The notes below the pieces were generated by a model. The model ran no database searches. It saw only the letters and a list, made by a program, of their open reading frames with translations, and was not told the DNA's origin. From NCBI GenBank assembly GCA_031265765.1, contig JAISCE010000055.1, positions 1 to 53,223 on the forward strand: a DNA stretch of 53,223 nt. Reading direction: 5' to 3'. The DNA comes from Azoarcus sp. GTDB lineage: Bacteria; Pseudomonadota; Gammaproteobacteria; Burkholderiales; Rhodocyclaceae. Within the stretch, counting starts at the first letter, position 1. Each line of letters begins with the position of its first letter. Made by a program: the position numbers and the translations under genes. Below, one piece after another: positions 1 to 53,223 of the stretch.

Positions 1-60
1 GTTCGAACCGACGACCTACGGCTTGCAAAGCCGCCGCTCTCCCAACTGAGCTACGGCCCC
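1..60 (-). tRNA. tRNA-Ala(TGC), 3' end cut by window edge
   Basis: Read on the minus strand, the sequence begins GGGGCCGTAGCTCAG, folds into a normal D arm, and has an anticodon stem GCGGC/GCCGT around the loop TTTGCAA, which places TGC as anticodon (alanine). The T arm starts with GTCGGTTCGAAC and is cut by the window start, so the acceptor 3' strand is missing. No tRNA-Ile lies directly upstream as it would in the usual rRNA spacer. Instead there is a dedicated promoter, so this looks like a separately transcribed tRNA gene. Confidence 0.93.
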
Positions 61-102
61 AAACCAGCCCTTCAAAAACCGCTTTCCCTCAGCGCGGCGC
101 GC

Positions 103-131
103 ACTGTACCAGAACAAAACGTGCGAAGCAA
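103..131 (-). promoter_or_regulatory. promoter of tRNA-Ala, sigma-70 type
   Basis: On the minus strand TTGCTT (126-131) and TACAGT (103-108) are separated by exactly 17 bases. The -10 box is followed by a GC-rich discriminator (GCGCGCCGCGC), typical of stringently controlled stable-RNA promoters. A second -10-like copy with the same discriminator, TACACT then GCGCGCCGCG, lies at 168-173 with a weak -35, so a tandem promoter pair is possible. Confidence 0.7.
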
Positions 132-356
132 CATATTTTTGAACAGGCTCGCCACAACGCGGCGCGCAGTGTATCACAACCAGCAGGGCTTGCATCCGAT
201 CCATGCCGCGTTTTTGCGGGGCGTCGAGCGCCATTTGTGCCGCTGGCCGGCCAGATAAATTGACGCCGGAAGCTATAATCAGCGGTCAGCATTCATGTCT
301 GTCACGCCAGCTTGCCGTCCTGAAGGGCGATATCTCGAACCGGAGTCGGTTTTACG
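132..356. other. intergenic, no gene seen
   Basis: Between the tRNA-Ala promoter and the DarA-like gene I see only the second -10-like copy at 168-173 (minus strand) and the leader of the plus-strand gene. Small reading frames here have no recognisable content. Confidence 0.5.
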
Positions 357-1298
357 ATGAAGAATGTCCTTGTCGTTTCCTATTCGCAAAGCGGACAACT
401 CGCCGACATCGTCGCCGCCCTGACGCGCCCGCTGCTGGAGGCCGGGACGGGTATCCGCCACGAAGTGCTGCGCCCTGTGCCGGCTTTTCCGTTTCCATGG
501 CCGTTTCTTGCGTTTTTCGACGTTTTCCCGGAATCGGTGCGGCTCGATCCGCGCCCCAACCAGCCGCTCATGCTGGCGTCCGGCGCGGAATTCGATCTCG
601 TGATCCTGGCGTGGCCCGTGTGGTTTCTTTCTCCGGCGCAACCGGTCACCGCTTTTCTGCAAAGCGCCGAAGGCAAGCGGCTGCTTGCCGGTAAACCCGT
701 GGTGAGCGTGGTCGTCTGCCGCAATATGTGGCTGGCCGCGTTCGATACGCTGAAAACGCTGGTGGCGGAAGCGGGCGGGCGGCTCGTCGATCATGTGGCC
801 TTTACCGATCGCTCCCCGTCGCTGGCGACGTTCATCACGACGCCGCGCTGGATGTTGACCGGGCGGCGCGACCGTTTTCTCGGTCTGCCGCCCGCCGGGG
901 TGGACGCCCGTCAAATCGCGGGCGCGGCAAGGTTCGGAAACGCGCTGGCCGATGCGCTTGCGCGCGGCGAGGAAAAGCATGGCCGGCCCATGCTGGGCGG
1001 TCTGCGCGCGGTGACGGTGACGCCCCATCTGGTGCTTTCCGAACGCGCCGGGCGGCGCGCTTTCCGAGTCTGGTCGAGACTCATCCACTGTTGCGGCCGC
1101 GCCGGTCAATGGCGGCGAATGCCGGCGCTCATGCTTTTCGTGCTTTATCTCGTGGCAATGATCCTTACTGTCGTTCCGCTCAATCTCATCTTGCAGCGCC
1201 TCGCCGCGCCCTTGCTTGCCCGGCGCATTGCGGCGCTCGTGCGCCATTACGAACAACCTTCCGGCGCGGGCGATGCGCGCATGATTGCCCATGAATGA
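357..1298 (+). CDS. darA: dialkylresorcinol condensing enzyme-like flavoprotein (DarA family)
   Basis: A 313-residue protein whose N-terminus reads KNVLVVSYSQSGQLADIV, a flavodoxin-type FMN-binding loop at residues 8-18, followed by an alpha/beta body. A hydrophobic helix near residues 257-279 probably anchors it to the membrane. DarA proteins work with the ketosynthase DarB to make dialkylresorcinols: DarB joins two acyl chains to a cyclohexanedione and DarA aromatises the ring. The next gene is a DarB-like ketosynthase and overlaps this one by 8 bases (ATGAATGA), so they are translationally coupled. The flavodoxin-like part and the pairing are seen directly; the substrate is inferred. The ATG at 357 fits the start of the FMN loop, with a GGAG about 11 bases upstream. 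Confidence 0.72.
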   Translation: MKNVLVVSYSQSGQLADIVAALTRPLLEAGTGIRHEVLRPVPAFPFPWPFLAFFDVFPESVRLDPRPNQPLMLASGAEFDLVILAWPVWFLSPAQPVTAFLQSAEGKRLLAGKPVVSVVVCRNMWLAAFDTLKTLVAEAGGRLVDHVAFTDRSPSLATFITTPRWMLTGRRDRFLGLPPAGVDARQIAGAARFGNALADALARGEEKHGRPMLGGLRAVTVTPHLVLSERAGRRAFRVWSRLIHCCGRAGQWRRMPALMLFVLYLVAMILTVVPLNLILQRLAAPLLARRIAALVRHYEQPSGAGDARMIAHE

Positions 1299-2442
1299 AG
1301 TTTTCATTACCGCCACGGCGGTCGCCCTGCCCAATGCGCCCATCGACAACGATACCGCCGAAGCCGTGCTCGGCAAGGTCGGCGGCCAGCCGTCGCGCGC
1401 GCGCCGCATCGTTTTTCGCCAGAACGGCATCAAAAGCCGCCACTATGCGATAGACCCGACAACCGGCGCACTCACGCATTCCAACGCCGGACTCACCGCC
1501 GAAGCCGTCCGCGCCCTCGGCGAGAGCGGTTTTGCGCCTGGCGACATTCGCTGCCTCGTCACGGGCACTTCCATGCCCGATCAATTGATGCCCAATCATG
1601 GCGTCATGGTGCATGGCGAATTGGGCAATCCCGCCTGCGAAGTGGTTTCGACGGCGGGTATCTGCCTGTCGGGCCTGACCGCGCTCAAATACGCCTGGCT
1701 GGCGGTGGGATCGGGGGACGCGGCGAACGCGGTGGCGACGGGGTCCGAAATTTCTTCCGCGATCCTGCGGGCCGAGCATTTCGCCGCCGAAAACGCCGCC
1801 CGCGTCGAGGCGCTCGCAGCGCGCCCGTGGATCGCGTTCGAGAAGGATTTCCTGCGCTGGATGCTCTCCGACGGCGCGGGCGCTTTTCTCGTCGAACCCC
1901 GGCCTCGCGCGGGACGGGTCAACCTGCGGATCGACTGGATCGAACTTTCCTCCGCCGCCCATAGGCTGCCGGTGTGCATGTACGCGGGCGGCGAGCGTGA
2001 GTCCGGCGGCGACGGCGGGTTGACCGGTTGGGGCAGGTTTGCGCCCCGGCAATGGCTGGAAAAGTCGGTCTTTGCTGTCAAGCAAGACGTGAAGCTACTC
2101 GACCGTCACGTCGTCGAGGCAACGCTTGAGACGCCTTTGCGCGCCGTTGCCGCGCGCCGCAGGCTCGAACCGGGAAAGATCGACTGGTTCTTGCCGCACA
2201 TGTCTTCGTATTATTTCCGCCAGCCGATCGCCGATGCTCTGGCGCGTGCGAGCGTGCCCGTTCCGTTCGATCGCTGGTTTACCAATCTGGAAACGCGCGG
2301 CAATACCGGTTCGGCCTCGATCTACATCATGATCGACGAATTGCGCCGCAGCGGACGGCTCGCGCCGGGGAACCGCCTGCTTTGCTTCGTGCCGGAAAGC
2401 GGGCGATTTTCGAGCGGCTTCATGCATCTGACGGTCGTATGA
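1291..2442 (+). CDS. darB: beta-ketoacyl-ACP synthase III, DarB-like
   Basis: A 383-residue thiolase-fold condensing enzyme of the KAS III type. The catalytic triad is visible: Cys125 in AGICLSG, His303 in FLPHMSS and Asn338 in RGNTGSAS. In the Dar pathway this enzyme condenses a beta-ketoacyl thioester with a second acyl unit to form the cyclohexanedione precursor of dialkylresorcinol. The start is taken as the ATG inside the stop region of the DarA-like gene; a TTG two codons earlier is possible. A small unknown gene follows after 21 bases. Against a housekeeping FabH role: it is paired with a DarA-like flavoprotein rather than with fab genes. FabH would be about 320 residues, so the greater length also favours the resorcinol-type group. 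Confidence 0.75.
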   Translation: MNEVFITATAVALPNAPIDNDTAEAVLGKVGGQPSRARRIVFRQNGIKSRHYAIDPTTGALTHSNAGLTAEAVRALGESGFAPGDIRCLVTGTSMPDQLMPNHGVMVHGELGNPACEVVSTAGICLSGLTALKYAWLAVGSGDAANAVATGSEISSAILRAEHFAAENAARVEALAARPWIAFEKDFLRWMLSDGAGAFLVEPRPRAGRVNLRIDWIELSSAAHRLPVCMYAGGERESGGDGGLTGWGRFAPRQWLEKSVFAVKQDVKLLDRHVVEATLETPLRAVAARRRLEPGKIDWFLPHMSSYYFRQPIADALARASVPVPFDRWFTNLETRGNTGSASIYIMIDELRRSGRLAPGNRLLCFVPESGRFSSGFMHLTVV

Positions 2443-2463
2443 TAAAAGTATAATCGCTTCGCC

Positions 2464-2901
2464 ATGGATGCTAACGACGTTCCCCAGGAAGGCAACGCCA
2501 CCCATGAGGGCCAGCGCCGGGCCGTTTATGCGCGCGATGCCGACGGTCATCTCGGACTTGTGCTTTCGCGCGGCTGGCAAGTCGAGGAAATCGTGACCCG
2601 GCAGGCGGTGGAAACCTTCGATGAACTGGCTGCCGCCGCACTTGCAAGGGTGCGCGCCGGGCAAAGTTCGCCGCTCGAATACCACATGTACCGCGTCCGC
2701 ATGGATGTATCCCTGCTTGCCCAGGCAACCGGCCTGTGGCGCTGGCGAGTGCGGCGGCATCTCCGCCCGGCGGTCTTTGCTCGCCTGCCGTCGTCGCTGC
2801 GCACACGTTACGCGGAAGCCCTTGGCATAGAGCCTGCCCGGCTAGACGAAACGACCCCTCAATCCTCCCTTGGCAGGGAGGAAGAAAAGCCGGTTTCCTG
2901 A
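2464..2901 (+). CDS. conserved-looking hypothetical protein, 145 aa
   Basis: I do not recognise this protein. It begins 21 bases after the DarB-like gene on the same strand, so it is probably the third gene of that operon. The middle (about residues 85-125) is helical, with an SLLAQATGLWRWRVRRHLRP stretch that resembles a helix-turn-helix followed by a basic segment. The N-terminal third is polar and acidic. There is no signal peptide or membrane helix. It could be a small regulator or an accessory factor of the lipid pathway; both are guesses. Its codon use matches its neighbours, which supports it being real. Confidence 0.6.
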   Translation: MDANDVPQEGNATHEGQRRAVYARDADGHLGLVLSRGWQVEEIVTRQAVETFDELAAAALARVRAGQSSPLEYHMYRVRMDVSLLAQATGLWRWRVRRHLRPAVFARLPSSLRTRYAEALGIEPARLDETTPQSSLGREEEKPVS

Positions 2902-2966
2902 CGTTTGCTGAAAGGCCAAGAGGGCGCGAAAAATTGGCGCGAGCGGCAGCGGGGCATGGGCGGTCA

Positions 2967-3881
2967 TCACCAGAAGAACCCGCCGCCGCCTCTCCTCTCC
3001 CTTTGTTCCTCGTACTGTCTGTGGTTTCTGATTTCCCGGCATGAGGTGCGCAGATCCTTGTCGCGCACATTGCCGCAGTCCGCGGCAAGGGATCTGCCGA
3101 TGCCGATACAGAAATTGCGCCATTCGGCATTTTTGACGCCGCCGCAGTCCGCGGCGAGGGATTTGCCGATGCCGATGCAGACATTGCGCATGTCGGCGTT
3201 CTTGACGCCGTTGCAGTTGTCCAGGCAGATGTTTCTCAGGTCGGCGTTCTTGATGTCCCCGCAGGAAGCGCCGAAGGACGACATGCGCTTGCAGAAATTG
3301 CGCAAATCCTCATTCATGATGGATTCGCAACCCGATGCATTGGCCCGCGCCTGACGTTCCGTCTTCGGTTTTACCCGTTTCGCTTTGGGCAGCACCGCGA
3401 CAGGCACTTTGTTCGGCGTCGCCCGTACGCACAGCACGGGCCGCGCGCCCGTCCAGGAACCCAGGCTCAACTGATGCCGATTGATCTGCGCATGCGCGAG
3501 AAAATAACCGGGCTTGCGGCCATCGTGCCGTTCGATGAAAAAAATGCGCTCAAGGTCGTCGCGCCAGCGCGGCTCACCATCCAGCATCACCTGGGCCGTA
3601 CTGCCCGGCTTCAAGCCCGAGCGGGAAAAAAACTTGTCCAGCGATCCCGTTTCCTTATAGTGGGCTTCGATATCCCGCCAGTCGGCCACCCGGTAGCCTC
3701 GCCCGAATTCATTCGCGCAAACGCTCTTCGGATAGGTTTCATGGGCGTTCCGGGTGATGGCGAACGATGTTTCCGCCGCCTGCGCGGGCAAGGCGGCAAT
3801 GCCACAGAGATTCAGGAAGAACAGCAAGGCAACGCGCGCGACGGGTTCTCGGGTGAAGGAGTGTGGACGGGGAAAGGGCAT
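2967..3881 (-). CDS. secreted protein with five C-x11-C repeats
   Basis: 304 residues. A basic N-terminus and hydrophobic core (RVALLFFLNLCGIAALPAQA) end in an AQA-AE type signal-peptidase site near residue 36, so it is exported. The C-terminal third carries five copies of a 13-residue unit with Cys at both ends and eleven residues between, of the form C-x-x-(I/V)-K-N-A-(D/E)-x-R-N-x-C. The last copy is more divergent. The spacing suits disulfide loops or metal binding in the periplasm. The middle part (residues 40-170) is not recognised. Two of the repeats come from a 69-bp DNA duplication. It lies just downstream of recR on the same strand, with a 73-base gap. No function is assigned. Confidence 0.75.
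   Translation of the reverse strand: MPFPRPHSFTREPVARVALLFFLNLCGIAALPAQAAETSFAITRNAHETYPKSVCANEFGRGYRVADWRDIEAHYKETGSLDKFFSRSGLKPGSTAQVMLDGEPRWRDDLERIFFIERHDGRKPGYFLAHAQINRHQLSLGSWTGARPVLCVRATPNKVPVAVLPKAKRVKPKTERQARANASGCESIMNEDLRNFCKRMSSFGASCGDIKNADLRNICLDNCNGVKNADMRNVCIGIGKSLAADCGGVKNAEWRNFCIGIGRSLAADCGNVRDKDLRTSCREIRNHRQYEEQRERRGGGGFFW
3072..3209. repeat. two tandem 69-bp units inside the Cys-repeat gene
   Basis: Copies at 3072-3140 and 3141-3209 share the start GCCGCAGTCCGCGGC and match for most of their length. The 69-bp period equals 23 codons, so the reading frame is kept. A diverged third unit starts around 3210. Confidence 0.8.
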
Positions 3882-3954
3882 GACGGCGTTTTTTGTGTGA
3901 TGGCAACGAGCAGGATAGTACCTGAACCCGTGTTTCTTCCGCTCGTCGCATTTC

Positions 3955-4551
3955 CTACAAGGTGCGCCGTTCGGCCAACGCCTGGGCGATGGTGCCGATG
4001 TCGATGTTTTCGAGTTCGCCGCCGACCGGCACGCCGCGCGAGAGGCGGCTGACCGCCAGGCCGCGCGCGGTGAGCAGGGTGGCGAGGGTCAGGGCGGTGA
4101 CTTCGCCTTCGTTGGTGAAGTTGGTGGCGAGGATGACTTCCCGCACCTGGCCATCGCCGGCGCGGGCGAGCAGGCGATCCAACCCCAGTTCGCGCGGGCC
4201 GATGCCGTCGAGCGGCGAGAGCCGCCCCATCAGTACGTAGTAGAGGCCGTCGTAGGACTTGGTCTGCTCGATCATCGCCAGATCGGCGGGCGTTTCGATC
4301 ACGCACAGACGGCTTGCGTCGCGGCGCGGGCTGGCGCAACGCGCGCAGATCTCGTCTTCGGAAAAGGTGTTGCAGCGCGCGCAATGACGCAGCGTCGAAA
4401 GTGCATGATCCATTGCCCGCGCCAGGCGCGCCGCGCCCTTGCGGTCGTGTTGCAGCAAATGGTGAGCCATGCGCTGCGCCGAACGCGGCCCCACGCCGGG
4501 CAGGCAGCGCAGGGCGGCGATCAGTTCGTCGAGACTCGATGGCGCGGCCAT
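3955..4551 (-). CDS. recR: recombination mediator RecR
   Basis: 198 residues, the usual RecR length. An N-terminal helix-hairpin-helix ([13 protein letters not shown], residues 17-29) precedes a four-Cys zinc finger (C57, C60, C69, C72 in HCARC and ICARC) and a Toprim domain ([10 protein letters not shown] through [13 protein letters not shown]). RecR works with RecF and RecO to load RecA onto SSB-coated gaps. Its ATG overlaps the stop of ybaB by one base (ATGA), so the two are translationally coupled, as in many proteobacteria. Confidence 0.97.
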
Positions 4552-4871
4552 CAGAATGGCAACTTGAGTCCCGGCGGCAGGTTGAATCCGGCGGTAAAGC
4601 CGGACATTTTTTCCTGGGTGACGCTTTCCACTTTGCGCACCGCGCTGTTGACCGCCGCCGCCACCAGATCTTCGAGCATTTCGCGGTCGTCCATGACTGT
4701 GGGGTCGATGTTGACCCGCCGCACTTCGTATTTGCCGGTCATCGTGACTTTGACCATGCCCGCGCCGGATTCGCCTTCGATTTCGAGCGTTGCGATCTGG
4801 TCCTGCATTTTCTTCATGTTTTCCTGCATTTGTTGGGCCTGCTTCATCAGCCCGGCAATTCCGCCTTTCAT
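4551..4871 (-). CDS. ybaB: YbaB/EbfC family nucleoid-associated protein
   Basis: 106 residues, matching the family length. The N-terminus has the typical [17 protein letters not shown] helix, followed by the [16 protein letters not shown] strand region and a C-terminal helix. YbaB proteins are small dimeric DNA-binding proteins of the nucleoid. It lies 31 bases downstream of dnaX and overlaps recR, the conserved dnaX-ybaB-recR arrangement. Confidence 0.96.
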
Positions 4872-4902
4872 TATTCGATGGCTCCGTGATGGGTGATACG
4901 GG

Positions 4903-6750
4903 TTACAACAATCTGACCGTGTTTTCGTTCAGGCTGGCATCGAAATGTTCGATCAGTCCGAGTACGAATGGGTCGCGTTCGAGCGCCACCATAGCTTGGG
5001 CATGGCGCTCGCGGCGGTCGAGTTCGTCGCGCTGCGCGGGGGTTTGCCCGGCAGTGGCGCCGATTTCGATGTGCAGTTTCATCGGGCGGCCAAGAGCGCG
5101 GGCAAGTTCGCTTTCGATGCGCTCGGATACGCCGCCGTTGATTTCGAGCAAATGACGATAGATGTCCGAGAGGCGCAGGCGCAAGTCGTCACCGGCGCAT
5201 TCGATCCATTCGCAATGCTGCGCCAGTTCACGCGCCAGTCCGGAAAGTTTGAGCGCATGTACGGTTTCGCGCCAATCGGCGCGCGCGAGAGCCGCCGCGA
5301 CCGCCGTCTCGCCGCGGACAGGCTCGTTCCGGGCGGCGGGGTTCTGCGGCGAAGGAGGGATATTTTCGGTTTGCGCGGCGCCATATGCGGCGGCGGATTC
5401 TCGTAATGGAGGGAATGTATTTCCGTCCGGCGTTTTCTTTTCCTGGTTTTTGCGCGCGTCCGTCGCGGGAATATGGATCGCGCCTTCGGGCGGCAGGGCT
5501 TCCCAGGGCGGCACATCGCCGGCGGGTTTCGGCCCGGATGGCGCGGCGGATGCCTGTTCCGGCGCGGGCGGAACCGCCGCCGTCTTTTTCTCCGCTGCGG
5601 GCGGGAGGAGCGGTTTCCGGGCCGCGCCGTCCGGGCCGCCGCCAGCCGCCGGCATGCCGGGCGGCGGCTGTTCGGGGCGGAACGCCAGCAGCCGCAACAG
5701 GCTCATGGTGAAGCCAGTGTATTCGTCGGGCGCAAGCGCCAGTTCGTCGCGGCCATGGATGGCGATCTGGTAGGCGAGTTGCAGATATTCGGCGTCGAGC
5801 CGTCCGGCGTGGGCGGACAGTTGCGCGCGCTCGCCTTCGTCGGCCACGGCGGCGGGCGCGAATTGCACCAGCGCAAGCCGTGCAAGAAGCGTCGCCAAAG
5901 CCTGCAAGGCGGCATCGAACGACAGGCTGCGCGCTTCCATGCCGTCGGCCACGGCAATCAGGGCTTCGGCATCGCCCGCGGCCAGCGCATCGAGAATCGC
6001 GTACAAGTGCTCGTCGCCCACGGTGCCGAGCATATGGGTGACTTGTTCTTCGAGCACTTGGCCCGCGCCATGGGCGATGGCCTGGTCGAGCAGCGAGAGC
6101 GCATCCCGCATCGACCCGCTGGCGGCGTGCGCGAGGTGACGCAACGCGCCCGGCTCGAAGGGCGTCGACTCGGCTTCGAGGATGCGCGCGAGGTGTCCGG
6201 CGATTTGCCCCGGCGGCATCTGCTTGAGGTTGAATTGCAGGCAGCGCGACAGCACCGTGACCGGGATTTTCTGCGGATCGGTGGTGGCGAGAATGAATTT
6301 GACATGCTCGGGCGGTTCTTCGAGCGTTTTCAGCATGGCGTTGAAGGCATGCCCGGTGAGCATGTGCACTTCGTCGATCATGTAAACCTTGTAGCGCCCC
6401 GCCACCGGCGCATATACGGCGCGGTCGAGCAGCGCCGCCATGTCGTCGACGCCGCGATTGGAAGCGGCATCCATCTCGACATAGTCTGGAAAGCGGTCGG
6501 CGTCGATGGCGCGGCAGGCATCGCATTGCCCGCAGGGCGCGGCGCTCACGCCGGTTTCGCAATTGAGCGCCTTGGCGAGAATACGCGAAATCGTGGTCTT
6601 GCCCACGCCGCGCGTGCCGGTGAAAAGCCACGCATGATGCAGCCGCCCGGTGGCGAGCGCATGGGAGAGCGCGCGGACGACATGCTCTTGCCCGACCAGC
6701 GTCTCGAACGATTTGGGCCGCCACTTGCGCGCCAGAACCTGATAACTCAT
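4903..6750 (-). CDS. dnaX: DNA polymerase III subunits gamma and tau
   Basis: 615 residues starting [12 protein letters not shown], the canonical DnaX N-terminus; an in-frame extension further upstream would run through the 4.5S RNA gene and is rejected. The clamp-loader ATPase has Walker A GTRGVGKT (residues 45-52), zinc ligands C64, C73, C76 and C79, a Walker B MIDEV near 124-128 and the SRC motif near 168-170. A Pro/Ala-rich linker (about 380-490) leads to the tau-specific C-terminal domain, which binds the polymerase and helicase. I see no convincing A6G slippery site with a nearby -1 stop, so a separate gamma product by frameshifting is not supported. Confidence 0.96.
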
Positions 6751-6780
6751 GGGGGGCGATTCTACCGCGCGCGCAAGGCA

Positions 6781-6807
6781 AAAGGGCGTTGCCCGGCAAC
6801 GCCCCGA
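6781..6807 (-). terminator. rho-independent terminator of ffs
   Basis: On the minus strand GGGCGTTGC and GCAACGCCC form a perfect 9-bp stem around a CGG loop, followed directly by TTTT. It sits just after the 4.5S RNA and about 30 bases before the dnaX start, so it separates the two transcripts. Confidence 0.85.
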
Positions 6808-6813
6808 AATCCG

Positions 6814-6918
<105 letters not shown>

Positions 6919-6923
6919 GGGCG

Positions 6924-6929
6924 ATTGTA
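6924..6929 (-). promoter_or_regulatory. -10 box of the 4.5S RNA promoter
   Basis: TACAAT on the minus strand, about 7 bases before the predicted 5' end of the RNA, followed by a GC-rich discriminator. The -35 is poor: GGGCTT at an 18-base spacing is the best candidate. Confidence 0.55.
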
Positions 6930-7014
6930 CAGTAAAGATATCCGGGCAAGCCCGCTCATCGTATGAATGTTTCGTTTGCTGCGCCGGTATGGGCGTTCAA
7001 ACGGCGCCGAGACC

Positions 7015-8568
7015 CTATCCCGCGAGGCTTTCGACCTCGAATCCCACGATGTTTCGCCTGTCGCGGCTGAACTCCACGCCGATCAGGTGAATGGGCTGTC
7101 CATTGCCGCGATATTTGCCGGCGTAGCCCTTGTCCTTGATCTGCTGGAGCGCGCGGCCTTCCGGGGAGGCTTCCACGACCTTGAACTCGAACAGATACAC
7201 CTGTCCGTTGAAACGCATCGCCATGTCCAGCCGACCGGTCGAGGAAGCGTCCTCCGGCACGACATCCAGCCCCATCGAGATGAAATAGGCGTAGAACACA
7301 CTGGCGTAATAGCCCTCGTATTCGCCCACGTCGTTCTTTCGGTGCCAATCCGCCGGAATGCCCGCGAAATAGGCGCAGATGAGCGCCTGCAATCCGGCGA
7401 AATCGTTGGCGCGAAGCAGGCTGTAGAGGCTGGGATGGCGTGCGTCCCGGATCTGCTGCGGGCGCAGCCGTTGCAGGAGCGCGCCGTACAGGCTGGCGCG
7501 GACTTCGCGGTTGGGAAAGCGCAACGCGTATTGCCTGACCGCGCCGAGGCTCTCGAAATGGTCGATGGTCAGGTAGCCCGTCTGGAACAAGAGCGCGATG
7601 GGGTGGATATCGCCGACCTCGAAAGAGGAAATCAGGATGTCGGTGGCCGTCATTCGTTCCAGGTCGGGAAGATAGATCGACTGATCGAGCAGTACATCCA
7701 GTAAAAAGGTCGGCGTGCCCGTCTCGAACCAGTAGGGGCGGAATTCCCGGCTATCGAAAAGCAACAGCAGGTCGAAAGGGTTGTAGACCGCAGCGCCCGT
7801 CCAGTTGTAGCCGTTGTACCAGTCGCGGATTTCTTCCCTGTCCAGTCCGGATAATTCCGGCGCGAATACGGTATCCACATCTTGATCGGTATAGCCGCAG
7901 ATGGCCGAGTATCGGGAATCCAGGGTGATATCTTTCAGATTGTTCAGCCCCGAGAAGATGTTGACCTTGCTGAATTTGGAGACGCCAGTCAGCAGGACGA
8001 ATTTGACATGAGCGTCCTGTCCCTTGACGACGGAGTACAGGTCACGCAGCCCGTCGCGCATTTCGCGGGCAAGTTCAGGGCGGGTGAGATTGTCGAGGAT
8101 GGGTTTGTCGTATTCGTCGATCAGGATCACCGCACGTCGACCGAATTTTGCCTCCGCACGCTGGATGAGCGTCGAGAATGTGTCCGGAATGCCCCATGTT
8201 TCCGGCAGGGCGTCGAGACCGAGGGTCGCCGCGTTGTTTTGCAGTTGCCAGCGAATCCGCCCTTCAAGTTGCTGCGGCGCGCGCAATACGCCTTCGGCGA
8301 AACTGATCCGGATCACGGGGTACTTGAGCGACCAGTCCCATTTGTCGTGACAGTCCAGCCCCCTGAACAGGGGTTCGTTGCCCTGAAAGAGTTCGCCCAG
8401 CGTGTCGAGAAAAAGACTCTTGCCGAAGCGGCGCGGACGGGAAAGAAAGTAGCACTTTCCCTCCTCGGCCAAACGAAGGGCAAACGAAGTCTTATCGACG
8501 TAGTAGTAGCCTTCCTCGCGGATTTCGCGGAAGGTCTGGATGCCGATAGGAAGTTTTTTGCGGGTCAT
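7015..8568 (-). CDS. AAA-ATPase-like/PD-(D/E)XK nuclease family protein (DUF1703 type)
   Basis: 517 residues from MTRKKLPIGIQTF. The N-terminus has the family signature GYYYVDKTSF, a P-loop-like SRPRRFGKSLFL (residues 43-54) and a Walker-B-like VILIDEYDKP. The C-terminus carries a nuclease-type core, GRLDMAMRF then VYLFEFKVV (D...E-x-K), with a QIKDKGYAGKY tail. These multi-copy proteins are often found in accessory DNA; their function is unknown and they are suspected mobile or defence-like elements. An upstream in-frame start would add 25 residues lacking family character. It stands alone between the 4.5S RNA gene and comEC, with about 95 bases on either side. Confidence 0.88.
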   Translation of the reverse strand: MTRKKLPIGIQTFREIREEGYYYVDKTSFALRLAEEGKCYFLSRPRRFGKSLFLDTLGELFQGNEPLFRGLDCHDKWDWSLKYPVIRISFAEGVLRAPQQLEGRIRWQLQNNAATLGLDALPETWGIPDTFSTLIQRAEAKFGRRAVILIDEYDKPILDNLTRPELAREMRDGLRDLYSVVKGQDAHVKFVLLTGVSKFSKVNIFSGLNNLKDITLDSRYSAICGYTDQDVDTVFAPELSGLDREEIRDWYNGYNWTGAAVYNPFDLLLLFDSREFRPYWFETGTPTFLLDVLLDQSIYLPDLERMTATDILISSFEVGDIHPIALLFQTGYLTIDHFESLGAVRQYALRFPNREVRASLYGALLQRLRPQQIRDARHPSLYSLLRANDFAGLQALICAYFAGIPADWHRKNDVGEYEGYYASVFYAYFISMGLDVVPEDASSTGRLDMAMRFNGQVYLFEFKVVEASPEGRALQQIKDKGYAGKYRGNGQPIHLIGVEFSRDRRNIVGFEVESLAG

Positions 8569-8661
8569 GGCCGGATGCGTCACAGATGAGCCGGAGAAAT
8601 TGTACTGGAAGGACGCCGCTTTCACGGAAAAAGGCTCCGTCACAAGCCGGGGCGAGTATTT

Positions 8662-11076
8662 TCAGCGTCCATGCCAATAACGCGGCGCGGTTTCCCGCCA
8701 GCCCGAGGCTGCCAGCTTCCCGCCCTTCGCATCGAGCAACACCGTTCCCGCATTGTCCGTCCGCATGTTGCGAGCGCCCGCGCCTTCCCATCGCGCCAGT
8801 ATGCGCGGATGAGGATGACCATAACGATTGCGGTATCCCGCCGAAAATATCGCCACTTCCGGGCGCACGGCGGCTACGAAAGCCGTGGACGACGATGAGC
8901 GGCTGCCATGGTGTGCGGCCGCAACCGCCGTACTTGCCAGATCGTCGCCGTATCGGGACACCAGCCCGTTTTCGCCGCCGTTTTCGATGTCGCCGGTCAG
9001 CAACAACGAGACGCCGCCCGCCCCGCGCACCCGCAACACGCAGGAAAGACTGTTGCCGCGCCGCTCGCCGGAGAGCGCATCCGGCGCCAGCACGGCGAAA
9101 TCGACGCCGTCCCAGCGCCATTGCAGGCTGCTGATGCAAGGAATGCCGCGTACCGCCCCGGAGGCATCCTCCCGCGCCGGTCCATCGGCGCCATTGCCTG
9201 CGATGATTTCCCCGGCCTCGACGCGCGCCCGTACACTCTCCAGTCCGCCCGCATGGTCGGCGTCATCGTGAGAGATGACTATTGCATCGAGCCGCCTGAT
9301 GCCCCGCGCGCGCAGATAGGGTACGACCACGCGCTCGCCGGCATCGCTCTCGCGTCCGTAGAGCGGACCGGCGTCGTAAAGCAAATCGCGGCGCGCGGTC
9401 TGCACATGTACCGCCAGGCCCTGGCCGACATCGAGCACGGCGGCGCGGAAGTCGCCTTGCTGCGGTCGCTCCGGCCGCCAGAAGAAAAAACCGCCGAGCA
9501 CCGCCAGTGCCGCGAGGCGTCCAGGCGTGCCGCGCGGCAGTATCGTCACCACGGCTGCCGCCGCTGTCACCGCCAGCAGCCACGGCGGCGGCAAGGGATG
9601 TTCGTGCAGGGCGAATGAAAACGAAGATAAATACTGCAAGGCGTCCATCATCCACGCGGTCAGCGTGTGCGCCAGTTCGAGCAGCCAACCGGCGGGATAT
9701 ATCGCCGCGACCAGGACGCAGGGCGTGATGGCGAAGCTCACCAGCGGGATGGCAAATGCATTGGCGAATGGCGACGCAAGCGAAAATCCCTGGAAAAGCG
9801 CCACCAGCGCCGGAATAGTTGCCAGCGTGATCGCCAGTTGCAGCCTGACCGCCGCGCGCCAGCCCCGCACTGGCGCGGTTCGTCCGCCCACCGTCAATAA
9901 AATCGTTGCCACCGCACCGAAGGAAAGCCAGAACCCCGCCGCCAGTGTGGCCCACGGATCGACCGTCAGCACGGCGAGCAAAGCCAGCGCCAACACATTG
10001 CGCGCGCTCATCTCGCGCCGTGCCGCCATGGCCAGCGCCGCCGCAGCCAGCATGACGAACGCGCGCTGCACCGGAATGCCGAGTCCGGCGAGCAGCGCAT
10101 AAACGCCCGCCGCCGCCAGCCCGGCCAAAGCGCCGGCCAATCGCGCCGGACAGCGCGCCGCGAGCCATGGCGCACGCCGCCACAGCGCCATGCACAAGCC
10201 GCCTACGGCCAGCGCCACCAGCGAAATGTGCAAACCTGAAATCGCCACTAGATGCTGCACGCCGGTACGGCGCAGGATATCCCATTGATCTGGCGGAATC
10301 GCGCCCTGGTCGCCCACGGCCAGCGCCGCCAGGATGCCGCGGTACGGCGCATCCGGCAGCGCCGTCTCGAATTGCCGGCGGATGTGCGCCCGCAGCCGAT
10401 GCACGCGATTCATGAAGCCGCCGCCGTCCGTCGCCAGCCGCTCGCCGCGCCGGACGTAGCCGGTGGCCCGCAATCCCCGTTCCAGCAACCAGGCTTCGTA
10501 GTCGAAACCGCCCGGTACCGCCGAGCCGTGCGGCCGTTTCAGCCTCGCCGTGAGCTGCCAGCACTCTCCCGGCTGCAATGCGGGCGCTGTGTGCGCCGCC
10601 CGGGAGTCGCCCCAATGATTGCGGTACCACGACAACAGCATTCGCCCCGGCGTCCCCGCGCGGGAATCGTCTTGCGCATCCCCATTCGCGCCACGACAAT
10701 CGGACGCGGGTTCGGACTCGAACACGAAGCGCACGCCATCGCCACTATCGCCGGGCAGCGACGCGATGCGTCCGACGAGTTGCACATCGCGCCCTTCGAG
10801 AATCTCATCGAGCGCGTCGGCCATGCGTATATCCGCACGCCATGCCGCATAGGCATATCCGGCCAGGATTGCCGCCGCCAGCCCGGACGCCCAGATTGCG
10901 CAAGCGACATACGCCGTCCGTTTTCTCCCGCGCATCCGCCCGCAAAATACGAGCGCGACAAGCGCCATGGCCGCCACGATCCAGCCATGGCCCGCCCAGA
11001 AGGGCAAGACCGCCGAAACCTGTAGCAGGCAAATGCCCGAGAAAATGCCGAAAACGTTTTTACACATGACATACAC
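8662..11076 (-). CDS. comEC: DNA internalisation competence protein ComEC/Rec2
   Basis: 804 residues. It starts with N-terminal membrane helices and an OB-like DUF4131 region. The ComEC core follows (GAIPPDQWDILRRTGVQHL, then VAISGLHISL) with many membrane helices. A C-terminal metallo-beta-lactamase domain carries ISHDDADHAGG and ends near AAHHGSRSSSS. ComEC forms the inner-membrane channel for single-stranded DNA uptake in transformation. The GTG start has GAGG four bases upstream; the ATG three codons later is an alternative. It begins only 34 bases after the ketosynthase-like gene on the same strand, so it may be read from the acyl-lipid operon. No other com or pil genes lie in the window. 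Confidence 0.95.
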   Translation of the reverse strand: MYVMCKNVFGIFSGICLLQVSAVLPFWAGHGWIVAAMALVALVFCGRMRGRKRTAYVACAIWASGLAAAILAGYAYAAWRADIRMADALDEILEGRDVQLVGRIASLPGDSGDGVRFVFESEPASDCRGANGDAQDDSRAGTPGRMLLSWYRNHWGDSRAAHTAPALQPGECWQLTARLKRPHGSAVPGGFDYEAWLLERGLRATGYVRRGERLATDGGGFMNRVHRLRAHIRRQFETALPDAPYRGILAALAVGDQGAIPPDQWDILRRTGVQHLVAISGLHISLVALAVGGLCMALWRRAPWLAARCPARLAGALAGLAAAGVYALLAGLGIPVQRAFVMLAAAALAMAARREMSARNVLALALLAVLTVDPWATLAAGFWLSFGAVATILLTVGGRTAPVRGWRAAVRLQLAITLATIPALVALFQGFSLASPFANAFAIPLVSFAITPCVLVAAIYPAGWLLELAHTLTAWMMDALQYLSSFSFALHEHPLPPPWLLAVTAAAAVVTILPRGTPGRLAALAVLGGFFFWRPERPQQGDFRAAVLDVGQGLAVHVQTARRDLLYDAGPLYGRESDAGERVVVPYLRARGIRRLDAIVISHDDADHAGGLESVRARVEAGEIIAGNGADGPAREDASGAVRGIPCISSLQWRWDGVDFAVLAPDALSGERRGNSLSCVLRVRGAGGVSLLLTGDIENGGENGLVSRYGDDLASTAVAAAHHGSRSSSSTAFVAAVRPEVAIFSAGYRNRYGHPHPRILARWEGAGARNMRTDNAGTVLLDAKGGKLAASGWRETAPRYWHGR

Positions 11077-11110
11077 GATACCTCATACGTCATGCGCACG
11101 CAAACCCATG

Positions 11111-11608
11111 TCATGTTTCCAGCATTTGCCATCGCCCAAGATGTTCGCGCTCCCCCGGTTCGACCTGTCCGCACAGTACGCGCGCATGGCGGCCCGCTTG
11201 CAAAAACACGGCGGCAAGCATCCGCATGCGCTGCCAGTGCATCGCCGCGTCGCCCGTCCAGGGCTGGTAAAGCACGCTTTCGATACAGGGGAAGCTTTGC
11301 TGCAAGGGGATGGCGGCAAGAATGGGCTGGGTAGCGAGAAAGTCGAATGGAAAGGGCGATTCGCGGGCGATGACGACATCGGTGACAACGCGGATACCCG
11401 CGGCGCGCGCGCCAGTGCGCGATCCCCAGAGCACCATGGTGGAGCGGGCGGGTTCACCGGCGAGGCAGGCTGCCACGCCCGCGATGACCAGTTCGGCCAG
11501 CGCGCCGGCGCGACGCAACGGCACGGCGGATTGACGGCGCGCAAGCGCGGAGAGTGTGGCGGAGTCGAGGCATTGCTCCTGGAAATCGCCGATATGGAGA
11601 ACACTCAA
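11111..11608 (-). CDS. ketosynthase-like partner lacking the active-site Cys
   Basis: 165 residues. The pattern (RRAGALAELVIAGVAAC, then TMVLWGSRTGA, then SPFPFDFLATQP) resembles the N-terminal half of a beta-ketoacyl synthase, of the Ketoacyl-synt_2 type found as small partner subunits in aryl-polyene and dialkylresorcinol loci. The catalytic Cys motif is absent: the equivalent stretch reads FPCIESVLYQ. It may act as a chain-length or scaffold subunit for the full ketosynthase, whose stop codon overlaps this start (ATGA). The family call is by pattern recognition and remains uncertain. Confidence 0.6.
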   Translation of the reverse strand: MSVLHIGDFQEQCLDSATLSALARRQSAVPLRRAGALAELVIAGVAACLAGEPARSTMVLWGSRTGARAAGIRVVTDVVIARESPFPFDFLATQPILAAIPLQQSFPCIESVLYQPWTGDAAMHWQRMRMLAAVFLQAGRHARVLCGQVEPGEREHLGRWQMLET

Positions 11609-12663
11609 ATTTTTTCTCCGGTCTCGCGGTAACGCTCGATGATGACGGTTGCGGTGCTGCCGCCAAAGCCGACGAGATTGAAAAGCAGGCGTCGCGGCTG
11701 GCCGTAGCGCGCCTGCGCGGCGGGCATATCGAGCAAGGCGAGCAGTATGGTCAACTCCGCCGGGCCGCTCGCCCCCAGGGTATGGCCGAGACGGCGCTTG
11801 AAGGTGATCTCCGGGGGCCGCCGGGAGCCGAACAGGAGTTCGAGCGCGACTTCTTCGGGTTCATCGGTGCTGGACATGCGGCTGCGGTGGGGTTTTATGA
11901 GATCGATGTCGTTCGCTGCCAGACCGGCGTCATCCAGCGCGGCGGCGATGTTGGCGGCGATGACGCGGCCATCGGGCGTCGGCGAGGTGACGGAGTAGCC
12001 GTCGGTTCCCAGGCGGCAGGCGGCGATTCGCCAGGCGGCGGCTTGCGTCGTGAGCCGCAGTCCGGCGACTGCTTCGCCGAGGATGAGACCCTCGCTGTTT
12101 TCCTCGCGCGCAAGGAGTCCGAGGCTGGCAAAACCGGCGAGTGTCGTATCGCAGCCGAATTCAGCGCCCAACACCAGCGCCTCGTCGATTTCACCGTGGC
12201 CGATCAACATAGCGGCGGCTTCCAGTGCGGCAAAGCCCGAGGTGCAAGAGGTGGAATACAGATATGGCTCGGTTTCGATATCGAAGGCTGCGCAGATTTC
12301 GCCGCTGAAGCCGGCAAGGTCGTCGAAGGCGGCAGTATCCGCGCCGCCTGCGCGGGCATGGGCTTCGACGGCGCCGGTCGCCAGCGCGGAAGATCCAACG
12401 AAAAGCGGCAGGCCGGAGAACGGCAATGGCGACAGGCCGGCTGCGAGTTCGGCATTGATAAGCCCGAGTGCGCGCCGGGTGCGGGCCGTCCAGTCTGTTT
12501 CGGGCAACGGCAGCGCGAACCAGGGGTAGCAGGCGTCGGGCAATTCGCGCCGCGAAACGGCTTTTTTGTCTGCGAGCCAGGCTTCGGCAGCCATCGAAGC
12601 CGACAGGCCCAGAGCCGAGGCGTGGCCGATGCGGTCGATGTACACCGGGCGCACGGTTTTCAC
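11605..12663 (-). CDS. beta-ketoacyl-ACP synthase (FabF/FabB-like)
   Basis: 352 residues from a GTG that overlaps the ACP stop codon (GTGA). The triad is visible: Cys140 in YSTSCTSG, His259 in LIKPHRSRMSSTDEPE and His294 in KRRLGHTLGASG, with Lys289 before it. The motif around the first His departs from the usual PHGTGTxxND but keeps the His and an acidic tail. At about 350 residues it is shorter than FabF (about 410). Being joined to a dedicated ACP and an exporter points to a specialised acyl chain, not to bulk fatty acid synthesis. Confidence 0.85.
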   Translation of the reverse strand: MKTVRPVYIDRIGHASALGLSASMAAEAWLADKKAVSRRELPDACYPWFALPLPETDWTARTRRALGLINAELAAGLSPLPFSGLPLFVGSSALATGAVEAHARAGGADTAAFDDLAGFSGEICAAFDIETEPYLYSTSCTSGFAALEAAAMLIGHGEIDEALVLGAEFGCDTTLAGFASLGLLAREENSEGLILGEAVAGLRLTTQAAAWRIAACRLGTDGYSVTSPTPDGRVIAANIAAALDDAGLAANDIDLIKPHRSRMSSTDEPEEVALELLFGSRRPPEITFKRRLGHTLGASGPAELTILLALLDMPAAQARYGQPRRLLFNLVGFGGSTATVIIERYRETGEKI

Positions 12664-12932
12664 GCCGGCCCCTCCGTTTTGCCTTGCGCTTGCAGCCAGT
12701 CCGCGAGGCTGGCGATATTGGCGAACACGCGGCGGGTTTCCTTGCTGTCTGCCAGGCGCACGCCGAATCGTTTTTGCAATGCGATCGATAGTTGCAAGGC
12801 ATCGAGCGAGTCGAGCGAGAGCCTCGTTCCAGCGCCGAACAGGATTTCGTCGTCGGCGATGGAAGCGGGGTCGAAGTCCTTGTCGCAGGTCTCCACGATC
12901 AGGGTTTTCAGGGCAAGTTTCAGGTTGGTCAT
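12660..12932 (-). CDS. acyl carrier protein
   Basis: 90 residues. The phosphopantetheine site is Ser42 in the motif LSLDSLDALQL. The surrounding helices, including FDPASIADDEILFG before it and a C-terminal ANIASLADWLQ, fit the four-helix ACP fold. It is encoded between the exporter permease (42 bases upstream) and the ketosynthase (overlapping), so it is the dedicated carrier of this pathway, comparable in role to DarC of dialkylresorcinol loci. Confidence 0.9.
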   Translation of the reverse strand: MTNLKLALKTLIVETCDKDFDPASIADDEILFGAGTRLSLDSLDALQLSIALQKRFGVRLADSKETRRVFANIASLADWLQAQGKTEGPA

Positions 12933-12973
12933 GTGAGAATCGAAAATCGTTTTGGTCGAAAACCGGCGCGCGG

Positions 12974-14227
12974 TCAGTCATGCGCCCGGCGGCCCAGGAA
13001 AACGGCTGCGGCCAGCGCAAGAAAACCGAAGCATGCCAGTGCCGCCGCCGCAGGCAAGATATCGGCGATACCGCCGTGGCGCAGCATGACGTGGTGGATG
13101 GCTTCGAGCGCCCAATCCATCGGCGACAGGCGCGTCCAGGGCTGCATGGACGCCGGCATGACGAATCTGGGCACCATGATGCCACCAACGGCGCCCATGA
13201 TGATGTTGCCCGCGCCGCCGAGGATGGTGGCTTGTTCGCTGCTGCGCGCGAAGCTGGCGATGAGGAGCGCCCAGCCGACCGCCGCCGCGCCGACGGCGAG
13301 GCTGAGCAGCCACAGGGCCGCGAGGGCTTGCGCGCCGTTCGGCAGGGTGAAGGCTTCGCCGCCGCACAGGGGAACGAGCCAGCGCCCGATGGCGATCATG
13401 ATGACGGCCTGCGCCTGGTTGAGCAGGACGAAAGGGACGAATTTGCCCGCAAGCACGAGGCTGAAGGAGACTTTCTGCGTGGCGAGTCGTTGCAGGGTGC
13501 CGCGCTGGCGCTCGCCGACGAAGACCGCCGAAATCGGAATGACGACAAAGAACATGGAGAAAATGAGCCATGCCGGGACGCTTTGCTGTACCGAAGAAGG
13601 CGGCGCGAAGGTTTTGCCATCGGCGCGGTCCACGGCTTCGACATGAATTTCCGGCGGGCCGACGCGCTCGGTGACGCGGCGCAGTTCCGGAATCATCAAG
13701 TTTTGTCCCAAGCGTTCGAGCACATGTGCGAGCCACACCCTGATGACCGCCGCTTCGGCTTGCTGGCGAAAACCTTCCCGCAGGGCGTACGGCACGGCGG
13801 GATCGAGCAGGAAGCGCAGGGCCGGCGTCCGGTTGCTGCCGACCTGGCGGGCGAAGCCCTGCGGAATGACCAGGACGAAGACGGCCTCGCCGGTTTCCAC
13901 CCGGCGGCGGGCGTCCGCTTCGCCGGACGGGTGTTCGCGCTTTTCAAAAACATCGCTCGTGCCGAGTTGCTCGTCGAGCGCCTGCGAAACAGGGGTCGAA
14001 TCGAGATCGAGCACGGCATAGCCGATGGCGGCGGGCTGTCGCGTGGAGAAAGGCTCCGCGAGTGTGAGCGACATGACCAGGATGAAGACCGCGGGCATGA
14101 TGAAAAGCGCCGCGAGGCCATGGCGGTCGCGCGCGAGCGCCAGCAGTTCCTTCTTCCACAGGGCGGCGAGACGTACCGGGCCGCGAAACGGCGAGGAAAC
14201 CGGAGGGGCAGTGTTTCCGGAAAGCAG
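12974..14227 (-). CDS. ABC-2 type transporter permease, probable CTG start
   Basis: 417 residues if started at CTG 14227. The layout is that of ABC-2 exporters: a first membrane helix (LAALFIMPAVFILVMSL), a large periplasmic loop (about residues 65-220) and five C-terminal helices. The first ATG in frame (14098) lies inside helix 1 and would cut it. No ATG, GTG or TTG exists between there and the in-frame stop of the ATPase gene. The CTG at 14227 has a perfect AAGGAGG five bases upstream and gives the normal cytosolic KKELLALARDR lead-in. It pairs with the ATPase 18 bases upstream and probably exports the product built by the downstream ACP and ketosynthases. Confidence 0.82.
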   Translation of the reverse strand: MLSGNTAPPVSSPFRGPVRLAALWKKELLALARDRHGLAALFIMPAVFILVMSLTLAEPFSTRQPAAIGYAVLDLDSTPVSQALDEQLGTSDVFEKREHPSGEADARRRVETGEAVFVLVIPQGFARQVGSNRTPALRFLLDPAVPYALREGFRQQAEAAVIRVWLAHVLERLGQNLMIPELRRVTERVGPPEIHVEAVDRADGKTFAPPSSVQQSVPAWLIFSMFFVVIPISAVFVGERQRGTLQRLATQKVSFSLVLAGKFVPFVLLNQAQAVIMIAIGRWLVPLCGGEAFTLPNGAQALAALWLLSLAVGAAAVGWALLIASFARSSEQATILGGAGNIIMGAVGGIMVPRFVMPASMQPWTRLSPMDWALEAIHHVMLRHGGIADILPAAAALACFGFLALAAAVFLGRRAHD

Positions 14228-14232
14228 TTCGT

Positions 14233-14239
14233 CCTCCTT
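14233..14239 (-). promoter_or_regulatory. ribosome binding site that decides the CTG start
   Basis: AAGGAGG on the minus strand is a full anti-SD match, followed by ACGAA and then CTG. It lies in the 18-base gap after the ATPase stop codon, where no standard start codon is available in the permease frame. Confidence 0.7.
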
Positions 14240-14245
14240 GTGCGC

Positions 14246-15169
<924 letters not shown>

Positions 15170-15218
15170 GGCGACGGGACGATGGCGGAAGATGGCGCGG
15201 ACGCCGAAGCGGAGAAGC

Positions 15219-16226
15219 TTACTTCACCGCCTTGCCCAGCGCAGCAAAAAACGCTTTTTCACGCGCGCCCTGTCCGCGCAGCAAACCCGCGAGCCGCTTG
15301 GGATCGAGCGGGTCGCGGTCCCGGATCATCCGTGCGGTGGCCAGGGCGAATTCGCGCCAGCCGTCGCCGATCCCGACCAGTTCCGCCGCCAGGTCGACCA
15401 GGGCCGGACGAGCCGCGAGGGGCGCGGCTTCTTCGAGAAAGGCCGCGTACATAAAGCGAAAACCCGCGCCGCCCGTCCCGATTTCTTCCTGCATTCGTAC
15501 AAGGTGCCCAATATAGCGTTTGCTTGCTTGGGGATCGGCGACGCCCGGCAGGCGATCGAAGGCGCGCGCCAGCCGCTCGATCCCCCTGACCCCGATGATC
15601 GGCAGCGGCGTGCAGAGCATCATCCGCACGGTTTTTTTGATCGAAGCGGGAATCGCCCGCCGCCAGTCCGGCTCGCGCGGCGGGGTGGCCGGATAGTAAA
15701 TCAGCCCCTTGGGCGCGAGCGCGCCCTTGGCGAAACGCGCTTTCGCCAGATCGGCGGGCGCGCAGCGCACGGAGTCTTCCAACACGGGATCGGAGAGCAG
15801 ATAGTCGCCGCTTTCCCCATCGCGCCCATAGGCGAGCAGATTGTGGGCATTGAAATGGAAACGGAAATCCGGCGGCATGAAAGGCAGCCAGAATACCGAG
15901 ACTTGCAGCCCAACCAGACAACCGGCGTCGAGCAGTTCATCGAGCCGCGCCACGCCCCTGCCGGGACGGCGGAATGTCTCGGTGCGCATCGAAAAACGCA
16001 AGGGCTTCTGCAAACCGCGAATGATCGCGCCGGGCGGCATCCGGTAAGACACCAGCGGCAAGCCGGAGAGTTTGATGAACGGCAAATAGGCGAACGTGAG
16101 CGCCGAAGCAAGGCCGAAAGCCATCGGCTCGGACAGGGGCAAGCCATTGTGACGCACGATGGCGCTCATCACACCGCTTTCGCAGTGGGACGCCTGACGG
16201 TGGACGAAGCCGGGCGAGGTCGTCAT
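15219..16226 (-). CDS. BtrH-like (DUF4872) putative ACP-dependent acyltransferase
   Basis: 335 residues. The N-terminal half matches the BtrH N-terminal domain pattern. It has a His-Cys pair (H14, C15 in QASHCESG), then LPLSEPMAFGLASALTFAYL, and a later His128 (HFNAHNLLAYG) with Asp146 (LLSDP), a papain-like arrangement. The C-terminal half is of the DUF4872 type. BtrH moves an acyl group from a carrier protein to an amine in butirosin biosynthesis. Here it heads the operon holding an ACP, ketosynthases and an exporter, so the inferred role is transfer of the ACP-bound chain to an acceptor, perhaps the exported molecule. The acceptor is unknown. Confidence 0.72.
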   Translation of the reverse strand: MTTSPGFVHRQASHCESGVMSAIVRHNGLPLSEPMAFGLASALTFAYLPFIKLSGLPLVSYRMPPGAIIRGLQKPLRFSMRTETFRRPGRGVARLDELLDAGCLVGLQVSVFWLPFMPPDFRFHFNAHNLLAYGRDGESGDYLLSDPVLEDSVRCAPADLAKARFAKGALAPKGLIYYPATPPREPDWRRAIPASIKKTVRMMLCTPLPIIGVRGIERLARAFDRLPGVADPQASKRYIGHLVRMQEEIGTGGAGFRFMYAAFLEEAAPLAARPALVDLAAELVGIGDGWREFALATARMIRDRDPLDPKRLAGLLRGQGAREKAFFAALGKAVK

Positions 16227-16288
16227 TTCAGGATCCGCCTGTGGTTTTCCGGGCGAGGACGCCGTTCGCCGTGGATCGGGGCGGCGGC

Positions 16289-17926
16289 TTACGCTATCCC
16301 CTGGCTGACGAGATACTCCTCGTAAGTGCCGCGATAATCGGCGATGCTGCCATCGATCCGGATTTCGATGATGCGGGTAGCGAGCGAACTGACGAATTCA
16401 CGGTCATGGGAGATGAAAACCAGCGTGCCGTTGAATTTTTCGAGGCCGTTGTTGAGCGATTCGATCGACTCCATATCGAGGTGGTTGGTGGGTTCGTCCA
16501 TCAACAGCACATTGGGGCGCAAGAGCATGAGTTTGCCGAAAAGCATCCGCCCCTGTTCGCCGCCCGAGATGACCTTGACCGGTTTCCTGACCTCGTCGCC
16601 GGAAAAGAGCAACCGCCCCAATGTACCGCGCAGCAGGGTTTCGACATCCTCGCCGGTGGCGGCGGCCCCGGTGCGGGCATCGTCGGCGAGCCATTCGGTA
16701 AGGTTCGCGTCCTGGGCGAATTCGGCGGCGTGATCCTGCGCGAAGTAGCCGGGCCGGGCTTTTTCCGCCCACTTCACGTCGCCGCGCTGCGGCGCAAGGC
16801 CGCCGAGGGCCTCGCCTGCCAACAGCTTGATGAGCGTGCTCTTGCCCACGCCGTTCTCGCCGACGATGGCGACCTTTTCTCCCGCTTCGATGGCGATGGA
16901 AAAACGGTCGATTATCGGGCGGTCCATCGCGGGATAAGCGAAGCAGATATTGCCGGCCTCGCAGGCGAGCCGGTGGAGCTTGTCTTTCTCGTCGACCTCG
17001 AAGCGAATCCACGGATACTGGCGGGACGAAGGCTTGACATCTTCGGGTTTCAGCTTGTCGATGAGCTTGAGCCGGCTCGTGGCCTGCTTGGCCTTGGACT
17101 TATTGGCCGAAAAGCGCCGCACGAATTCCTGCAATCCGGCGATCTTCTCTTTCGCGCGGGCATTGGCCGCCGACTGGCGCTGGCGCGCGAGAGTGGACGC
17201 CTCCATGTAATCATCGTAATTACCGGGATAGACGGTGATCGTGCCGTAATCGAGGTCGGCCATGTGGGTGCAGACCTGATTGAGAAAATGGCGGTCGTGG
17301 GAAATGATGACCATCGTGCAATCGCGCTCGTTCAGCACATCTTCGAGCCAGCGGATGGTATTGATGTCGAGGTTGTTGGTGGGTTCGTCGAGCAGCAGGA
17401 TGTCGGGATTGGCGAAAAGCGCCTGGCAGAGCAGCACCCTGAGCTTCCAGCCTGGCGCGACGTTTCTCATCGGTCCGTCGTGCAATCCGGTGGCGATGCC
17501 GACGCCGTGCAGCAGTTCCCCGGCGCGCGCCTCGGCGGTGTAACCGTCGTACTCGCCGAATTTGCCTTCGAGTTCGGCGGCGCGCAGGTAATCTTCTTCG
17601 CTCGCCTCGGGGTTGGCGTAGATCGCGTCCTTTTCGGTGAGGCAGGCCCACATCTGCGCATGCCCCATCATCACCACGTCGAGCACGCGCATGTCCTCAT
17701 AGGCGAACTGATCCTGCCGGAGATAAGTCATGCGCTCGGCGGCATCCTTGCTGACGTTGCCGGCGCCCGGCTCCAGGAGACCGCACAGGATTTTCATGAA
17801 AGTCGACTTGCCCGCGCCGTTGGCGCCGATGAGACCGTAACGGTTGCCCTCGCCGAATTTGACGGAAACATTCTCGAACAGGGGCTTGGCCCCGAACTGC
17901 ATGGTGATGTTGGCGGCGATGAGCAC
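16289..17926 (-). CDS. ybiT: ABC-F family ATPase YbiT
   Basis: 545 residues, two ABC domains and no membrane part. NBD1 has GANGAGKST and [19 protein letters not shown]. Its signature is the diverged VAPGWKLR that is normal for YbiT. NBD2 has [18 protein letters not shown] and [13 protein letters not shown]. The linker [18 protein letters not shown] is the P-site tRNA interaction motif of ABC-F proteins, which act on ribosomes. The start is the GTG aligned with the conserved Met of family members ([10 protein letters not shown]); upstream codons in frame look non-coding. The BtrH-like gene follows 62 bases downstream on the same strand. Confidence 0.93.
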
Positions 17927-18430
17927 TGGAAATTCCGTGGACGAAGCAGGACGAAGCGGCGGATTATAGCCGCGGAAGTCCCTGGGAGTCCCGGCTGTGC
18001 GAGCGGTACGAAGCCGGGGCATCATCCAGTGAAGTATCTTCCTTGGCGTTCAGGCGACCCGAACCTCGATAGAAGTGCATTGTAGCCTGCCCGAGCGGCG
18101 CATGTCATGGCGGCATCAATGAGACGCCGTTTTGGTTCCGGGTGGATTGGGTTTATTGAGCGGCGTTGGGCGGACGGCGGTCACGCGGACGAAGGCGGGC
18201 AAATCGGGACGTTCGATCTCGTGGATCGATTGTTTCCCCGGAAAAGGTAGAATATCATCCTTAAAAACGCGCACGACTTTGGCATGCGTACTCCTTTTCC
18301 CTGTCTTGATTTCCAGCTTGCGGTGTCCGGTCCAGACGGACGGCCAGCGGAACGAAGATGGATGGAGTCTCTGTTTTTCAAACCCTTGTGGACATCGTTG
18401 AATGTCCCCGGTGCAAGAAGGTAGTTTTCG
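17927..18430. other. 504-base intergenic region holding repeat copy A
   Basis: No convincing gene. The 82-bp dispersed repeat lies at 18119-18200. A minus-strand frame antisense to zapA runs through 18116-18652; its distal part reads PAFVRVTAVRPTPLNK and is shared with repeat copy B, so it may be a relic. No zapB-like gene is seen upstream of zapA. Confidence 0.5.
18119..18200 (+). repeat. dispersed 82-bp repeat, copy A
   Basis: It begins ATGAGACGCCGTTTTGGTTC and matches the reverse complement of 52976-53057 at about 76 of 82 positions with no gaps. It lies upstream of zapA. Similarity stops sharply at both ends. The sequence contains GAGCGGCGTTGGGCGGACGG in its middle. Confidence 0.85.
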
Positions 18431-18757
18431 ATGAAAGAGAAGGCCGCAGCGAAGGAGGATGCCGAGGCGCTCGACATCAACCTTCTGGGCAAGGATTATC
18501 ATGTGTCCTGCACCGCGCGCGAGAAAGAAAGCCTGCTCGAAGCGGTCGCCTACCTCGGCGAACGCTTCGGCGAGATGGCAAAGAAAACGCATGCCGGCGG
18601 CGAGACGCTCGCGGTCATGACGGCGCTCAACATCGCACACGATTTTCTCCAACTTCTACACGGACGCGGGTTTGACTTGCCCACCCTGAAGCGTAGAATC
18701 GGCCACATGCAGGCACGTATCGAAAGCGTGCTGGCCCAGCAGGAAAAGCTGTTCTGA
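18431..18757 (+). CDS. zapA: cell division protein ZapA
   Basis: 108 residues, the usual ZapA size. The N-terminal half has INLLGKDYHVSCTAREKESL followed by a VAYLGERFGEMA helix. The C-terminal half is a long coiled coil (TALNIAHDFLQLL through RIESVLAQQEKLF). ZapA binds FtsZ and cross-links protofilaments at the division ring. The 6S RNA gene follows directly, a conserved proteobacterial pairing that supports both calls. Confidence 0.92.
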   Translation: MKEKAAAKEDAEALDINLLGKDYHVSCTAREKESLLEAVAYLGERFGEMAKKTHAGGETLAVMTALNIAHDFLQLLHGRGFDLPTLKRRIGHMQARIESVLAQQEKLF

Positions 18758-18801
18758 AGGCCGATCCCCGGGCGAGCGCGCTGTTCGGCGGTTCTGTGAA
18801 T

Positions 18802-18985
18802 CAATCCCCTGCGGTGTTCGTGGAAGCCGTAAATTCCTTGAACCAGATATCGAGAGATTGGTTGCCGACCAAAGAAACCGCCAGTGTGCGCACCCCATGC
18901 GGGCGCGCCTGAGGCGGGAGGAACGCAGCCCCCTGAACCTTCGGTTCAGGACGATCCGGCGAATACGGCACAGGCGGGGGACCCT
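18802..18985 (+). ncRNA. ssrS: 6S RNA
   Basis: About 184 nt directly after zapA, the conserved place for ssrS. The closing stem pairs CCCCTGCGGTGTTCG near the 5' end with CGAATACGGCACAGGCGGGG near the 3' end. CCCCTGAACCTTCGGTTCAGG near the 3' end is a stable internal hairpin typical of betaproteobacterial 6S RNA, and AATTCCTTGAACC lies on the 5' arm. 6S RNA mimics an open promoter and sequesters the sigma-70 holoenzyme in stationary phase. The exact ends are estimates. Confidence 0.85.
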
Positions 18986-18992
18986 TAACAAA

Positions 18993-19025
18993 GGCGCGGC
19001 GCATCGGGGCCGCGCCTTTTCGTTT
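18993..19025 (+). terminator. rho-independent terminator after 6S RNA
   Basis: GGCGCGGC and GCCGCGCC form a perfect 8-bp stem around an 8-base loop, followed by TTTTCGTTTT. Confidence 0.88.
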
Positions 19026-19105
19026 TCCGTCCCGCCGGTTCCGGGCGCGGCGGCAGGGGCGCGCGTTCCTTTGCCGGCAATGCCCGCGCGCATTCCTGTA
19101 GACAC

Positions 19106-19912
19106 ATGACATTCGATCCGTGGTGGCTGGCTTATCCCCTGCTTGGGGTCGTGGTGGGCTTTCTCGCCGGGCTGCTCGGCATTGGCGGCGGCGGGGTGAT
19201 GGTGCCGATGTTGACCACTTTTTTTCTCGCCCAGGGATTTCCCCGCGAGCAAGTGCTGCACATGGCGCTGGGCACGTCGATGGCAACCATCGCCCTGACC
19301 TCGGTTTCCAGCCTGCGCGCGCACCATGCCCATGGCGCGGTGCAGTGGGTCATTGTGCGCCGGATTACGCCCGGCATTCTCGCCGGTACTTTTGCCGGCA
19401 CTTTCGTCGCTTCGCGCCTGGGCGCCGTGCCGCTGGCGGTGTGCTTCGCCTGTTTCATGACTTTCGTTGCCGTGCAGATGTTGTGCAACGCCAGGCCGAA
19501 GCCCTCGCGCGAATTGCCGGGCCGCGCGGGCATGAGCGCCGCCGGGCTTTTCGTCGGCGCGGTTTCGGCGCTGGTGGCGATTGGCGGCGGCTCGCTTTCG
19601 GTGCCTTTCATGGTCTGGTGCAATGTCAGGGTGCAGCATGCCATCGGCACATCGGCGGCTATCGGCTTTCCGATCGCGCTGGCGGGCACGGCGGGTTATC
19701 TGGTCAACGGGTGGCGGGAAGCGGGCATGCCGCCTTTCACTTTGGGTTATGTTTATCTGCCCGCGCTGATGCTGGCGGGCGGGGTGAGCGTTCTCGTCGC
19801 GCCGTTCGGCGCGGCCTGCGCGCATCGCCTGCCGGTGGCGGCGCTGAAAAAAGCTTTCGCGGGCATGCTGATTCTGCTCGTCGTCAAAATGTTGCACGGC
19901 GTGCTTTCCTGA
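19106..19912 (+). CDS. TauE/SafE family membrane transporter
   Basis: 268 residues with seven to eight membrane helices. It shows the duplicated family motif: GFLAGLLGIGGGGVMVPML at residues 18-36 and a second copy FVGAVSALVAIGGGSLSVPF near 150-170. These proteins are putative exporters of sulfite, sulfoacetate or related organosulfur anions. It stands alone after the 6S terminator, and ycbL follows on the same strand after 67 bases. The substrate cannot be told from sequence. Confidence 0.9.
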   Translation: MTFDPWWLAYPLLGVVVGFLAGLLGIGGGGVMVPMLTTFFLAQGFPREQVLHMALGTSMATIALTSVSSLRAHHAHGAVQWVIVRRITPGILAGTFAGTFVASRLGAVPLAVCFACFMTFVAVQMLCNARPKPSRELPGRAGMSAAGLFVGAVSALVAIGGGSLSVPFMVWCNVRVQHAIGTSAAIGFPIALAGTAGYLVNGWREAGMPPFTLGYVYLPALMLAGGVSVLVAPFGAACAHRLPVAALKKAFAGMLILLVVKMLHGVLS

Positions 19913-19979
19913 AAGCCGCGGACGGACGGGCGTTATCATGGCATCTTTCCTTTCCGCCCCGAACAGCGAAGGCCGCGTC

Positions 19980-20630
19980 ATGATCGAAGTCCGCGTCGTC
20001 CCCGTCACCCCGTTACAGCAGAACTGCACCTTGTTGTGGTGCGGCAAGACCCGCAAGGCGGTCGTGATCGACCCGGGAGGCGACATCGAGCGCATCCATG
20101 CCGCCATCGGCGAATCGAACGTCGCGGTCGAGCGCATCCTGCTCACGCACGGGCACATCGATCATGTTGGCGCCGCCGTGCCGCTGGCCGAGGCGCTCGC
20201 GGTACCCATCGAAGGGCCGCAACGGGAAGACGGCTTTCTGATCGAAGGCGCTTATCTTGCCCGGCAATGCGCGATGTTCGGCTTGCCTCCGACCGCGGGT
20301 TTCACGCCCGCCCGCTGGCTTGACGATGGCGATGAGATACGGGTCGGGGACGAAACCCTGCGGGTCATCCATGCGCCCGGCCATACGCCGGGGCATGTCG
20401 TCTATTTTCACGCGGGCGCGAGGCTGGCGTTGGTGGGCGACGTGCTTTTTGCCGGTTCCATTGGCCGCACGGACTTCCCGCGCGGCGATCATCCGGCGCT
20501 GGTTCATGCTATCCGCGACCGCCTTTTCCCGCTGGGCGACGATGTGAAGTTCATTCCCGGCCACGGGCCGATTTCGACCTTCGGCGAGGAACGGGCGAAT
20601 AATCCCTATGTCGGCGACGGGTTGCGCTGA
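19980..20630 (+). CDS. ycbL: YcbL-like MBL-fold hydrolase (glyoxalase II family)
   Basis: 216 residues. The zinc motif THGHIDHVG (HxHxDH), a downstream His in APGHTPGHV, Asp in LVGDVLF and His in FIPGHGP complete the dinuclear metal site. The start and end (VVPVTPLQQNCTLLWC, GHGPISTFGEERANNP) closely follow E. coli YcbL, a type II glyoxalase-like thioesterase acting on S-lactoylglutathione in vitro. The ATG at 19980 aligns with the family start; an earlier ATG at 19938 would add 14 residues. Confidence 0.9.
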   Translation: MIEVRVVPVTPLQQNCTLLWCGKTRKAVVIDPGGDIERIHAAIGESNVAVERILLTHGHIDHVGAAVPLAEALAVPIEGPQREDGFLIEGAYLARQCAMFGLPPTAGFTPARWLDDGDEIRVGDETLRVIHAPGHTPGHVVYFHAGARLALVGDVLFAGSIGRTDFPRGDHPALVHAIRDRLFPLGDDVKFIPGHGPISTFGEERANNPYVGDGLR

Positions 20631-20701
20631 CGGGCAGCCGTTCCGCCGGTTTTCGATGGAGCGGGGCCGTACCCGCCGCCGTTCGGGAACGGCATGCGGC
20701 C

Positions 20702-21187
20702 TCAATCCTGCGCGGGCGCGTCGCGCGTCACCCGGGTTGCCTGGCCGCTGCCGACCAGCCTGACCCGCTCGCCGCGCCGGAAGTTTTCGCCTTTGTCCGC
20801 CTGCACGACGGCCAGGTACTCGCCGTTTTCGAGCCTGACGGTGATCTCCGCGCCATTCTGGCGGGTTACGGCTTCTTCCACCGCCGCGCCGCCCACGCCG
20901 CCCGCGACCGCGCCAAGCACCGCGCCGATGCTCGAACCGGTGTGCCCCCTGCCCAGGCTGCTGCCGATCACGCCGCCCGCGACCGCGCCCGCCGTCGCGC
21001 CGATAGGCGTTTTGGTGCCTTCCAGCTTCACCGGGCGCACGCTCTCGACCGTGGCAAAGCGGATGCGCATGGTCTGGCGCGCCTCGGCGCGAGAATAGTC
21101 GTCACCGCCAAGACCGGCGGCGCATCCGCCGAACGCGAGGGAGGCGGCGGCCAACAGGGCCATCGTCAGGACAGGGTGGTTTTGCAT
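20702..21187 (-). CDS. outer-membrane lipoprotein, SlyB-like glycine-zipper
   Basis: 161 residues. A lipobox LAFGGC ends the signal peptide near residue 22. The glycine-zipper segment GATAGAVAGGVIGSSLGRG with GAVLGAVAGGVGGAAVEE (about residues 64-102) is the 2TM motif of SlyB/Pcp lipoproteins. The C-terminus (ITVRLENGEYLAVVQAD) is the matching soluble part. Such proteins sit in the outer membrane and support envelope integrity. It is convergent with ycbL. Confidence 0.88.
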   Translation of the reverse strand: MQNHPVLTMALLAAASLAFGGCAAGLGGDDYSRAEARQTMRIRFATVESVRPVKLEGTKTPIGATAGAVAGGVIGSSLGRGHTGSSIGAVLGAVAGGVGGAAVEEAVTRQNGAEITVRLENGEYLAVVQADKGENFRRGERVRLVGSGQATRVTRDAPAQD

Positions 21188-21289
21188 GCCGGGTTCTCCA
21201 GGTTGCGCCTTTCCTCTTTTGTCGGCGCATCGTTTGACCGGTTCCGCCCGCCATTTCCGGACGCGGGATACCGGGGCCGAAGCCGATGT

Positions 21290-22237
21290 TCACGGACTTT
21301 CATCCTGCAAGCCCTTGGGCAGCGGAAACACGGTGTTTTCCTCCACCCCCGCCTGTTCGCGCACTGTCGCGCCGGTCAGGCGCACCAGATGCGCGATGAC
21401 TTCGGCGATCAGTGCTTCCGGAGCCGACGCGCCGGCGGCGACGCCGATCCTGCGTTTGCCGGCGAGCCATGCCGGGTCGATGTCGCGGGCTTCATCCACG
21501 AGGTAGGCAGGGATGCCGCGCAGGGCGGCGACTTCGCGCAGGCGGTTGGAGTTGGAACTGTTCCGCGAACCGACCACCAGCACGACCTCGGCAGCTTCGG
21601 CCAGATGTTTGGCCGCATCCTGCCGATTCTGGGTAGCGTAGCAGATGTCGTCTTTTTTCGGGCCGCTGATTTCGGGAAAGCGGGCGCGCAGGGCAGCGAC
21701 GATGGCGGCGGCATCGTCGACGGAAAGCGTGGTTTGGGTGACGTAGGAAAGCCGCGCGGGTTCGGCGGCCTGCAAGGCGCGGGCATCGGCTTCGGTTTCG
21801 ACCAGATGGATGCCGCTTTCGATTTGCCCCATTGTGCCTTCAACTTCGGGATGGTGGCCATGGCCGATCATTATCAGCTCGCGGCCCTGCCTGTGCATCC
21901 GCGCCACTTCTACGTGCACCTTGGTCACGAGCGGACAGGTGGCGTCGAATACCCGCAGGCCGCGCCGGACGGCTTCGCGCCGTACCGATAGGGGAACGCC
22001 GTGGGCGCTGAAGATGACCGTGCCGCCATCGGGCACTTCGTCGAGGGTCTCGATGAAGACCGCGCCCCGCGCGCGCAGGCCGTCGACGACGAAGCGGTTG
22101 TGCACCACTTCGTGACGCACGTAGATCGGCGCGCCGTGACGGGAGAGCGCGCGCTCGACGATTTCGATGGCGCGTTCGACTCCGGCGCAGAAGCCGCGCG
22201 GGTTGGCGAGGAGGATTTCGACGGCGGTACCGGGCAT
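21290..22237 (-). CDS. ispH: 4-hydroxy-3-methylbut-2-enyl diphosphate reductase
   Basis: 315 residues. The three cluster-binding Cys lie in [19 protein letters not shown] and [17 protein letters not shown] and [11 protein letters not shown] are also conserved. IspH is the last step of the MEP isoprenoid pathway, making IPP and DMAPP through a [4Fe-4S] centre. It follows fkpB by 17 bases and ends the ileS-lspA-fkpB-ispH operon. Confidence 0.97.
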
Positions 22238-22254
22238 GGTTTGCGCGCGGCGGA

Positions 22255-22683
22255 TCAGGCCAGGCCGATGATTTCGACTTCGAGCCGGATCGGCTTGCCC
22301 GCGAGCGGATGATTGAAATCGACGAGGGCGGAAGCTTCGTCGATTTCACGCACGAGGCCGGAATAGCGCGAGCCGTCGGGCGCGGTGAATTCCATGATGC
22401 TCATAGCCTCGATTTCCTGCGACGGCATGTGCTCGCGCCGCACGCGCTCGACCAGTTCGGGCCGGTGCGGGCCGAAGGCGTCTCCGGCGGCAAGCTCGAA
22501 CACATGATGGCCGCCGACCGGCAGGCCGACGATGATCCGTTCGATGGCGGGCAGCATTTCGCCCGCGCCCAGTTTCAGTGTCGCGGGAGTGGCCTCGAAG
22601 GTGGAAAGCAAGGGCTGGCCGTTGGGCAGGGCGATGCGGTAGTGCAGGGTGACGAGGCTGTCGGCGGCGACGATTTGGCTCAT
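22255..22683 (-). CDS. fkpB: FKBP-type peptidyl-prolyl isomerase, SlpA/FkpB-like
   Basis: 142 residues from ATG 22683, which overlaps the lspA stop codon (ATGA). The start [19 protein letters not shown] and [18 protein letters not shown] are the FKBP half-domain. An inserted flap ([15 protein letters not shown]) and [10 protein letters not shown] place it in the SlyD/SlpA group. It lacks the His-rich tail of SlyD, so FkpB is the better call. Acts as a prolyl isomerase and chaperone in the cytosol. Confidence 0.93.
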
Positions 22684-23192
22684 GGGGATTGCTCCGGGCG
22701 GGGCGCGGCCTTGGGTTTGCCCCGGAACTGGGCAAAGAGCATCAGGCCGACGCCGAGGGTGATCGCCGAATCGGCAAGGTTGAACGCGGGCCAGTAGTGC
22801 GACCCAGCGTGGAAAGAGAGAAAATCGACGACCGCGCCATAGGCAAGACGGTCGATGACATTGCCGATTGCGCCGCCGACGATGAGCGAGAACGCGGCGG
22901 GCAAGAGGCGCTCGCGGCGCTGTTGCCAGATCAGCGCCAACAGCCACGCGCACACGGCGATGGCCAGCGCGGCGAAGAACCAGCGTTGCCAGCCCGGTTG
23001 TCCGGCCAGGAAGCTGAACGCCGCGCCCGGATTGAAGGCGAGGACGAGGTCGAAGAAGCGGGTGACTTCGAGGTGTTCGCCGTGCGCGAACCGGGCGAGC
23101 ACCAGCTCTTTCGTGATCTGGTCGAGCGCCGTCACCAGGGCGATGAGCGCAAGCCATGGCGTCATGGCGCGGAAAGCGTCGCGGTCAGGCAT
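22680..23192 (-). CDS. lspA: lipoprotein signal peptidase
   Basis: 170 residues with four membrane helices. The catalytic aspartates are in [15 protein letters not shown] and [17 protein letters not shown] and [10 protein letters not shown] are also conserved. LspA removes signal peptides from prolipoproteins in the inner membrane. The ATG at 23192 overlaps the end of ileS by 8 bases; an upstream in-frame start would lie further inside ileS. Confidence 0.96.
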
Positions 23193-26010
23193 GGTCGCGC
23201 GCCTCGCCGTCGCCAAAGAGGTTGCTCACGCAGCGGCTGCACAGTTCGGGATGTGCGGCGTCCGCGCCCACGTCCTCGCGCACATGCCAGCAGCGTTCGC
23301 ATTTCGCGCCGGCGGCGGGGGCGGCTTCGATATGGAACGCGCCGCGCGCCAGCGTGGCGGCGGAGACGATGAAGACGAATTTGAGATCGTCGCCGAGCGC
23401 GGCGAGCGCCTCGTATTGTTCGCCATCGGCGCGGATTGCAATGGCCGCCTGCAAGTCCGCGCCGATCCTGCCTTCGATGCGCAGGGTTTCGAGCGCCCTC
23501 AGCACGTCGGCCCGCACGGCGGCGATGTACGTCCAGCGTTGGACGAGGGCGGCTTCGCCGGGTATGGCCGGGAGTTCGTGCCAAGTGTGCAGCATGACCG
23601 AATCTTCCGGGTCGCCGGTGAGCGTCTGCCAGATTTCTTCCGCGGTGAAGGCGAGAACCGGGGCCATCAGGCGGGTGAGCGCCTGCGCGATGTGCCAGAG
23701 CGCGCTTTGCGCCGAACGGCGGGCGCGCGATTTTTCCGCCGTGGTGTAGAGGCGGTCTTTCAGGATATTGAGGTAGAACGCTCCCAGATCCTCGGAACAG
23801 AATGTCTGCAAAGCTTGTACGACGCGGTGGAATTCGTGGCGTTCGTAATCGGCCAGTACCTGCGCTTGCAGTTTGCGGACGAGGACGAGGGCGTAACGGT
23901 CGATTTCCAGCCAACCGTCGACCGGCAGCAAGTCCCGGGCGGCATCGAAATCGGCGGTGTTGGCGAGCAGGAAGCGCACCGTGTTGCGGATGCGGCGGTA
24001 AGCCTCGACCACGCGCTTCATGATCTCGGGCGAGAATGCGAGTTCGCCGGAATAATCGGTGGACGCTACCCACAGGCGCAGGATTTCCGCGCCGCCCGCG
24101 ATCGGCTTGCCTTTTTCGTCGCGGATTTTGCCGTCGATGACATCCTGCGGCGCAATGGTGTTGCCCAGCGACTTGCTCATCTTGCGGCCCTGTCCGTCGA
24201 TGGTGAAGCCGTGCGTGAGCAGCGCACGATAGGGGGCGTGCCCGTCGATGGCGACGCCCGTGAGCAGCGAGGAGTGGAACCAGCCGCGATGCTGGTCGGA
24301 GCCTTCGAGATAAAGGTCGGCGCTCGGGCCGCCGGCGTGGCCGTCCGGGTGAGAGCCGTGCAGCACGTGCCGATGCGTCGTGCCGGAATCGAACCAGACA
24401 TCGAGCGTATCGCCGGTCTTGTCGTAGTCGGCGGCCTCCGCGCCCAGCAGTTCGGCGGCATCGAGCCTGAACCACGCTTCGATGCCTTCTTTTTCCACCC
24501 GTTGCGCGACGGCTTCCATCAGTTCGAGGGTGCGCGGATGCAGCGCGCCGCTCTTTTTGTGCACGAAAAAGGGAATCGGCACACCCCAATTGCGCTGGCG
24601 GGAGATGCACCAGTCGGGACGGTCGGCGAGCATCGCATGCAGCCGCGCCTGTCCCCAGGCGGGGAAAAAGCGTGTATCCGCCACGGCGTCGAGCGCCCGC
24701 TCGCGCAAGGTGGAACCGTCCGCCGCCTTGCGATCCATGCCCACGAACCATTGCGCGGTGGCGCGATAAACGAGCGGCGTTTTGTGCCGCCAGCAGTGCA
24801 TGTAGCTATGCACGATCTTGCCATGCGAGAGCAGCGCGCCGGTTTCGGACAGCTTGTCGACTACGGCGGCATTGGCTTTCCAGACGTTCATGCCGCCGAA
24901 AAACGGCAGATCCGCGACATAGGCGCCGTCGTCCGCGACGATGGACAGGATTTCGTCGCTGCCGCGCCCGTAGGCCAGCCACGAATTGAAATCGTCCACG
25001 CCATGCGCCGGGGCTGAATGCACGATGCCGGTGCCCGCATCGTTGCCCACGTAGCCGGCGAGATAGACTGGCGCGGCGCGATCGTAGAACGGATGGCGGA
25101 ACTCGATTCTGTCGAGCGCCGCGCCCTTTGCCGTGGCGAGGATTTCGCCCGCAAGCCCGTAGCGCGCCAGCGCCGTCCCGGCCAGTTCCCGCGATAGCAC
25201 GAGCAAGCGTTCGCCAACATCGACCAGCGCGTAGTCGAGCGCCGGGTGGACGTTGAGCGCCTGGTTGGCAGGAATCGTCCAGGGCGTCGTCGTCCAGATC
25301 ACCGCCGCGGTCGGCCTGTCGAGCCGCGCCAGCCCGAAAGCCGCCGCCAGCCGCCCTGCGTGGGCATCGCTCACCGGAAATGCCGCGTCGATCGTCGGCG
25401 ATGTTTTGTCGGCATATTCGACTTCGGCCTCGGCCAGCGCCGAACCGCAATCGAAACACCAGTTCACCGGCTTCAGGCCCTTGAAAACGTAACCGCGCTT
25501 CACCATCTCGGCGAGCGCGCGGATTTCGTTCGCCTCGTTGGCGAAATTCATTGTGAGATAGGGGCGATCCCAGTCGCCGAGCACGCCGAGGCGGATGAAT
25601 TCGGCCTTCTGTATATCCACCTGTCCTGTGGCGTAGGCGCGGCACAGTTCGCGCACCCTGGCGGCGGGCAGGCGCTTGCCGTGCGTCACCTCGACCTTGT
25701 GCTCGATCGGCAGCCCATGGCAATCCCAGCCCGGCACATACGGCGCATCGAACCCGGAGAGTGTTTTGGCGCGCACGACGATGTCCTTGAGAATCTTGTT
25801 GAGCGCGTGGCCGAGGTGCAGATGCCCGTTTGCATACGGCGGGCCGTCGTGCAGGATGAACCGGGGCCGTCCGGCACTCGCCGCGCGGATGCGCCGGTAG
25901 AGCTTCTTCCGTTGCCATTCCGCGATCCAGCCCGGTTCGCGCCTGGGCAAATCGCCGCGCATGGGAAAGGGCGTGTCGGGCAGATTGAGCGTATCTCGGT
26001 AATTGGCCAT
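23185..26010 (-). CDS. ileS: isoleucyl-tRNA synthetase
   Basis: 941 residues from [19 protein letters not shown]. Class I signatures: [15 protein letters not shown] (HIGH motif) and [10 protein letters not shown] (KMSKS). The [14 protein letters not shown] editing-domain motif and a C-terminal zinc ribbon (CERCWHVRE and CSRCVSNL) are present. It charges tRNA-Ile and edits valine. ribF lies 19 bases upstream and lspA overlaps its 3' end, the conserved ribF-ileS-lspA order. Confidence 0.97.
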
Positions 26011-26029
26011 GGCCTGATCCTGAACGTTT

Positions 26030-26968
26030 TCAGCCGCGCAAGGCGTCCGGCTGATGGAAAAACCAGTCGTGCGCCGCGGAGACATCGCGCGCGATCTGCG
26101 CCTTGAGCGCATCGAGCGATGGAAAACGGACTTCGTCGCGCAATTTGTGAAAGAAAACGACCCGCAGCTGGGCGCCGTAGCAGTCGCCTTCCCAGTCGAG
26201 CAAGTGGACTTCGATCCGGGGATCGCCGCCGACGGTCGGACGCCTGCCGACATTGGCGACGCCGGGCAGGCGCGTTGCCGCCAGCCCTTCGACCGCCACC
26301 GCGAATACGCCGGACACGGGCGGACGGCGTTGCCGGAGCGGCAGGTTGAGTGTTGGAAAACCGATCCGCCGCCCGATCCGGTCGCCCCGCGCGACCCGTC
26401 CGCTCATGGCATATGCGCGTCCGAGCAGGCGCGCCGCGTGATCGAGATCGCCCGCTTCAAGCGCCTCGCGCACCGCCGAACTGGAAGCCCGTTCATCGGC
26501 GACGGCCAGGGTCGGCATGGCCTCGACGCTGAAACCGCGCGCCCGTCCCGCCGCCCGCAGCATGGCGAAATCCCCGGCGCGGCGGTCACCGAAGCGGAAA
26601 TCGTCGCCGATGAGGAGGTGGCGGGCTTGCAAGCCGTGCACCAGGACTGTGTCGATGAATTCCGCCGCGCCCAGGCAGGCGAAACGCGCATCGAACCGCT
26701 GCACATGCACGCGATCGACCCCGCAGGCGGCGAGCAGGGGCAGTTTTTCGCGCAATGAAGTCAGTCGCGCCGGGGCGTCTCCGGGCGCGAAGTACTCACG
26801 CGGATGCGGCTCGAACGTCAGTAACGCCGCAGGCAGCGCGCGCGCGCGCGCTTCGTCGGCGAGCAAGCCCAGAAGCGCCCGATGCCCCAGGTGCAGACCA
26901 TCGAAATTGCCGATAGTGAGCACGCAGGGCCGTTCCGCCGGATCGAGAAAACCGCGAAGAACCTGCAT
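26030..26968 (-). CDS. ribF: riboflavin kinase/FAD synthetase
   Basis: 312 residues. The N-terminal adenylyltransferase has [15 protein letters not shown] and the [13 protein letters not shown] region. The C-terminal kinase has [20 protein letters not shown] and [17 protein letters not shown]. It makes FMN and FAD from riboflavin. It begins the ribF-ileS-lspA-fkpB-ispH run. No FMN riboswitch is visible upstream; the DNA there holds an mtnA remnant. Confidence 0.96.
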
Positions 26969-27023
26969 GACCGCCCAAAAAAGCGCCGATTATACTGGCA
27001 ATGTCGTTTGGCGGCGTTTTGAA

Positions 27024-27239
27024 TAAGTGTCTGTCACGTGCCAGCGCAAGGGCGACGCCATGGGCGGCGGCGACGCCGATGAGCGGCACACCGCGCACCC
27101 GCATCGATGTGATGGCCTCGGCGGCGGCTTCCAACGTGGCGAGCCGCCGTTCCACGCATCGCCAGGACAGCGCGGTCTGGTCGAGGATTACGATGCCATT
27201 GCCCTGGCGGTGCAAAGTCGGGACAGGCGGAACGAACAT
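27024..27239 (-). pseudogene. mtnA: 5' remnant of mtnA (methylthioribose-1-phosphate isomerase)
   Basis: About 72 codons match the N-terminus of MtnA: GIVILDQTALSWR, then EAITSMRVRGVPLIGVAAAHGVALA, which corresponds to the conserved AIRSMRVRGAPAIGIAAAYG of the family. After about 27024 the similarity stops and the frame runs into unrelated sequence that overlaps ribF. A full gene has about 350 codons, so some 80 percent is missing. MtnA acts in methionine salvage; no other salvage gene is in the window. Whether the fragment is expressed is unknown. Confidence 0.75.
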
Positions 27240-27358
27240 GGACGGACTCCCGGCAGCCTGCCGGACATGATTTTGTCCGAAGGCGTCATGTTGAACAGAA
27301 AGGGCGGGGCTTCAAATTCGCGCCGCTTCATGATGAATCGAGGCTTTCCGCGAGTTTT

Positions 27359-28411
27359 TCAACTTTGCGCGGATTCGGGTATGAGCTTCCCTTGTTTGTT
27401 GATATAAAACCATTCACCCTTGCGCCAAATCTGCGCTTTGCCGTTTTCATCGAAACGCATTTTTTCATTTGTCGCGTTGTGGTAGAACCATCCGCCGAGG
27501 TGAACCGTGTCGCTCCAGAGATTGCCTCCTTCCGGCACCAGCGCGAATTCGTTCAGGTTGATTTGAATCGCCCCGCTGCCGTCGCGCCGAACCTGTACCG
27601 GCTTTATCATATTGGGAGGAATGATTTCCACGCCCTTGGCGTCGAAATAGCCATATTTGCGATTGCGCGCGACCAGCAGCAGACCGGGGTCGGCGGTCGA
27701 GAGCAACACGTCGAAATCCAGCGGTATTATCACTTTGCCATGTGTATCGACAGCGCCCCATTTCCCGCCCGTCTCGACTTTCGCCAAGCCATTCACGAAC
27801 TCCGTGGCCCGATCGAATTCAGGCGCGATGACCGTTTCTCCCTTGGCGTCGATGTAGCCCCACTTCCCGCCGGCCCGGACAGCCGAAAGCCCATCGCGCC
27901 AGCCGCCCGATACCGCTTCAAAGCCGAGAGGAATCGTCACCTGGCCGCTAGTATTGACATAGCCCCATTTGCCGTTCGATTTGACGGGAGCCAATCCGTA
28001 GTGAAAATCCCCCACCTCGTCGAAAAGCGGCGGGATCACGTCTTCGCCCTTGAGGTTGATATAGCCCCATTTGTCGCCGTCCTTGACCTTCGCCAAACCG
28101 TTGTTTCCAAACTTTTCCGCAACATCGAAACGGGGCGCGATAATCTGTTCCGTGGAGCATTTTTCATAATCCATCGAATAGCCCCATTTATTGTCGATGG
28201 CGCGTTTTCTGACAGTAAGCGGCGCCAGAATGGCGGGGCAATATTGCATTTTTGGCGGCCACAGATATTCCGCCTTGAGGCATTGCCTGACCTTGTCGCA
28301 ACTCGGCATATTGGGATCGGGCTTTACGGAATACAGCATAGGCTGGATCCAAAATAAAAAAACCGCCGTCACCACGAGAACGGTTATGAAGATCGGCAAG
28401 CGGTATTTCAT
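27359..28411 (-). CDS. WG-repeat membrane-anchored protein
   Basis: 350 residues. An N-terminal membrane helix (LPIFITVLVVTAVFLFWI) anchors a periplasmic domain. Five to six WG repeats of the form xKWGYIDxxGxxVIPPxFD follow, at about 70-270 (NKWGY, DKWGY, GKWGY twice, GKWGA, RKYGY). A C-terminal tail contains another aromatic pair (GEWFYINKQGK). WG repeats form beta structures of unknown binding role. A pair of cysteines (PSCDKVRQC) follows the helix. The ATG at 28411 is chosen over a TTG two codons earlier. Confidence 0.85.
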   Translation of the reverse strand: MKYRLPIFITVLVVTAVFLFWIQPMLYSVKPDPNMPSCDKVRQCLKAEYLWPPKMQYCPAILAPLTVRKRAIDNKWGYSMDYEKCSTEQIIAPRFDVAEKFGNNGLAKVKDGDKWGYINLKGEDVIPPLFDEVGDFHYGLAPVKSNGKWGYVNTSGQVTIPLGFEAVSGGWRDGLSAVRAGGKWGYIDAKGETVIAPEFDRATEFVNGLAKVETGGKWGAVDTHGKVIIPLDFDVLLSTADPGLLLVARNRKYGYFDAKGVEIIPPNMIKPVQVRRDGSGAIQINLNEFALVPEGGNLWSDTVHLGGWFYHNATNEKMRFDENGKAQIWRKGEWFYINKQGKLIPESAQS

Positions 28412-28562
28412 TGGCAACCCCGGTATTTTCCATCCGATACACGACTCTCATATTTTAGCATCCGACATGGCCGGCAAAATAGCGAATTTTGCAGCTCCCA
28501 GAGCATTGCCGGCCCGATTCCAGTATGAACGATACAGTATATACGTATACGGCGCAAAGGCA

Positions 28563-28591
28563 TTGACTCCCGAAAACAGGCTCTCTAGAAT
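28563..28591 (+). promoter_or_regulatory. promoter of tRNA-Val
   Basis: TTGACT at 28563-28568 and TAGAAT at 28586-28591 are 17 bases apart, followed by a GC-rich discriminator and the tRNA 17 bases downstream of the -10 box. Confidence 0.85.
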
Positions 28592-28608
28592 GCCGCCTTC
28601 CACAGCGC

Positions 28609-28683
28609 GGGCGGTTAGCTCAGGGGTAGAGCACTGCCTTCACACGGCAGGGGTCACTGGTTCGATCCCAGTACCGCCCACCA
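28609..28683 (+). tRNA. tRNA-Val(CAC)
   Basis: The 75-base sequence folds as a full cloverleaf. The acceptor pairs GGGCGGT with ACCGCCC, and CCA is encoded. The anticodon stem CTGCC/GGCAG encloses the loop TTCACAC, giving anticodon CAC. The T arm is CACTGGTTCGATCCCAGTA. Confidence 0.97.
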
Positions 28684-28716
28684 TAGATCTGCTCCGGAAT
28701 ACATAATGAAGTTTTG

Positions 28717-28742
28717 AAAACCCCGCCATGGCGGGGTTTTTT
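28717..28742 (+). terminator. rho-independent terminator of tRNA-Val
   Basis: AAAACCCCGCC and GGCGGGGTTTT form a strong hairpin around a 2-4 base loop and end in six T residues. Confidence 0.92.
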
Positions 28743-28811
28743 GTTGGTTCGTCGTCCCTTTGCGTGTGTTGGCAGATACGGGAATCCCCTCACGTTTGGC
28801 ACAATACGCGG

Positions 28812-29321
28812 CTACTCATCCGCGTCCGTGAGTATCGCTGCGATAACGGATGACCCGATGAAATAGCCCGCCTGCGTCAACCGTTCCAGCAGTGGCCGTA
28901 CTGCGGGAATCAGCCCCCCGGTTCTCGCCAGCCCGATCACCGCTGCTGTACCGATCAATGCAATACCATGGCTCTTGGCTTCCAGTCTTCCGGCGTGATC
29001 GTCCATCACCAACAACACGGCATCGCCTGTATCGCGCCAACGACAAGCCACATGGATGGCGCTGGCCTCGCCGGGATCAATGCCGGGGTTCAGCGGCTTC
29101 CAACCATCGGCGGGCTCGTCCACTAAATCGATCCAGCCTTCGGCCAGCGTGCGTGACAACAGCGCGGCATCGGGAAAGGCATTACCGGAGGGCAAGATTT
29201 CATTGAGGACGGTGCGCGTGATGCACACCCGCCCAAACAGATCTCGAAGCAAGGAGAGCGACCCAACGCGCGCCAGCGCGATCAGCGGCCCGGCATCGGC
29301 GATAACGACACGCCTGTTCAC
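28812..29321 (-). CDS. PIN-like toxin of DUF3368 type
   Basis: 169 residues from a GTG that overlaps the antitoxin stop (GTGA). The PIN features are VIADAGPLIALARVG with Asp9, ITRTVLNEILP, the acidic DPGEASAIHVA and a late VLLVMDDHAGR followed by a GTAAVIGLA helix. DUF3368 proteins are ribonuclease-type toxins paired with UPF0175 antitoxins, as here. A start further upstream would lie inside the antitoxin. Confidence 0.88.
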   Translation of the reverse strand: MNRRVVIADAGPLIALARVGSLSLLRDLFGRVCITRTVLNEILPSGNAFPDAALLSRTLAEGWIDLVDEPADGWKPLNPGIDPGEASAIHVACRWRDTGDAVLLVMDDHAGRLEAKSHGIALIGTAAVIGLARTGGLIPAVRPLLERLTQAGYFIGSSVIAAILTDADE

Positions 29322-29680
29322 GCGGTGGGCTTGAGCAGCCAATCGCGCGCGCAGCGCATTTCGTCTCGGGCTTCATCGGCGGCAGCCTCGCCTCTGCCGC
29401 CGAGCGAGATGCCTTGATTCGACAATAGCGTCAGCATCTCGGCCAGCGGTTTATCTGCCACGCGGGCAGCGAAGCCCGCTGACACCGAGCCGCTGCGAAA
29501 CAGCGAAACCGCCAGCGCCACCCGCACGGCGGGCAGATTGGGGACGCCCAACTGTTCCATATCCACCAGCAACGCTTGAGGACGGTCACGGTTCATCACT
29601 ACGACCATATCGTCCTCGCGCGCGGCGGCCAGCGCCATGCTGGGGTTGGTCTTGAGTTGTCGGATATTGACGGCTTGCAT
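29318..29680 (-). CDS. antitoxin, Phd-like N-terminus joined to UPF0175-like C-terminus
   Basis: 120 residues. The first 45 (VNIRQLKTNPSMALAAARED, then VVVMNRDRPQALLVDM) read like a Phd/YefM DNA-binding antitoxin. Residues about 50-95 (AVRVALAVSLFRSGSVSAG, then AARVADKPLAEMLTLL) read like the UPF0175 helix pair that neutralises DUF3368 toxins. Both parts in a single chain are less usual. It precedes and overlaps the toxin gene, so the pair forms one transcript and is probably self-regulated through the N-terminal domain. Confidence 0.82.
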   Translation of the reverse strand: MQAVNIRQLKTNPSMALAAAREDDMVVVMNRDRPQALLVDMEQLGVPNLPAVRVALAVSLFRSGSVSAGFAARVADKPLAEMLTLLSNQGISLGGRGEAAADEARDEMRCARDWLLKPTA

Positions 29681-29748
29681 TATGTGCCCTCGGAGTGGGC
29701 TACAAAACGTAGGAACGTCGCCAGCCTAGCAGATCTCGCCGCAGCCCG

Positions 29749-29844
29749 CTACACATCGTTGATGAGCTGAAATTGGAACGGTCGTTCGAGCATGAACTGC
29801 GTCTGAACACGCCGTGGGCACGTCAAGCCGAACAGTTGGTTCAT
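29749..29844 (-). CDS. possible 31-residue peptide
   Basis: A short frame (MNQLFGLTCPRRVQTQFM and onward, ending LINDV) with a weak AGGGA about 6 bases before its ATG. It lies between the antitoxin and the higA remnant. Its composition is protein-like, but length and lack of homology leave it uncertain. It may be a fragment of a lost gene. Confidence 0.25.
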   Translation of the reverse strand: MNQLFGLTCPRRVQTQFMLERPFQFQLINDV

Positions 29845-29910
29845 CTTGTCCCTTTGGTTTGGGCTGAACCCAGCAGTCGTGCAACGAGGGAGCACTTCTT
29901 GGCGGCGAGC

Positions 29911-30090
29911 TCATGCGTGGGCAAGAGTGGGGCCAATGGCGCGGACTGCGGGCTGCGGGTGCTGGCGAGCCTGTGCCAGATCGTAGTTAAGCTGCAAAGT
30001 AAGCCACATATCGGCGGTGCTAACACCAGCCTGTTCCAGCCGCAAGGCCAGATCAGGGCTTACTGCACCAACCTCTGCCATGCACCTTCG
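29911..30090 (-). pseudogene. higA: C-terminal remnant of a HigA antitoxin
   Basis: The frame ends with SPDLALRLEQAGVSTADMW, then LTLQLNYDLAQARQ, the unmistakable C-terminal part of HigA-type antitoxins. The upstream XRE helix-turn-helix is missing. A KVHGRGW stretch in the next frame around 30058-30080 looks like the residual HGRxG segment, implying a frameshift. No HigB toxin is present. The cytochrome gene begins on the other strand just beyond. Confidence 0.7.
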
Positions 30091-30163
30091 GCGGCAACAT
30101 GGAGTTGCTTTGGCGCGACGAATGGCGTTACATGTCGAATCCGGAAAACAGGGGGAAAGCACG

Positions 30164-30859
30164 ATGGAAAAATTGCGCGTGAAGGTCTGGGATTTGCCGA
30201 CCCGGCTTTTTCACTGGCTTTTGGTGACGCTCGTCGCCGCGGCGTTCGCCACCGGGTTCGTCGGCGGCAACTGGATCGAATGGCATGGCCGGTGCGGGCT
30301 TGCCATCGCGGGCTTGCTCGTGTTCCGCCTCGTATGGGGGGTGATCGGTTCGACTTATGCCCGTTTCGCCCAGTTCGTCCCCGGCCCGGCGCGGGTGCTC
30401 GCTTACCTGCGCGGGCAATGGCATGGACTTGGGCACAATCCCCTGGGAGCGTTCTCGGTGCTTGGGCTGCTCGCGTTGAGCTTGTTCCAGGTGGCGAGCG
30501 GTCTGGTGGCGGACGACAATATTTCTTTTACCGGGCCGCTGAAGGATTTGGTGAGCCAGGACTGTGCCGACTGGTTTACCGGGCTGCACCGCCTGAATAT
30601 CTGGCTGCTCGCGGGTCTGGCGGGGCTGCATGTGGCGTCGATCGTGTTTTATGCCGTGGTCAAGAAGGATTATTTGTTGTTGCCGATGATTACCGGCACG
30701 AAGACTGTGGACGATCTAGCGCTCGCGCCGGCGCGCGGCGGCGGCTGGCTGGCGTTCGTGGCCGCCGTGGCGATTGCCGCCGCCGCGACGTGGGCGGCAG
30801 GCGGCGGCTTCGATCCGCCTGCTCCGCCCACGCCGCCGCAGGCCGCGCCGGCGTGGTAG
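30164..30859 (+). CDS. cytochrome b561-type membrane protein
   Basis: 231 residues with four to five membrane helices and likely haem-ligand histidines: DLPTRLFHWLL (helix 1), WIEWHGRCG (helix 2), a third in LHRLNIWLLAGLAGLHVASI. The family carries two b haems and serves as electron acceptor or donor for periplasmic enzymes, including Ni/Fe hydrogenase-type and cytochrome c partners. The ATG at 30164 has GGGGGA upstream. The C-terminal tail is Pro/Ala-rich after a last helix. The partner enzyme is not in the window. It is convergent with apbC. Confidence 0.88.
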   Translation: MEKLRVKVWDLPTRLFHWLLVTLVAAAFATGFVGGNWIEWHGRCGLAIAGLLVFRLVWGVIGSTYARFAQFVPGPARVLAYLRGQWHGLGHNPLGAFSVLGLLALSLFQVASGLVADDNISFTGPLKDLVSQDCADWFTGLHRLNIWLLAGLAGLHVASIVFYAVVKKDYLLLPMITGTKTVDDLALAPARGGGWLAFVAAVAIAAAATWAAGGGFDPPAPPTPPQAAPAW

Positions 30860-30881
30860 AAAAACCGGCGAACGGCGGGCT

Positions 30882-31988
30882 TCAGCCGTTCTGCACCACG
30901 ATCTGCGGGAATTTGTGCGACATGTCGCGGGCAGTGCCGGCGATGGCGACGGCGGTCTTGCACGCGATCTCCCGGTAGATTGCGGCAATCCGGCTCGCCG
31001 GGTCGGCGACCACGGTCGGCGACCCGGCGTCGGTCTCCGCGCGGATTTTCAGGTCGAGCGGCAAAGCGCCGAGGAAGGCGACGCCGTAGTCGTCGCAAAT
31101 CCTTTGCCCGCCGCCCGCGCCGAAGATGTGTTCCTCATGCCCGCAGCGGGAACAGATGTGGATGCTCATGTTCTCGACTACGCCGAGGATGGGGACGTTG
31201 ACTTTCTCGAACATCTTCAGACCCTTTTTCGCGTCGATAAGGGCGATGTCCTGCGGTGTGGTGACGATCACCGCGCCAGTCACGGGCACGTTCTGCGCCA
31301 GCGTGAGCTGGATGTCGCCCGTGCCCGGCGGCAGGTCGACCACGAGGTAGTCGAGATCGCGCCAGCGCGTCTCGGTCAGTAGTTGGGTGAGCGCCCTCGT
31401 CGCCAGCGGCCCGCGCCATACCATCGGGGTGTCGTCGTCAACAAGCAGGCCGATCGACATGACTTGCAGGCCGTGGGCCTCAATCGGCTCCATCGTCTTG
31501 CCGTCGGGCGATTCCGGTCTGCGCGCGGCGATGCCGAGCATCTGCGGTTGCGACGGGCCGTAGATGTCGGCATCGAGCATGCCGACCCGCGCGCCTTCGG
31601 CGGCCAGCGCCAGCGCCAGGTTGGCGGCGGTGGTGCTCTTGCCCACGCCGCCCTTGCCCGAGGCTACGGCGATGATGTTTTTCACGCCGGGCAGGAGCCT
31701 CACGCCGTTTTTCACCGCGTGCGCCGCGATTTTGCCGCTCACGCCGATTTCGACGCGCTCGACGCCGGGCAGGGCATGCACGGCAGCCGCAAGCCGGTTG
31801 CGGATCGCTTCGTGCTGGCTCAAGGCCGGATAGCCGGGTTCGACCTTGAAACGCACCGCGCCGCCTTCGACCACAAGGCCGCGAATGCGGTGGGTGGAAA
31901 CAAAATCCTTGCCGGTGCCAGGATCGGCCACCGTCTGTAACGCGCCGGTGACGTCTTGTACGGAAAGACTCTGCGGACTGGCATTCAT
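30882..31988 (-). CDS. apbC: iron-sulfur cluster carrier protein ApbC/Mrp
   Basis: 368 residues from MNASPQSLSVQ, with AAAGGAG upstream. The N-terminal MIP18-like part (HRIRGLVVEGGAVRFKVE) is followed by the P-loop ASGKGGVGKST, DADIYGPSQP and LDYLVVDLPPGTGD. The cluster-binding ICSRCGHEEHIFG (CxxC) is present. It binds and transfers [4Fe-4S] clusters with ATP hydrolysis. metG lies on the opposite side, an arrangement often seen in betaproteobacteria. Confidence 0.95.
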   Translation of the reverse strand: MNASPQSLSVQDVTGALQTVADPGTGKDFVSTHRIRGLVVEGGAVRFKVEPGYPALSQHEAIRNRLAAAVHALPGVERVEIGVSGKIAAHAVKNGVRLLPGVKNIIAVASGKGGVGKSTTAANLALALAAEGARVGMLDADIYGPSQPQMLGIAARRPESPDGKTMEPIEAHGLQVMSIGLLVDDDTPMVWRGPLATRALTQLLTETRWRDLDYLVVDLPPGTGDIQLTLAQNVPVTGAVIVTTPQDIALIDAKKGLKMFEKVNVPILGVVENMSIHICSRCGHEEHIFGAGGGQRICDDYGVAFLGALPLDLKIRAETDAGSPTVVADPASRIAAIYREIACKTAVAIAGTARDMSHKFPQIVVQNG

Positions 31989-32183
31989 GACGGCTCCTTT
32001 TCCTTTATTTGCGGGATGTGTATACACGAAAGCGCCGCGGCGGAAATCATACCGGACATGACGCGGGTGCACATTGCGCCATGACACGGCATGACAAAAG
32101 AGCGACAACTCTTTGCAAACCGACTTTCACGTCTGGACGCGGAGCGATACCATGCCGCCCCGGATCGTTTTTCCTTTCTTGCC

Positions 32184-32792
32184 ATGCCAAACTCCCTGCC
32201 CCCCGTTTCCGTCCGCCTTTGTGCGCTGGCCGTCCCATTGCTCGCCTCGCTGCTGTTCGCCGGGTGTACCGGCCTGCCCGCTCCCACCCAGGAACACAGC
32301 AGCTTCACCCAATCCGACGACGGCGCGCCGCTTTCCATCACGCGCCAGACGACCGTGACATCCCCGAACATGGCGGGCCTGCAACGCGAACTCGAAGCCG
32401 CCTTGCAAGGCATACCCGACAACCGCATTGCCTATCTTCCGGAAGGCTTGCGCGCCTCCCTGCCCGCCGCCAACGGATTCGCGCCGGGCCAGGCCGAGAT
32501 ATTGCCTCCGCTCGCCGCGCTGCTCCAACGCGCGACGCCGATATTCCAGCGCCACGCCTGGGCGGGCGTGCGCATTGTCTGCCATACCGACGGTATGGGC
32601 AGCGAAATGCGCAATCTGGAACTATCGTTCCAGCGCGCCGAAGCCGTCGTGGAATACCTGCGCCAGCAAGGCGTCGCGTTGGGCCGCCTGAGCGCCGACG
32701 GGCGCGGCGAAGCCGATCCGATTGCCGACAATGCCATGCGGGAAGGGCGCGACCGCAACAGGCGGATCGAAATTTTTCTGAATCCGCGTTGA
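32184..32792 (+). CDS. OmpA-family outer-membrane lipoprotein
   Basis: 202 residues. A lipobox LLFAGC ends the signal peptide (around residue 29). The C-terminal OmpA-like peptidoglycan-binding domain runs from GFAPGQAEILPPLAALL through VRIVCHTDGMGS (a modified TDxxG) to GRGEADPIADNAMREGRDRNRRIEI, which holds the conserved Asp/Arg pair. It links outer membrane to peptidoglycan. The ATG at 32184 is chosen because the longer frame puts 31 residues before the signal sequence. Confidence 0.88.
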   Translation: MPNSLPPVSVRLCALAVPLLASLLFAGCTGLPAPTQEHSSFTQSDDGAPLSITRQTTVTSPNMAGLQRELEAALQGIPDNRIAYLPEGLRASLPAANGFAPGQAEILPPLAALLQRATPIFQRHAWAGVRIVCHTDGMGSEMRNLELSFQRAEAVVEYLRQQGVALGRLSADGRGEADPIADNAMREGRDRNRRIEIFLNPR

Positions 32793-32868
32793 ACGTCCGC
32801 GCCGCCCGCAGATGAACGCCTTCCCGGAACGGCGCGGCGGGCATGAAAAGCCGCCCGTCCATGGGCAA

Positions 32869-33807
32869 TCACTGCCGCTGGTCGAGCCAGCAGGCCAGCC
32901 CTTGTGCGTCGAGTTCCATATCCGCCGCCAGCACGGGTTTGAGCCATGCGCGGCTTTCGACCGGCGCTTCGGCGAGCAGGTAGCGTTCGATACTGGCATG
33001 GATGGCGTCTTTCCGGGCTTTTCCTTCTCCCGGCGCGGCTTCGGCGAGGGAAACAAAAGCGTCGATCCGGCGCAGCAAGTCCACGCTCAGGCGCTCCACA
33101 TCGTCTATCCGGCTGAAATGCGTGAGATATATCGCCTGGGGCTTGAGTGCGAGCAGGCGGTGGATAGACGCTTTCATCGCTTCGGGGTCGAACTGGGTCG
33201 GCGTGGTGGCGGGAATGAGAAAAGGTTCGCCGCTCACGCCCATCTCGCGGTAGGCGATGCCGAAGGTGTCGCCGGTAAAACAGGCGCGAGCGCGCCGGTC
33301 CCACAGGCAGAGATGGTGCTTGGCATGTCCGGGGGTATGCAGGCATTGCAAGGGGCGGCCCGCGAGGTCGAAAACCTGCCCGTCGATGGCTTCGAGCACG
33401 CTTTCCGGCGGTACTGGCACCAGCGTACCGTAGAGGCGGCGGGCATTTTCAGCGCCGTACACTTCTACCGTGCCTTCAAAAAGCCGGGCGGGGTCGATCA
33501 TGTGCCGCGCGCCGCGCGGGTGTACCACCAGTTTCGCATTCGGCAGCCGCGCCATGTAGGCGCCCGCGCCCCCGGCATGGTCGAGGTGGACATGGGTGAG
33601 AAAAACATAATCCACGGCTTCCGGCGCAAGCCCGAGTCGAGCGAGCGCGGCGAGAAAGCGAGGCAAGGCGGCATTGTGGGCGGTATCGACGACCGCGACG
33701 CGGCCATTCTCGACGATCAGATGCACGGCGGCCAGACCCGGACGCACGTAGCCGGCGTCCATGGCATGGATGCCGCCGGGCCAGGTGAAAAGCGGTTCGG
33801 TTTGCAT
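32869..33807 (-). CDS. MBL-fold metallo-hydrolase
   Basis: 312 residues from [12 protein letters not shown]. The zinc site is [12 protein letters not shown] (HxHxDH), with later His in [11 protein letters not shown] and Asp in [12 protein letters not shown], and LTHFSRIDD at the end of the fold. The C-terminal 90 residues are an added helical region. Family members include hydrolases of thioesters and lactones; the substrate here is unknown. It diverges from metG with 154 bases between. Confidence 0.88.
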
Positions 33808-33961
33808 GGTTCCTGGTTCGATGGGGAAGAACGTCAAAAGGAAAGCGCCGAAGATTAAAACGCCCGACCAATACAAGCAAACGGTAAATGGCGAAACAAT
33901 CACGGGCGGACACGGCGGCTTTGCTAGAATCGACGTTTTCCATGGAAAAACGTTCCAGGCC

Positions 33962-36022
33962 ATGCCCCGCAAGATTTTCATCACCAGCGCCCTGCCCTAT
34001 GCCAATGGCGATATCCATCTCGGCCATCTGGTGGGTTACATCCAGGCCGACATCTGGGTACGGTTCCAACGCATGCGGGGCAACAGCGTGCACTACGTCT
34101 GCGCGGACGATACACACGGTACGCCGGTCATGCTGCGGGCGGAAAAAGAAGGCTTGACGCCCGAGGCGCTGATCGCCCGCGTCCATGGCGAACACCTGCG
34201 CGATTTCACCGGTTTCGGCATCGCTTTCGATCATTACCACACCACCCACAGCGAAGAAACGCGCCGGTACGCCGAAGACATCTATGCCAAACTCACGGCG
34301 AACGGGCTGATCGAAGCGCGCGCCATCGCGCAATTCTACGATCCCGTAAAAGCAATGTTCCTGCCCGACCGCTTCATCAAGGGCGAATGCCCCAAGTGCG
34401 GCGCGGCGGATCAATACGGCGACAACTGTGAAAGTTGCGGCGCGGCTTATGCGCCGACCGAACTCAAGCATCCCCGCTCCGCCATCTCCGGCGCGATACC
34501 CGTATTGCGCGAATCGGAACATTACTTCTTCCGTCTTTCCGACAAACGCGCGGCGGCCTTCCTGCGCGAATGGACGCGCAGCGAAAGCCGCCCCGGTGTG
34601 CGGCGGCTGCCACTCGAAGCCGCCAACAAAATGCGGGAATGGCTGGGCGAGGAAGGCGAATACAAGCTTTCCGACTGGGACATCTCGCGCGACGCGCCTT
34701 ATTTCGGCTTCGAGATTCCCGGCGCGCCCGGCAAATACTTCTACGTCTGGCTGGACGCGCCCATCGGCTATTTCGCCAGTTTCAGGCATCTCGCGGACAA
34801 ACGCGGGGACATCCCGGTCGAGGACTACACCGACGCCGGAAAAGCCGCCGCCGCCGGCACCGAGATGGTGCACTTCATCGGCAAGGACATCCTGTATTTC
34901 CACGCCCTGTTCTGGCCCGCGATGCTGGAATTCGCCGGCTACCGCACGCCCAGCCAGCTTTGCGTCAACGGCTTTCTCACCGTCGACGGCGCGAAAATGA
35001 GCAAAAGCCGCGGCACCTTCATCACCGCGCGCTCCTGGCTCGACCAGGAACTCGATCCGGAAGCCCTGCGCTACTACTTCGCGGGCAAGTCCAACGGTTC
35101 CATGGAAGACATCGACCTCAACCTCGATGACATGATCGCCCGCGTCAATGCCGACCTCGTCGGCAAATTCGTCAACATCGCCAGCCGTTGCGCCGGTTTC
35201 ATCGGCAAACGTTTCGACGGCAGACTGGGCGGCATCGACGCTCCCGCGACGGAAGCCTTCGCAGCCGCCTGGGCGGCGGGCGACATCGCCGCCGCCTTCG
35301 AGGCGCGCGACTACAGCCGGGCGCTGCGCGAAATCATGCGGCTCGCCGATCTCGCCAACCAGTACATCAACGACCGCAAACCGTGGGAGCTTGCCAGACA
35401 GCCGGACAAAGCCGCCGAACTGCACCTCGTGTGCAGCACCGCGCTCACCCTGTTCCGCGATCTCGCCCGCTACCTCAAGCCCGTGCTGCCCGCGCTGGCG
35501 GCGCAGGTGGAAACCTTTCTCGCCATCGCGCCGTTCGACTGGCAGGGTCCTTGGCAAGCCCTGCCTGCCGGACATCGCATCGAGCCTTATCGGCATCTGG
35601 CGGCCCGCATCGAGCGCGCCCGGATCGACGCCTTGCTCGAAGCCAATCGCGGCTCACTTGCGCCCGTCGTACCCTCTCCCGCTCCGACCATCGCCATCGA
35701 CGATTTCGCCAGGGTCGACCTGCGCGTCGCCCGCATCGTCGAAGCCAGCCACGTCGAAGGCGCCGGAAAGCTCCTGCGCCTCGTGCTCGACATCGGCGAA
35801 GAAAAACCGCGCCAAGTCTTTGCCGGCATCAAGTCGGCCTACGCCCCGGAAACCCTCGCCGGGCGACTCACCGTCATGGTGGCGAATCTTGCCCCGCGCA
35901 AGATGAAATTCGGCCTCTCCGAAGGCATGGTGCTCGCCGCCTCCGATCCAGACGGCAAAACCGGCGGCATCCATCTTCTCTCCCCGGACATCGGCGCGAT
36001 GCCCGGCATGAAAATAAAATAA
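33962..36022 (+). CDS. metG: methionyl-tRNA synthetase
   Basis: 686 residues from [20 protein letters not shown] (HIGH region). A knuckle with [18 protein letters not shown] binds zinc, and [10 protein letters not shown] is the KMSKS loop. A C-terminal tRNA-binding domain ([16 protein letters not shown], residues about 580-686) makes the dimeric form. A TAGAAT box at 33925-33930 may be its -10, without a clear -35. sulP follows after 35 bases on the same strand. Confidence 0.97.
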
Positions 36023-36057
36023 CCGGCCCGCGCGTTGCGCGGCAAGGCGGCACCCCG

Positions 36058-37719
36058 ATGAAGTTCCATTTCCACCCCAAACTGCTCGACACCCTGCCCG
36101 GCTATGGGCGTGGCGCTTTCATCCAGGACCTTTCGGCAGGCATCACCGTCGGCGTGCTCGCCCTGCCGCTGGCCATGGCCTTCGCCATCGCCAGCGGCAT
36201 GCCGCCCACCGCCGGTATCTGGACGGCCATCGTCGCCGGATTCCTGATCTCGCTCCTAGGCGGCTCGAAAGTGCAGATCGGCGGCCCGACCGGCGCATTC
36301 ATCCCCATCGTCTATGGCATCGTCGCCAATCTGGGCGTGGACGATCTCCTGGTCGCCACGATGATGTCCGGCATCATGCTGTTTGCGCTTGGCGCGTTCC
36401 GGCTCGGCAACATGATCCGCTTCATTCCGCGCGCCGTCGTCACCGGCTTTACCAGCGGTATCGCCGTGGTTATTTTTCTGTCGCAGATCAAGGACTTCCT
36501 CGGCTTGCCGATCGAAAACCTGCCCGGCGAATTCTTCGCCAAGAGCAAGGCGCTCCATGCCGCCCTGCCCAATCTGCATTGGCCGACGCTGATCGTCTCC
36601 ATCGCTTCGCTCGCCGTCCTGATCGCCTGGAACCGCCAGGCCATCCGGGTGCGCTGGATGCGGCGGCTGCCGGGGCCGCTCGCGGTGCTGATTATCTTCA
36701 CCGCACTCAATGCCTTGTTCAACCTGCCGACCGATACCATCGGCTTGCGCTTCGACGGCGGCATTCCGCAAGAACTGCCCGCATTCAAGTTGCCCGTCCT
36801 CACATTGGAAACCCTGCGCGAACTCATCGCCCCCGCGCTTGCCATTGCCGTCCTGGGCGCCATCGAATCCCTGCTCTCGGCCCGTGTCGCGGACGGCCAG
36901 ATCGACGACCGTCACGACCCCAACCAGGAACTGATGGCGCAAGGCATCGCCAACGTCGTCGCGCCGCTTTTCAGCGGCTTTGCCGCCACCGGGGCCATCG
37001 CCCGCACCGCCACCAACATCAAAAGCGGCGGCACAACGCCAGTGGCCGGCATCATCCATTCCCTTGTACTGCTCGCCATCGTGCTTGTCCTCGCCCCGCT
37101 GGCGAGCCATATCCCGTTGGCGACACTGTCGGCCATCGTCGTCGTCGTCGCCCTCAACATGGGCGACTGGCATGCACTTTCACCGCGCGAACTGGCGCGC
37201 TACTCGAACAACTACCGCAGCATCCTGCTCGGCACCTTCCTGGTCACGATCATCTTCGGCCTGACCCTGGCGATCGAACTCGGCATGGTGCTGGCGAGCC
37301 TTTTCTTCATCTACCGCATCGCCGCCCTGACCCGTATCGAGCCGGTCGCACTCCCGGAAGAAGGCGGCGGCGCGAATGCCGGCGGCAAGGCTTCGCGCAT
37401 CCTCGCCTGGAAACTGTCCGGCAGCCTTTTCTTCGGTGCGGCCAACAAGCTCGAAACCCAGCTTCTCGTGCGGGACAACTACTCCGGAACCGTGATTCTC
37501 GATTTCGACAAAGTCATCAGCATCGACACGACCGGCCTCGACATCATCCAGACCCTGCATCGCAACCTGCAAAAGCACGGCGCGGCCTTGATCCTGTGCG
37601 GCGTCGGCAAGCAGCCGAATTCGCTGATCCGGCGCTCCGGCTTCATCGACCGTCTCGGCGTAGAGAACATCCATCCCGACTTCGCCACCGCGCTCGAATA
37701 CGCCCGCCGGAAACACTGA
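36058..37719 (+). CDS. SulP family anion transporter with STAS domain
   Basis: 553 residues. The membrane part begins DLSAGITVGVLALPLAMAFA, with GGSKVQIGGPTGAFIPIVYG and the conserved GFAATGAIARTATNIKSGG. A C-terminal STAS domain (about 440-550) contains VILDFDKVISIDTTGLDII. SulP proteins carry sulfate, bicarbonate or dicarboxylates, usually with Na+ or H+. Its AAGGCGG site is about 9 bases before the ATG. It may be co-transcribed with metG. Confidence 0.92.
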   Translation: MKFHFHPKLLDTLPGYGRGAFIQDLSAGITVGVLALPLAMAFAIASGMPPTAGIWTAIVAGFLISLLGGSKVQIGGPTGAFIPIVYGIVANLGVDDLLVATMMSGIMLFALGAFRLGNMIRFIPRAVVTGFTSGIAVVIFLSQIKDFLGLPIENLPGEFFAKSKALHAALPNLHWPTLIVSIASLAVLIAWNRQAIRVRWMRRLPGPLAVLIIFTALNALFNLPTDTIGLRFDGGIPQELPAFKLPVLTLETLRELIAPALAIAVLGAIESLLSARVADGQIDDRHDPNQELMAQGIANVVAPLFSGFAATGAIARTATNIKSGGTTPVAGIIHSLVLLAIVLVLAPLASHIPLATLSAIVVVVALNMGDWHALSPRELARYSNNYRSILLGTFLVTIIFGLTLAIELGMVLASLFFIYRIAALTRIEPVALPEEGGGANAGGKASRILAWKLSGSLFFGAANKLETQLLVRDNYSGTVILDFDKVISIDTTGLDIIQTLHRNLQKHGAALILCGVGKQPNSLIRRSGFIDRLGVENIHPDFATALEYARRKH

Positions 37720-37945
37720 ATCCGGCGGGACGTCCCAGGCCCTGCCCCGGAAGGCGCATGGGATACCGGCGGCAGGCAAGGCGCAGCAGGGCGGTCGCAT
37801 AAACCCTGTTACGGCCTCGCGCCGCCGGGCCGAAGCGGGACGGCCCTGCGGCCCGAAAAAAGTATTACGTAAAACTATTCATCGACGGCTGGCGTTGGAG
37901 TACACTTCCGGACATATTTCACAAACCCGGAACAGAGGTCGCGCC

Positions 37946-38740
37946 ATGTTGAAAGATCTCGTTGAAACCGCGTACCGGACGTTCGCCGCATATTCCGCCC
38001 CGGAAGATTCCGGGTGCCAGTGCCCTCTATGCAGACTCGGTGAAAGCCACAAGCGCCTTCGGGCGATGGCGGTGCGGGAGATTCCCGATGAACTCCTGTG
38101 GCGCTACCACTTTGCCGCGCACGGCGAGACGACGCCGGTGAGGGAGATCAAACACTTCCTGCCCCGCTATCTCGAAATCGTCAGTCATTTCCAGTTTGAA
38201 CATTTCTGGGCGGAGATCGCCCTGGATCGCCTGTCGCTCGCCAAGGATGAATGGACGACCGAGGAACAGGCGCTGCTGGAAACCTGGGCGCGCGCGTTTT
38301 TCGCGCATTGCCTGTCTCGGTATCACGACCGCGATTTCGCTCCCGATGCGCCGTACATCGAGAATATCGTCGATCTCATCATCATGCTTGCGCACGGCGA
38401 TTTCGACCTTCGCCCGCTGCTCGGGGACTGGAGCAAAAACCCGAGCCTTTCCGCCTTGCTGCATTTCAAGGATCTGCTGCTCTGGGGTTTCAACAAGGAC
38501 ATGAGCGCGTTGGAAAATTCCTTTGCGGCGGACGATAAGGCGCTTTGCGCGATGCTCGCGGATTGGGTACGGCAGCCCGATGTAGCGGCGCATTTCGTTG
38601 CGATATGCGACAAAGCCATCGAGGGAGGCGAACCGATTCTCGACATGGCGCACGCTTGCCATGCCGGGCGGGCGCATCGGGAAGAACTCAGGAGCATTCG
38701 GCAGAAACTCGGGGAATGGCAACGCTTGCTGAATTCGTAA
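37946..38740 (+). CDS. hypothetical protein, 264 aa
   Basis: Not recognised. It is a soluble, helical, acidic protein. Near the N-terminus it has a closely spaced Cys group, SGCQCPLCRLGE (C-x-C-x2-C), which could bind zinc. Many Trp and Asp/Glu residues follow, with no signal peptide and no membrane helix. It stands alone after a 226-base gap. TTCATC and TACACT 17 bases apart at 37880-37910 are a possible but weak promoter. Codon use is like its neighbours. Confidence 0.7.
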   Translation: MLKDLVETAYRTFAAYSAPEDSGCQCPLCRLGESHKRLRAMAVREIPDELLWRYHFAAHGETTPVREIKHFLPRYLEIVSHFQFEHFWAEIALDRLSLAKDEWTTEEQALLETWARAFFAHCLSRYHDRDFAPDAPYIENIVDLIIMLAHGDFDLRPLLGDWSKNPSLSALLHFKDLLLWGFNKDMSALENSFAADDKALCAMLADWVRQPDVAAHFVAICDKAIEGGEPILDMAHACHAGRAHREELRSIRQKLGEWQRLLNS

Positions 38741-38800
38741 CGATTTCGCCGGGCGCCCAATCGCCATTCCATCCATATTTGAAAGGCCGCTTTTTTCTTC

Positions 38801-38962
38801 ATGCTGACGCTTGCCGGACATTCGTATTTTCCGTTTCTCGATGCGTGCGACGAAACGCGGGCTATTGCCCGCGCCTACGGCGCCGTATGCACACCGGGTT
38901 TCTTCGGCAACGGCGCGGAACCGAAATTGCGATATCCAGGCGGCTCGAACGCTTTACAAGGA
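38801..38962 (+). pseudogene. remnant of a thioredoxin-like/peroxiredoxin protein
   Basis: The frame reads YFPFLDACDETRAIARAYGA, then VCTPGFFGNGAEPKLRYPGG. This matches the C-terminal part of thioredoxin-family proteins with DETQxVARAYGAVCTPDFFGF and an LRYRG strand. The N-terminal half with the CxxC redox motif is absent and the frame degrades after about 38962. The rest of 38741-39140 shows nothing coding. Confidence 0.55.
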
Positions 38963-39179
38963 AAACTCGTTGCACTGGAAATCCAGCATGGTTTCTCTCG
39001 CAGTTTCTCCGAGAAACCCTCTGTTTTTCATTCGGCGGGCAATGAAACAAGCCGGGGGACCAAGGCCAGGGTCGTGGGGCAATAATCGAGAGCGGTGGAA
39101 AACAGAATAACCGCATCACCTGAAACAGGGAGAAGTATCGGTGGCATCGAAATTTAATCAAAAAGGAGATACTGCAATC

Positions 39180-39494
39180 ATGCGCATGACAAACAGTCGG
39201 TACTATCGCACCCTGGCGGGCGGATCGCTGCTCATTATCGGCGTTATCTTTTTAGGCTTCCTCGCGCACTCGTCCTCTCTCGTGGGAACGCTTGCACTGA
39301 TTCTCGTGCCAATAACCATCGGCATCGGCATCGGCGCTTCCGTTCCGGGTATCTTGTTCTGTGTCGTGACTTCGTCCTGCCTGATGGGCTATGGGCTGCT
39401 CGTCCGGAAACGACACGCCCTCGCGTTGTTCTGGAGCGGCTTCGTCCTGTTCTTCGTAGCCGGACTGATGGGCTGGCAAACGCGCATCGGTTGA
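39180..39494 (+). CDS. small membrane protein, unknown
   Basis: 104 residues with three to four hydrophobic segments: GGSLLIIGVIFLGFLA, TLALILVPITIGIGIGA, an ILFCVVTSSCLMGYGLL helix and ALFWSGFVLFFVAGLMG. The start is uncertain: ATG 39180 has AAGGAG 11 bases upstream, while GTG 39141 has GGGAG 7-8 bases upstream and would add 13 polar residues. Not recognised; no partner gene nearby. Confidence 0.6.
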   Translation: MRMTNSRYYRTLAGGSLLIIGVIFLGFLAHSSSLVGTLALILVPITIGIGIGASVPGILFCVVTSSCLMGYGLLVRKRHALALFWSGFVLFFVAGLMGWQTRIG

Positions 39495-39499
39495 GACGG

Positions 39500-39573
39500 T
39501 CCGGTTTTCATTCCTTGCCACGATGTCTTCGCCCCGCAAAGCGGGACAAAGATATCGTGGCGAAAACGCCGGA
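39500..39573. repeat. long imperfect inverted repeat between convergent genes
   Basis: GCCACGAT (39517) pairs with ATCGTGGC (to 39561). Inside are TCTT/AAGA and CCCGC/GCGGG around an AAA loop. Outside, GGTTTTC pairs with GAAAACGCC. It lies between the small membrane gene and lpxH. No T-run follows on either strand, so a classical terminator is not clear; a bidirectional terminator or small mobile remnant is possible. Confidence 0.75.
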
Positions 39574-39584
39574 AACCGCCGCCG

Positions 39585-40385
39585 TCATGGTTGTTCGCCT
39601 CCGGCAGCGGCGACGGGCAGGCGGTTGTGCACGCTGAATCCCGCGTGACTGTAAGCCAGCCAGATCGGATGGTCGTGCCAATCGGCAAGAACGTAACGTT
39701 CGCAACGATGGCCGTCGAGCATATAGGTGTGATGCCCTGGGCGATGCGTGTGCCCATGGATGAGCGCCGGGTAGCCGTGCGTGCGCAGCAGGTTGGCGAC
39801 CGCATCGGTGTTGACATCCATGATGTCGGCGCGTTTGTCGCGTTTGGCGGTTTCGCTCTGGTTGCGCACTTTTTCGATGAACTCGCGCCGCATATCGAGC
39901 GGCTGGGCGAGAAAGCCGGTCTGCCAGACCGGATCGTGCACTTGCTGGCGGTAAACCTGGTAGGAAAGGTCGTCGGTGCACAAGGCGTCGCCATGGGTGA
40001 GCAGCAGCGTTTGCGCACCGAAGCGGACGGGCGTCGGGTCGGACAGAAGCCGCATGCCGGTCATGGCGGCAAGACCGTCTCCAGCGAGGAGGTCGCGGTT
40101 GCCGGGCATGAAGAAAGCCGCAATGCCGCTGGAGGCGACCTCGCGCAGAGCCGCGCACACTTTCTGGTTGAACGGCGAGGCTGCATCGTCATCGCCCGCC
40201 CAGTATTCAAACAGATCGCCGAGGATGAACAGGCTGCCAGCCTGGCGCACCGGACCGGCAAGAAAATCGAAAAAGGCCGCCGAGGTTCGCGGGCGAGCGG
40301 CGCTCAGGTGCAAATCGGCGATGAACAATGCCGGCAGCTTTGCCGCGGCCAGGGGGTCGGAAGAAACCGGAGCGCAGCCAGCCAT
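39585..40385 (-). CDS. lpxH: UDP-2,3-diacylglucosamine diphosphatase
   Basis: 266 residues. Calcineurin-type metal motifs are in order: FIADLHLS, ILGDLFEYW, MPGNRDLL, LLTHGDAL, and LIHGHTHRPG. LpxH makes lipid X in lipid A biosynthesis. It starts 4 bases after the ppiB stop codon, so the three genes ppiA-ppiB-lpxH form a tight run. Confidence 0.95.
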   Translation of the reverse strand: MAGCAPVSSDPLAAAKLPALFIADLHLSAARPRTSAAFFDFLAGPVRQAGSLFILGDLFEYWAGDDDAASPFNQKVCAALREVASSGIAAFFMPGNRDLLAGDGLAAMTGMRLLSDPTPVRFGAQTLLLTHGDALCTDDLSYQVYRQQVHDPVWQTGFLAQPLDMRREFIEKVRNQSETAKRDKRADIMDVNTDAVANLLRTHGYPALIHGHTHRPGHHTYMLDGHRCERYVLADWHDHPIWLAYSHAGFSVHNRLPVAAAGGEQP

Positions 40386-40389
40386 GGGA

Positions 40390-40887
40390 TTAGATGACCT
40401 CGACACGCTCGATGATGACGTCTTCTCTGGGGACATTCTGATGAAAGCCTTTGTTGCCGGTATCCAGCTGGCGGATCTTGTCGATCACGTCCAGACCGTC
40501 GACGACGCGACCGAATACGCAATAGCCCCAAGCTTGCGGATCGTCGGATGCGCGGAAGTCGAGGAAGCCGTTGTCGACGACGTTGATGAAAAATTGCGCC
40601 GTGGCCGAATGCGGGTCGCCGGTACGCGCCATGGCGATGGCGCCGCGCGTGTTCTTGAGGCCGTTGTCGGCTTCGTTCCTGATCGGCTCCTTGGTGGGTT
40701 TTTGCTTCATGCCCGGCTCGAAGCCGCCGCCCTGGATCATGAAGCCGTCGATCACGCGATGGAAAATCGTGTTGTCGTAGTGACCGGCAGTGGCGTAGGC
40801 AAGGAAGTTCTCGACCGTAAGCGGCGCTTTGCCGGCATCGAGTTCGAGGGCGATGGCGCCGTGGTTAGTATGCAATATGACTGACAT
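40390..40887 (-). CDS. ppiB: peptidyl-prolyl cis-trans isomerase B (cyclophilin)
   Basis: 165 residues without signal peptide, so cytosolic. The cyclophilin core is visible: [19 protein letters not shown], then [19 protein letters not shown] and [15 protein letters not shown]. The catalytic Arg is in FHRVI. It lies 16 bases after ppiA and directly before lpxH. Confidence 0.96.
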
Positions 40888-40903
40888 CCGTCGCTCCGCC
40901 CGA

Positions 40904-41524
40904 TTATCTGGATTTTGCCGGTTTCGGCTTGTTGGCGGGAGTGCTTTCCGGCGTTTTCTCGGGCGCGCTTTCGAGGAGGGCGACCGATTCGATCACGACG
41001 GCCTTGAGCGGCACGTTTCCGTGCGGCCCCACGGTCCGGGTCGGCAGCCTGGCGATTTTCTGCACCACGTCCATGCCCTTGACCACCTTGCCGAACACGG
41101 CGTAGCCCCAGCCGTCCTGCGCGGGGTAGTCGAGGAAACCGTTGCTGGCGACGTTGATGAAAAACTGCGCGGTCGCCGAGTCCGGCGCGGCGGTGCGCGC
41201 CATTGCCACGGTGCCGGGTTCGTTCTTGAGGCCGTTCCGGGCTTCGTTTTCGATCGGGGCGCGGGTCGCTTTTTCCTGGAGGGCTTCGTCGAGGCCGCCG
41301 CCCTGGATCATGAAGCCGTCGATGACCCGGTGGAAAATCGTGCCGTTGTAGTGACCTGTCCGCACATACTGCAAGAAGTTGGCAACCGTCTTGGGGGCCA
41401 GTCCGGCATTGAGTTCGAGCACGATGTTGCCCTGGTTGGTCTTGAGTTCCACTTGCGGATCGGCGGCATGCGCCGCGAGCGTACAAAGGCCGAGGGCCAG
41501 GGAAGCAAAGAAGTGTCGGATCAT
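40904..41524 (-). CDS. ppiA: periplasmic cyclophilin
   Basis: 206 residues. A signal peptide ([20 protein letters not shown]) precedes the cyclophilin domain ([19 protein letters not shown], then [20 protein letters not shown]). A Pro/Lys-rich tail follows ([16 protein letters not shown]). It catalyses prolyl isomerisation in the periplasm. A longer upstream frame is rejected because the promoter lies inside it. Confidence 0.94.
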
Positions 41525-41587
41525 GCAGGCTCCAGGAATTTTCAAGAGTTGCGGGAAGCGGATGCTGCCGAAGCGAAGGGAAGCACT

Positions 41588-41617
41588 GCTATACTTTGTC
41601 GCTTTCCAGACAGTCAA
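41588..41617 (-). promoter_or_regulatory. promoter of ppiA-ppiB-lpxH
   Basis: On the minus strand TTGACT (41612-41617) and TATAGC (41588-41593) are 18 bases apart, about 64 bases before the ppiA start. The rest of the 343-base gap up to cysS holds no gene that I can see. Confidence 0.65.
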
Positions 41618-41867
41618 CAGCCGAATTCTAGCAACAAGTGCATTGCGCTCAAAACTATATTAACGGCAGGCAGGAACACCGACCAGACGATACGGTCTTG
41701 AAAGGCTCTCTCCTTTCCAGGCCGCAGGGTCGAAGCGCCGGTTTCCGGTCGGAGAACTTCCGGTTTTTACACGGGTTCTCCGGGCGGGACGCCAGGCGGC
41801 GCGTCTTGCGATAGACATGTTTCGCCAGACGCTTCCAGGAGACTGCGACCTTTTTTTCGATACCGGC

Positions 41868-43256
41868 ATGCTTACGATATACAACACTCTCAGCCGCAGT
41901 AAAGAAATTTTTCACCCCATCGAACCGGGGCGCGCCGGAGTGTATGTTTGCGGCATGACCGTTTATGATTACTGCCATCTTGGGCACGCCAGGGTCATGG
42001 TGGTTTTCGACATGGTGGTTCGCTGGCTGCGGGCCAGCGGGCTGGAAGTGCGCCATGTGCGCAACATCACCGATATCGATGACAAAATCATCCGCCGGGC
42101 GCGGGAGAACGGCGAGTCCATCCGCGCGCTGACCGACCGCTTCATCGCGGCGATGCACGAGGATGCCGACGCCCTCGGGGTGTTGCGTCCGGATTTCGAG
42201 CCGAGGGCGACCGAGTACGTTGACGACATGAAGGCGCTGATCGCCCGGCTCGAAGAAAAGGGGCTTGCCTATACTGCCGCGAACGGCGATGTCTGCTATG
42301 CGGTGCGGCGCTTTCCGAACTATGGCCGCCTGTCGGGCAAGCAACTGGACGAGTTGCGCGCGGGCGAACGCGTGGATGTGGTCGACGATAAAAACGATCC
42401 GCTCGATTTCGTGCTCTGGAAGCAGGCCAAGGCCGACGAACCCGAGGACGCGAAGTGGGATTCCCCCTGGGGACGGGGCCGTCCGGGCTGGCACATCGAG
42501 TGCTCGGCAATGAGCGCCCGGCTTCTCGGCGCGCGCTTCGACATCCACGGCGGCGGGCAGGATCTCCAGTTTCCACATCACGAAAACGAAATCGCCCAAT
42601 CCGAGGGCGCGAACGGCTGCCATTTCGTGAATTACTGGATGCACAATGGCTTTGTGCGCGTCGACGATGAAAAAATGTCGAAATCCCTCGGCAATTTCAC
42701 TACGATTCGTGATGTTATCCTCAGATACGATCCTGAAGTAGTGCGCTTTTTCATCCTGCGCGCGCATTATCGCAGCCCACTCAACTACTCTGGCGTCCAC
42801 CTCGACGACGCTCGCCAGGCACTTGCGAGACTCTACAACGCGGTGAAGGCAGTGCCCATCGACGGGACGCCGCCTGTCGATTGGTCTACAGAATGGGGGG
42901 AACGTTTTCGAGCGGCGATGGACGAAGACTTCAACACCGTCGAAGCATTGGCGGCGCTTTTTGAACTTGCCAACGAAGCCAATCGAACCGGAGATGTAAA
43001 ACTTGCCGGGCAGGTTCGCGCATTGGCGCGGGTGCTGGGCTTGCTTGAGCGCGAGGCGCGCGATTTTTTCCAGGCCGGGGCTGGCGGCGAGGCAATGGGG
43101 CTGGATGTCTCGGAAATCGAGGCGCGCATCGCCGCCCGCGCGGCGGCCAAGAAAGCGCGCGACTTTGCCGAGGCGGACCGTCTGCGCGACGGCCTGCGAG
43201 ATGCAGGCATCGTGCTCGAAGACGGTCCCGGAGGAACGGGCTGGCGACGTGTTTGA
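41868..43256 (+). CDS. cysS: cysteinyl-tRNA synthetase
   Basis: 462 residues from [32 protein letters not shown] holds the first zinc Cys and the HIGH motif. [10 protein letters not shown] and [14 protein letters not shown] hold further zinc ligands, and [11 protein letters not shown] is the KMSKS loop. The C-terminal anticodon-binding region ends [20 protein letters not shown]. It charges tRNA-Cys. An upstream in-frame ATG at 41817 adds 17 residues not seen in the family. Confidence 0.97.
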
Positions 43257-43376
43257 GAAACGCGCCATGCGTTTGCGGTGTTGTGAGGTTCGGGCAAGGA
43301 GGCCCGGGCCGTGAGTGTCGTGGCCGGAGGGAGATCGGTTTCGACGAGATTCGATACTTCAAAGGTAGGAAAACGA

Positions 43377-44414
43377 ATGAGAGAAAAAGACATTTGCCGT
43401 ATAGCGGTGTTCTATGATGGCGCTTACTTTTTTAAGGTCAGCAGCTATTACCTGTATCAGCATGAGCGGCGGGCGCGTCTGTCGTTTCGTGGGGTACACG
43501 ATTTCATCATCGCCGAGGTGGCGCAGCGCGAAGGCATCGCGCCCAGCCGTTGCCAGATTGTCGACTCGACGTATTTTCAGGGTCGCCTGACTGCGCAGCA
43601 GGCAGCGGAACAGGATCGCCTGTTTTCCGATCGCGTTTTCGAGGATGCGCTCACGCGCGCCGACATTGCGCTTTTCCAGCAGCATCTGGCGTTCCGCCCC
43701 GATGGTTCTTTCGAGGAAAAACGCATCGATGTCTGGCTGGCGCTCGAAGCCTACGAGATGACCAGCCTCAAGGGGTACGATGTCTGTGTACTCATCACAG
43801 GCGACGGCGATTTCGTCCCGCTCGTGCGCAAGCTGAATACCCTGGGCGCGCGGGTGATGCTTCTGGGTTGGGAGTTTGAATACGAACGCGAGGACGGGCG
43901 CACGATGCGCACCCAGGTATCGACGGGCCTGATCGACCGCGTCAACTATCCGGTGCTGATGAAGCCGCTGATCGACGATCGCGCCCGGCGTCACGACACC
44001 CTGATCGACAATCTGTTCCTGCCGCAAAGCAATTCCAGCGATTGGGATTGGCGGTCGAGCCACCGCGACAGCTCGCGGGCCTTGCCGGCGGATTTCGTCG
44101 AAGGCGCGGAGTGCCAGGGCACCATCGTCAATCTCATTGCCGGCAAGGGGTACGGCTTCATCAAGCCGGTGGCGGGCACCGACAATTATTTCTTCCATGC
44201 CAGCGATCTGATCGACATCAGCATCGACGATCTGCGCTACGACGACAAGGTGACCTTCGTCACCGCACGCGGCGAAAAAGGCATCGTCGCCAAGAACGTG
44301 CATCTGGGCGTGGGTCATCCGAACAGCATCGACGACGACGATGATTACGATGACGACATGGACGATGACGATGATGAAACCGGCGCAATCATGGAAGACC
44401 GGGCAGTAGTCTGA
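43377..44414 (+). CDS. NYN-domain nuclease fused to a cold-shock domain, acidic tail
   Basis: 345 residues. Residues 5-200 are an NYN/LabA-type PIN-like nuclease: IAVFYDGAYFFK (Asp14), KRIDVWLALEAYE and VLITGDGDFVPLVRKL (Asp143, Asp145). Residues 246-310 are a cold-shock domain, GTIVNLIAGKGYGFI (RNP1) then YFFHASDL (RNP2). The C-terminus (319-334) is nearly all Asp. NYN proteins cut RNA, and cold-shock domains bind single-stranded nucleic acid, so the pair suggests an RNA-targeting nuclease. All three acidic positions seem present. It follows cysS on the same strand after 120 bases and ends at a strong terminator. Confidence 0.88.
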   Translation: MREKDICRIAVFYDGAYFFKVSSYYLYQHERRARLSFRGVHDFIIAEVAQREGIAPSRCQIVDSTYFQGRLTAQQAAEQDRLFSDRVFEDALTRADIALFQQHLAFRPDGSFEEKRIDVWLALEAYEMTSLKGYDVCVLITGDGDFVPLVRKLNTLGARVMLLGWEFEYEREDGRTMRTQVSTGLIDRVNYPVLMKPLIDDRARRHDTLIDNLFLPQSNSSDWDWRSSHRDSSRALPADFVEGAECQGTIVNLIAGKGYGFIKPVAGTDNYFFHASDLIDISIDDLRYDDKVTFVTARGEKGIVAKNVHLGVGHPNSIDDDDDYDDDMDDDDDETGAIMEDRAVV

Positions 44415-44432
44415 GGTTTTCCGCCCGCGCCG

Positions 44433-44470
44433 CCGCCCCGGTTCCTCACGGCGCCGGGGCGGTTCTGTTT
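44433..44470 (+). terminator. terminator between convergent genes
   Basis: CCGCCCCGG (44433-44441) and CCGGGGCGG (44454-44462) form a perfect 9-bp stem around a 12-base loop, followed by TTCTGTTT. It serves the NYN/cold-shock gene and may also act on the other strand for the diguanylate cyclase. Confidence 0.75.
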
Positions 44471-46374
44471 CAGTATTCCTTGTTGTCCGACCACATGTCG
44501 GGGGTGAAATGCTGGACGCGATTGCGGCCCGATGCCTTGGCATGATATAGGGCTACGTCCGCGAATTTGACCGCCTGCCAGAAGGTGCTGCTGTCTCTCG
44601 GGAAATTTGCGACGCCTATGGAAATGGTCTTTTGCAGGATGGCGCCGTTGTGGGTGATTACCATGGCCGCCACTGCGGCGCGGATTTTCTCGGCGATCGC
44701 GAGGGAATCGCTGTCGGAGATGTCCTGCAAGACGATCATGAATTCCTCGCCGCCGTAGCGGATGACGATGTCCGAGGCGCGCACCTTGTTCTTGAGGACG
44801 CTTGCCAAGGCTTTCAATACCGCATCGCCGGCATCGTGGCCGTAAGTATCGTTGACCATCTTGAAATGATCCAGGTCGAGCATCAGGATGGCCATGCTCG
44901 TCTGTTTGCGGCGCACGTTGGCGGTAAGGGTATCGATGTATTCTTCGAGGAAACGCCGGTTGTTGAGGCCGGTCATCGGATCGTGCAGCGAAGACTCCCG
45001 CAGGGTTTCCAGAAGCCGGCGCACTTCCAGCACCGGCGCGGTGTCGGCCATGTAAGTCCGGATATAGGGTAGGGCCGTCTGGATGCGATCTCCATCCTCC
45101 TCCCGAATCACCAGTTGCACGATGCTGCTCACGGCGCTGGCGCTGCCCGCGGCATTGGACTTGAGAATGGGAAAACACAGGGGATAACGGATTTTTCCAC
45201 CGCCGCCCGGCCTGAACTGCTGGCAAATATCGGCCTGGCTGACGCCGTTGATCATGTGCGCGGCATGGAAAACACGGCAGGCTCCCGGATCGGTAAGGAT
45301 TTTTTTGTCGCACCAGCGACAGCTGTCATCGGTGATGCCTTCGACGACGACCGGATGAAGCTCATTGCCTTCCGAAGAAACTTCATACAAAGAGAATTCT
45401 CCCCGTTCATGGAAAAATCTTTTGTTGATGGTGTTGACGAGACGGCAATAAACATCGAGTTTCGATTTGTCTTCATCTATGGCGATTTTATACTGGGAGA
45501 TATGCGTCATGCTTTCCACCATATCAATAGTGGCAAGCAGTAAATTTTCGCCGGTTTCCCGTTTGCGAACGACCAACTTGGAGATATAAGTGTTTATTTT
45601 ATTCAGGCCATCATTCAGAAACCGGAGCAGGCGGTTCATATCGTCGGCGATTTGGCCTATTTCATCGTTGGTCCTTTTTTCTATCTCGTTCTTGAAATCG
45701 CCATTGATGGCATCCTGCACCGCATATTCGATGGCGCTGGCGGTATCCGAAATGGGGCGCAACAGGTGATACAGGAGAACGAACAGCACGACCACGGCAA
45801 ACAGCACGACGCCGACGATGTAGGCTACCGTGACCAGCCCATTGTGGCGCAGGGCGGTAATGGACATAGTCATCGTCACCGCGCCCAGAACGTCTCCGGG
45901 CTGGGCTACGTGGCATTGCAGGCAATTGGGGCTGCCTTCCTTGTGAGCGACATAAGGAATCGTTCCCCGGAAAATGATTTCGCCATTATTTTCGGAAACC
46001 TCGAATCTCGATTCTCCCGTCTTCAGGACGCTTTTCTCAATTTCATCGGGTAAATACTCGCCTTTGCGCGCAGTGCCAAATTGTTCATTGACCAAGGGAG
46101 AGCGTACCACGCGGGCAGACTTGAGGTTTCGCACTTCCGCGAGGCGCAGCAGGAAGTTTTGCCGCTGGTCGATGACCCCGGTAATCATGGCCTCGGTCAG
46201 ATGCACCCGGGCGATTTCCGCCGCCGTGCGCAAGTGCTCGGTGGCGGTAATGATGGAAAATTGACGAAAAGCCAAAAGACTGATCGCGATCAGAATGGCG
46301 ATCAGGGCTGCGGAAACGGCAACGAAGAACAGGGAAACCTTGAAGTTAAGTGTTTTCCTCGCATTAGAAGCCAT
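44470..46374 (-). CDS. diguanylate cyclase with periplasmic haem-c motif
   Basis: 634 residues from ATG 46374, which has GGAG upstream. Two membrane helices (about 12-37 and 180-204) bound a periplasmic domain containing SPNCLQCHV, a CxxCH haem-c site (C151, C154, H155), similar to DUF3365/Tll0287-type sensors. A HAMP-like segment follows. A GAF-like region (about 280-440) has several Cys (DSCRWCDKK, GACRVF, DICQQF). The C-terminal GGDEF domain has RYGGEEF (541-545) and the RASD inhibitory site five residues before it, so it should make c-di-GMP and be product-inhibited. The signal sensed is probably redox or gas, by inference from the haem site. Confidence 0.9.
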   Translation of the reverse strand: MASNARKTLNFKVSLFFVAVSAALIAILIAISLLAFRQFSIITATEHLRTAAEIARVHLTEAMITGVIDQRQNFLLRLAEVRNLKSARVVRSPLVNEQFGTARKGEYLPDEIEKSVLKTGESRFEVSENNGEIIFRGTIPYVAHKEGSPNCLQCHVAQPGDVLGAVTMTMSITALRHNGLVTVAYIVGVVLFAVVVLFVLLYHLLRPISDTASAIEYAVQDAINGDFKNEIEKRTNDEIGQIADDMNRLLRFLNDGLNKINTYISKLVVRKRETGENLLLATIDMVESMTHISQYKIAIDEDKSKLDVYCRLVNTINKRFFHERGEFSLYEVSSEGNELHPVVVEGITDDSCRWCDKKILTDPGACRVFHAAHMINGVSQADICQQFRPGGGGKIRYPLCFPILKSNAAGSASAVSSIVQLVIREEDGDRIQTALPYIRTYMADTAPVLEVRRLLETLRESSLHDPMTGLNNRRFLEEYIDTLTANVRRKQTSMAILMLDLDHFKMVNDTYGHDAGDAVLKALASVLKNKVRASDIVIRYGGEEFMIVLQDISDSDSLAIAEKIRAAVAAMVITHNGAILQKTISIGVANFPRDSSTFWQAVKFADVALYHAKASGRNRVQHFTPDMWSDNKEY

Positions 46375-46504
46375 ATCCTGCTCCACGCTTTGCACTGCCA
46401 CGATTTTTGTAGGCACGCAGGGATTATGAGTGAAAAAGTTACGACGGGAAAGCTTGCAGTCGGCATTTTCGTCGATTCGTACCGGTTTTCATGTGTTTAT
46501 GGAA

Positions 46505-47875
46505 TCAGATTCGCAGCGGCAGGATGAGCAAGAATTTGAAGTCGCGCTCGTCTTGGAACAGATTCCTGAATCCTTCCCAACTCGGCAGGTGAGTGCTGTT
46601 GTCATATTCGGTGTAATGCAGGCTGATCCGGCTGCCTTTGAGCATGCCGGAAGGCGCGACATAACCGAGGTCGAGCGACCAGGCCGATTCGCGCAGGCTT
46701 TCCTGCACGCCATAGACCCTGCCGCCCTGGCCGCGCACCGCGGAGGCGGTGAGGGTGAAACCGGGTATGGGCAGAACGTCGTCGAGGCGTCGCCCAAGGC
46801 TGAGGAAAAACGCGCTTTCCCGGTGATGGTTCCAGTCGGAGCGGTTGTCCCACCAGAGTTCGTAAGCGCCGTTCGCGCCGCCATAAGCGCCGGAGAGGCG
46901 ATAAACGAAATAACCCAGATGTCCGGCGGCCCGGCTCGGTGCGCGGGTATGGATGAATTCCGCTTTGAACGTATAAGGCGCAAACCCGGTGTTCCAGGCG
47001 AAATAATGCTGCCAGGCGCGCCCGCCCGCGTAATAACCGGCATCGTGGCCGTGCACGCGGTCGCTGGCGGCATATAAATGGTAGCTCAGGCCAATGGATG
47101 CATTGCGATCGAATTCCCGCCGCCATTTGAATTTGAGATGGGCATTGCGCAGATAATTTCGCGCTTCGCCCCAGGCCGCCTCCACCGAAGTCATGCCCGT
47201 CTCGTAACGCAGACCCAGTGAAACGACGTTTCTGACGCGATCCTTGCCGTTCCCGGCGCGGAAATGATAAATGTCCCGATACCAGGGCGCTTTGTAGCCA
47301 TTGGCCCAGGCCGCCGCAAAAACGAGCTTGCCCCAGTCGCGGCTGATTTCGCCGCCGCTTTCCACACCGCGCCAGGTGCCGGGCATGAGCGCCCAATTGA
47401 CGCCGAGCGTGCCGGGGCCGCCAGGCTGGAAATAACCGAATTTGCCCCACCATTTGTTGCCGCCGCCCTCGTGGCGAAGCTTGGCGTGGGCGCGGTACAG
47501 GGAAACACCGTTTTTGGCGTTGCGGCGGCTCCAGTCGGCGGACCACGGGTCGCGCCAGGGGAAAAAGTTGATTTCGTGATCCGGGCTGCCGCCGTTTTCC
47601 AGATCGGCGGCGCTGAAAACGCCGAGATCGAAACCGAAAACATCCGCGGCGAAAGCCGAATCGAAATCGAGCCGCGCCTGCACGCTGCGATGATGCAGGT
47701 TGGTGACGTAACGGTCTTCGTCGACCCGGTAACGGTCGCGGTGGCGCTGGAAATACATCAAATCCCCGGAAAGCGTGGAATCGGCGAACCAGCCATCCCC
47801 GGTCGCCGCCGCCGCGCAGGAAAGTATCGGGAAGAAAATACCGGCGGAAATAGCGGTCAAGGCAAATGCGCGCAT
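46505..47875 (-). CDS. OprD-like outer-membrane porin
   Basis: 456 residues. A signal peptide (MRAFALTAISAGIFFPILSC, then AAAATG) precedes a beta-rich protein with repeated aromatic and charged strands, and it ends in FLLILPLRI. The start of the mature part (GDLMYFQRHRDRY, then RSVQARLDFDS) and the late RISLHYTEYDNS fit OprD and chitoporin-type channels for small sugars or amino acids. It begins 13 bases after the EIIC-EAL gene stop, so the two are one transcript. Substrate is unknown, though the neighbours suggest a carbohydrate. Confidence 0.75.
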   Translation of the reverse strand: MRAFALTAISAGIFFPILSCAAAATGDGWFADSTLSGDLMYFQRHRDRYRVDEDRYVTNLHHRSVQARLDFDSAFAADVFGFDLGVFSAADLENGGSPDHEINFFPWRDPWSADWSRRNAKNGVSLYRAHAKLRHEGGGNKWWGKFGYFQPGGPGTLGVNWALMPGTWRGVESGGEISRDWGKLVFAAAWANGYKAPWYRDIYHFRAGNGKDRVRNVVSLGLRYETGMTSVEAAWGEARNYLRNAHLKFKWRREFDRNASIGLSYHLYAASDRVHGHDAGYYAGGRAWQHYFAWNTGFAPYTFKAEFIHTRAPSRAAGHLGYFVYRLSGAYGGANGAYELWWDNRSDWNHHRESAFFLSLGRRLDDVLPIPGFTLTASAVRGQGGRVYGVQESLRESAWSLDLGYVAPSGMLKGSRISLHYTEYDNSTHLPSWEGFRNLFQDERDFKFLLILPLRI

Positions 47876-47888
47876 GCGGTTCGATCTT

Positions 47889-50087
47889 CTAGAAGATACT
47901 CTGTACGCCGGAATGCGCAACGGAACCGTTCCTGTCCATCTTGTCCAGTATGTAATTGAGCGTCATTTCACCGGACAAAGGCGGACTGAAAAAATAACCT
48001 TGGAAGATATAACAGCCGAGTCGCCGCAATACGTCGATCTGTTCCTGGTTTTCCACGAATTCGACGATGATCTTGATATCGAGCGCCTGGCACAGTTCGA
48101 CGATAGTGGCGATGATTTCGGCGCAGACCTTGCTGTTGGCCACGTCCTTGGAAAGCGCGCAATCGATCTTCAGGATGTCTACCGGGAAATATTTCAGATA
48201 GCTCAATGAACTGTGGCCCATGCCGAAATCATCCATGGAAATGACGAAGCCCAGGTCGCTGACGCGCTTCAAGATGTAGTTGTGCGCCGATTCGGGATCG
48301 AGTGCAATGGATTCGGTGACTTCGATGCCGATCATCCTGCGTTGCAGGTGATGGTTTTCCACATACTGGACGATTTTTTCGGGCAGCGCAGGATCGGAGA
48401 GCTGCTGGATGGAAACGTTGACCGAAGTCTTGAAATACGGATCCAGCCCGGCCCGGTGCCAGTGCGCGCGCTCGATGCATGCCTGGTCGAGCACCCACAG
48501 GCCGACCCGGTGCATGAATCCCGCATCCTCGGCGATGGCGATGATGACGGACGCGGGGATATTGCCGTAAATAACGTGATGCCAGCGCAGCAGGGCTTCC
48601 GCGCCGATGACCTGGCCGGTCTTGTAATCGATTTGCGGCTGATATTCGAGATACAGCCCCGTGCCCTTCTTGATGGCTTCGTCGAGATCGCTGGCCAGCA
48701 CGCGGGCGAGCATGCCGATATCGTCGCTGCGGTCGAGGCATTTCTTGCCGGAAGGCCCGACGAGATTGCTGCACGCGATCTCCAACAGGCAGCTCAGGGC
48801 GTTTCTCTGGCGTTCATCCTTGATGTAATCGGAAATCCTGACGAAAGGCCAGTAAATGAGAAAGCCGACGAACAAGTTGACCCCTTGCAGGGCAGGCCCG
48901 CGCCAAGAGCCGCCACTGGCCAGGTAACCGCTCAATAACGGCGGCGTCGTCCATTGCAGGGGAATTTCCGGCCAGGGAACGAAGCCGTTTTGCAGCGCCA
49001 AGTGGCTGATTGCCGCCAGTACCAACGGAACGGCCAGGAAAGGCAGCACGAAAATGGGATTGAGAACGATGGGCAGCCCGTACAACAGGATTTCATTGAT
49101 ATTGAGCAAACCGGGCGCAAGCGAAATCTTGGCCAGCCGCCGGCTGTTGCGGTTCCTGCTCGTAATGAGAAGCGCCGCTATCAGGCACAGCGAGGAACCC
49201 GCGCCGCCCATGAACACGAAAGTATCCAGGACATGCTTGTTGAGCGGGTGAGGCGGCGGCAGCCCCGCCGCGAAAGCTGCGGCGTTGATTTCATGGGTAT
49301 ACTCGAAAACATCCTGTGAGAGCGAGTTGAAGACATTGCTGCCATGAATGCCGAAAAACCAGCTCATATGGGTGAACAGTATGTAGGTGGCGCCGGTGTT
49401 CAGAATGTGATCGAAGAATCTGAACGGGTAGAGCACCGACGCGTAAACGAACTCATGCACCGTCATGCCGACAGCAGCCTGGAAACCGAAATGGGCGAAT
49501 GTGAAACAGGCAATCGTCAACACGCCCGGCCCCAGGCAGAAAAATGCCTGGGGAATGGCGACATCCAGCCCTTCCGAATATACCGTCATGCGAAGACGCT
49601 CGAAGCCGCACAGGAAGATGAACAGCTGCGAAGCGGTCAGCGCGACCACGATACTGACGAACAACCCCTGTACGCCGAGCCAGAGCGGCAATCCGCCGTT
49701 TTCCCCGGTGAGGGGCGTCACGGCGAAGAACGAAGCCAGTCCCACCAGCGCCGTGATCGGCGAACTGATGGGGTGGGTGGGATGGCGTTGATTGTGGCCT
49801 TGCGCCATATGGTGGCTGATGCCGATCAGCACCGGCAGGGACAAGATGCCGAAAGTCCCATGCCATATCGCCGTCCCCAGGCGCTTCCATTCGCTGCCGA
49901 ATGCCCAGACCATGGCATCCTGATAAGCTTGTATGGGCAGGTTGTTCAGGACGATCGCCGCCGCGCCGGCAACCACGAGCGGCAGGGAAAGCAAAAAACC
50001 GTTGCGGATGGACATCATCGCCAGACCGAATGCCCAGTCCGGAGCGGCCACACGTTGAAGGCGATCTACGAAGCGAGTGGCATTCAT
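47889..50087 (-). CDS. PTS EIIC permease domain fused to an EAL phosphodiesterase
   Basis: 732 residues. The N-terminal 430 residues form a multi-helix EIIC of the lactose/cellobiose/chitobiose type: RNGFLLSLPLVVAGAAAIVL, then SWFFGIHGSNVF and LNINEILLYGLPIVLNPIF. Residues about 480-720 are an EAL domain with GAEALLRWHH, SVNVSIQQLS, GIEVTESIAL, SMDDFGMGHSSL, LKIDCALSKD and GYFFSPPL; the metal and base positions look intact. No EIIA or EIIB domain or gene is in the window, so the EIIC part may sense a sugar rather than import it. No strong SD is seen for the ATG at 50087; a TTG 13 codons earlier is the alternative. Confidence 0.9.
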   Translation of the reverse strand: MNATRFVDRLQRVAAPDWAFGLAMMSIRNGFLLSLPLVVAGAAAIVLNNLPIQAYQDAMVWAFGSEWKRLGTAIWHGTFGILSLPVLIGISHHMAQGHNQRHPTHPISSPITALVGLASFFAVTPLTGENGGLPLWLGVQGLFVSIVVALTASQLFIFLCGFERLRMTVYSEGLDVAIPQAFFCLGPGVLTIACFTFAHFGFQAAVGMTVHEFVYASVLYPFRFFDHILNTGATYILFTHMSWFFGIHGSNVFNSLSQDVFEYTHEINAAAFAAGLPPPHPLNKHVLDTFVFMGGAGSSLCLIAALLITSRNRNSRRLAKISLAPGLLNINEILLYGLPIVLNPIFVLPFLAVPLVLAAISHLALQNGFVPWPEIPLQWTTPPLLSGYLASGGSWRGPALQGVNLFVGFLIYWPFVRISDYIKDERQRNALSCLLEIACSNLVGPSGKKCLDRSDDIGMLARVLASDLDEAIKKGTGLYLEYQPQIDYKTGQVIGAEALLRWHHVIYGNIPASVIIAIAEDAGFMHRVGLWVLDQACIERAHWHRAGLDPYFKTSVNVSIQQLSDPALPEKIVQYVENHHLQRRMIGIEVTESIALDPESAHNYILKRVSDLGFVISMDDFGMGHSSLSYLKYFPVDILKIDCALSKDVANSKVCAEIIATIVELCQALDIKIIVEFVENQEQIDVLRRLGCYIFQGYFFSPPLSGEMTLNYILDKMDRNGSVAHSGVQSIF

Positions 50088-50264
50088 TCTGGCAGATTCG
50101 AGCTGATAATCTATGTGGATACGCAATTTTTCGCGTACCGATGTCGTTCGAGTGATTTTATCAATTTGTTCCGGGCCGATTTGCCTTAACGCGCCGCAAG
50201 AGGAAATATGCCCGTGGGGCTACATCTATTGGCGGGCCGTAACTGTTACATTCAGGAGATGGGC

Positions 50265-51260
50265 GTGAAACGAGAACGGGCGCGGATCATATTGGCGGCG
50301 GATATCGGCGGGTCGCGCGCGCGGTTGCTCCTTGCTCATGCCGGAGAGAACGGCTGGCAGGAATTGCGCCGCCGCGAAACGCCGAGCGCCGCCCATGCCG
50401 GCATCGAACCCCTCATCGGCGGCTTCCTTGCGGAGACGGGCGCAACCCCCATCGCGGCCTGCATCGCCGTGGCCGGGCCGCTCGAACATGGGCGCGTGCA
50501 CATGACCAACCTGCCGTGGACAGTGGATGGCGAGCGCCTGAGTGAACGCCTGGGGGTGCATTTCGGATTTTCCCGCCTGCGGCTCATCAACGATTTCGCC
50601 GCGCAGGCGCACGGCCTCGCCTGCCTCGGCGACGATGGCCTGGTCTCCCTGTGCGCGGGCGAACCGGAACCGGAAGGCGTGCGGGCGCTCATCGGCGCGG
50701 GCACCGGACTGGGAATGGCGGTGCTGGCAGGCACGCCGCGAAAACCCGTGGTTCTGGCAAGCCAGGGCGGGCTGGCGGATTTCGCCCCGCGCGACGCCCG
50801 CGAACTGGCGCTGTGCGAGGCGATGCTGGCCTGGCATGGCCGCGTCAGCCTCGAAATGCTGCTCTCCGGGCACGGTATCGAACGCATCTACCGCTTCGTC
50901 TCCGGCCTGTCGCCCGAAGCGCCGCTCACCCGCGACGCGGCGGCGATCGCCGCCGCCGCCCTGGCGGGCGAAGCCGCCGCCGCCGAAACCCTGCGCTTTT
51001 TCGCCCGCCTCCTTGCCGCCGCCGCCGGCAACCTCGCCCTGACCGTGCTGGCCGGCGGCGGCGTATACCTGACCGGCGGCATCGCTCCCCGCATCCTGCC
51101 CTTCCTGCGCGAACCGCAGGTAGCCGAGACTTTCCGCGCCCACCCGTCGATGAGCGCGGTGTTGGCGCACATCCCCTTCCATGTCGTATGCGACGAATTG
51201 CTGGGCCTCAAGGGCGCGGCGCGGATCGCCTCCGGACTGGCGCGCGATGAAGACGACTGA
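50265..51260 (+). CDS. glk: glucokinase-like ROK/Glk sugar kinase, altered sugar site
   Basis: 331 residues from GTG 50265, which has AGGAG six bases upstream. It keeps the ATP and fold motifs of bacterial glucokinase: LAADIGGSRARLLL, INDFAAQAHG with catalytic Asp110, IGAGTGLGMAVL and GGGVYLTGGIAPRI. The glucose-contact motif, normally GEGGHxDFAP, is here ASQGGLADFAP: Glu becomes Gln167 and His becomes Leu170. Glu197 in VSLEMLLSG is kept. This suggests a different sugar or lowered activity. It is divergent from the EIIC-EAL gene and overlaps the next gene by 14 bases. Confidence 0.85.
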   Translation: MKRERARIILAADIGGSRARLLLAHAGENGWQELRRRETPSAAHAGIEPLIGGFLAETGATPIAACIAVAGPLEHGRVHMTNLPWTVDGERLSERLGVHFGFSRLRLINDFAAQAHGLACLGDDGLVSLCAGEPEPEGVRALIGAGTGLGMAVLAGTPRKPVVLASQGGLADFAPRDARELALCEAMLAWHGRVSLEMLLSGHGIERIYRFVSGLSPEAPLTRDAAAIAAAALAGEAAAAETLRFFARLLAAAAGNLALTVLAGGGVYLTGGIAPRILPFLREPQVAETFRAHPSMSAVLAHIPFHVVCDELLGLKGAARIASGLARDEDD

Positions 51261-52995
51261 AACCGCCGTCCATCCCAAAGTACGCACAGGCCGCCACTTC
51301 GCGCGGCTGGCCGCCGGATACTGGAACAACGGCAACAACAAATGGAAAGTGCGCGGCGCAACCCTGATGCTCCTGTCGCTGACCCTTGCCCAGGTCGGGC
51401 TGGCGATCTGGATCAACTACTGGAACCGCGACCTGTTCAATGCGCTGGAAGACCGCCTGCTCTCCGAACTTGCCCGGCTGGCGGGGCTTTTCGTACTGAT
51501 CTTCGCGCTCACCATGATAGTGACGGCCCTGCACCTGCACATCAAACGCTGGCTGCAACTCGACTGGCGGCGCTGGATGACCGGCCTGTTGCTCGACCAA
51601 TGGCTGGAACGCTCCCACCACTACCGACTGCAACTGATCGCAGGCGAACACGACAACCCGGACGGGCGCATCGCCGAAGATGTCAAAATCGCCACCGAAG
51701 TCGCCATCACGCTCGTACACTCGCTGCTCTTTTCGGCACTGATCCTGGGGAGCTTCGTCGACATCCTGCTCAGCGTCTCGGGCAGCGCGATCCTGCCGAA
51801 CACCTCGATCGCCGTGCCCGGCTACATGGTACTGATGGCCTTCCTCTATGCCGGACTGGGTTCCGGGCTTGGCCTGATACTGGGCAGGCCGCTGGTACGC
51901 GCCACCAACTACCTTCAAACGGTGGAAGCCAACCTGCGTTTCGGACTGGCCCAAGTGCGCGAACATTCCGAAGCCGTCGCGCTCATGCATGGCGGGCAAT
52001 GCGAGCGCCGCCGCGCCGAACGGATCTTCGCCGGCGTCGGCGTAGGCTGGAACCGCCAGACCTGGGCATACCTGGGCATCGTCGCCTTTTCCACCGGCTA
52101 CGGCACATTGCTGCCGGTCTTCCCCATCCTCATCGCCGCGCCGCAATACATCGCGGGCGCCATGACCCTGGGGCTCCTGATGCAAGCCGCGCAGGCATTC
52201 CAGCGCCTGACCTCGGCGCTTTCGTGGCCTATCGACAACCTCGGCGAAATCGCCCGTTGCCGCGCTTCGATCGACCGCATCGTCACCTTCCGCGAAGACA
52301 TGGAACGGCTCCAGCGCGAAGACCGGGAAAACGGCCATGGAGAAAACCGCGTCGAATTGCATCGCGCCCGCAAGGCCGAACTGGAAATCCGCCGCCTTCA
52401 CCTCGACGATGCCGCCGGCCAGCCGCTCCTGTCCGGCTTCGACCTCACCGTGCGGCATGGCGAACGCATCCTCGTGAGCGGCGATCCCTCCATCACGGTC
52501 GCCCTGTTCAAAGCCGTCGCCGGACTGTGGCCTTGGGGGCGCGGCGAAATATTCTTGCCCGCCGGGGGCGACATCGTCTTTGCGGCCCAGCACCCCTATT
52601 TACACGCCGGCCCCTTGCGCGAAGCGTTGGCCTACCCCCACGCCAGCGCGCAATACGAAGAAGCGGCCCTGCACTGGGCGCTCGAATGCGCGGGCGTCGG
52701 CTGGCTGCGATCCCGGCTCGACGACCGGGAAGACTGGGCGCGCGCCCTGCCGCTGCGAGCGCAGCAAAGACTCGGGATCGCGCGCATCTTCCTGCAAAGA
52801 CCGCAATGGGTATTCATCGAAGAAGCCGCCGACGCCTTCGACGCCAAGGACGAAAGAACCAGCTTCGAGCTTCTGCACAAGGAATTGCCCAACACCGCCC
52901 TGCTCAACATCAGCCGCCACAAAGCGCGGGCCGACGGCTTTTACAACCGCCATCTGACGCTACCCGTCCCTGGACACCCGTCTTCGTCCGCGTGA
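51247..52995 (+). CDS. YddA-type ABC protein with degenerate nucleotide-binding domain
   Basis: 582 residues. The N-terminal 340 are a six-helix SbmA/BacA-like membrane domain (FARLAAGYWNNGNNKWKVRG, then NYLQTVEANLRFGLAQVREH). The C-terminal domain aligns with YddA-type ATPases, but every motif is changed: Walker A reads SGDPSITVALF without GKS/T (411-421), the signature reads ALPLRAQQRL (500-509), Walker B is WVFIEEAADAFD, and the switch His is shifted (ISRHKA). It is probably unable to bind or hydrolyse ATP normally. The gene is otherwise full length with normal codon use. It overlaps the kinase gene (ATG at 51247) and its last six codons lie in repeat copy B. Confidence 0.85.
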   Translation: MKTTETAVHPKVRTGRHFARLAAGYWNNGNNKWKVRGATLMLLSLTLAQVGLAIWINYWNRDLFNALEDRLLSELARLAGLFVLIFALTMIVTALHLHIKRWLQLDWRRWMTGLLLDQWLERSHHYRLQLIAGEHDNPDGRIAEDVKIATEVAITLVHSLLFSALILGSFVDILLSVSGSAILPNTSIAVPGYMVLMAFLYAGLGSGLGLILGRPLVRATNYLQTVEANLRFGLAQVREHSEAVALMHGGQCERRRAERIFAGVGVGWNRQTWAYLGIVAFSTGYGTLLPVFPILIAAPQYIAGAMTLGLLMQAAQAFQRLTSALSWPIDNLGEIARCRASIDRIVTFREDMERLQREDRENGHGENRVELHRARKAELEIRRLHLDDAAGQPLLSGFDLTVRHGERILVSGDPSITVALFKAVAGLWPWGRGEIFLPAGGDIVFAAQHPYLHAGPLREALAYPHASAQYEEAALHWALECAGVGWLRSRLDDREDWARALPLRAQQRLGIARIFLQRPQWVFIEEAADAFDAKDERTSFELLHKELPNTALLNISRHKARADGFYNRHLTLPVPGHPSSSA

Positions 52996-53057
52996 CAGCC
53001 GTCCGCCCAACGCCGCTCAATAAGTCAAATCCACCCGGAACCAAAACGGCGTCTCAT
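52976..53057 (-). repeat. dispersed 82-bp repeat, copy B
   Basis: The reverse complement of this segment matches 18119-18200 at about 76 of 82 positions without gaps. It covers the last codons and stop of the YddA-type gene and the DNA beyond. Read on the minus strand it ends a frame ETPFWFRVDLTY before a stop; copy A gives ETPFWFRVDWVY at the same place. Confidence 0.85.
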
Positions 53058-53169
53058 GCTTGCGGAACGCGGCGGGGCGCTTCTCCGAGCGCGCCAGGGT
53101 CCTCCGTGGACTTGCTGCGCCCAAACGGACGCCAAAGAGAGAAACTTCGATTGATCTCTGGAGGTGTCT

Positions 53170-53223
53170 ATGCAAGCCAAACAAGGTATTCCCCGTCGTC
53201 ACTACACGGACGGTTTCAAGGCG
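53170..53223 (+). CDS. start of a transposase (IS3/IS911 OrfA-like), cut by window edge
   Basis: Eighteen codons, MQAKQGIPRRHYTDGFKA, match the N-terminus of IS3-type OrfA proteins (RRxYTDEFKxxAV). GGAGG lies 5 bases before the ATG. The DNA from about 53105 (TGGACTTGCTGCGCCC onward) may be the left end of the element, but without the right end this cannot be confirmed. Confidence 0.65.
   Translation, partial: MQAKQGIPRRHYTDGFKA

Follow-up and report, generated by a model that had tools for sequence, protein, structure and literature searches.

An arcuflavin-type dar cluster split between darD and darE in an Azoarcus genome, with the BtrH-like protein DarE as a candidate for polyene–resorcinol ester formation

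The dialkylresorcinol (dar) cluster of Azoarcus sp. BH72 is given in Table 1 of PMC3949708 as darA, darB, darD (a conserved hypothetical protein), darE (a "BtrH-like peptidase"), darF (ABC ATPase), darG and darH (both small), darI (permease), darC (acyl carrier protein, ACP), darJ (ketosynthase), and darK, and its product, arcuflavin, is predicted to consist of a polyene acid esterified with a resorcinol. In the available part of PMC3992019, the product of the flexirubin clusters of Chitinophaga pinensis and Flavobacterium johnsoniae is likewise a polyene–resorcinol ester, and these clusters combine darA/darB with aryl-polyene genes, as does the genome described here. In C. pinensis, the polyene is built on a tyrosine start unit via the ammonia-lyase FlxA, and FlxW, a ligase-like enzyme, has been proposed for the ester (same source).

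The window, i.e., the whole stretch of 53,223 nucleotides that was analysed, corresponds to contig C36 in a genome of 2.58 Mb, assembled in 98 contigs and 98.15% complete. Its dar genes form a cluster of arcuflavin type, already described in kind, and lie in two convergent runs 8.2 kb apart, 357–2901 (+) and 16226–11111 (−) (see the table). Counterparts of darD, darE, darF, darI, darC, darJ, and darK are all in the window, and, as far as gene order and annotation in the BH72 table allow the comparison, the order within each half is identical. However, the dar genes of BH72 stand in a single run, whereas those of the window stand in two, and the window has no counterparts of the extra small genes darG/darH (antitoxin, PilT type) listed for BH72. 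In both genomes, going by the same source for BH72, the polyene genes lie elsewhere. As to names, NCBIfam DarH is Azoarcus darE and NCBIfam DarG is Azoarcus darD, a correspondence made by position; the family NF053550 and the window DarE differ in naming alone, with no other difference found.

Table. The dar genes of the window, with Azoarcus names and the profile matches on which the assignments rest
Gene	Position	Strand	Assignment	Match
darA	357..1298	+	ORF of 313 aa; resorcinol aromatase / condensing protein, name given by position	
darB	1291..2442	+	StlD/DarB beta-ketosynthase, ring closure	NF005293 2.1e-170
darD	2464..2901	+	NCBIfam "DarG family dialkylresorcinol biosynthesis protein"	NF053536 1.8e-47, above cut-off
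darK	11111..11608	-	Short ketosynthase-fold partner, 165 residues	
darJ	11605..12663	-	Ketosynthase	PF02801 7.9e-12, PF00109 7.9e-8
darC	12660..12932	-	Acyl carrier protein	PF00550 4.9e-5
darI	12974..14227	-	ABC-2 permease	PF12698 3.5e-33
darF	14246..15169	-	ABC exporter ATPase	PF00005 1.8e-30
darE	15219..16226	-	BtrH-like acyltransferase (NCBIfam "DarH")	NF053550 3.9e-134

The initial annotation had placed DarA-like and DarB-like genes at 357–2442, missing the third gene of that run, darD, which ends at 2901. DarB reaches 566.8 bits against NF005293 (StlD/DarB family), above the cut-off of 450, and 462.7 bits against the narrower NF053539, under its cut-off of 550; its residues Cys125, His303, and Asn338 are kept in 76/76, 78/78, and 78/78 covered rows, respectively. 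The profile search gave no Pfam or NCBIfam family match for darA, which owes its name to its position; a homologue stands immediately 5' of darB, with 71–82% identity, in the genus genomes compared, and a search of plasmids with darA matched three Streptomyces proteins annotated as "hypothetical protein", at 37%. DarD scores 113.5 bits against the NCBIfam flexirubin DarG model, under the threshold of 170. On the opposite strand, the operon at 11111–16226 had been described as holding an ACP, a ketosynthase, a partner of it, an ABC-2 exporter, and a BtrH-like gene, a content confirmed by Pfam and NCBIfam matches and by reading of the sequence. DarE exceeds the cut-off of 300 for NF053550, "BtrH-related acyltransferase DarH", with 446.9 bits, Ser42 of DarC is kept in 70/70, the best NCBIfam match of darF is of drrA type and under its cut-off, and a CTG start is assumed for darI because it is preceded by AAGGAGG. 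A scan for promoters and terminators returned counts close to those from shuffles. The genes between the two runs are recR, dnaX, an AAA-ATPase/PDDEXK gene, and comEC; the third of these (AAA-ATPase-like/PDDEXK_9, 7015–8643, −), with comEC and dnaX on either side, is also present in G011, a relative of the same genus. Elsewhere in the window, an 81-nt inverted repeat with 94% identity (18119–18199 and 52977–53057) lies near the ends of a 35-kb stretch, and PTS EIIC and EAL domains are joined in one protein at 47892–50126 (−), with a GGDEF protein nearby at 44473–46416.

The association between the two halves was followed in DarE loci from named genomes, taken as the best 80 of 582 confirmed relatives and, thus, tilted toward close relatives; among the matches listed, the nearest come from metagenome-assembled Zoogloeaceae, Azoarcus, and one betaproteobacterium. 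In these best 80 of 582, darE stands directly behind darD on the same strand in 80/80 loci, at a distance of −28 to 254 nt; darB can be seen in 79 (a contig end truncates the remaining one), darF in 75, and a darA homologue, with 36–79% identity, in 73. The order A-B-D-E-F-I-C-J is uninterrupted in 40 of the same 80, 22 present A-B-D-E opposite a convergent J-C-I-F block, and contig ends or a different arrangement account for the remaining 18. Convergent dar halves are therefore common, yet the split in those loci falls after darE. Moreover, in a survey of 369 genomes drawn from the class, with proteins counted above the family cut-offs, DarE was found in 18 and DarB in 21, and 18/18 DarE genomes lie within the DarB set; the Fisher tests of co-occurrence take genomes as independent, and the 18 DarE genomes span 17 families. 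A chance neighbourhood of the two halves was rejected on the constant darD–darE adjacency together with this co-occurrence, which bears out the earlier proposal that the halves belong together. The neighbourhood comparison that had been suggested as a check did not reveal the block as common without darA/darB, with only weak DarE-like matches under the cut-off and without DarB in three surveyed genomes (G033, G121, and G158). In three others (G124, G218, and G241; loci L170, L168, and L169), darA and darB stand side by side and polyene markers are present, with no DarE match genome-wide, and tblastn with the window proteins as the only queries found no darD, F, I, C, or J near darAB. In G008, which also carries an intact dar operon, an additional darE stands alone (C24, 9437–10408; L102); it shares 86% identity with the window copy and has a cas3-like gene just 5' of it.

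What is uncommon in the window is the site of the break, which falls precisely between darD and darE, with recR, dnaX, and comEC lying between the two parts. Of the 21 genomes of the genus, 13 have darD next to darE and three have them apart, namely the window genome, G016, and G009; as for the remaining five, the contigs of G011 and G007 begin inside darE, and neither DarE nor strong DarB was found in G001, G003, and G014. In both G016 and G009, darABD stands in mid-contig and the next gene is not darE but a long one on the opposite strand, of CheA/Hpt type by Pfam in G016 and, in the corresponding position in G009, an open frame. Both carry darF-I-C-J-K on a separate contig, where darE does not precede darF (in G016, the visible sequence before darF is only 292 nt long). 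The darE of G016 is found on a third contig, right at its beginning and with no further dar gene 5' of it, and no darE was found in G009, a genome 78% complete. The order E-F-I-C-J-K-comEC-dnaX-recR of G011 is identical to that of the window. DNA similarity to genus relatives ends at 2831–2852 on the left, at darD, and at 16212–16233 on the right, at darE, and both ends coincide with gene borders. At the left break point lies a 304-residue frame (2967–3881, −) that contains internal repeats of 69 nt and matches no Pfam family; it was not found on the G011 contig bearing recR.

The split could in principle be an assembly artefact concealing a continuous dar cluster, given the 98 contigs of the assembly, the contigs of G011, G007, and G016 that end in or beside darE, and the short repeats near the break points (69-nt tandem copies at 3072–3209 and an 18-nt pair at 16210–16266). 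Nevertheless, this is very unlikely: the opposite-strand gene takes the place of darE in mid-contig in G016 and G009, G011 shares the gene order of the window, and, when the window is compared with itself, the two break points have no sequence in common. The break is probably no assembly error because two related genomes share it. In the DarB tree, G009, G016, and the window genome form one group (support 89/94, against a mark of 95/80 set by the tool), and G020, whose operon is intact up to the contig end (A to C), falls outside. The simplest history would be that the ancestor of this subclade underwent a single rearrangement, by inversion or movement of the darE–recR segment, and that further shuffling took place in G009 and G016.

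The genome also holds aryl-polyene genes on contigs C17, C18, and C76, which the initial annotation had missed. Contig C17 bears genes for a ketosynthase, a thioesterase, a glycosyltransferase, LolA-like and tryptophan-halogenase-like proteins, and a fusion of an AMP ligase with an ApeI-like dehydratase, as well as an additional ApeP-like match and a pair of small genes resembling carrier proteins, of which Pfam confirmed one, together with a 773-residue protein with a weak RND-type exporter match under the cut-off and an acyltransferase-like protein (PF03279) slightly under the cut-off. Contig C18 bears a ketosynthase, a FabG-type reductase, and an ApeP-like dehydratase, and C76 a PF13723 protein and an acyltransferase. 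Genes of the same kinds appear in the arcuflavin and flexirubin polyene lists seen in PMC3949708 and PMC3992019. In the class survey, PF13723, a non-specific polyene marker that could in principle match darK, occurs in 18/18 DarE genomes, 21/21 DarB genomes, and 86/369 overall; its match lies beside further polyene genes in G308 and on a different contig from the dar genes in the window genome, and the darK profile gave no match to the C76 PF13723 protein and a weak one to a C17 ketosynthase (E 3.1e-4, probability 39%). The ApeP-like family occurs in 13/18 DarE genomes, being absent from the other five, and in 37/369 overall. Since a polyene-type match falls within the fetched flanks of only 11 of the best 80 of 582 loci, the dar and polyene gene sets often lie apart. 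Because the genome holds both sets, an arcuflavin-type polyene–resorcinol ester is the likely product.

Cys15, His128, and Asp146 of DarE are present in 80/80 loci (best 80 of 582) and, by analogy, may form a catalytic triad. The predicted structure of DarE matches the solved structures of CtaG, AziU3/U2, and CcbD at 10–20% sequence identity, and a sequence search of the PDB returned nothing plausible as a relative, the matches being laccases (E 0.33 and 0.97) and designed coiled coils and others (E 0.006–0.79). CcbD performs a carrier-protein-dependent acyl transfer that forms an amide with a sugar amine, not an ester, and the acid of its triad is Glu, whereas the candidate acid of DarE is Asp. 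Given its close association with DarB and its predicted fold, DarE is a candidate for the enzyme that joins the polyene to the resorcinol. The initial annotation had envisaged a transfer of the chain from ACP to an acceptor before export, which fits this predicted fold, the acceptor probably being the resorcinol and the chain probably the polyene, as in arcuflavin and flexirubin. It had also described the BtrH-like step as one not known from the Dar pathway, a reading that is ruled out, since PMC3949708 (2014) lists darE in its Table 1 and NCBIfam curates DarH; the NCBIfam name itself shows that an acyltransferase is already considered by the curators. The ester step is what we propose here for DarE, for which no enzyme activity or ester-synthase role is reported in the open-licence PMC literature searched, a weak form of evidence.

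We consider it probable that the window holds the arcuflavin-type cluster of a Zoogloeaceae-like bacterium, split between darD and darE, in which DarE caps the resorcinol with a yellow polyene and DarF–DarI exports the product. DarB and DarA would convert two acyl precursors into a 2,5-dialkylresorcinol, as reported for homologues, and the aryl-polyene genes elsewhere in the genome would provide an ACP-bound polyene. DarE, with its papain fold, would take an ACP-bound acyl chain, most likely this polyene, onto its cysteine and pass it to a resorcinol hydroxyl to form the ester, which DarF–DarI could then export, while DarJ–DarK and DarC may serve in either extension or loading of the acyl chain.

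Alternatively, DarE could be an acyltransferase with a non-resorcinol acceptor, moving the DarC chain to another lipid or loading DarB with its acyl substrate. The position of darE beside darD in all of the best 80 of 582 loci would agree with a role near ring formation, and the three genomes that retain darAB and polyene markers without DarE (3 of 21 DarB genomes) indicate that DarE is dispensable for some such gene sets; moreover, the polyene markers do not single out DarE because they track DarB equally closely. However, we regard this alternative as improbable. Co-expression of darB and darA from C. pinensis gave a resorcinol, according to the part of PMC3992019 available, and ring formation can thus proceed without DarE; Azoarcus DAR proteins are also reported to yield a resorcinol in PMC3949708, the expressed gene set lying outside the part available; and the surveyed genomes with DarB-like proteins below the cut-off (G039, G097, G244, and G322) have neither DarE nor polyene markers.

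The ester could also be formed by another enzyme, either a ligase of FlxW type, as in the proposal of PMC3992019, or a non-decarboxylating DarJ–DarK pair, and DarE would then be accessory or hydrolytic. The arrangement of a ketosynthase, a motif-poor ketosynthase-like partner, and an ACP recalls the AmcF–AmcG ketosynthase/cyclization factor pair in the part of PMC10698177 available, but darJ reaches 75.1 bits against the AmcF model (cut-off 325), a weak match that does not make it a member. Cys140, His259, and His294 of DarJ align with the Cys-His-His of another ketosynthase of the same genome, positions that we take to be catalytic. The first catalytic His is replaced by Gln in 34/66 scored loci, counting the best ketosynthase match of each, which may not always be DarJ, and this suggests, from the residue alone, a non-elongating ketosynthase in those relatives. 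The Gln-type ketosynthases (e.g., L007, L014, L022, and L033) belong to betaproteobacterial relatives outside the group of the window. The replacement hints at a non-elongating DarJ, but the window DarJ retains an intact Cys-His-His, and CcbD, among the nearest folds to DarE, forms its bond by carrier-protein-dependent transfer, so that an ester made by another enzyme appears quite unlikely. A more tentative extension of the proposed role of DarE, which we hold possible though rather doubtful, would make darE-F-I-C-J-K a capping and export module: a non-elongating DarJ–DarK would hand the polyene over from the ACP of the polyene pathway to the dedicated DarC, DarE would then esterify the resorcinol, and DarF–DarI would flip the ester outward, with darA-B-D as a separate module for ring formation, the two having become uncoupled in the subclade.

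For the enzyme that joins the polyene to the resorcinol in the pigments flexirubin and arcuflavin, the sources, as far as available, offer the FlxW proposal only, and DarE is now a sharp, testable candidate. Moreover, the subclade with the broken operon provides natural cases for learning which parts of the cluster must remain together.
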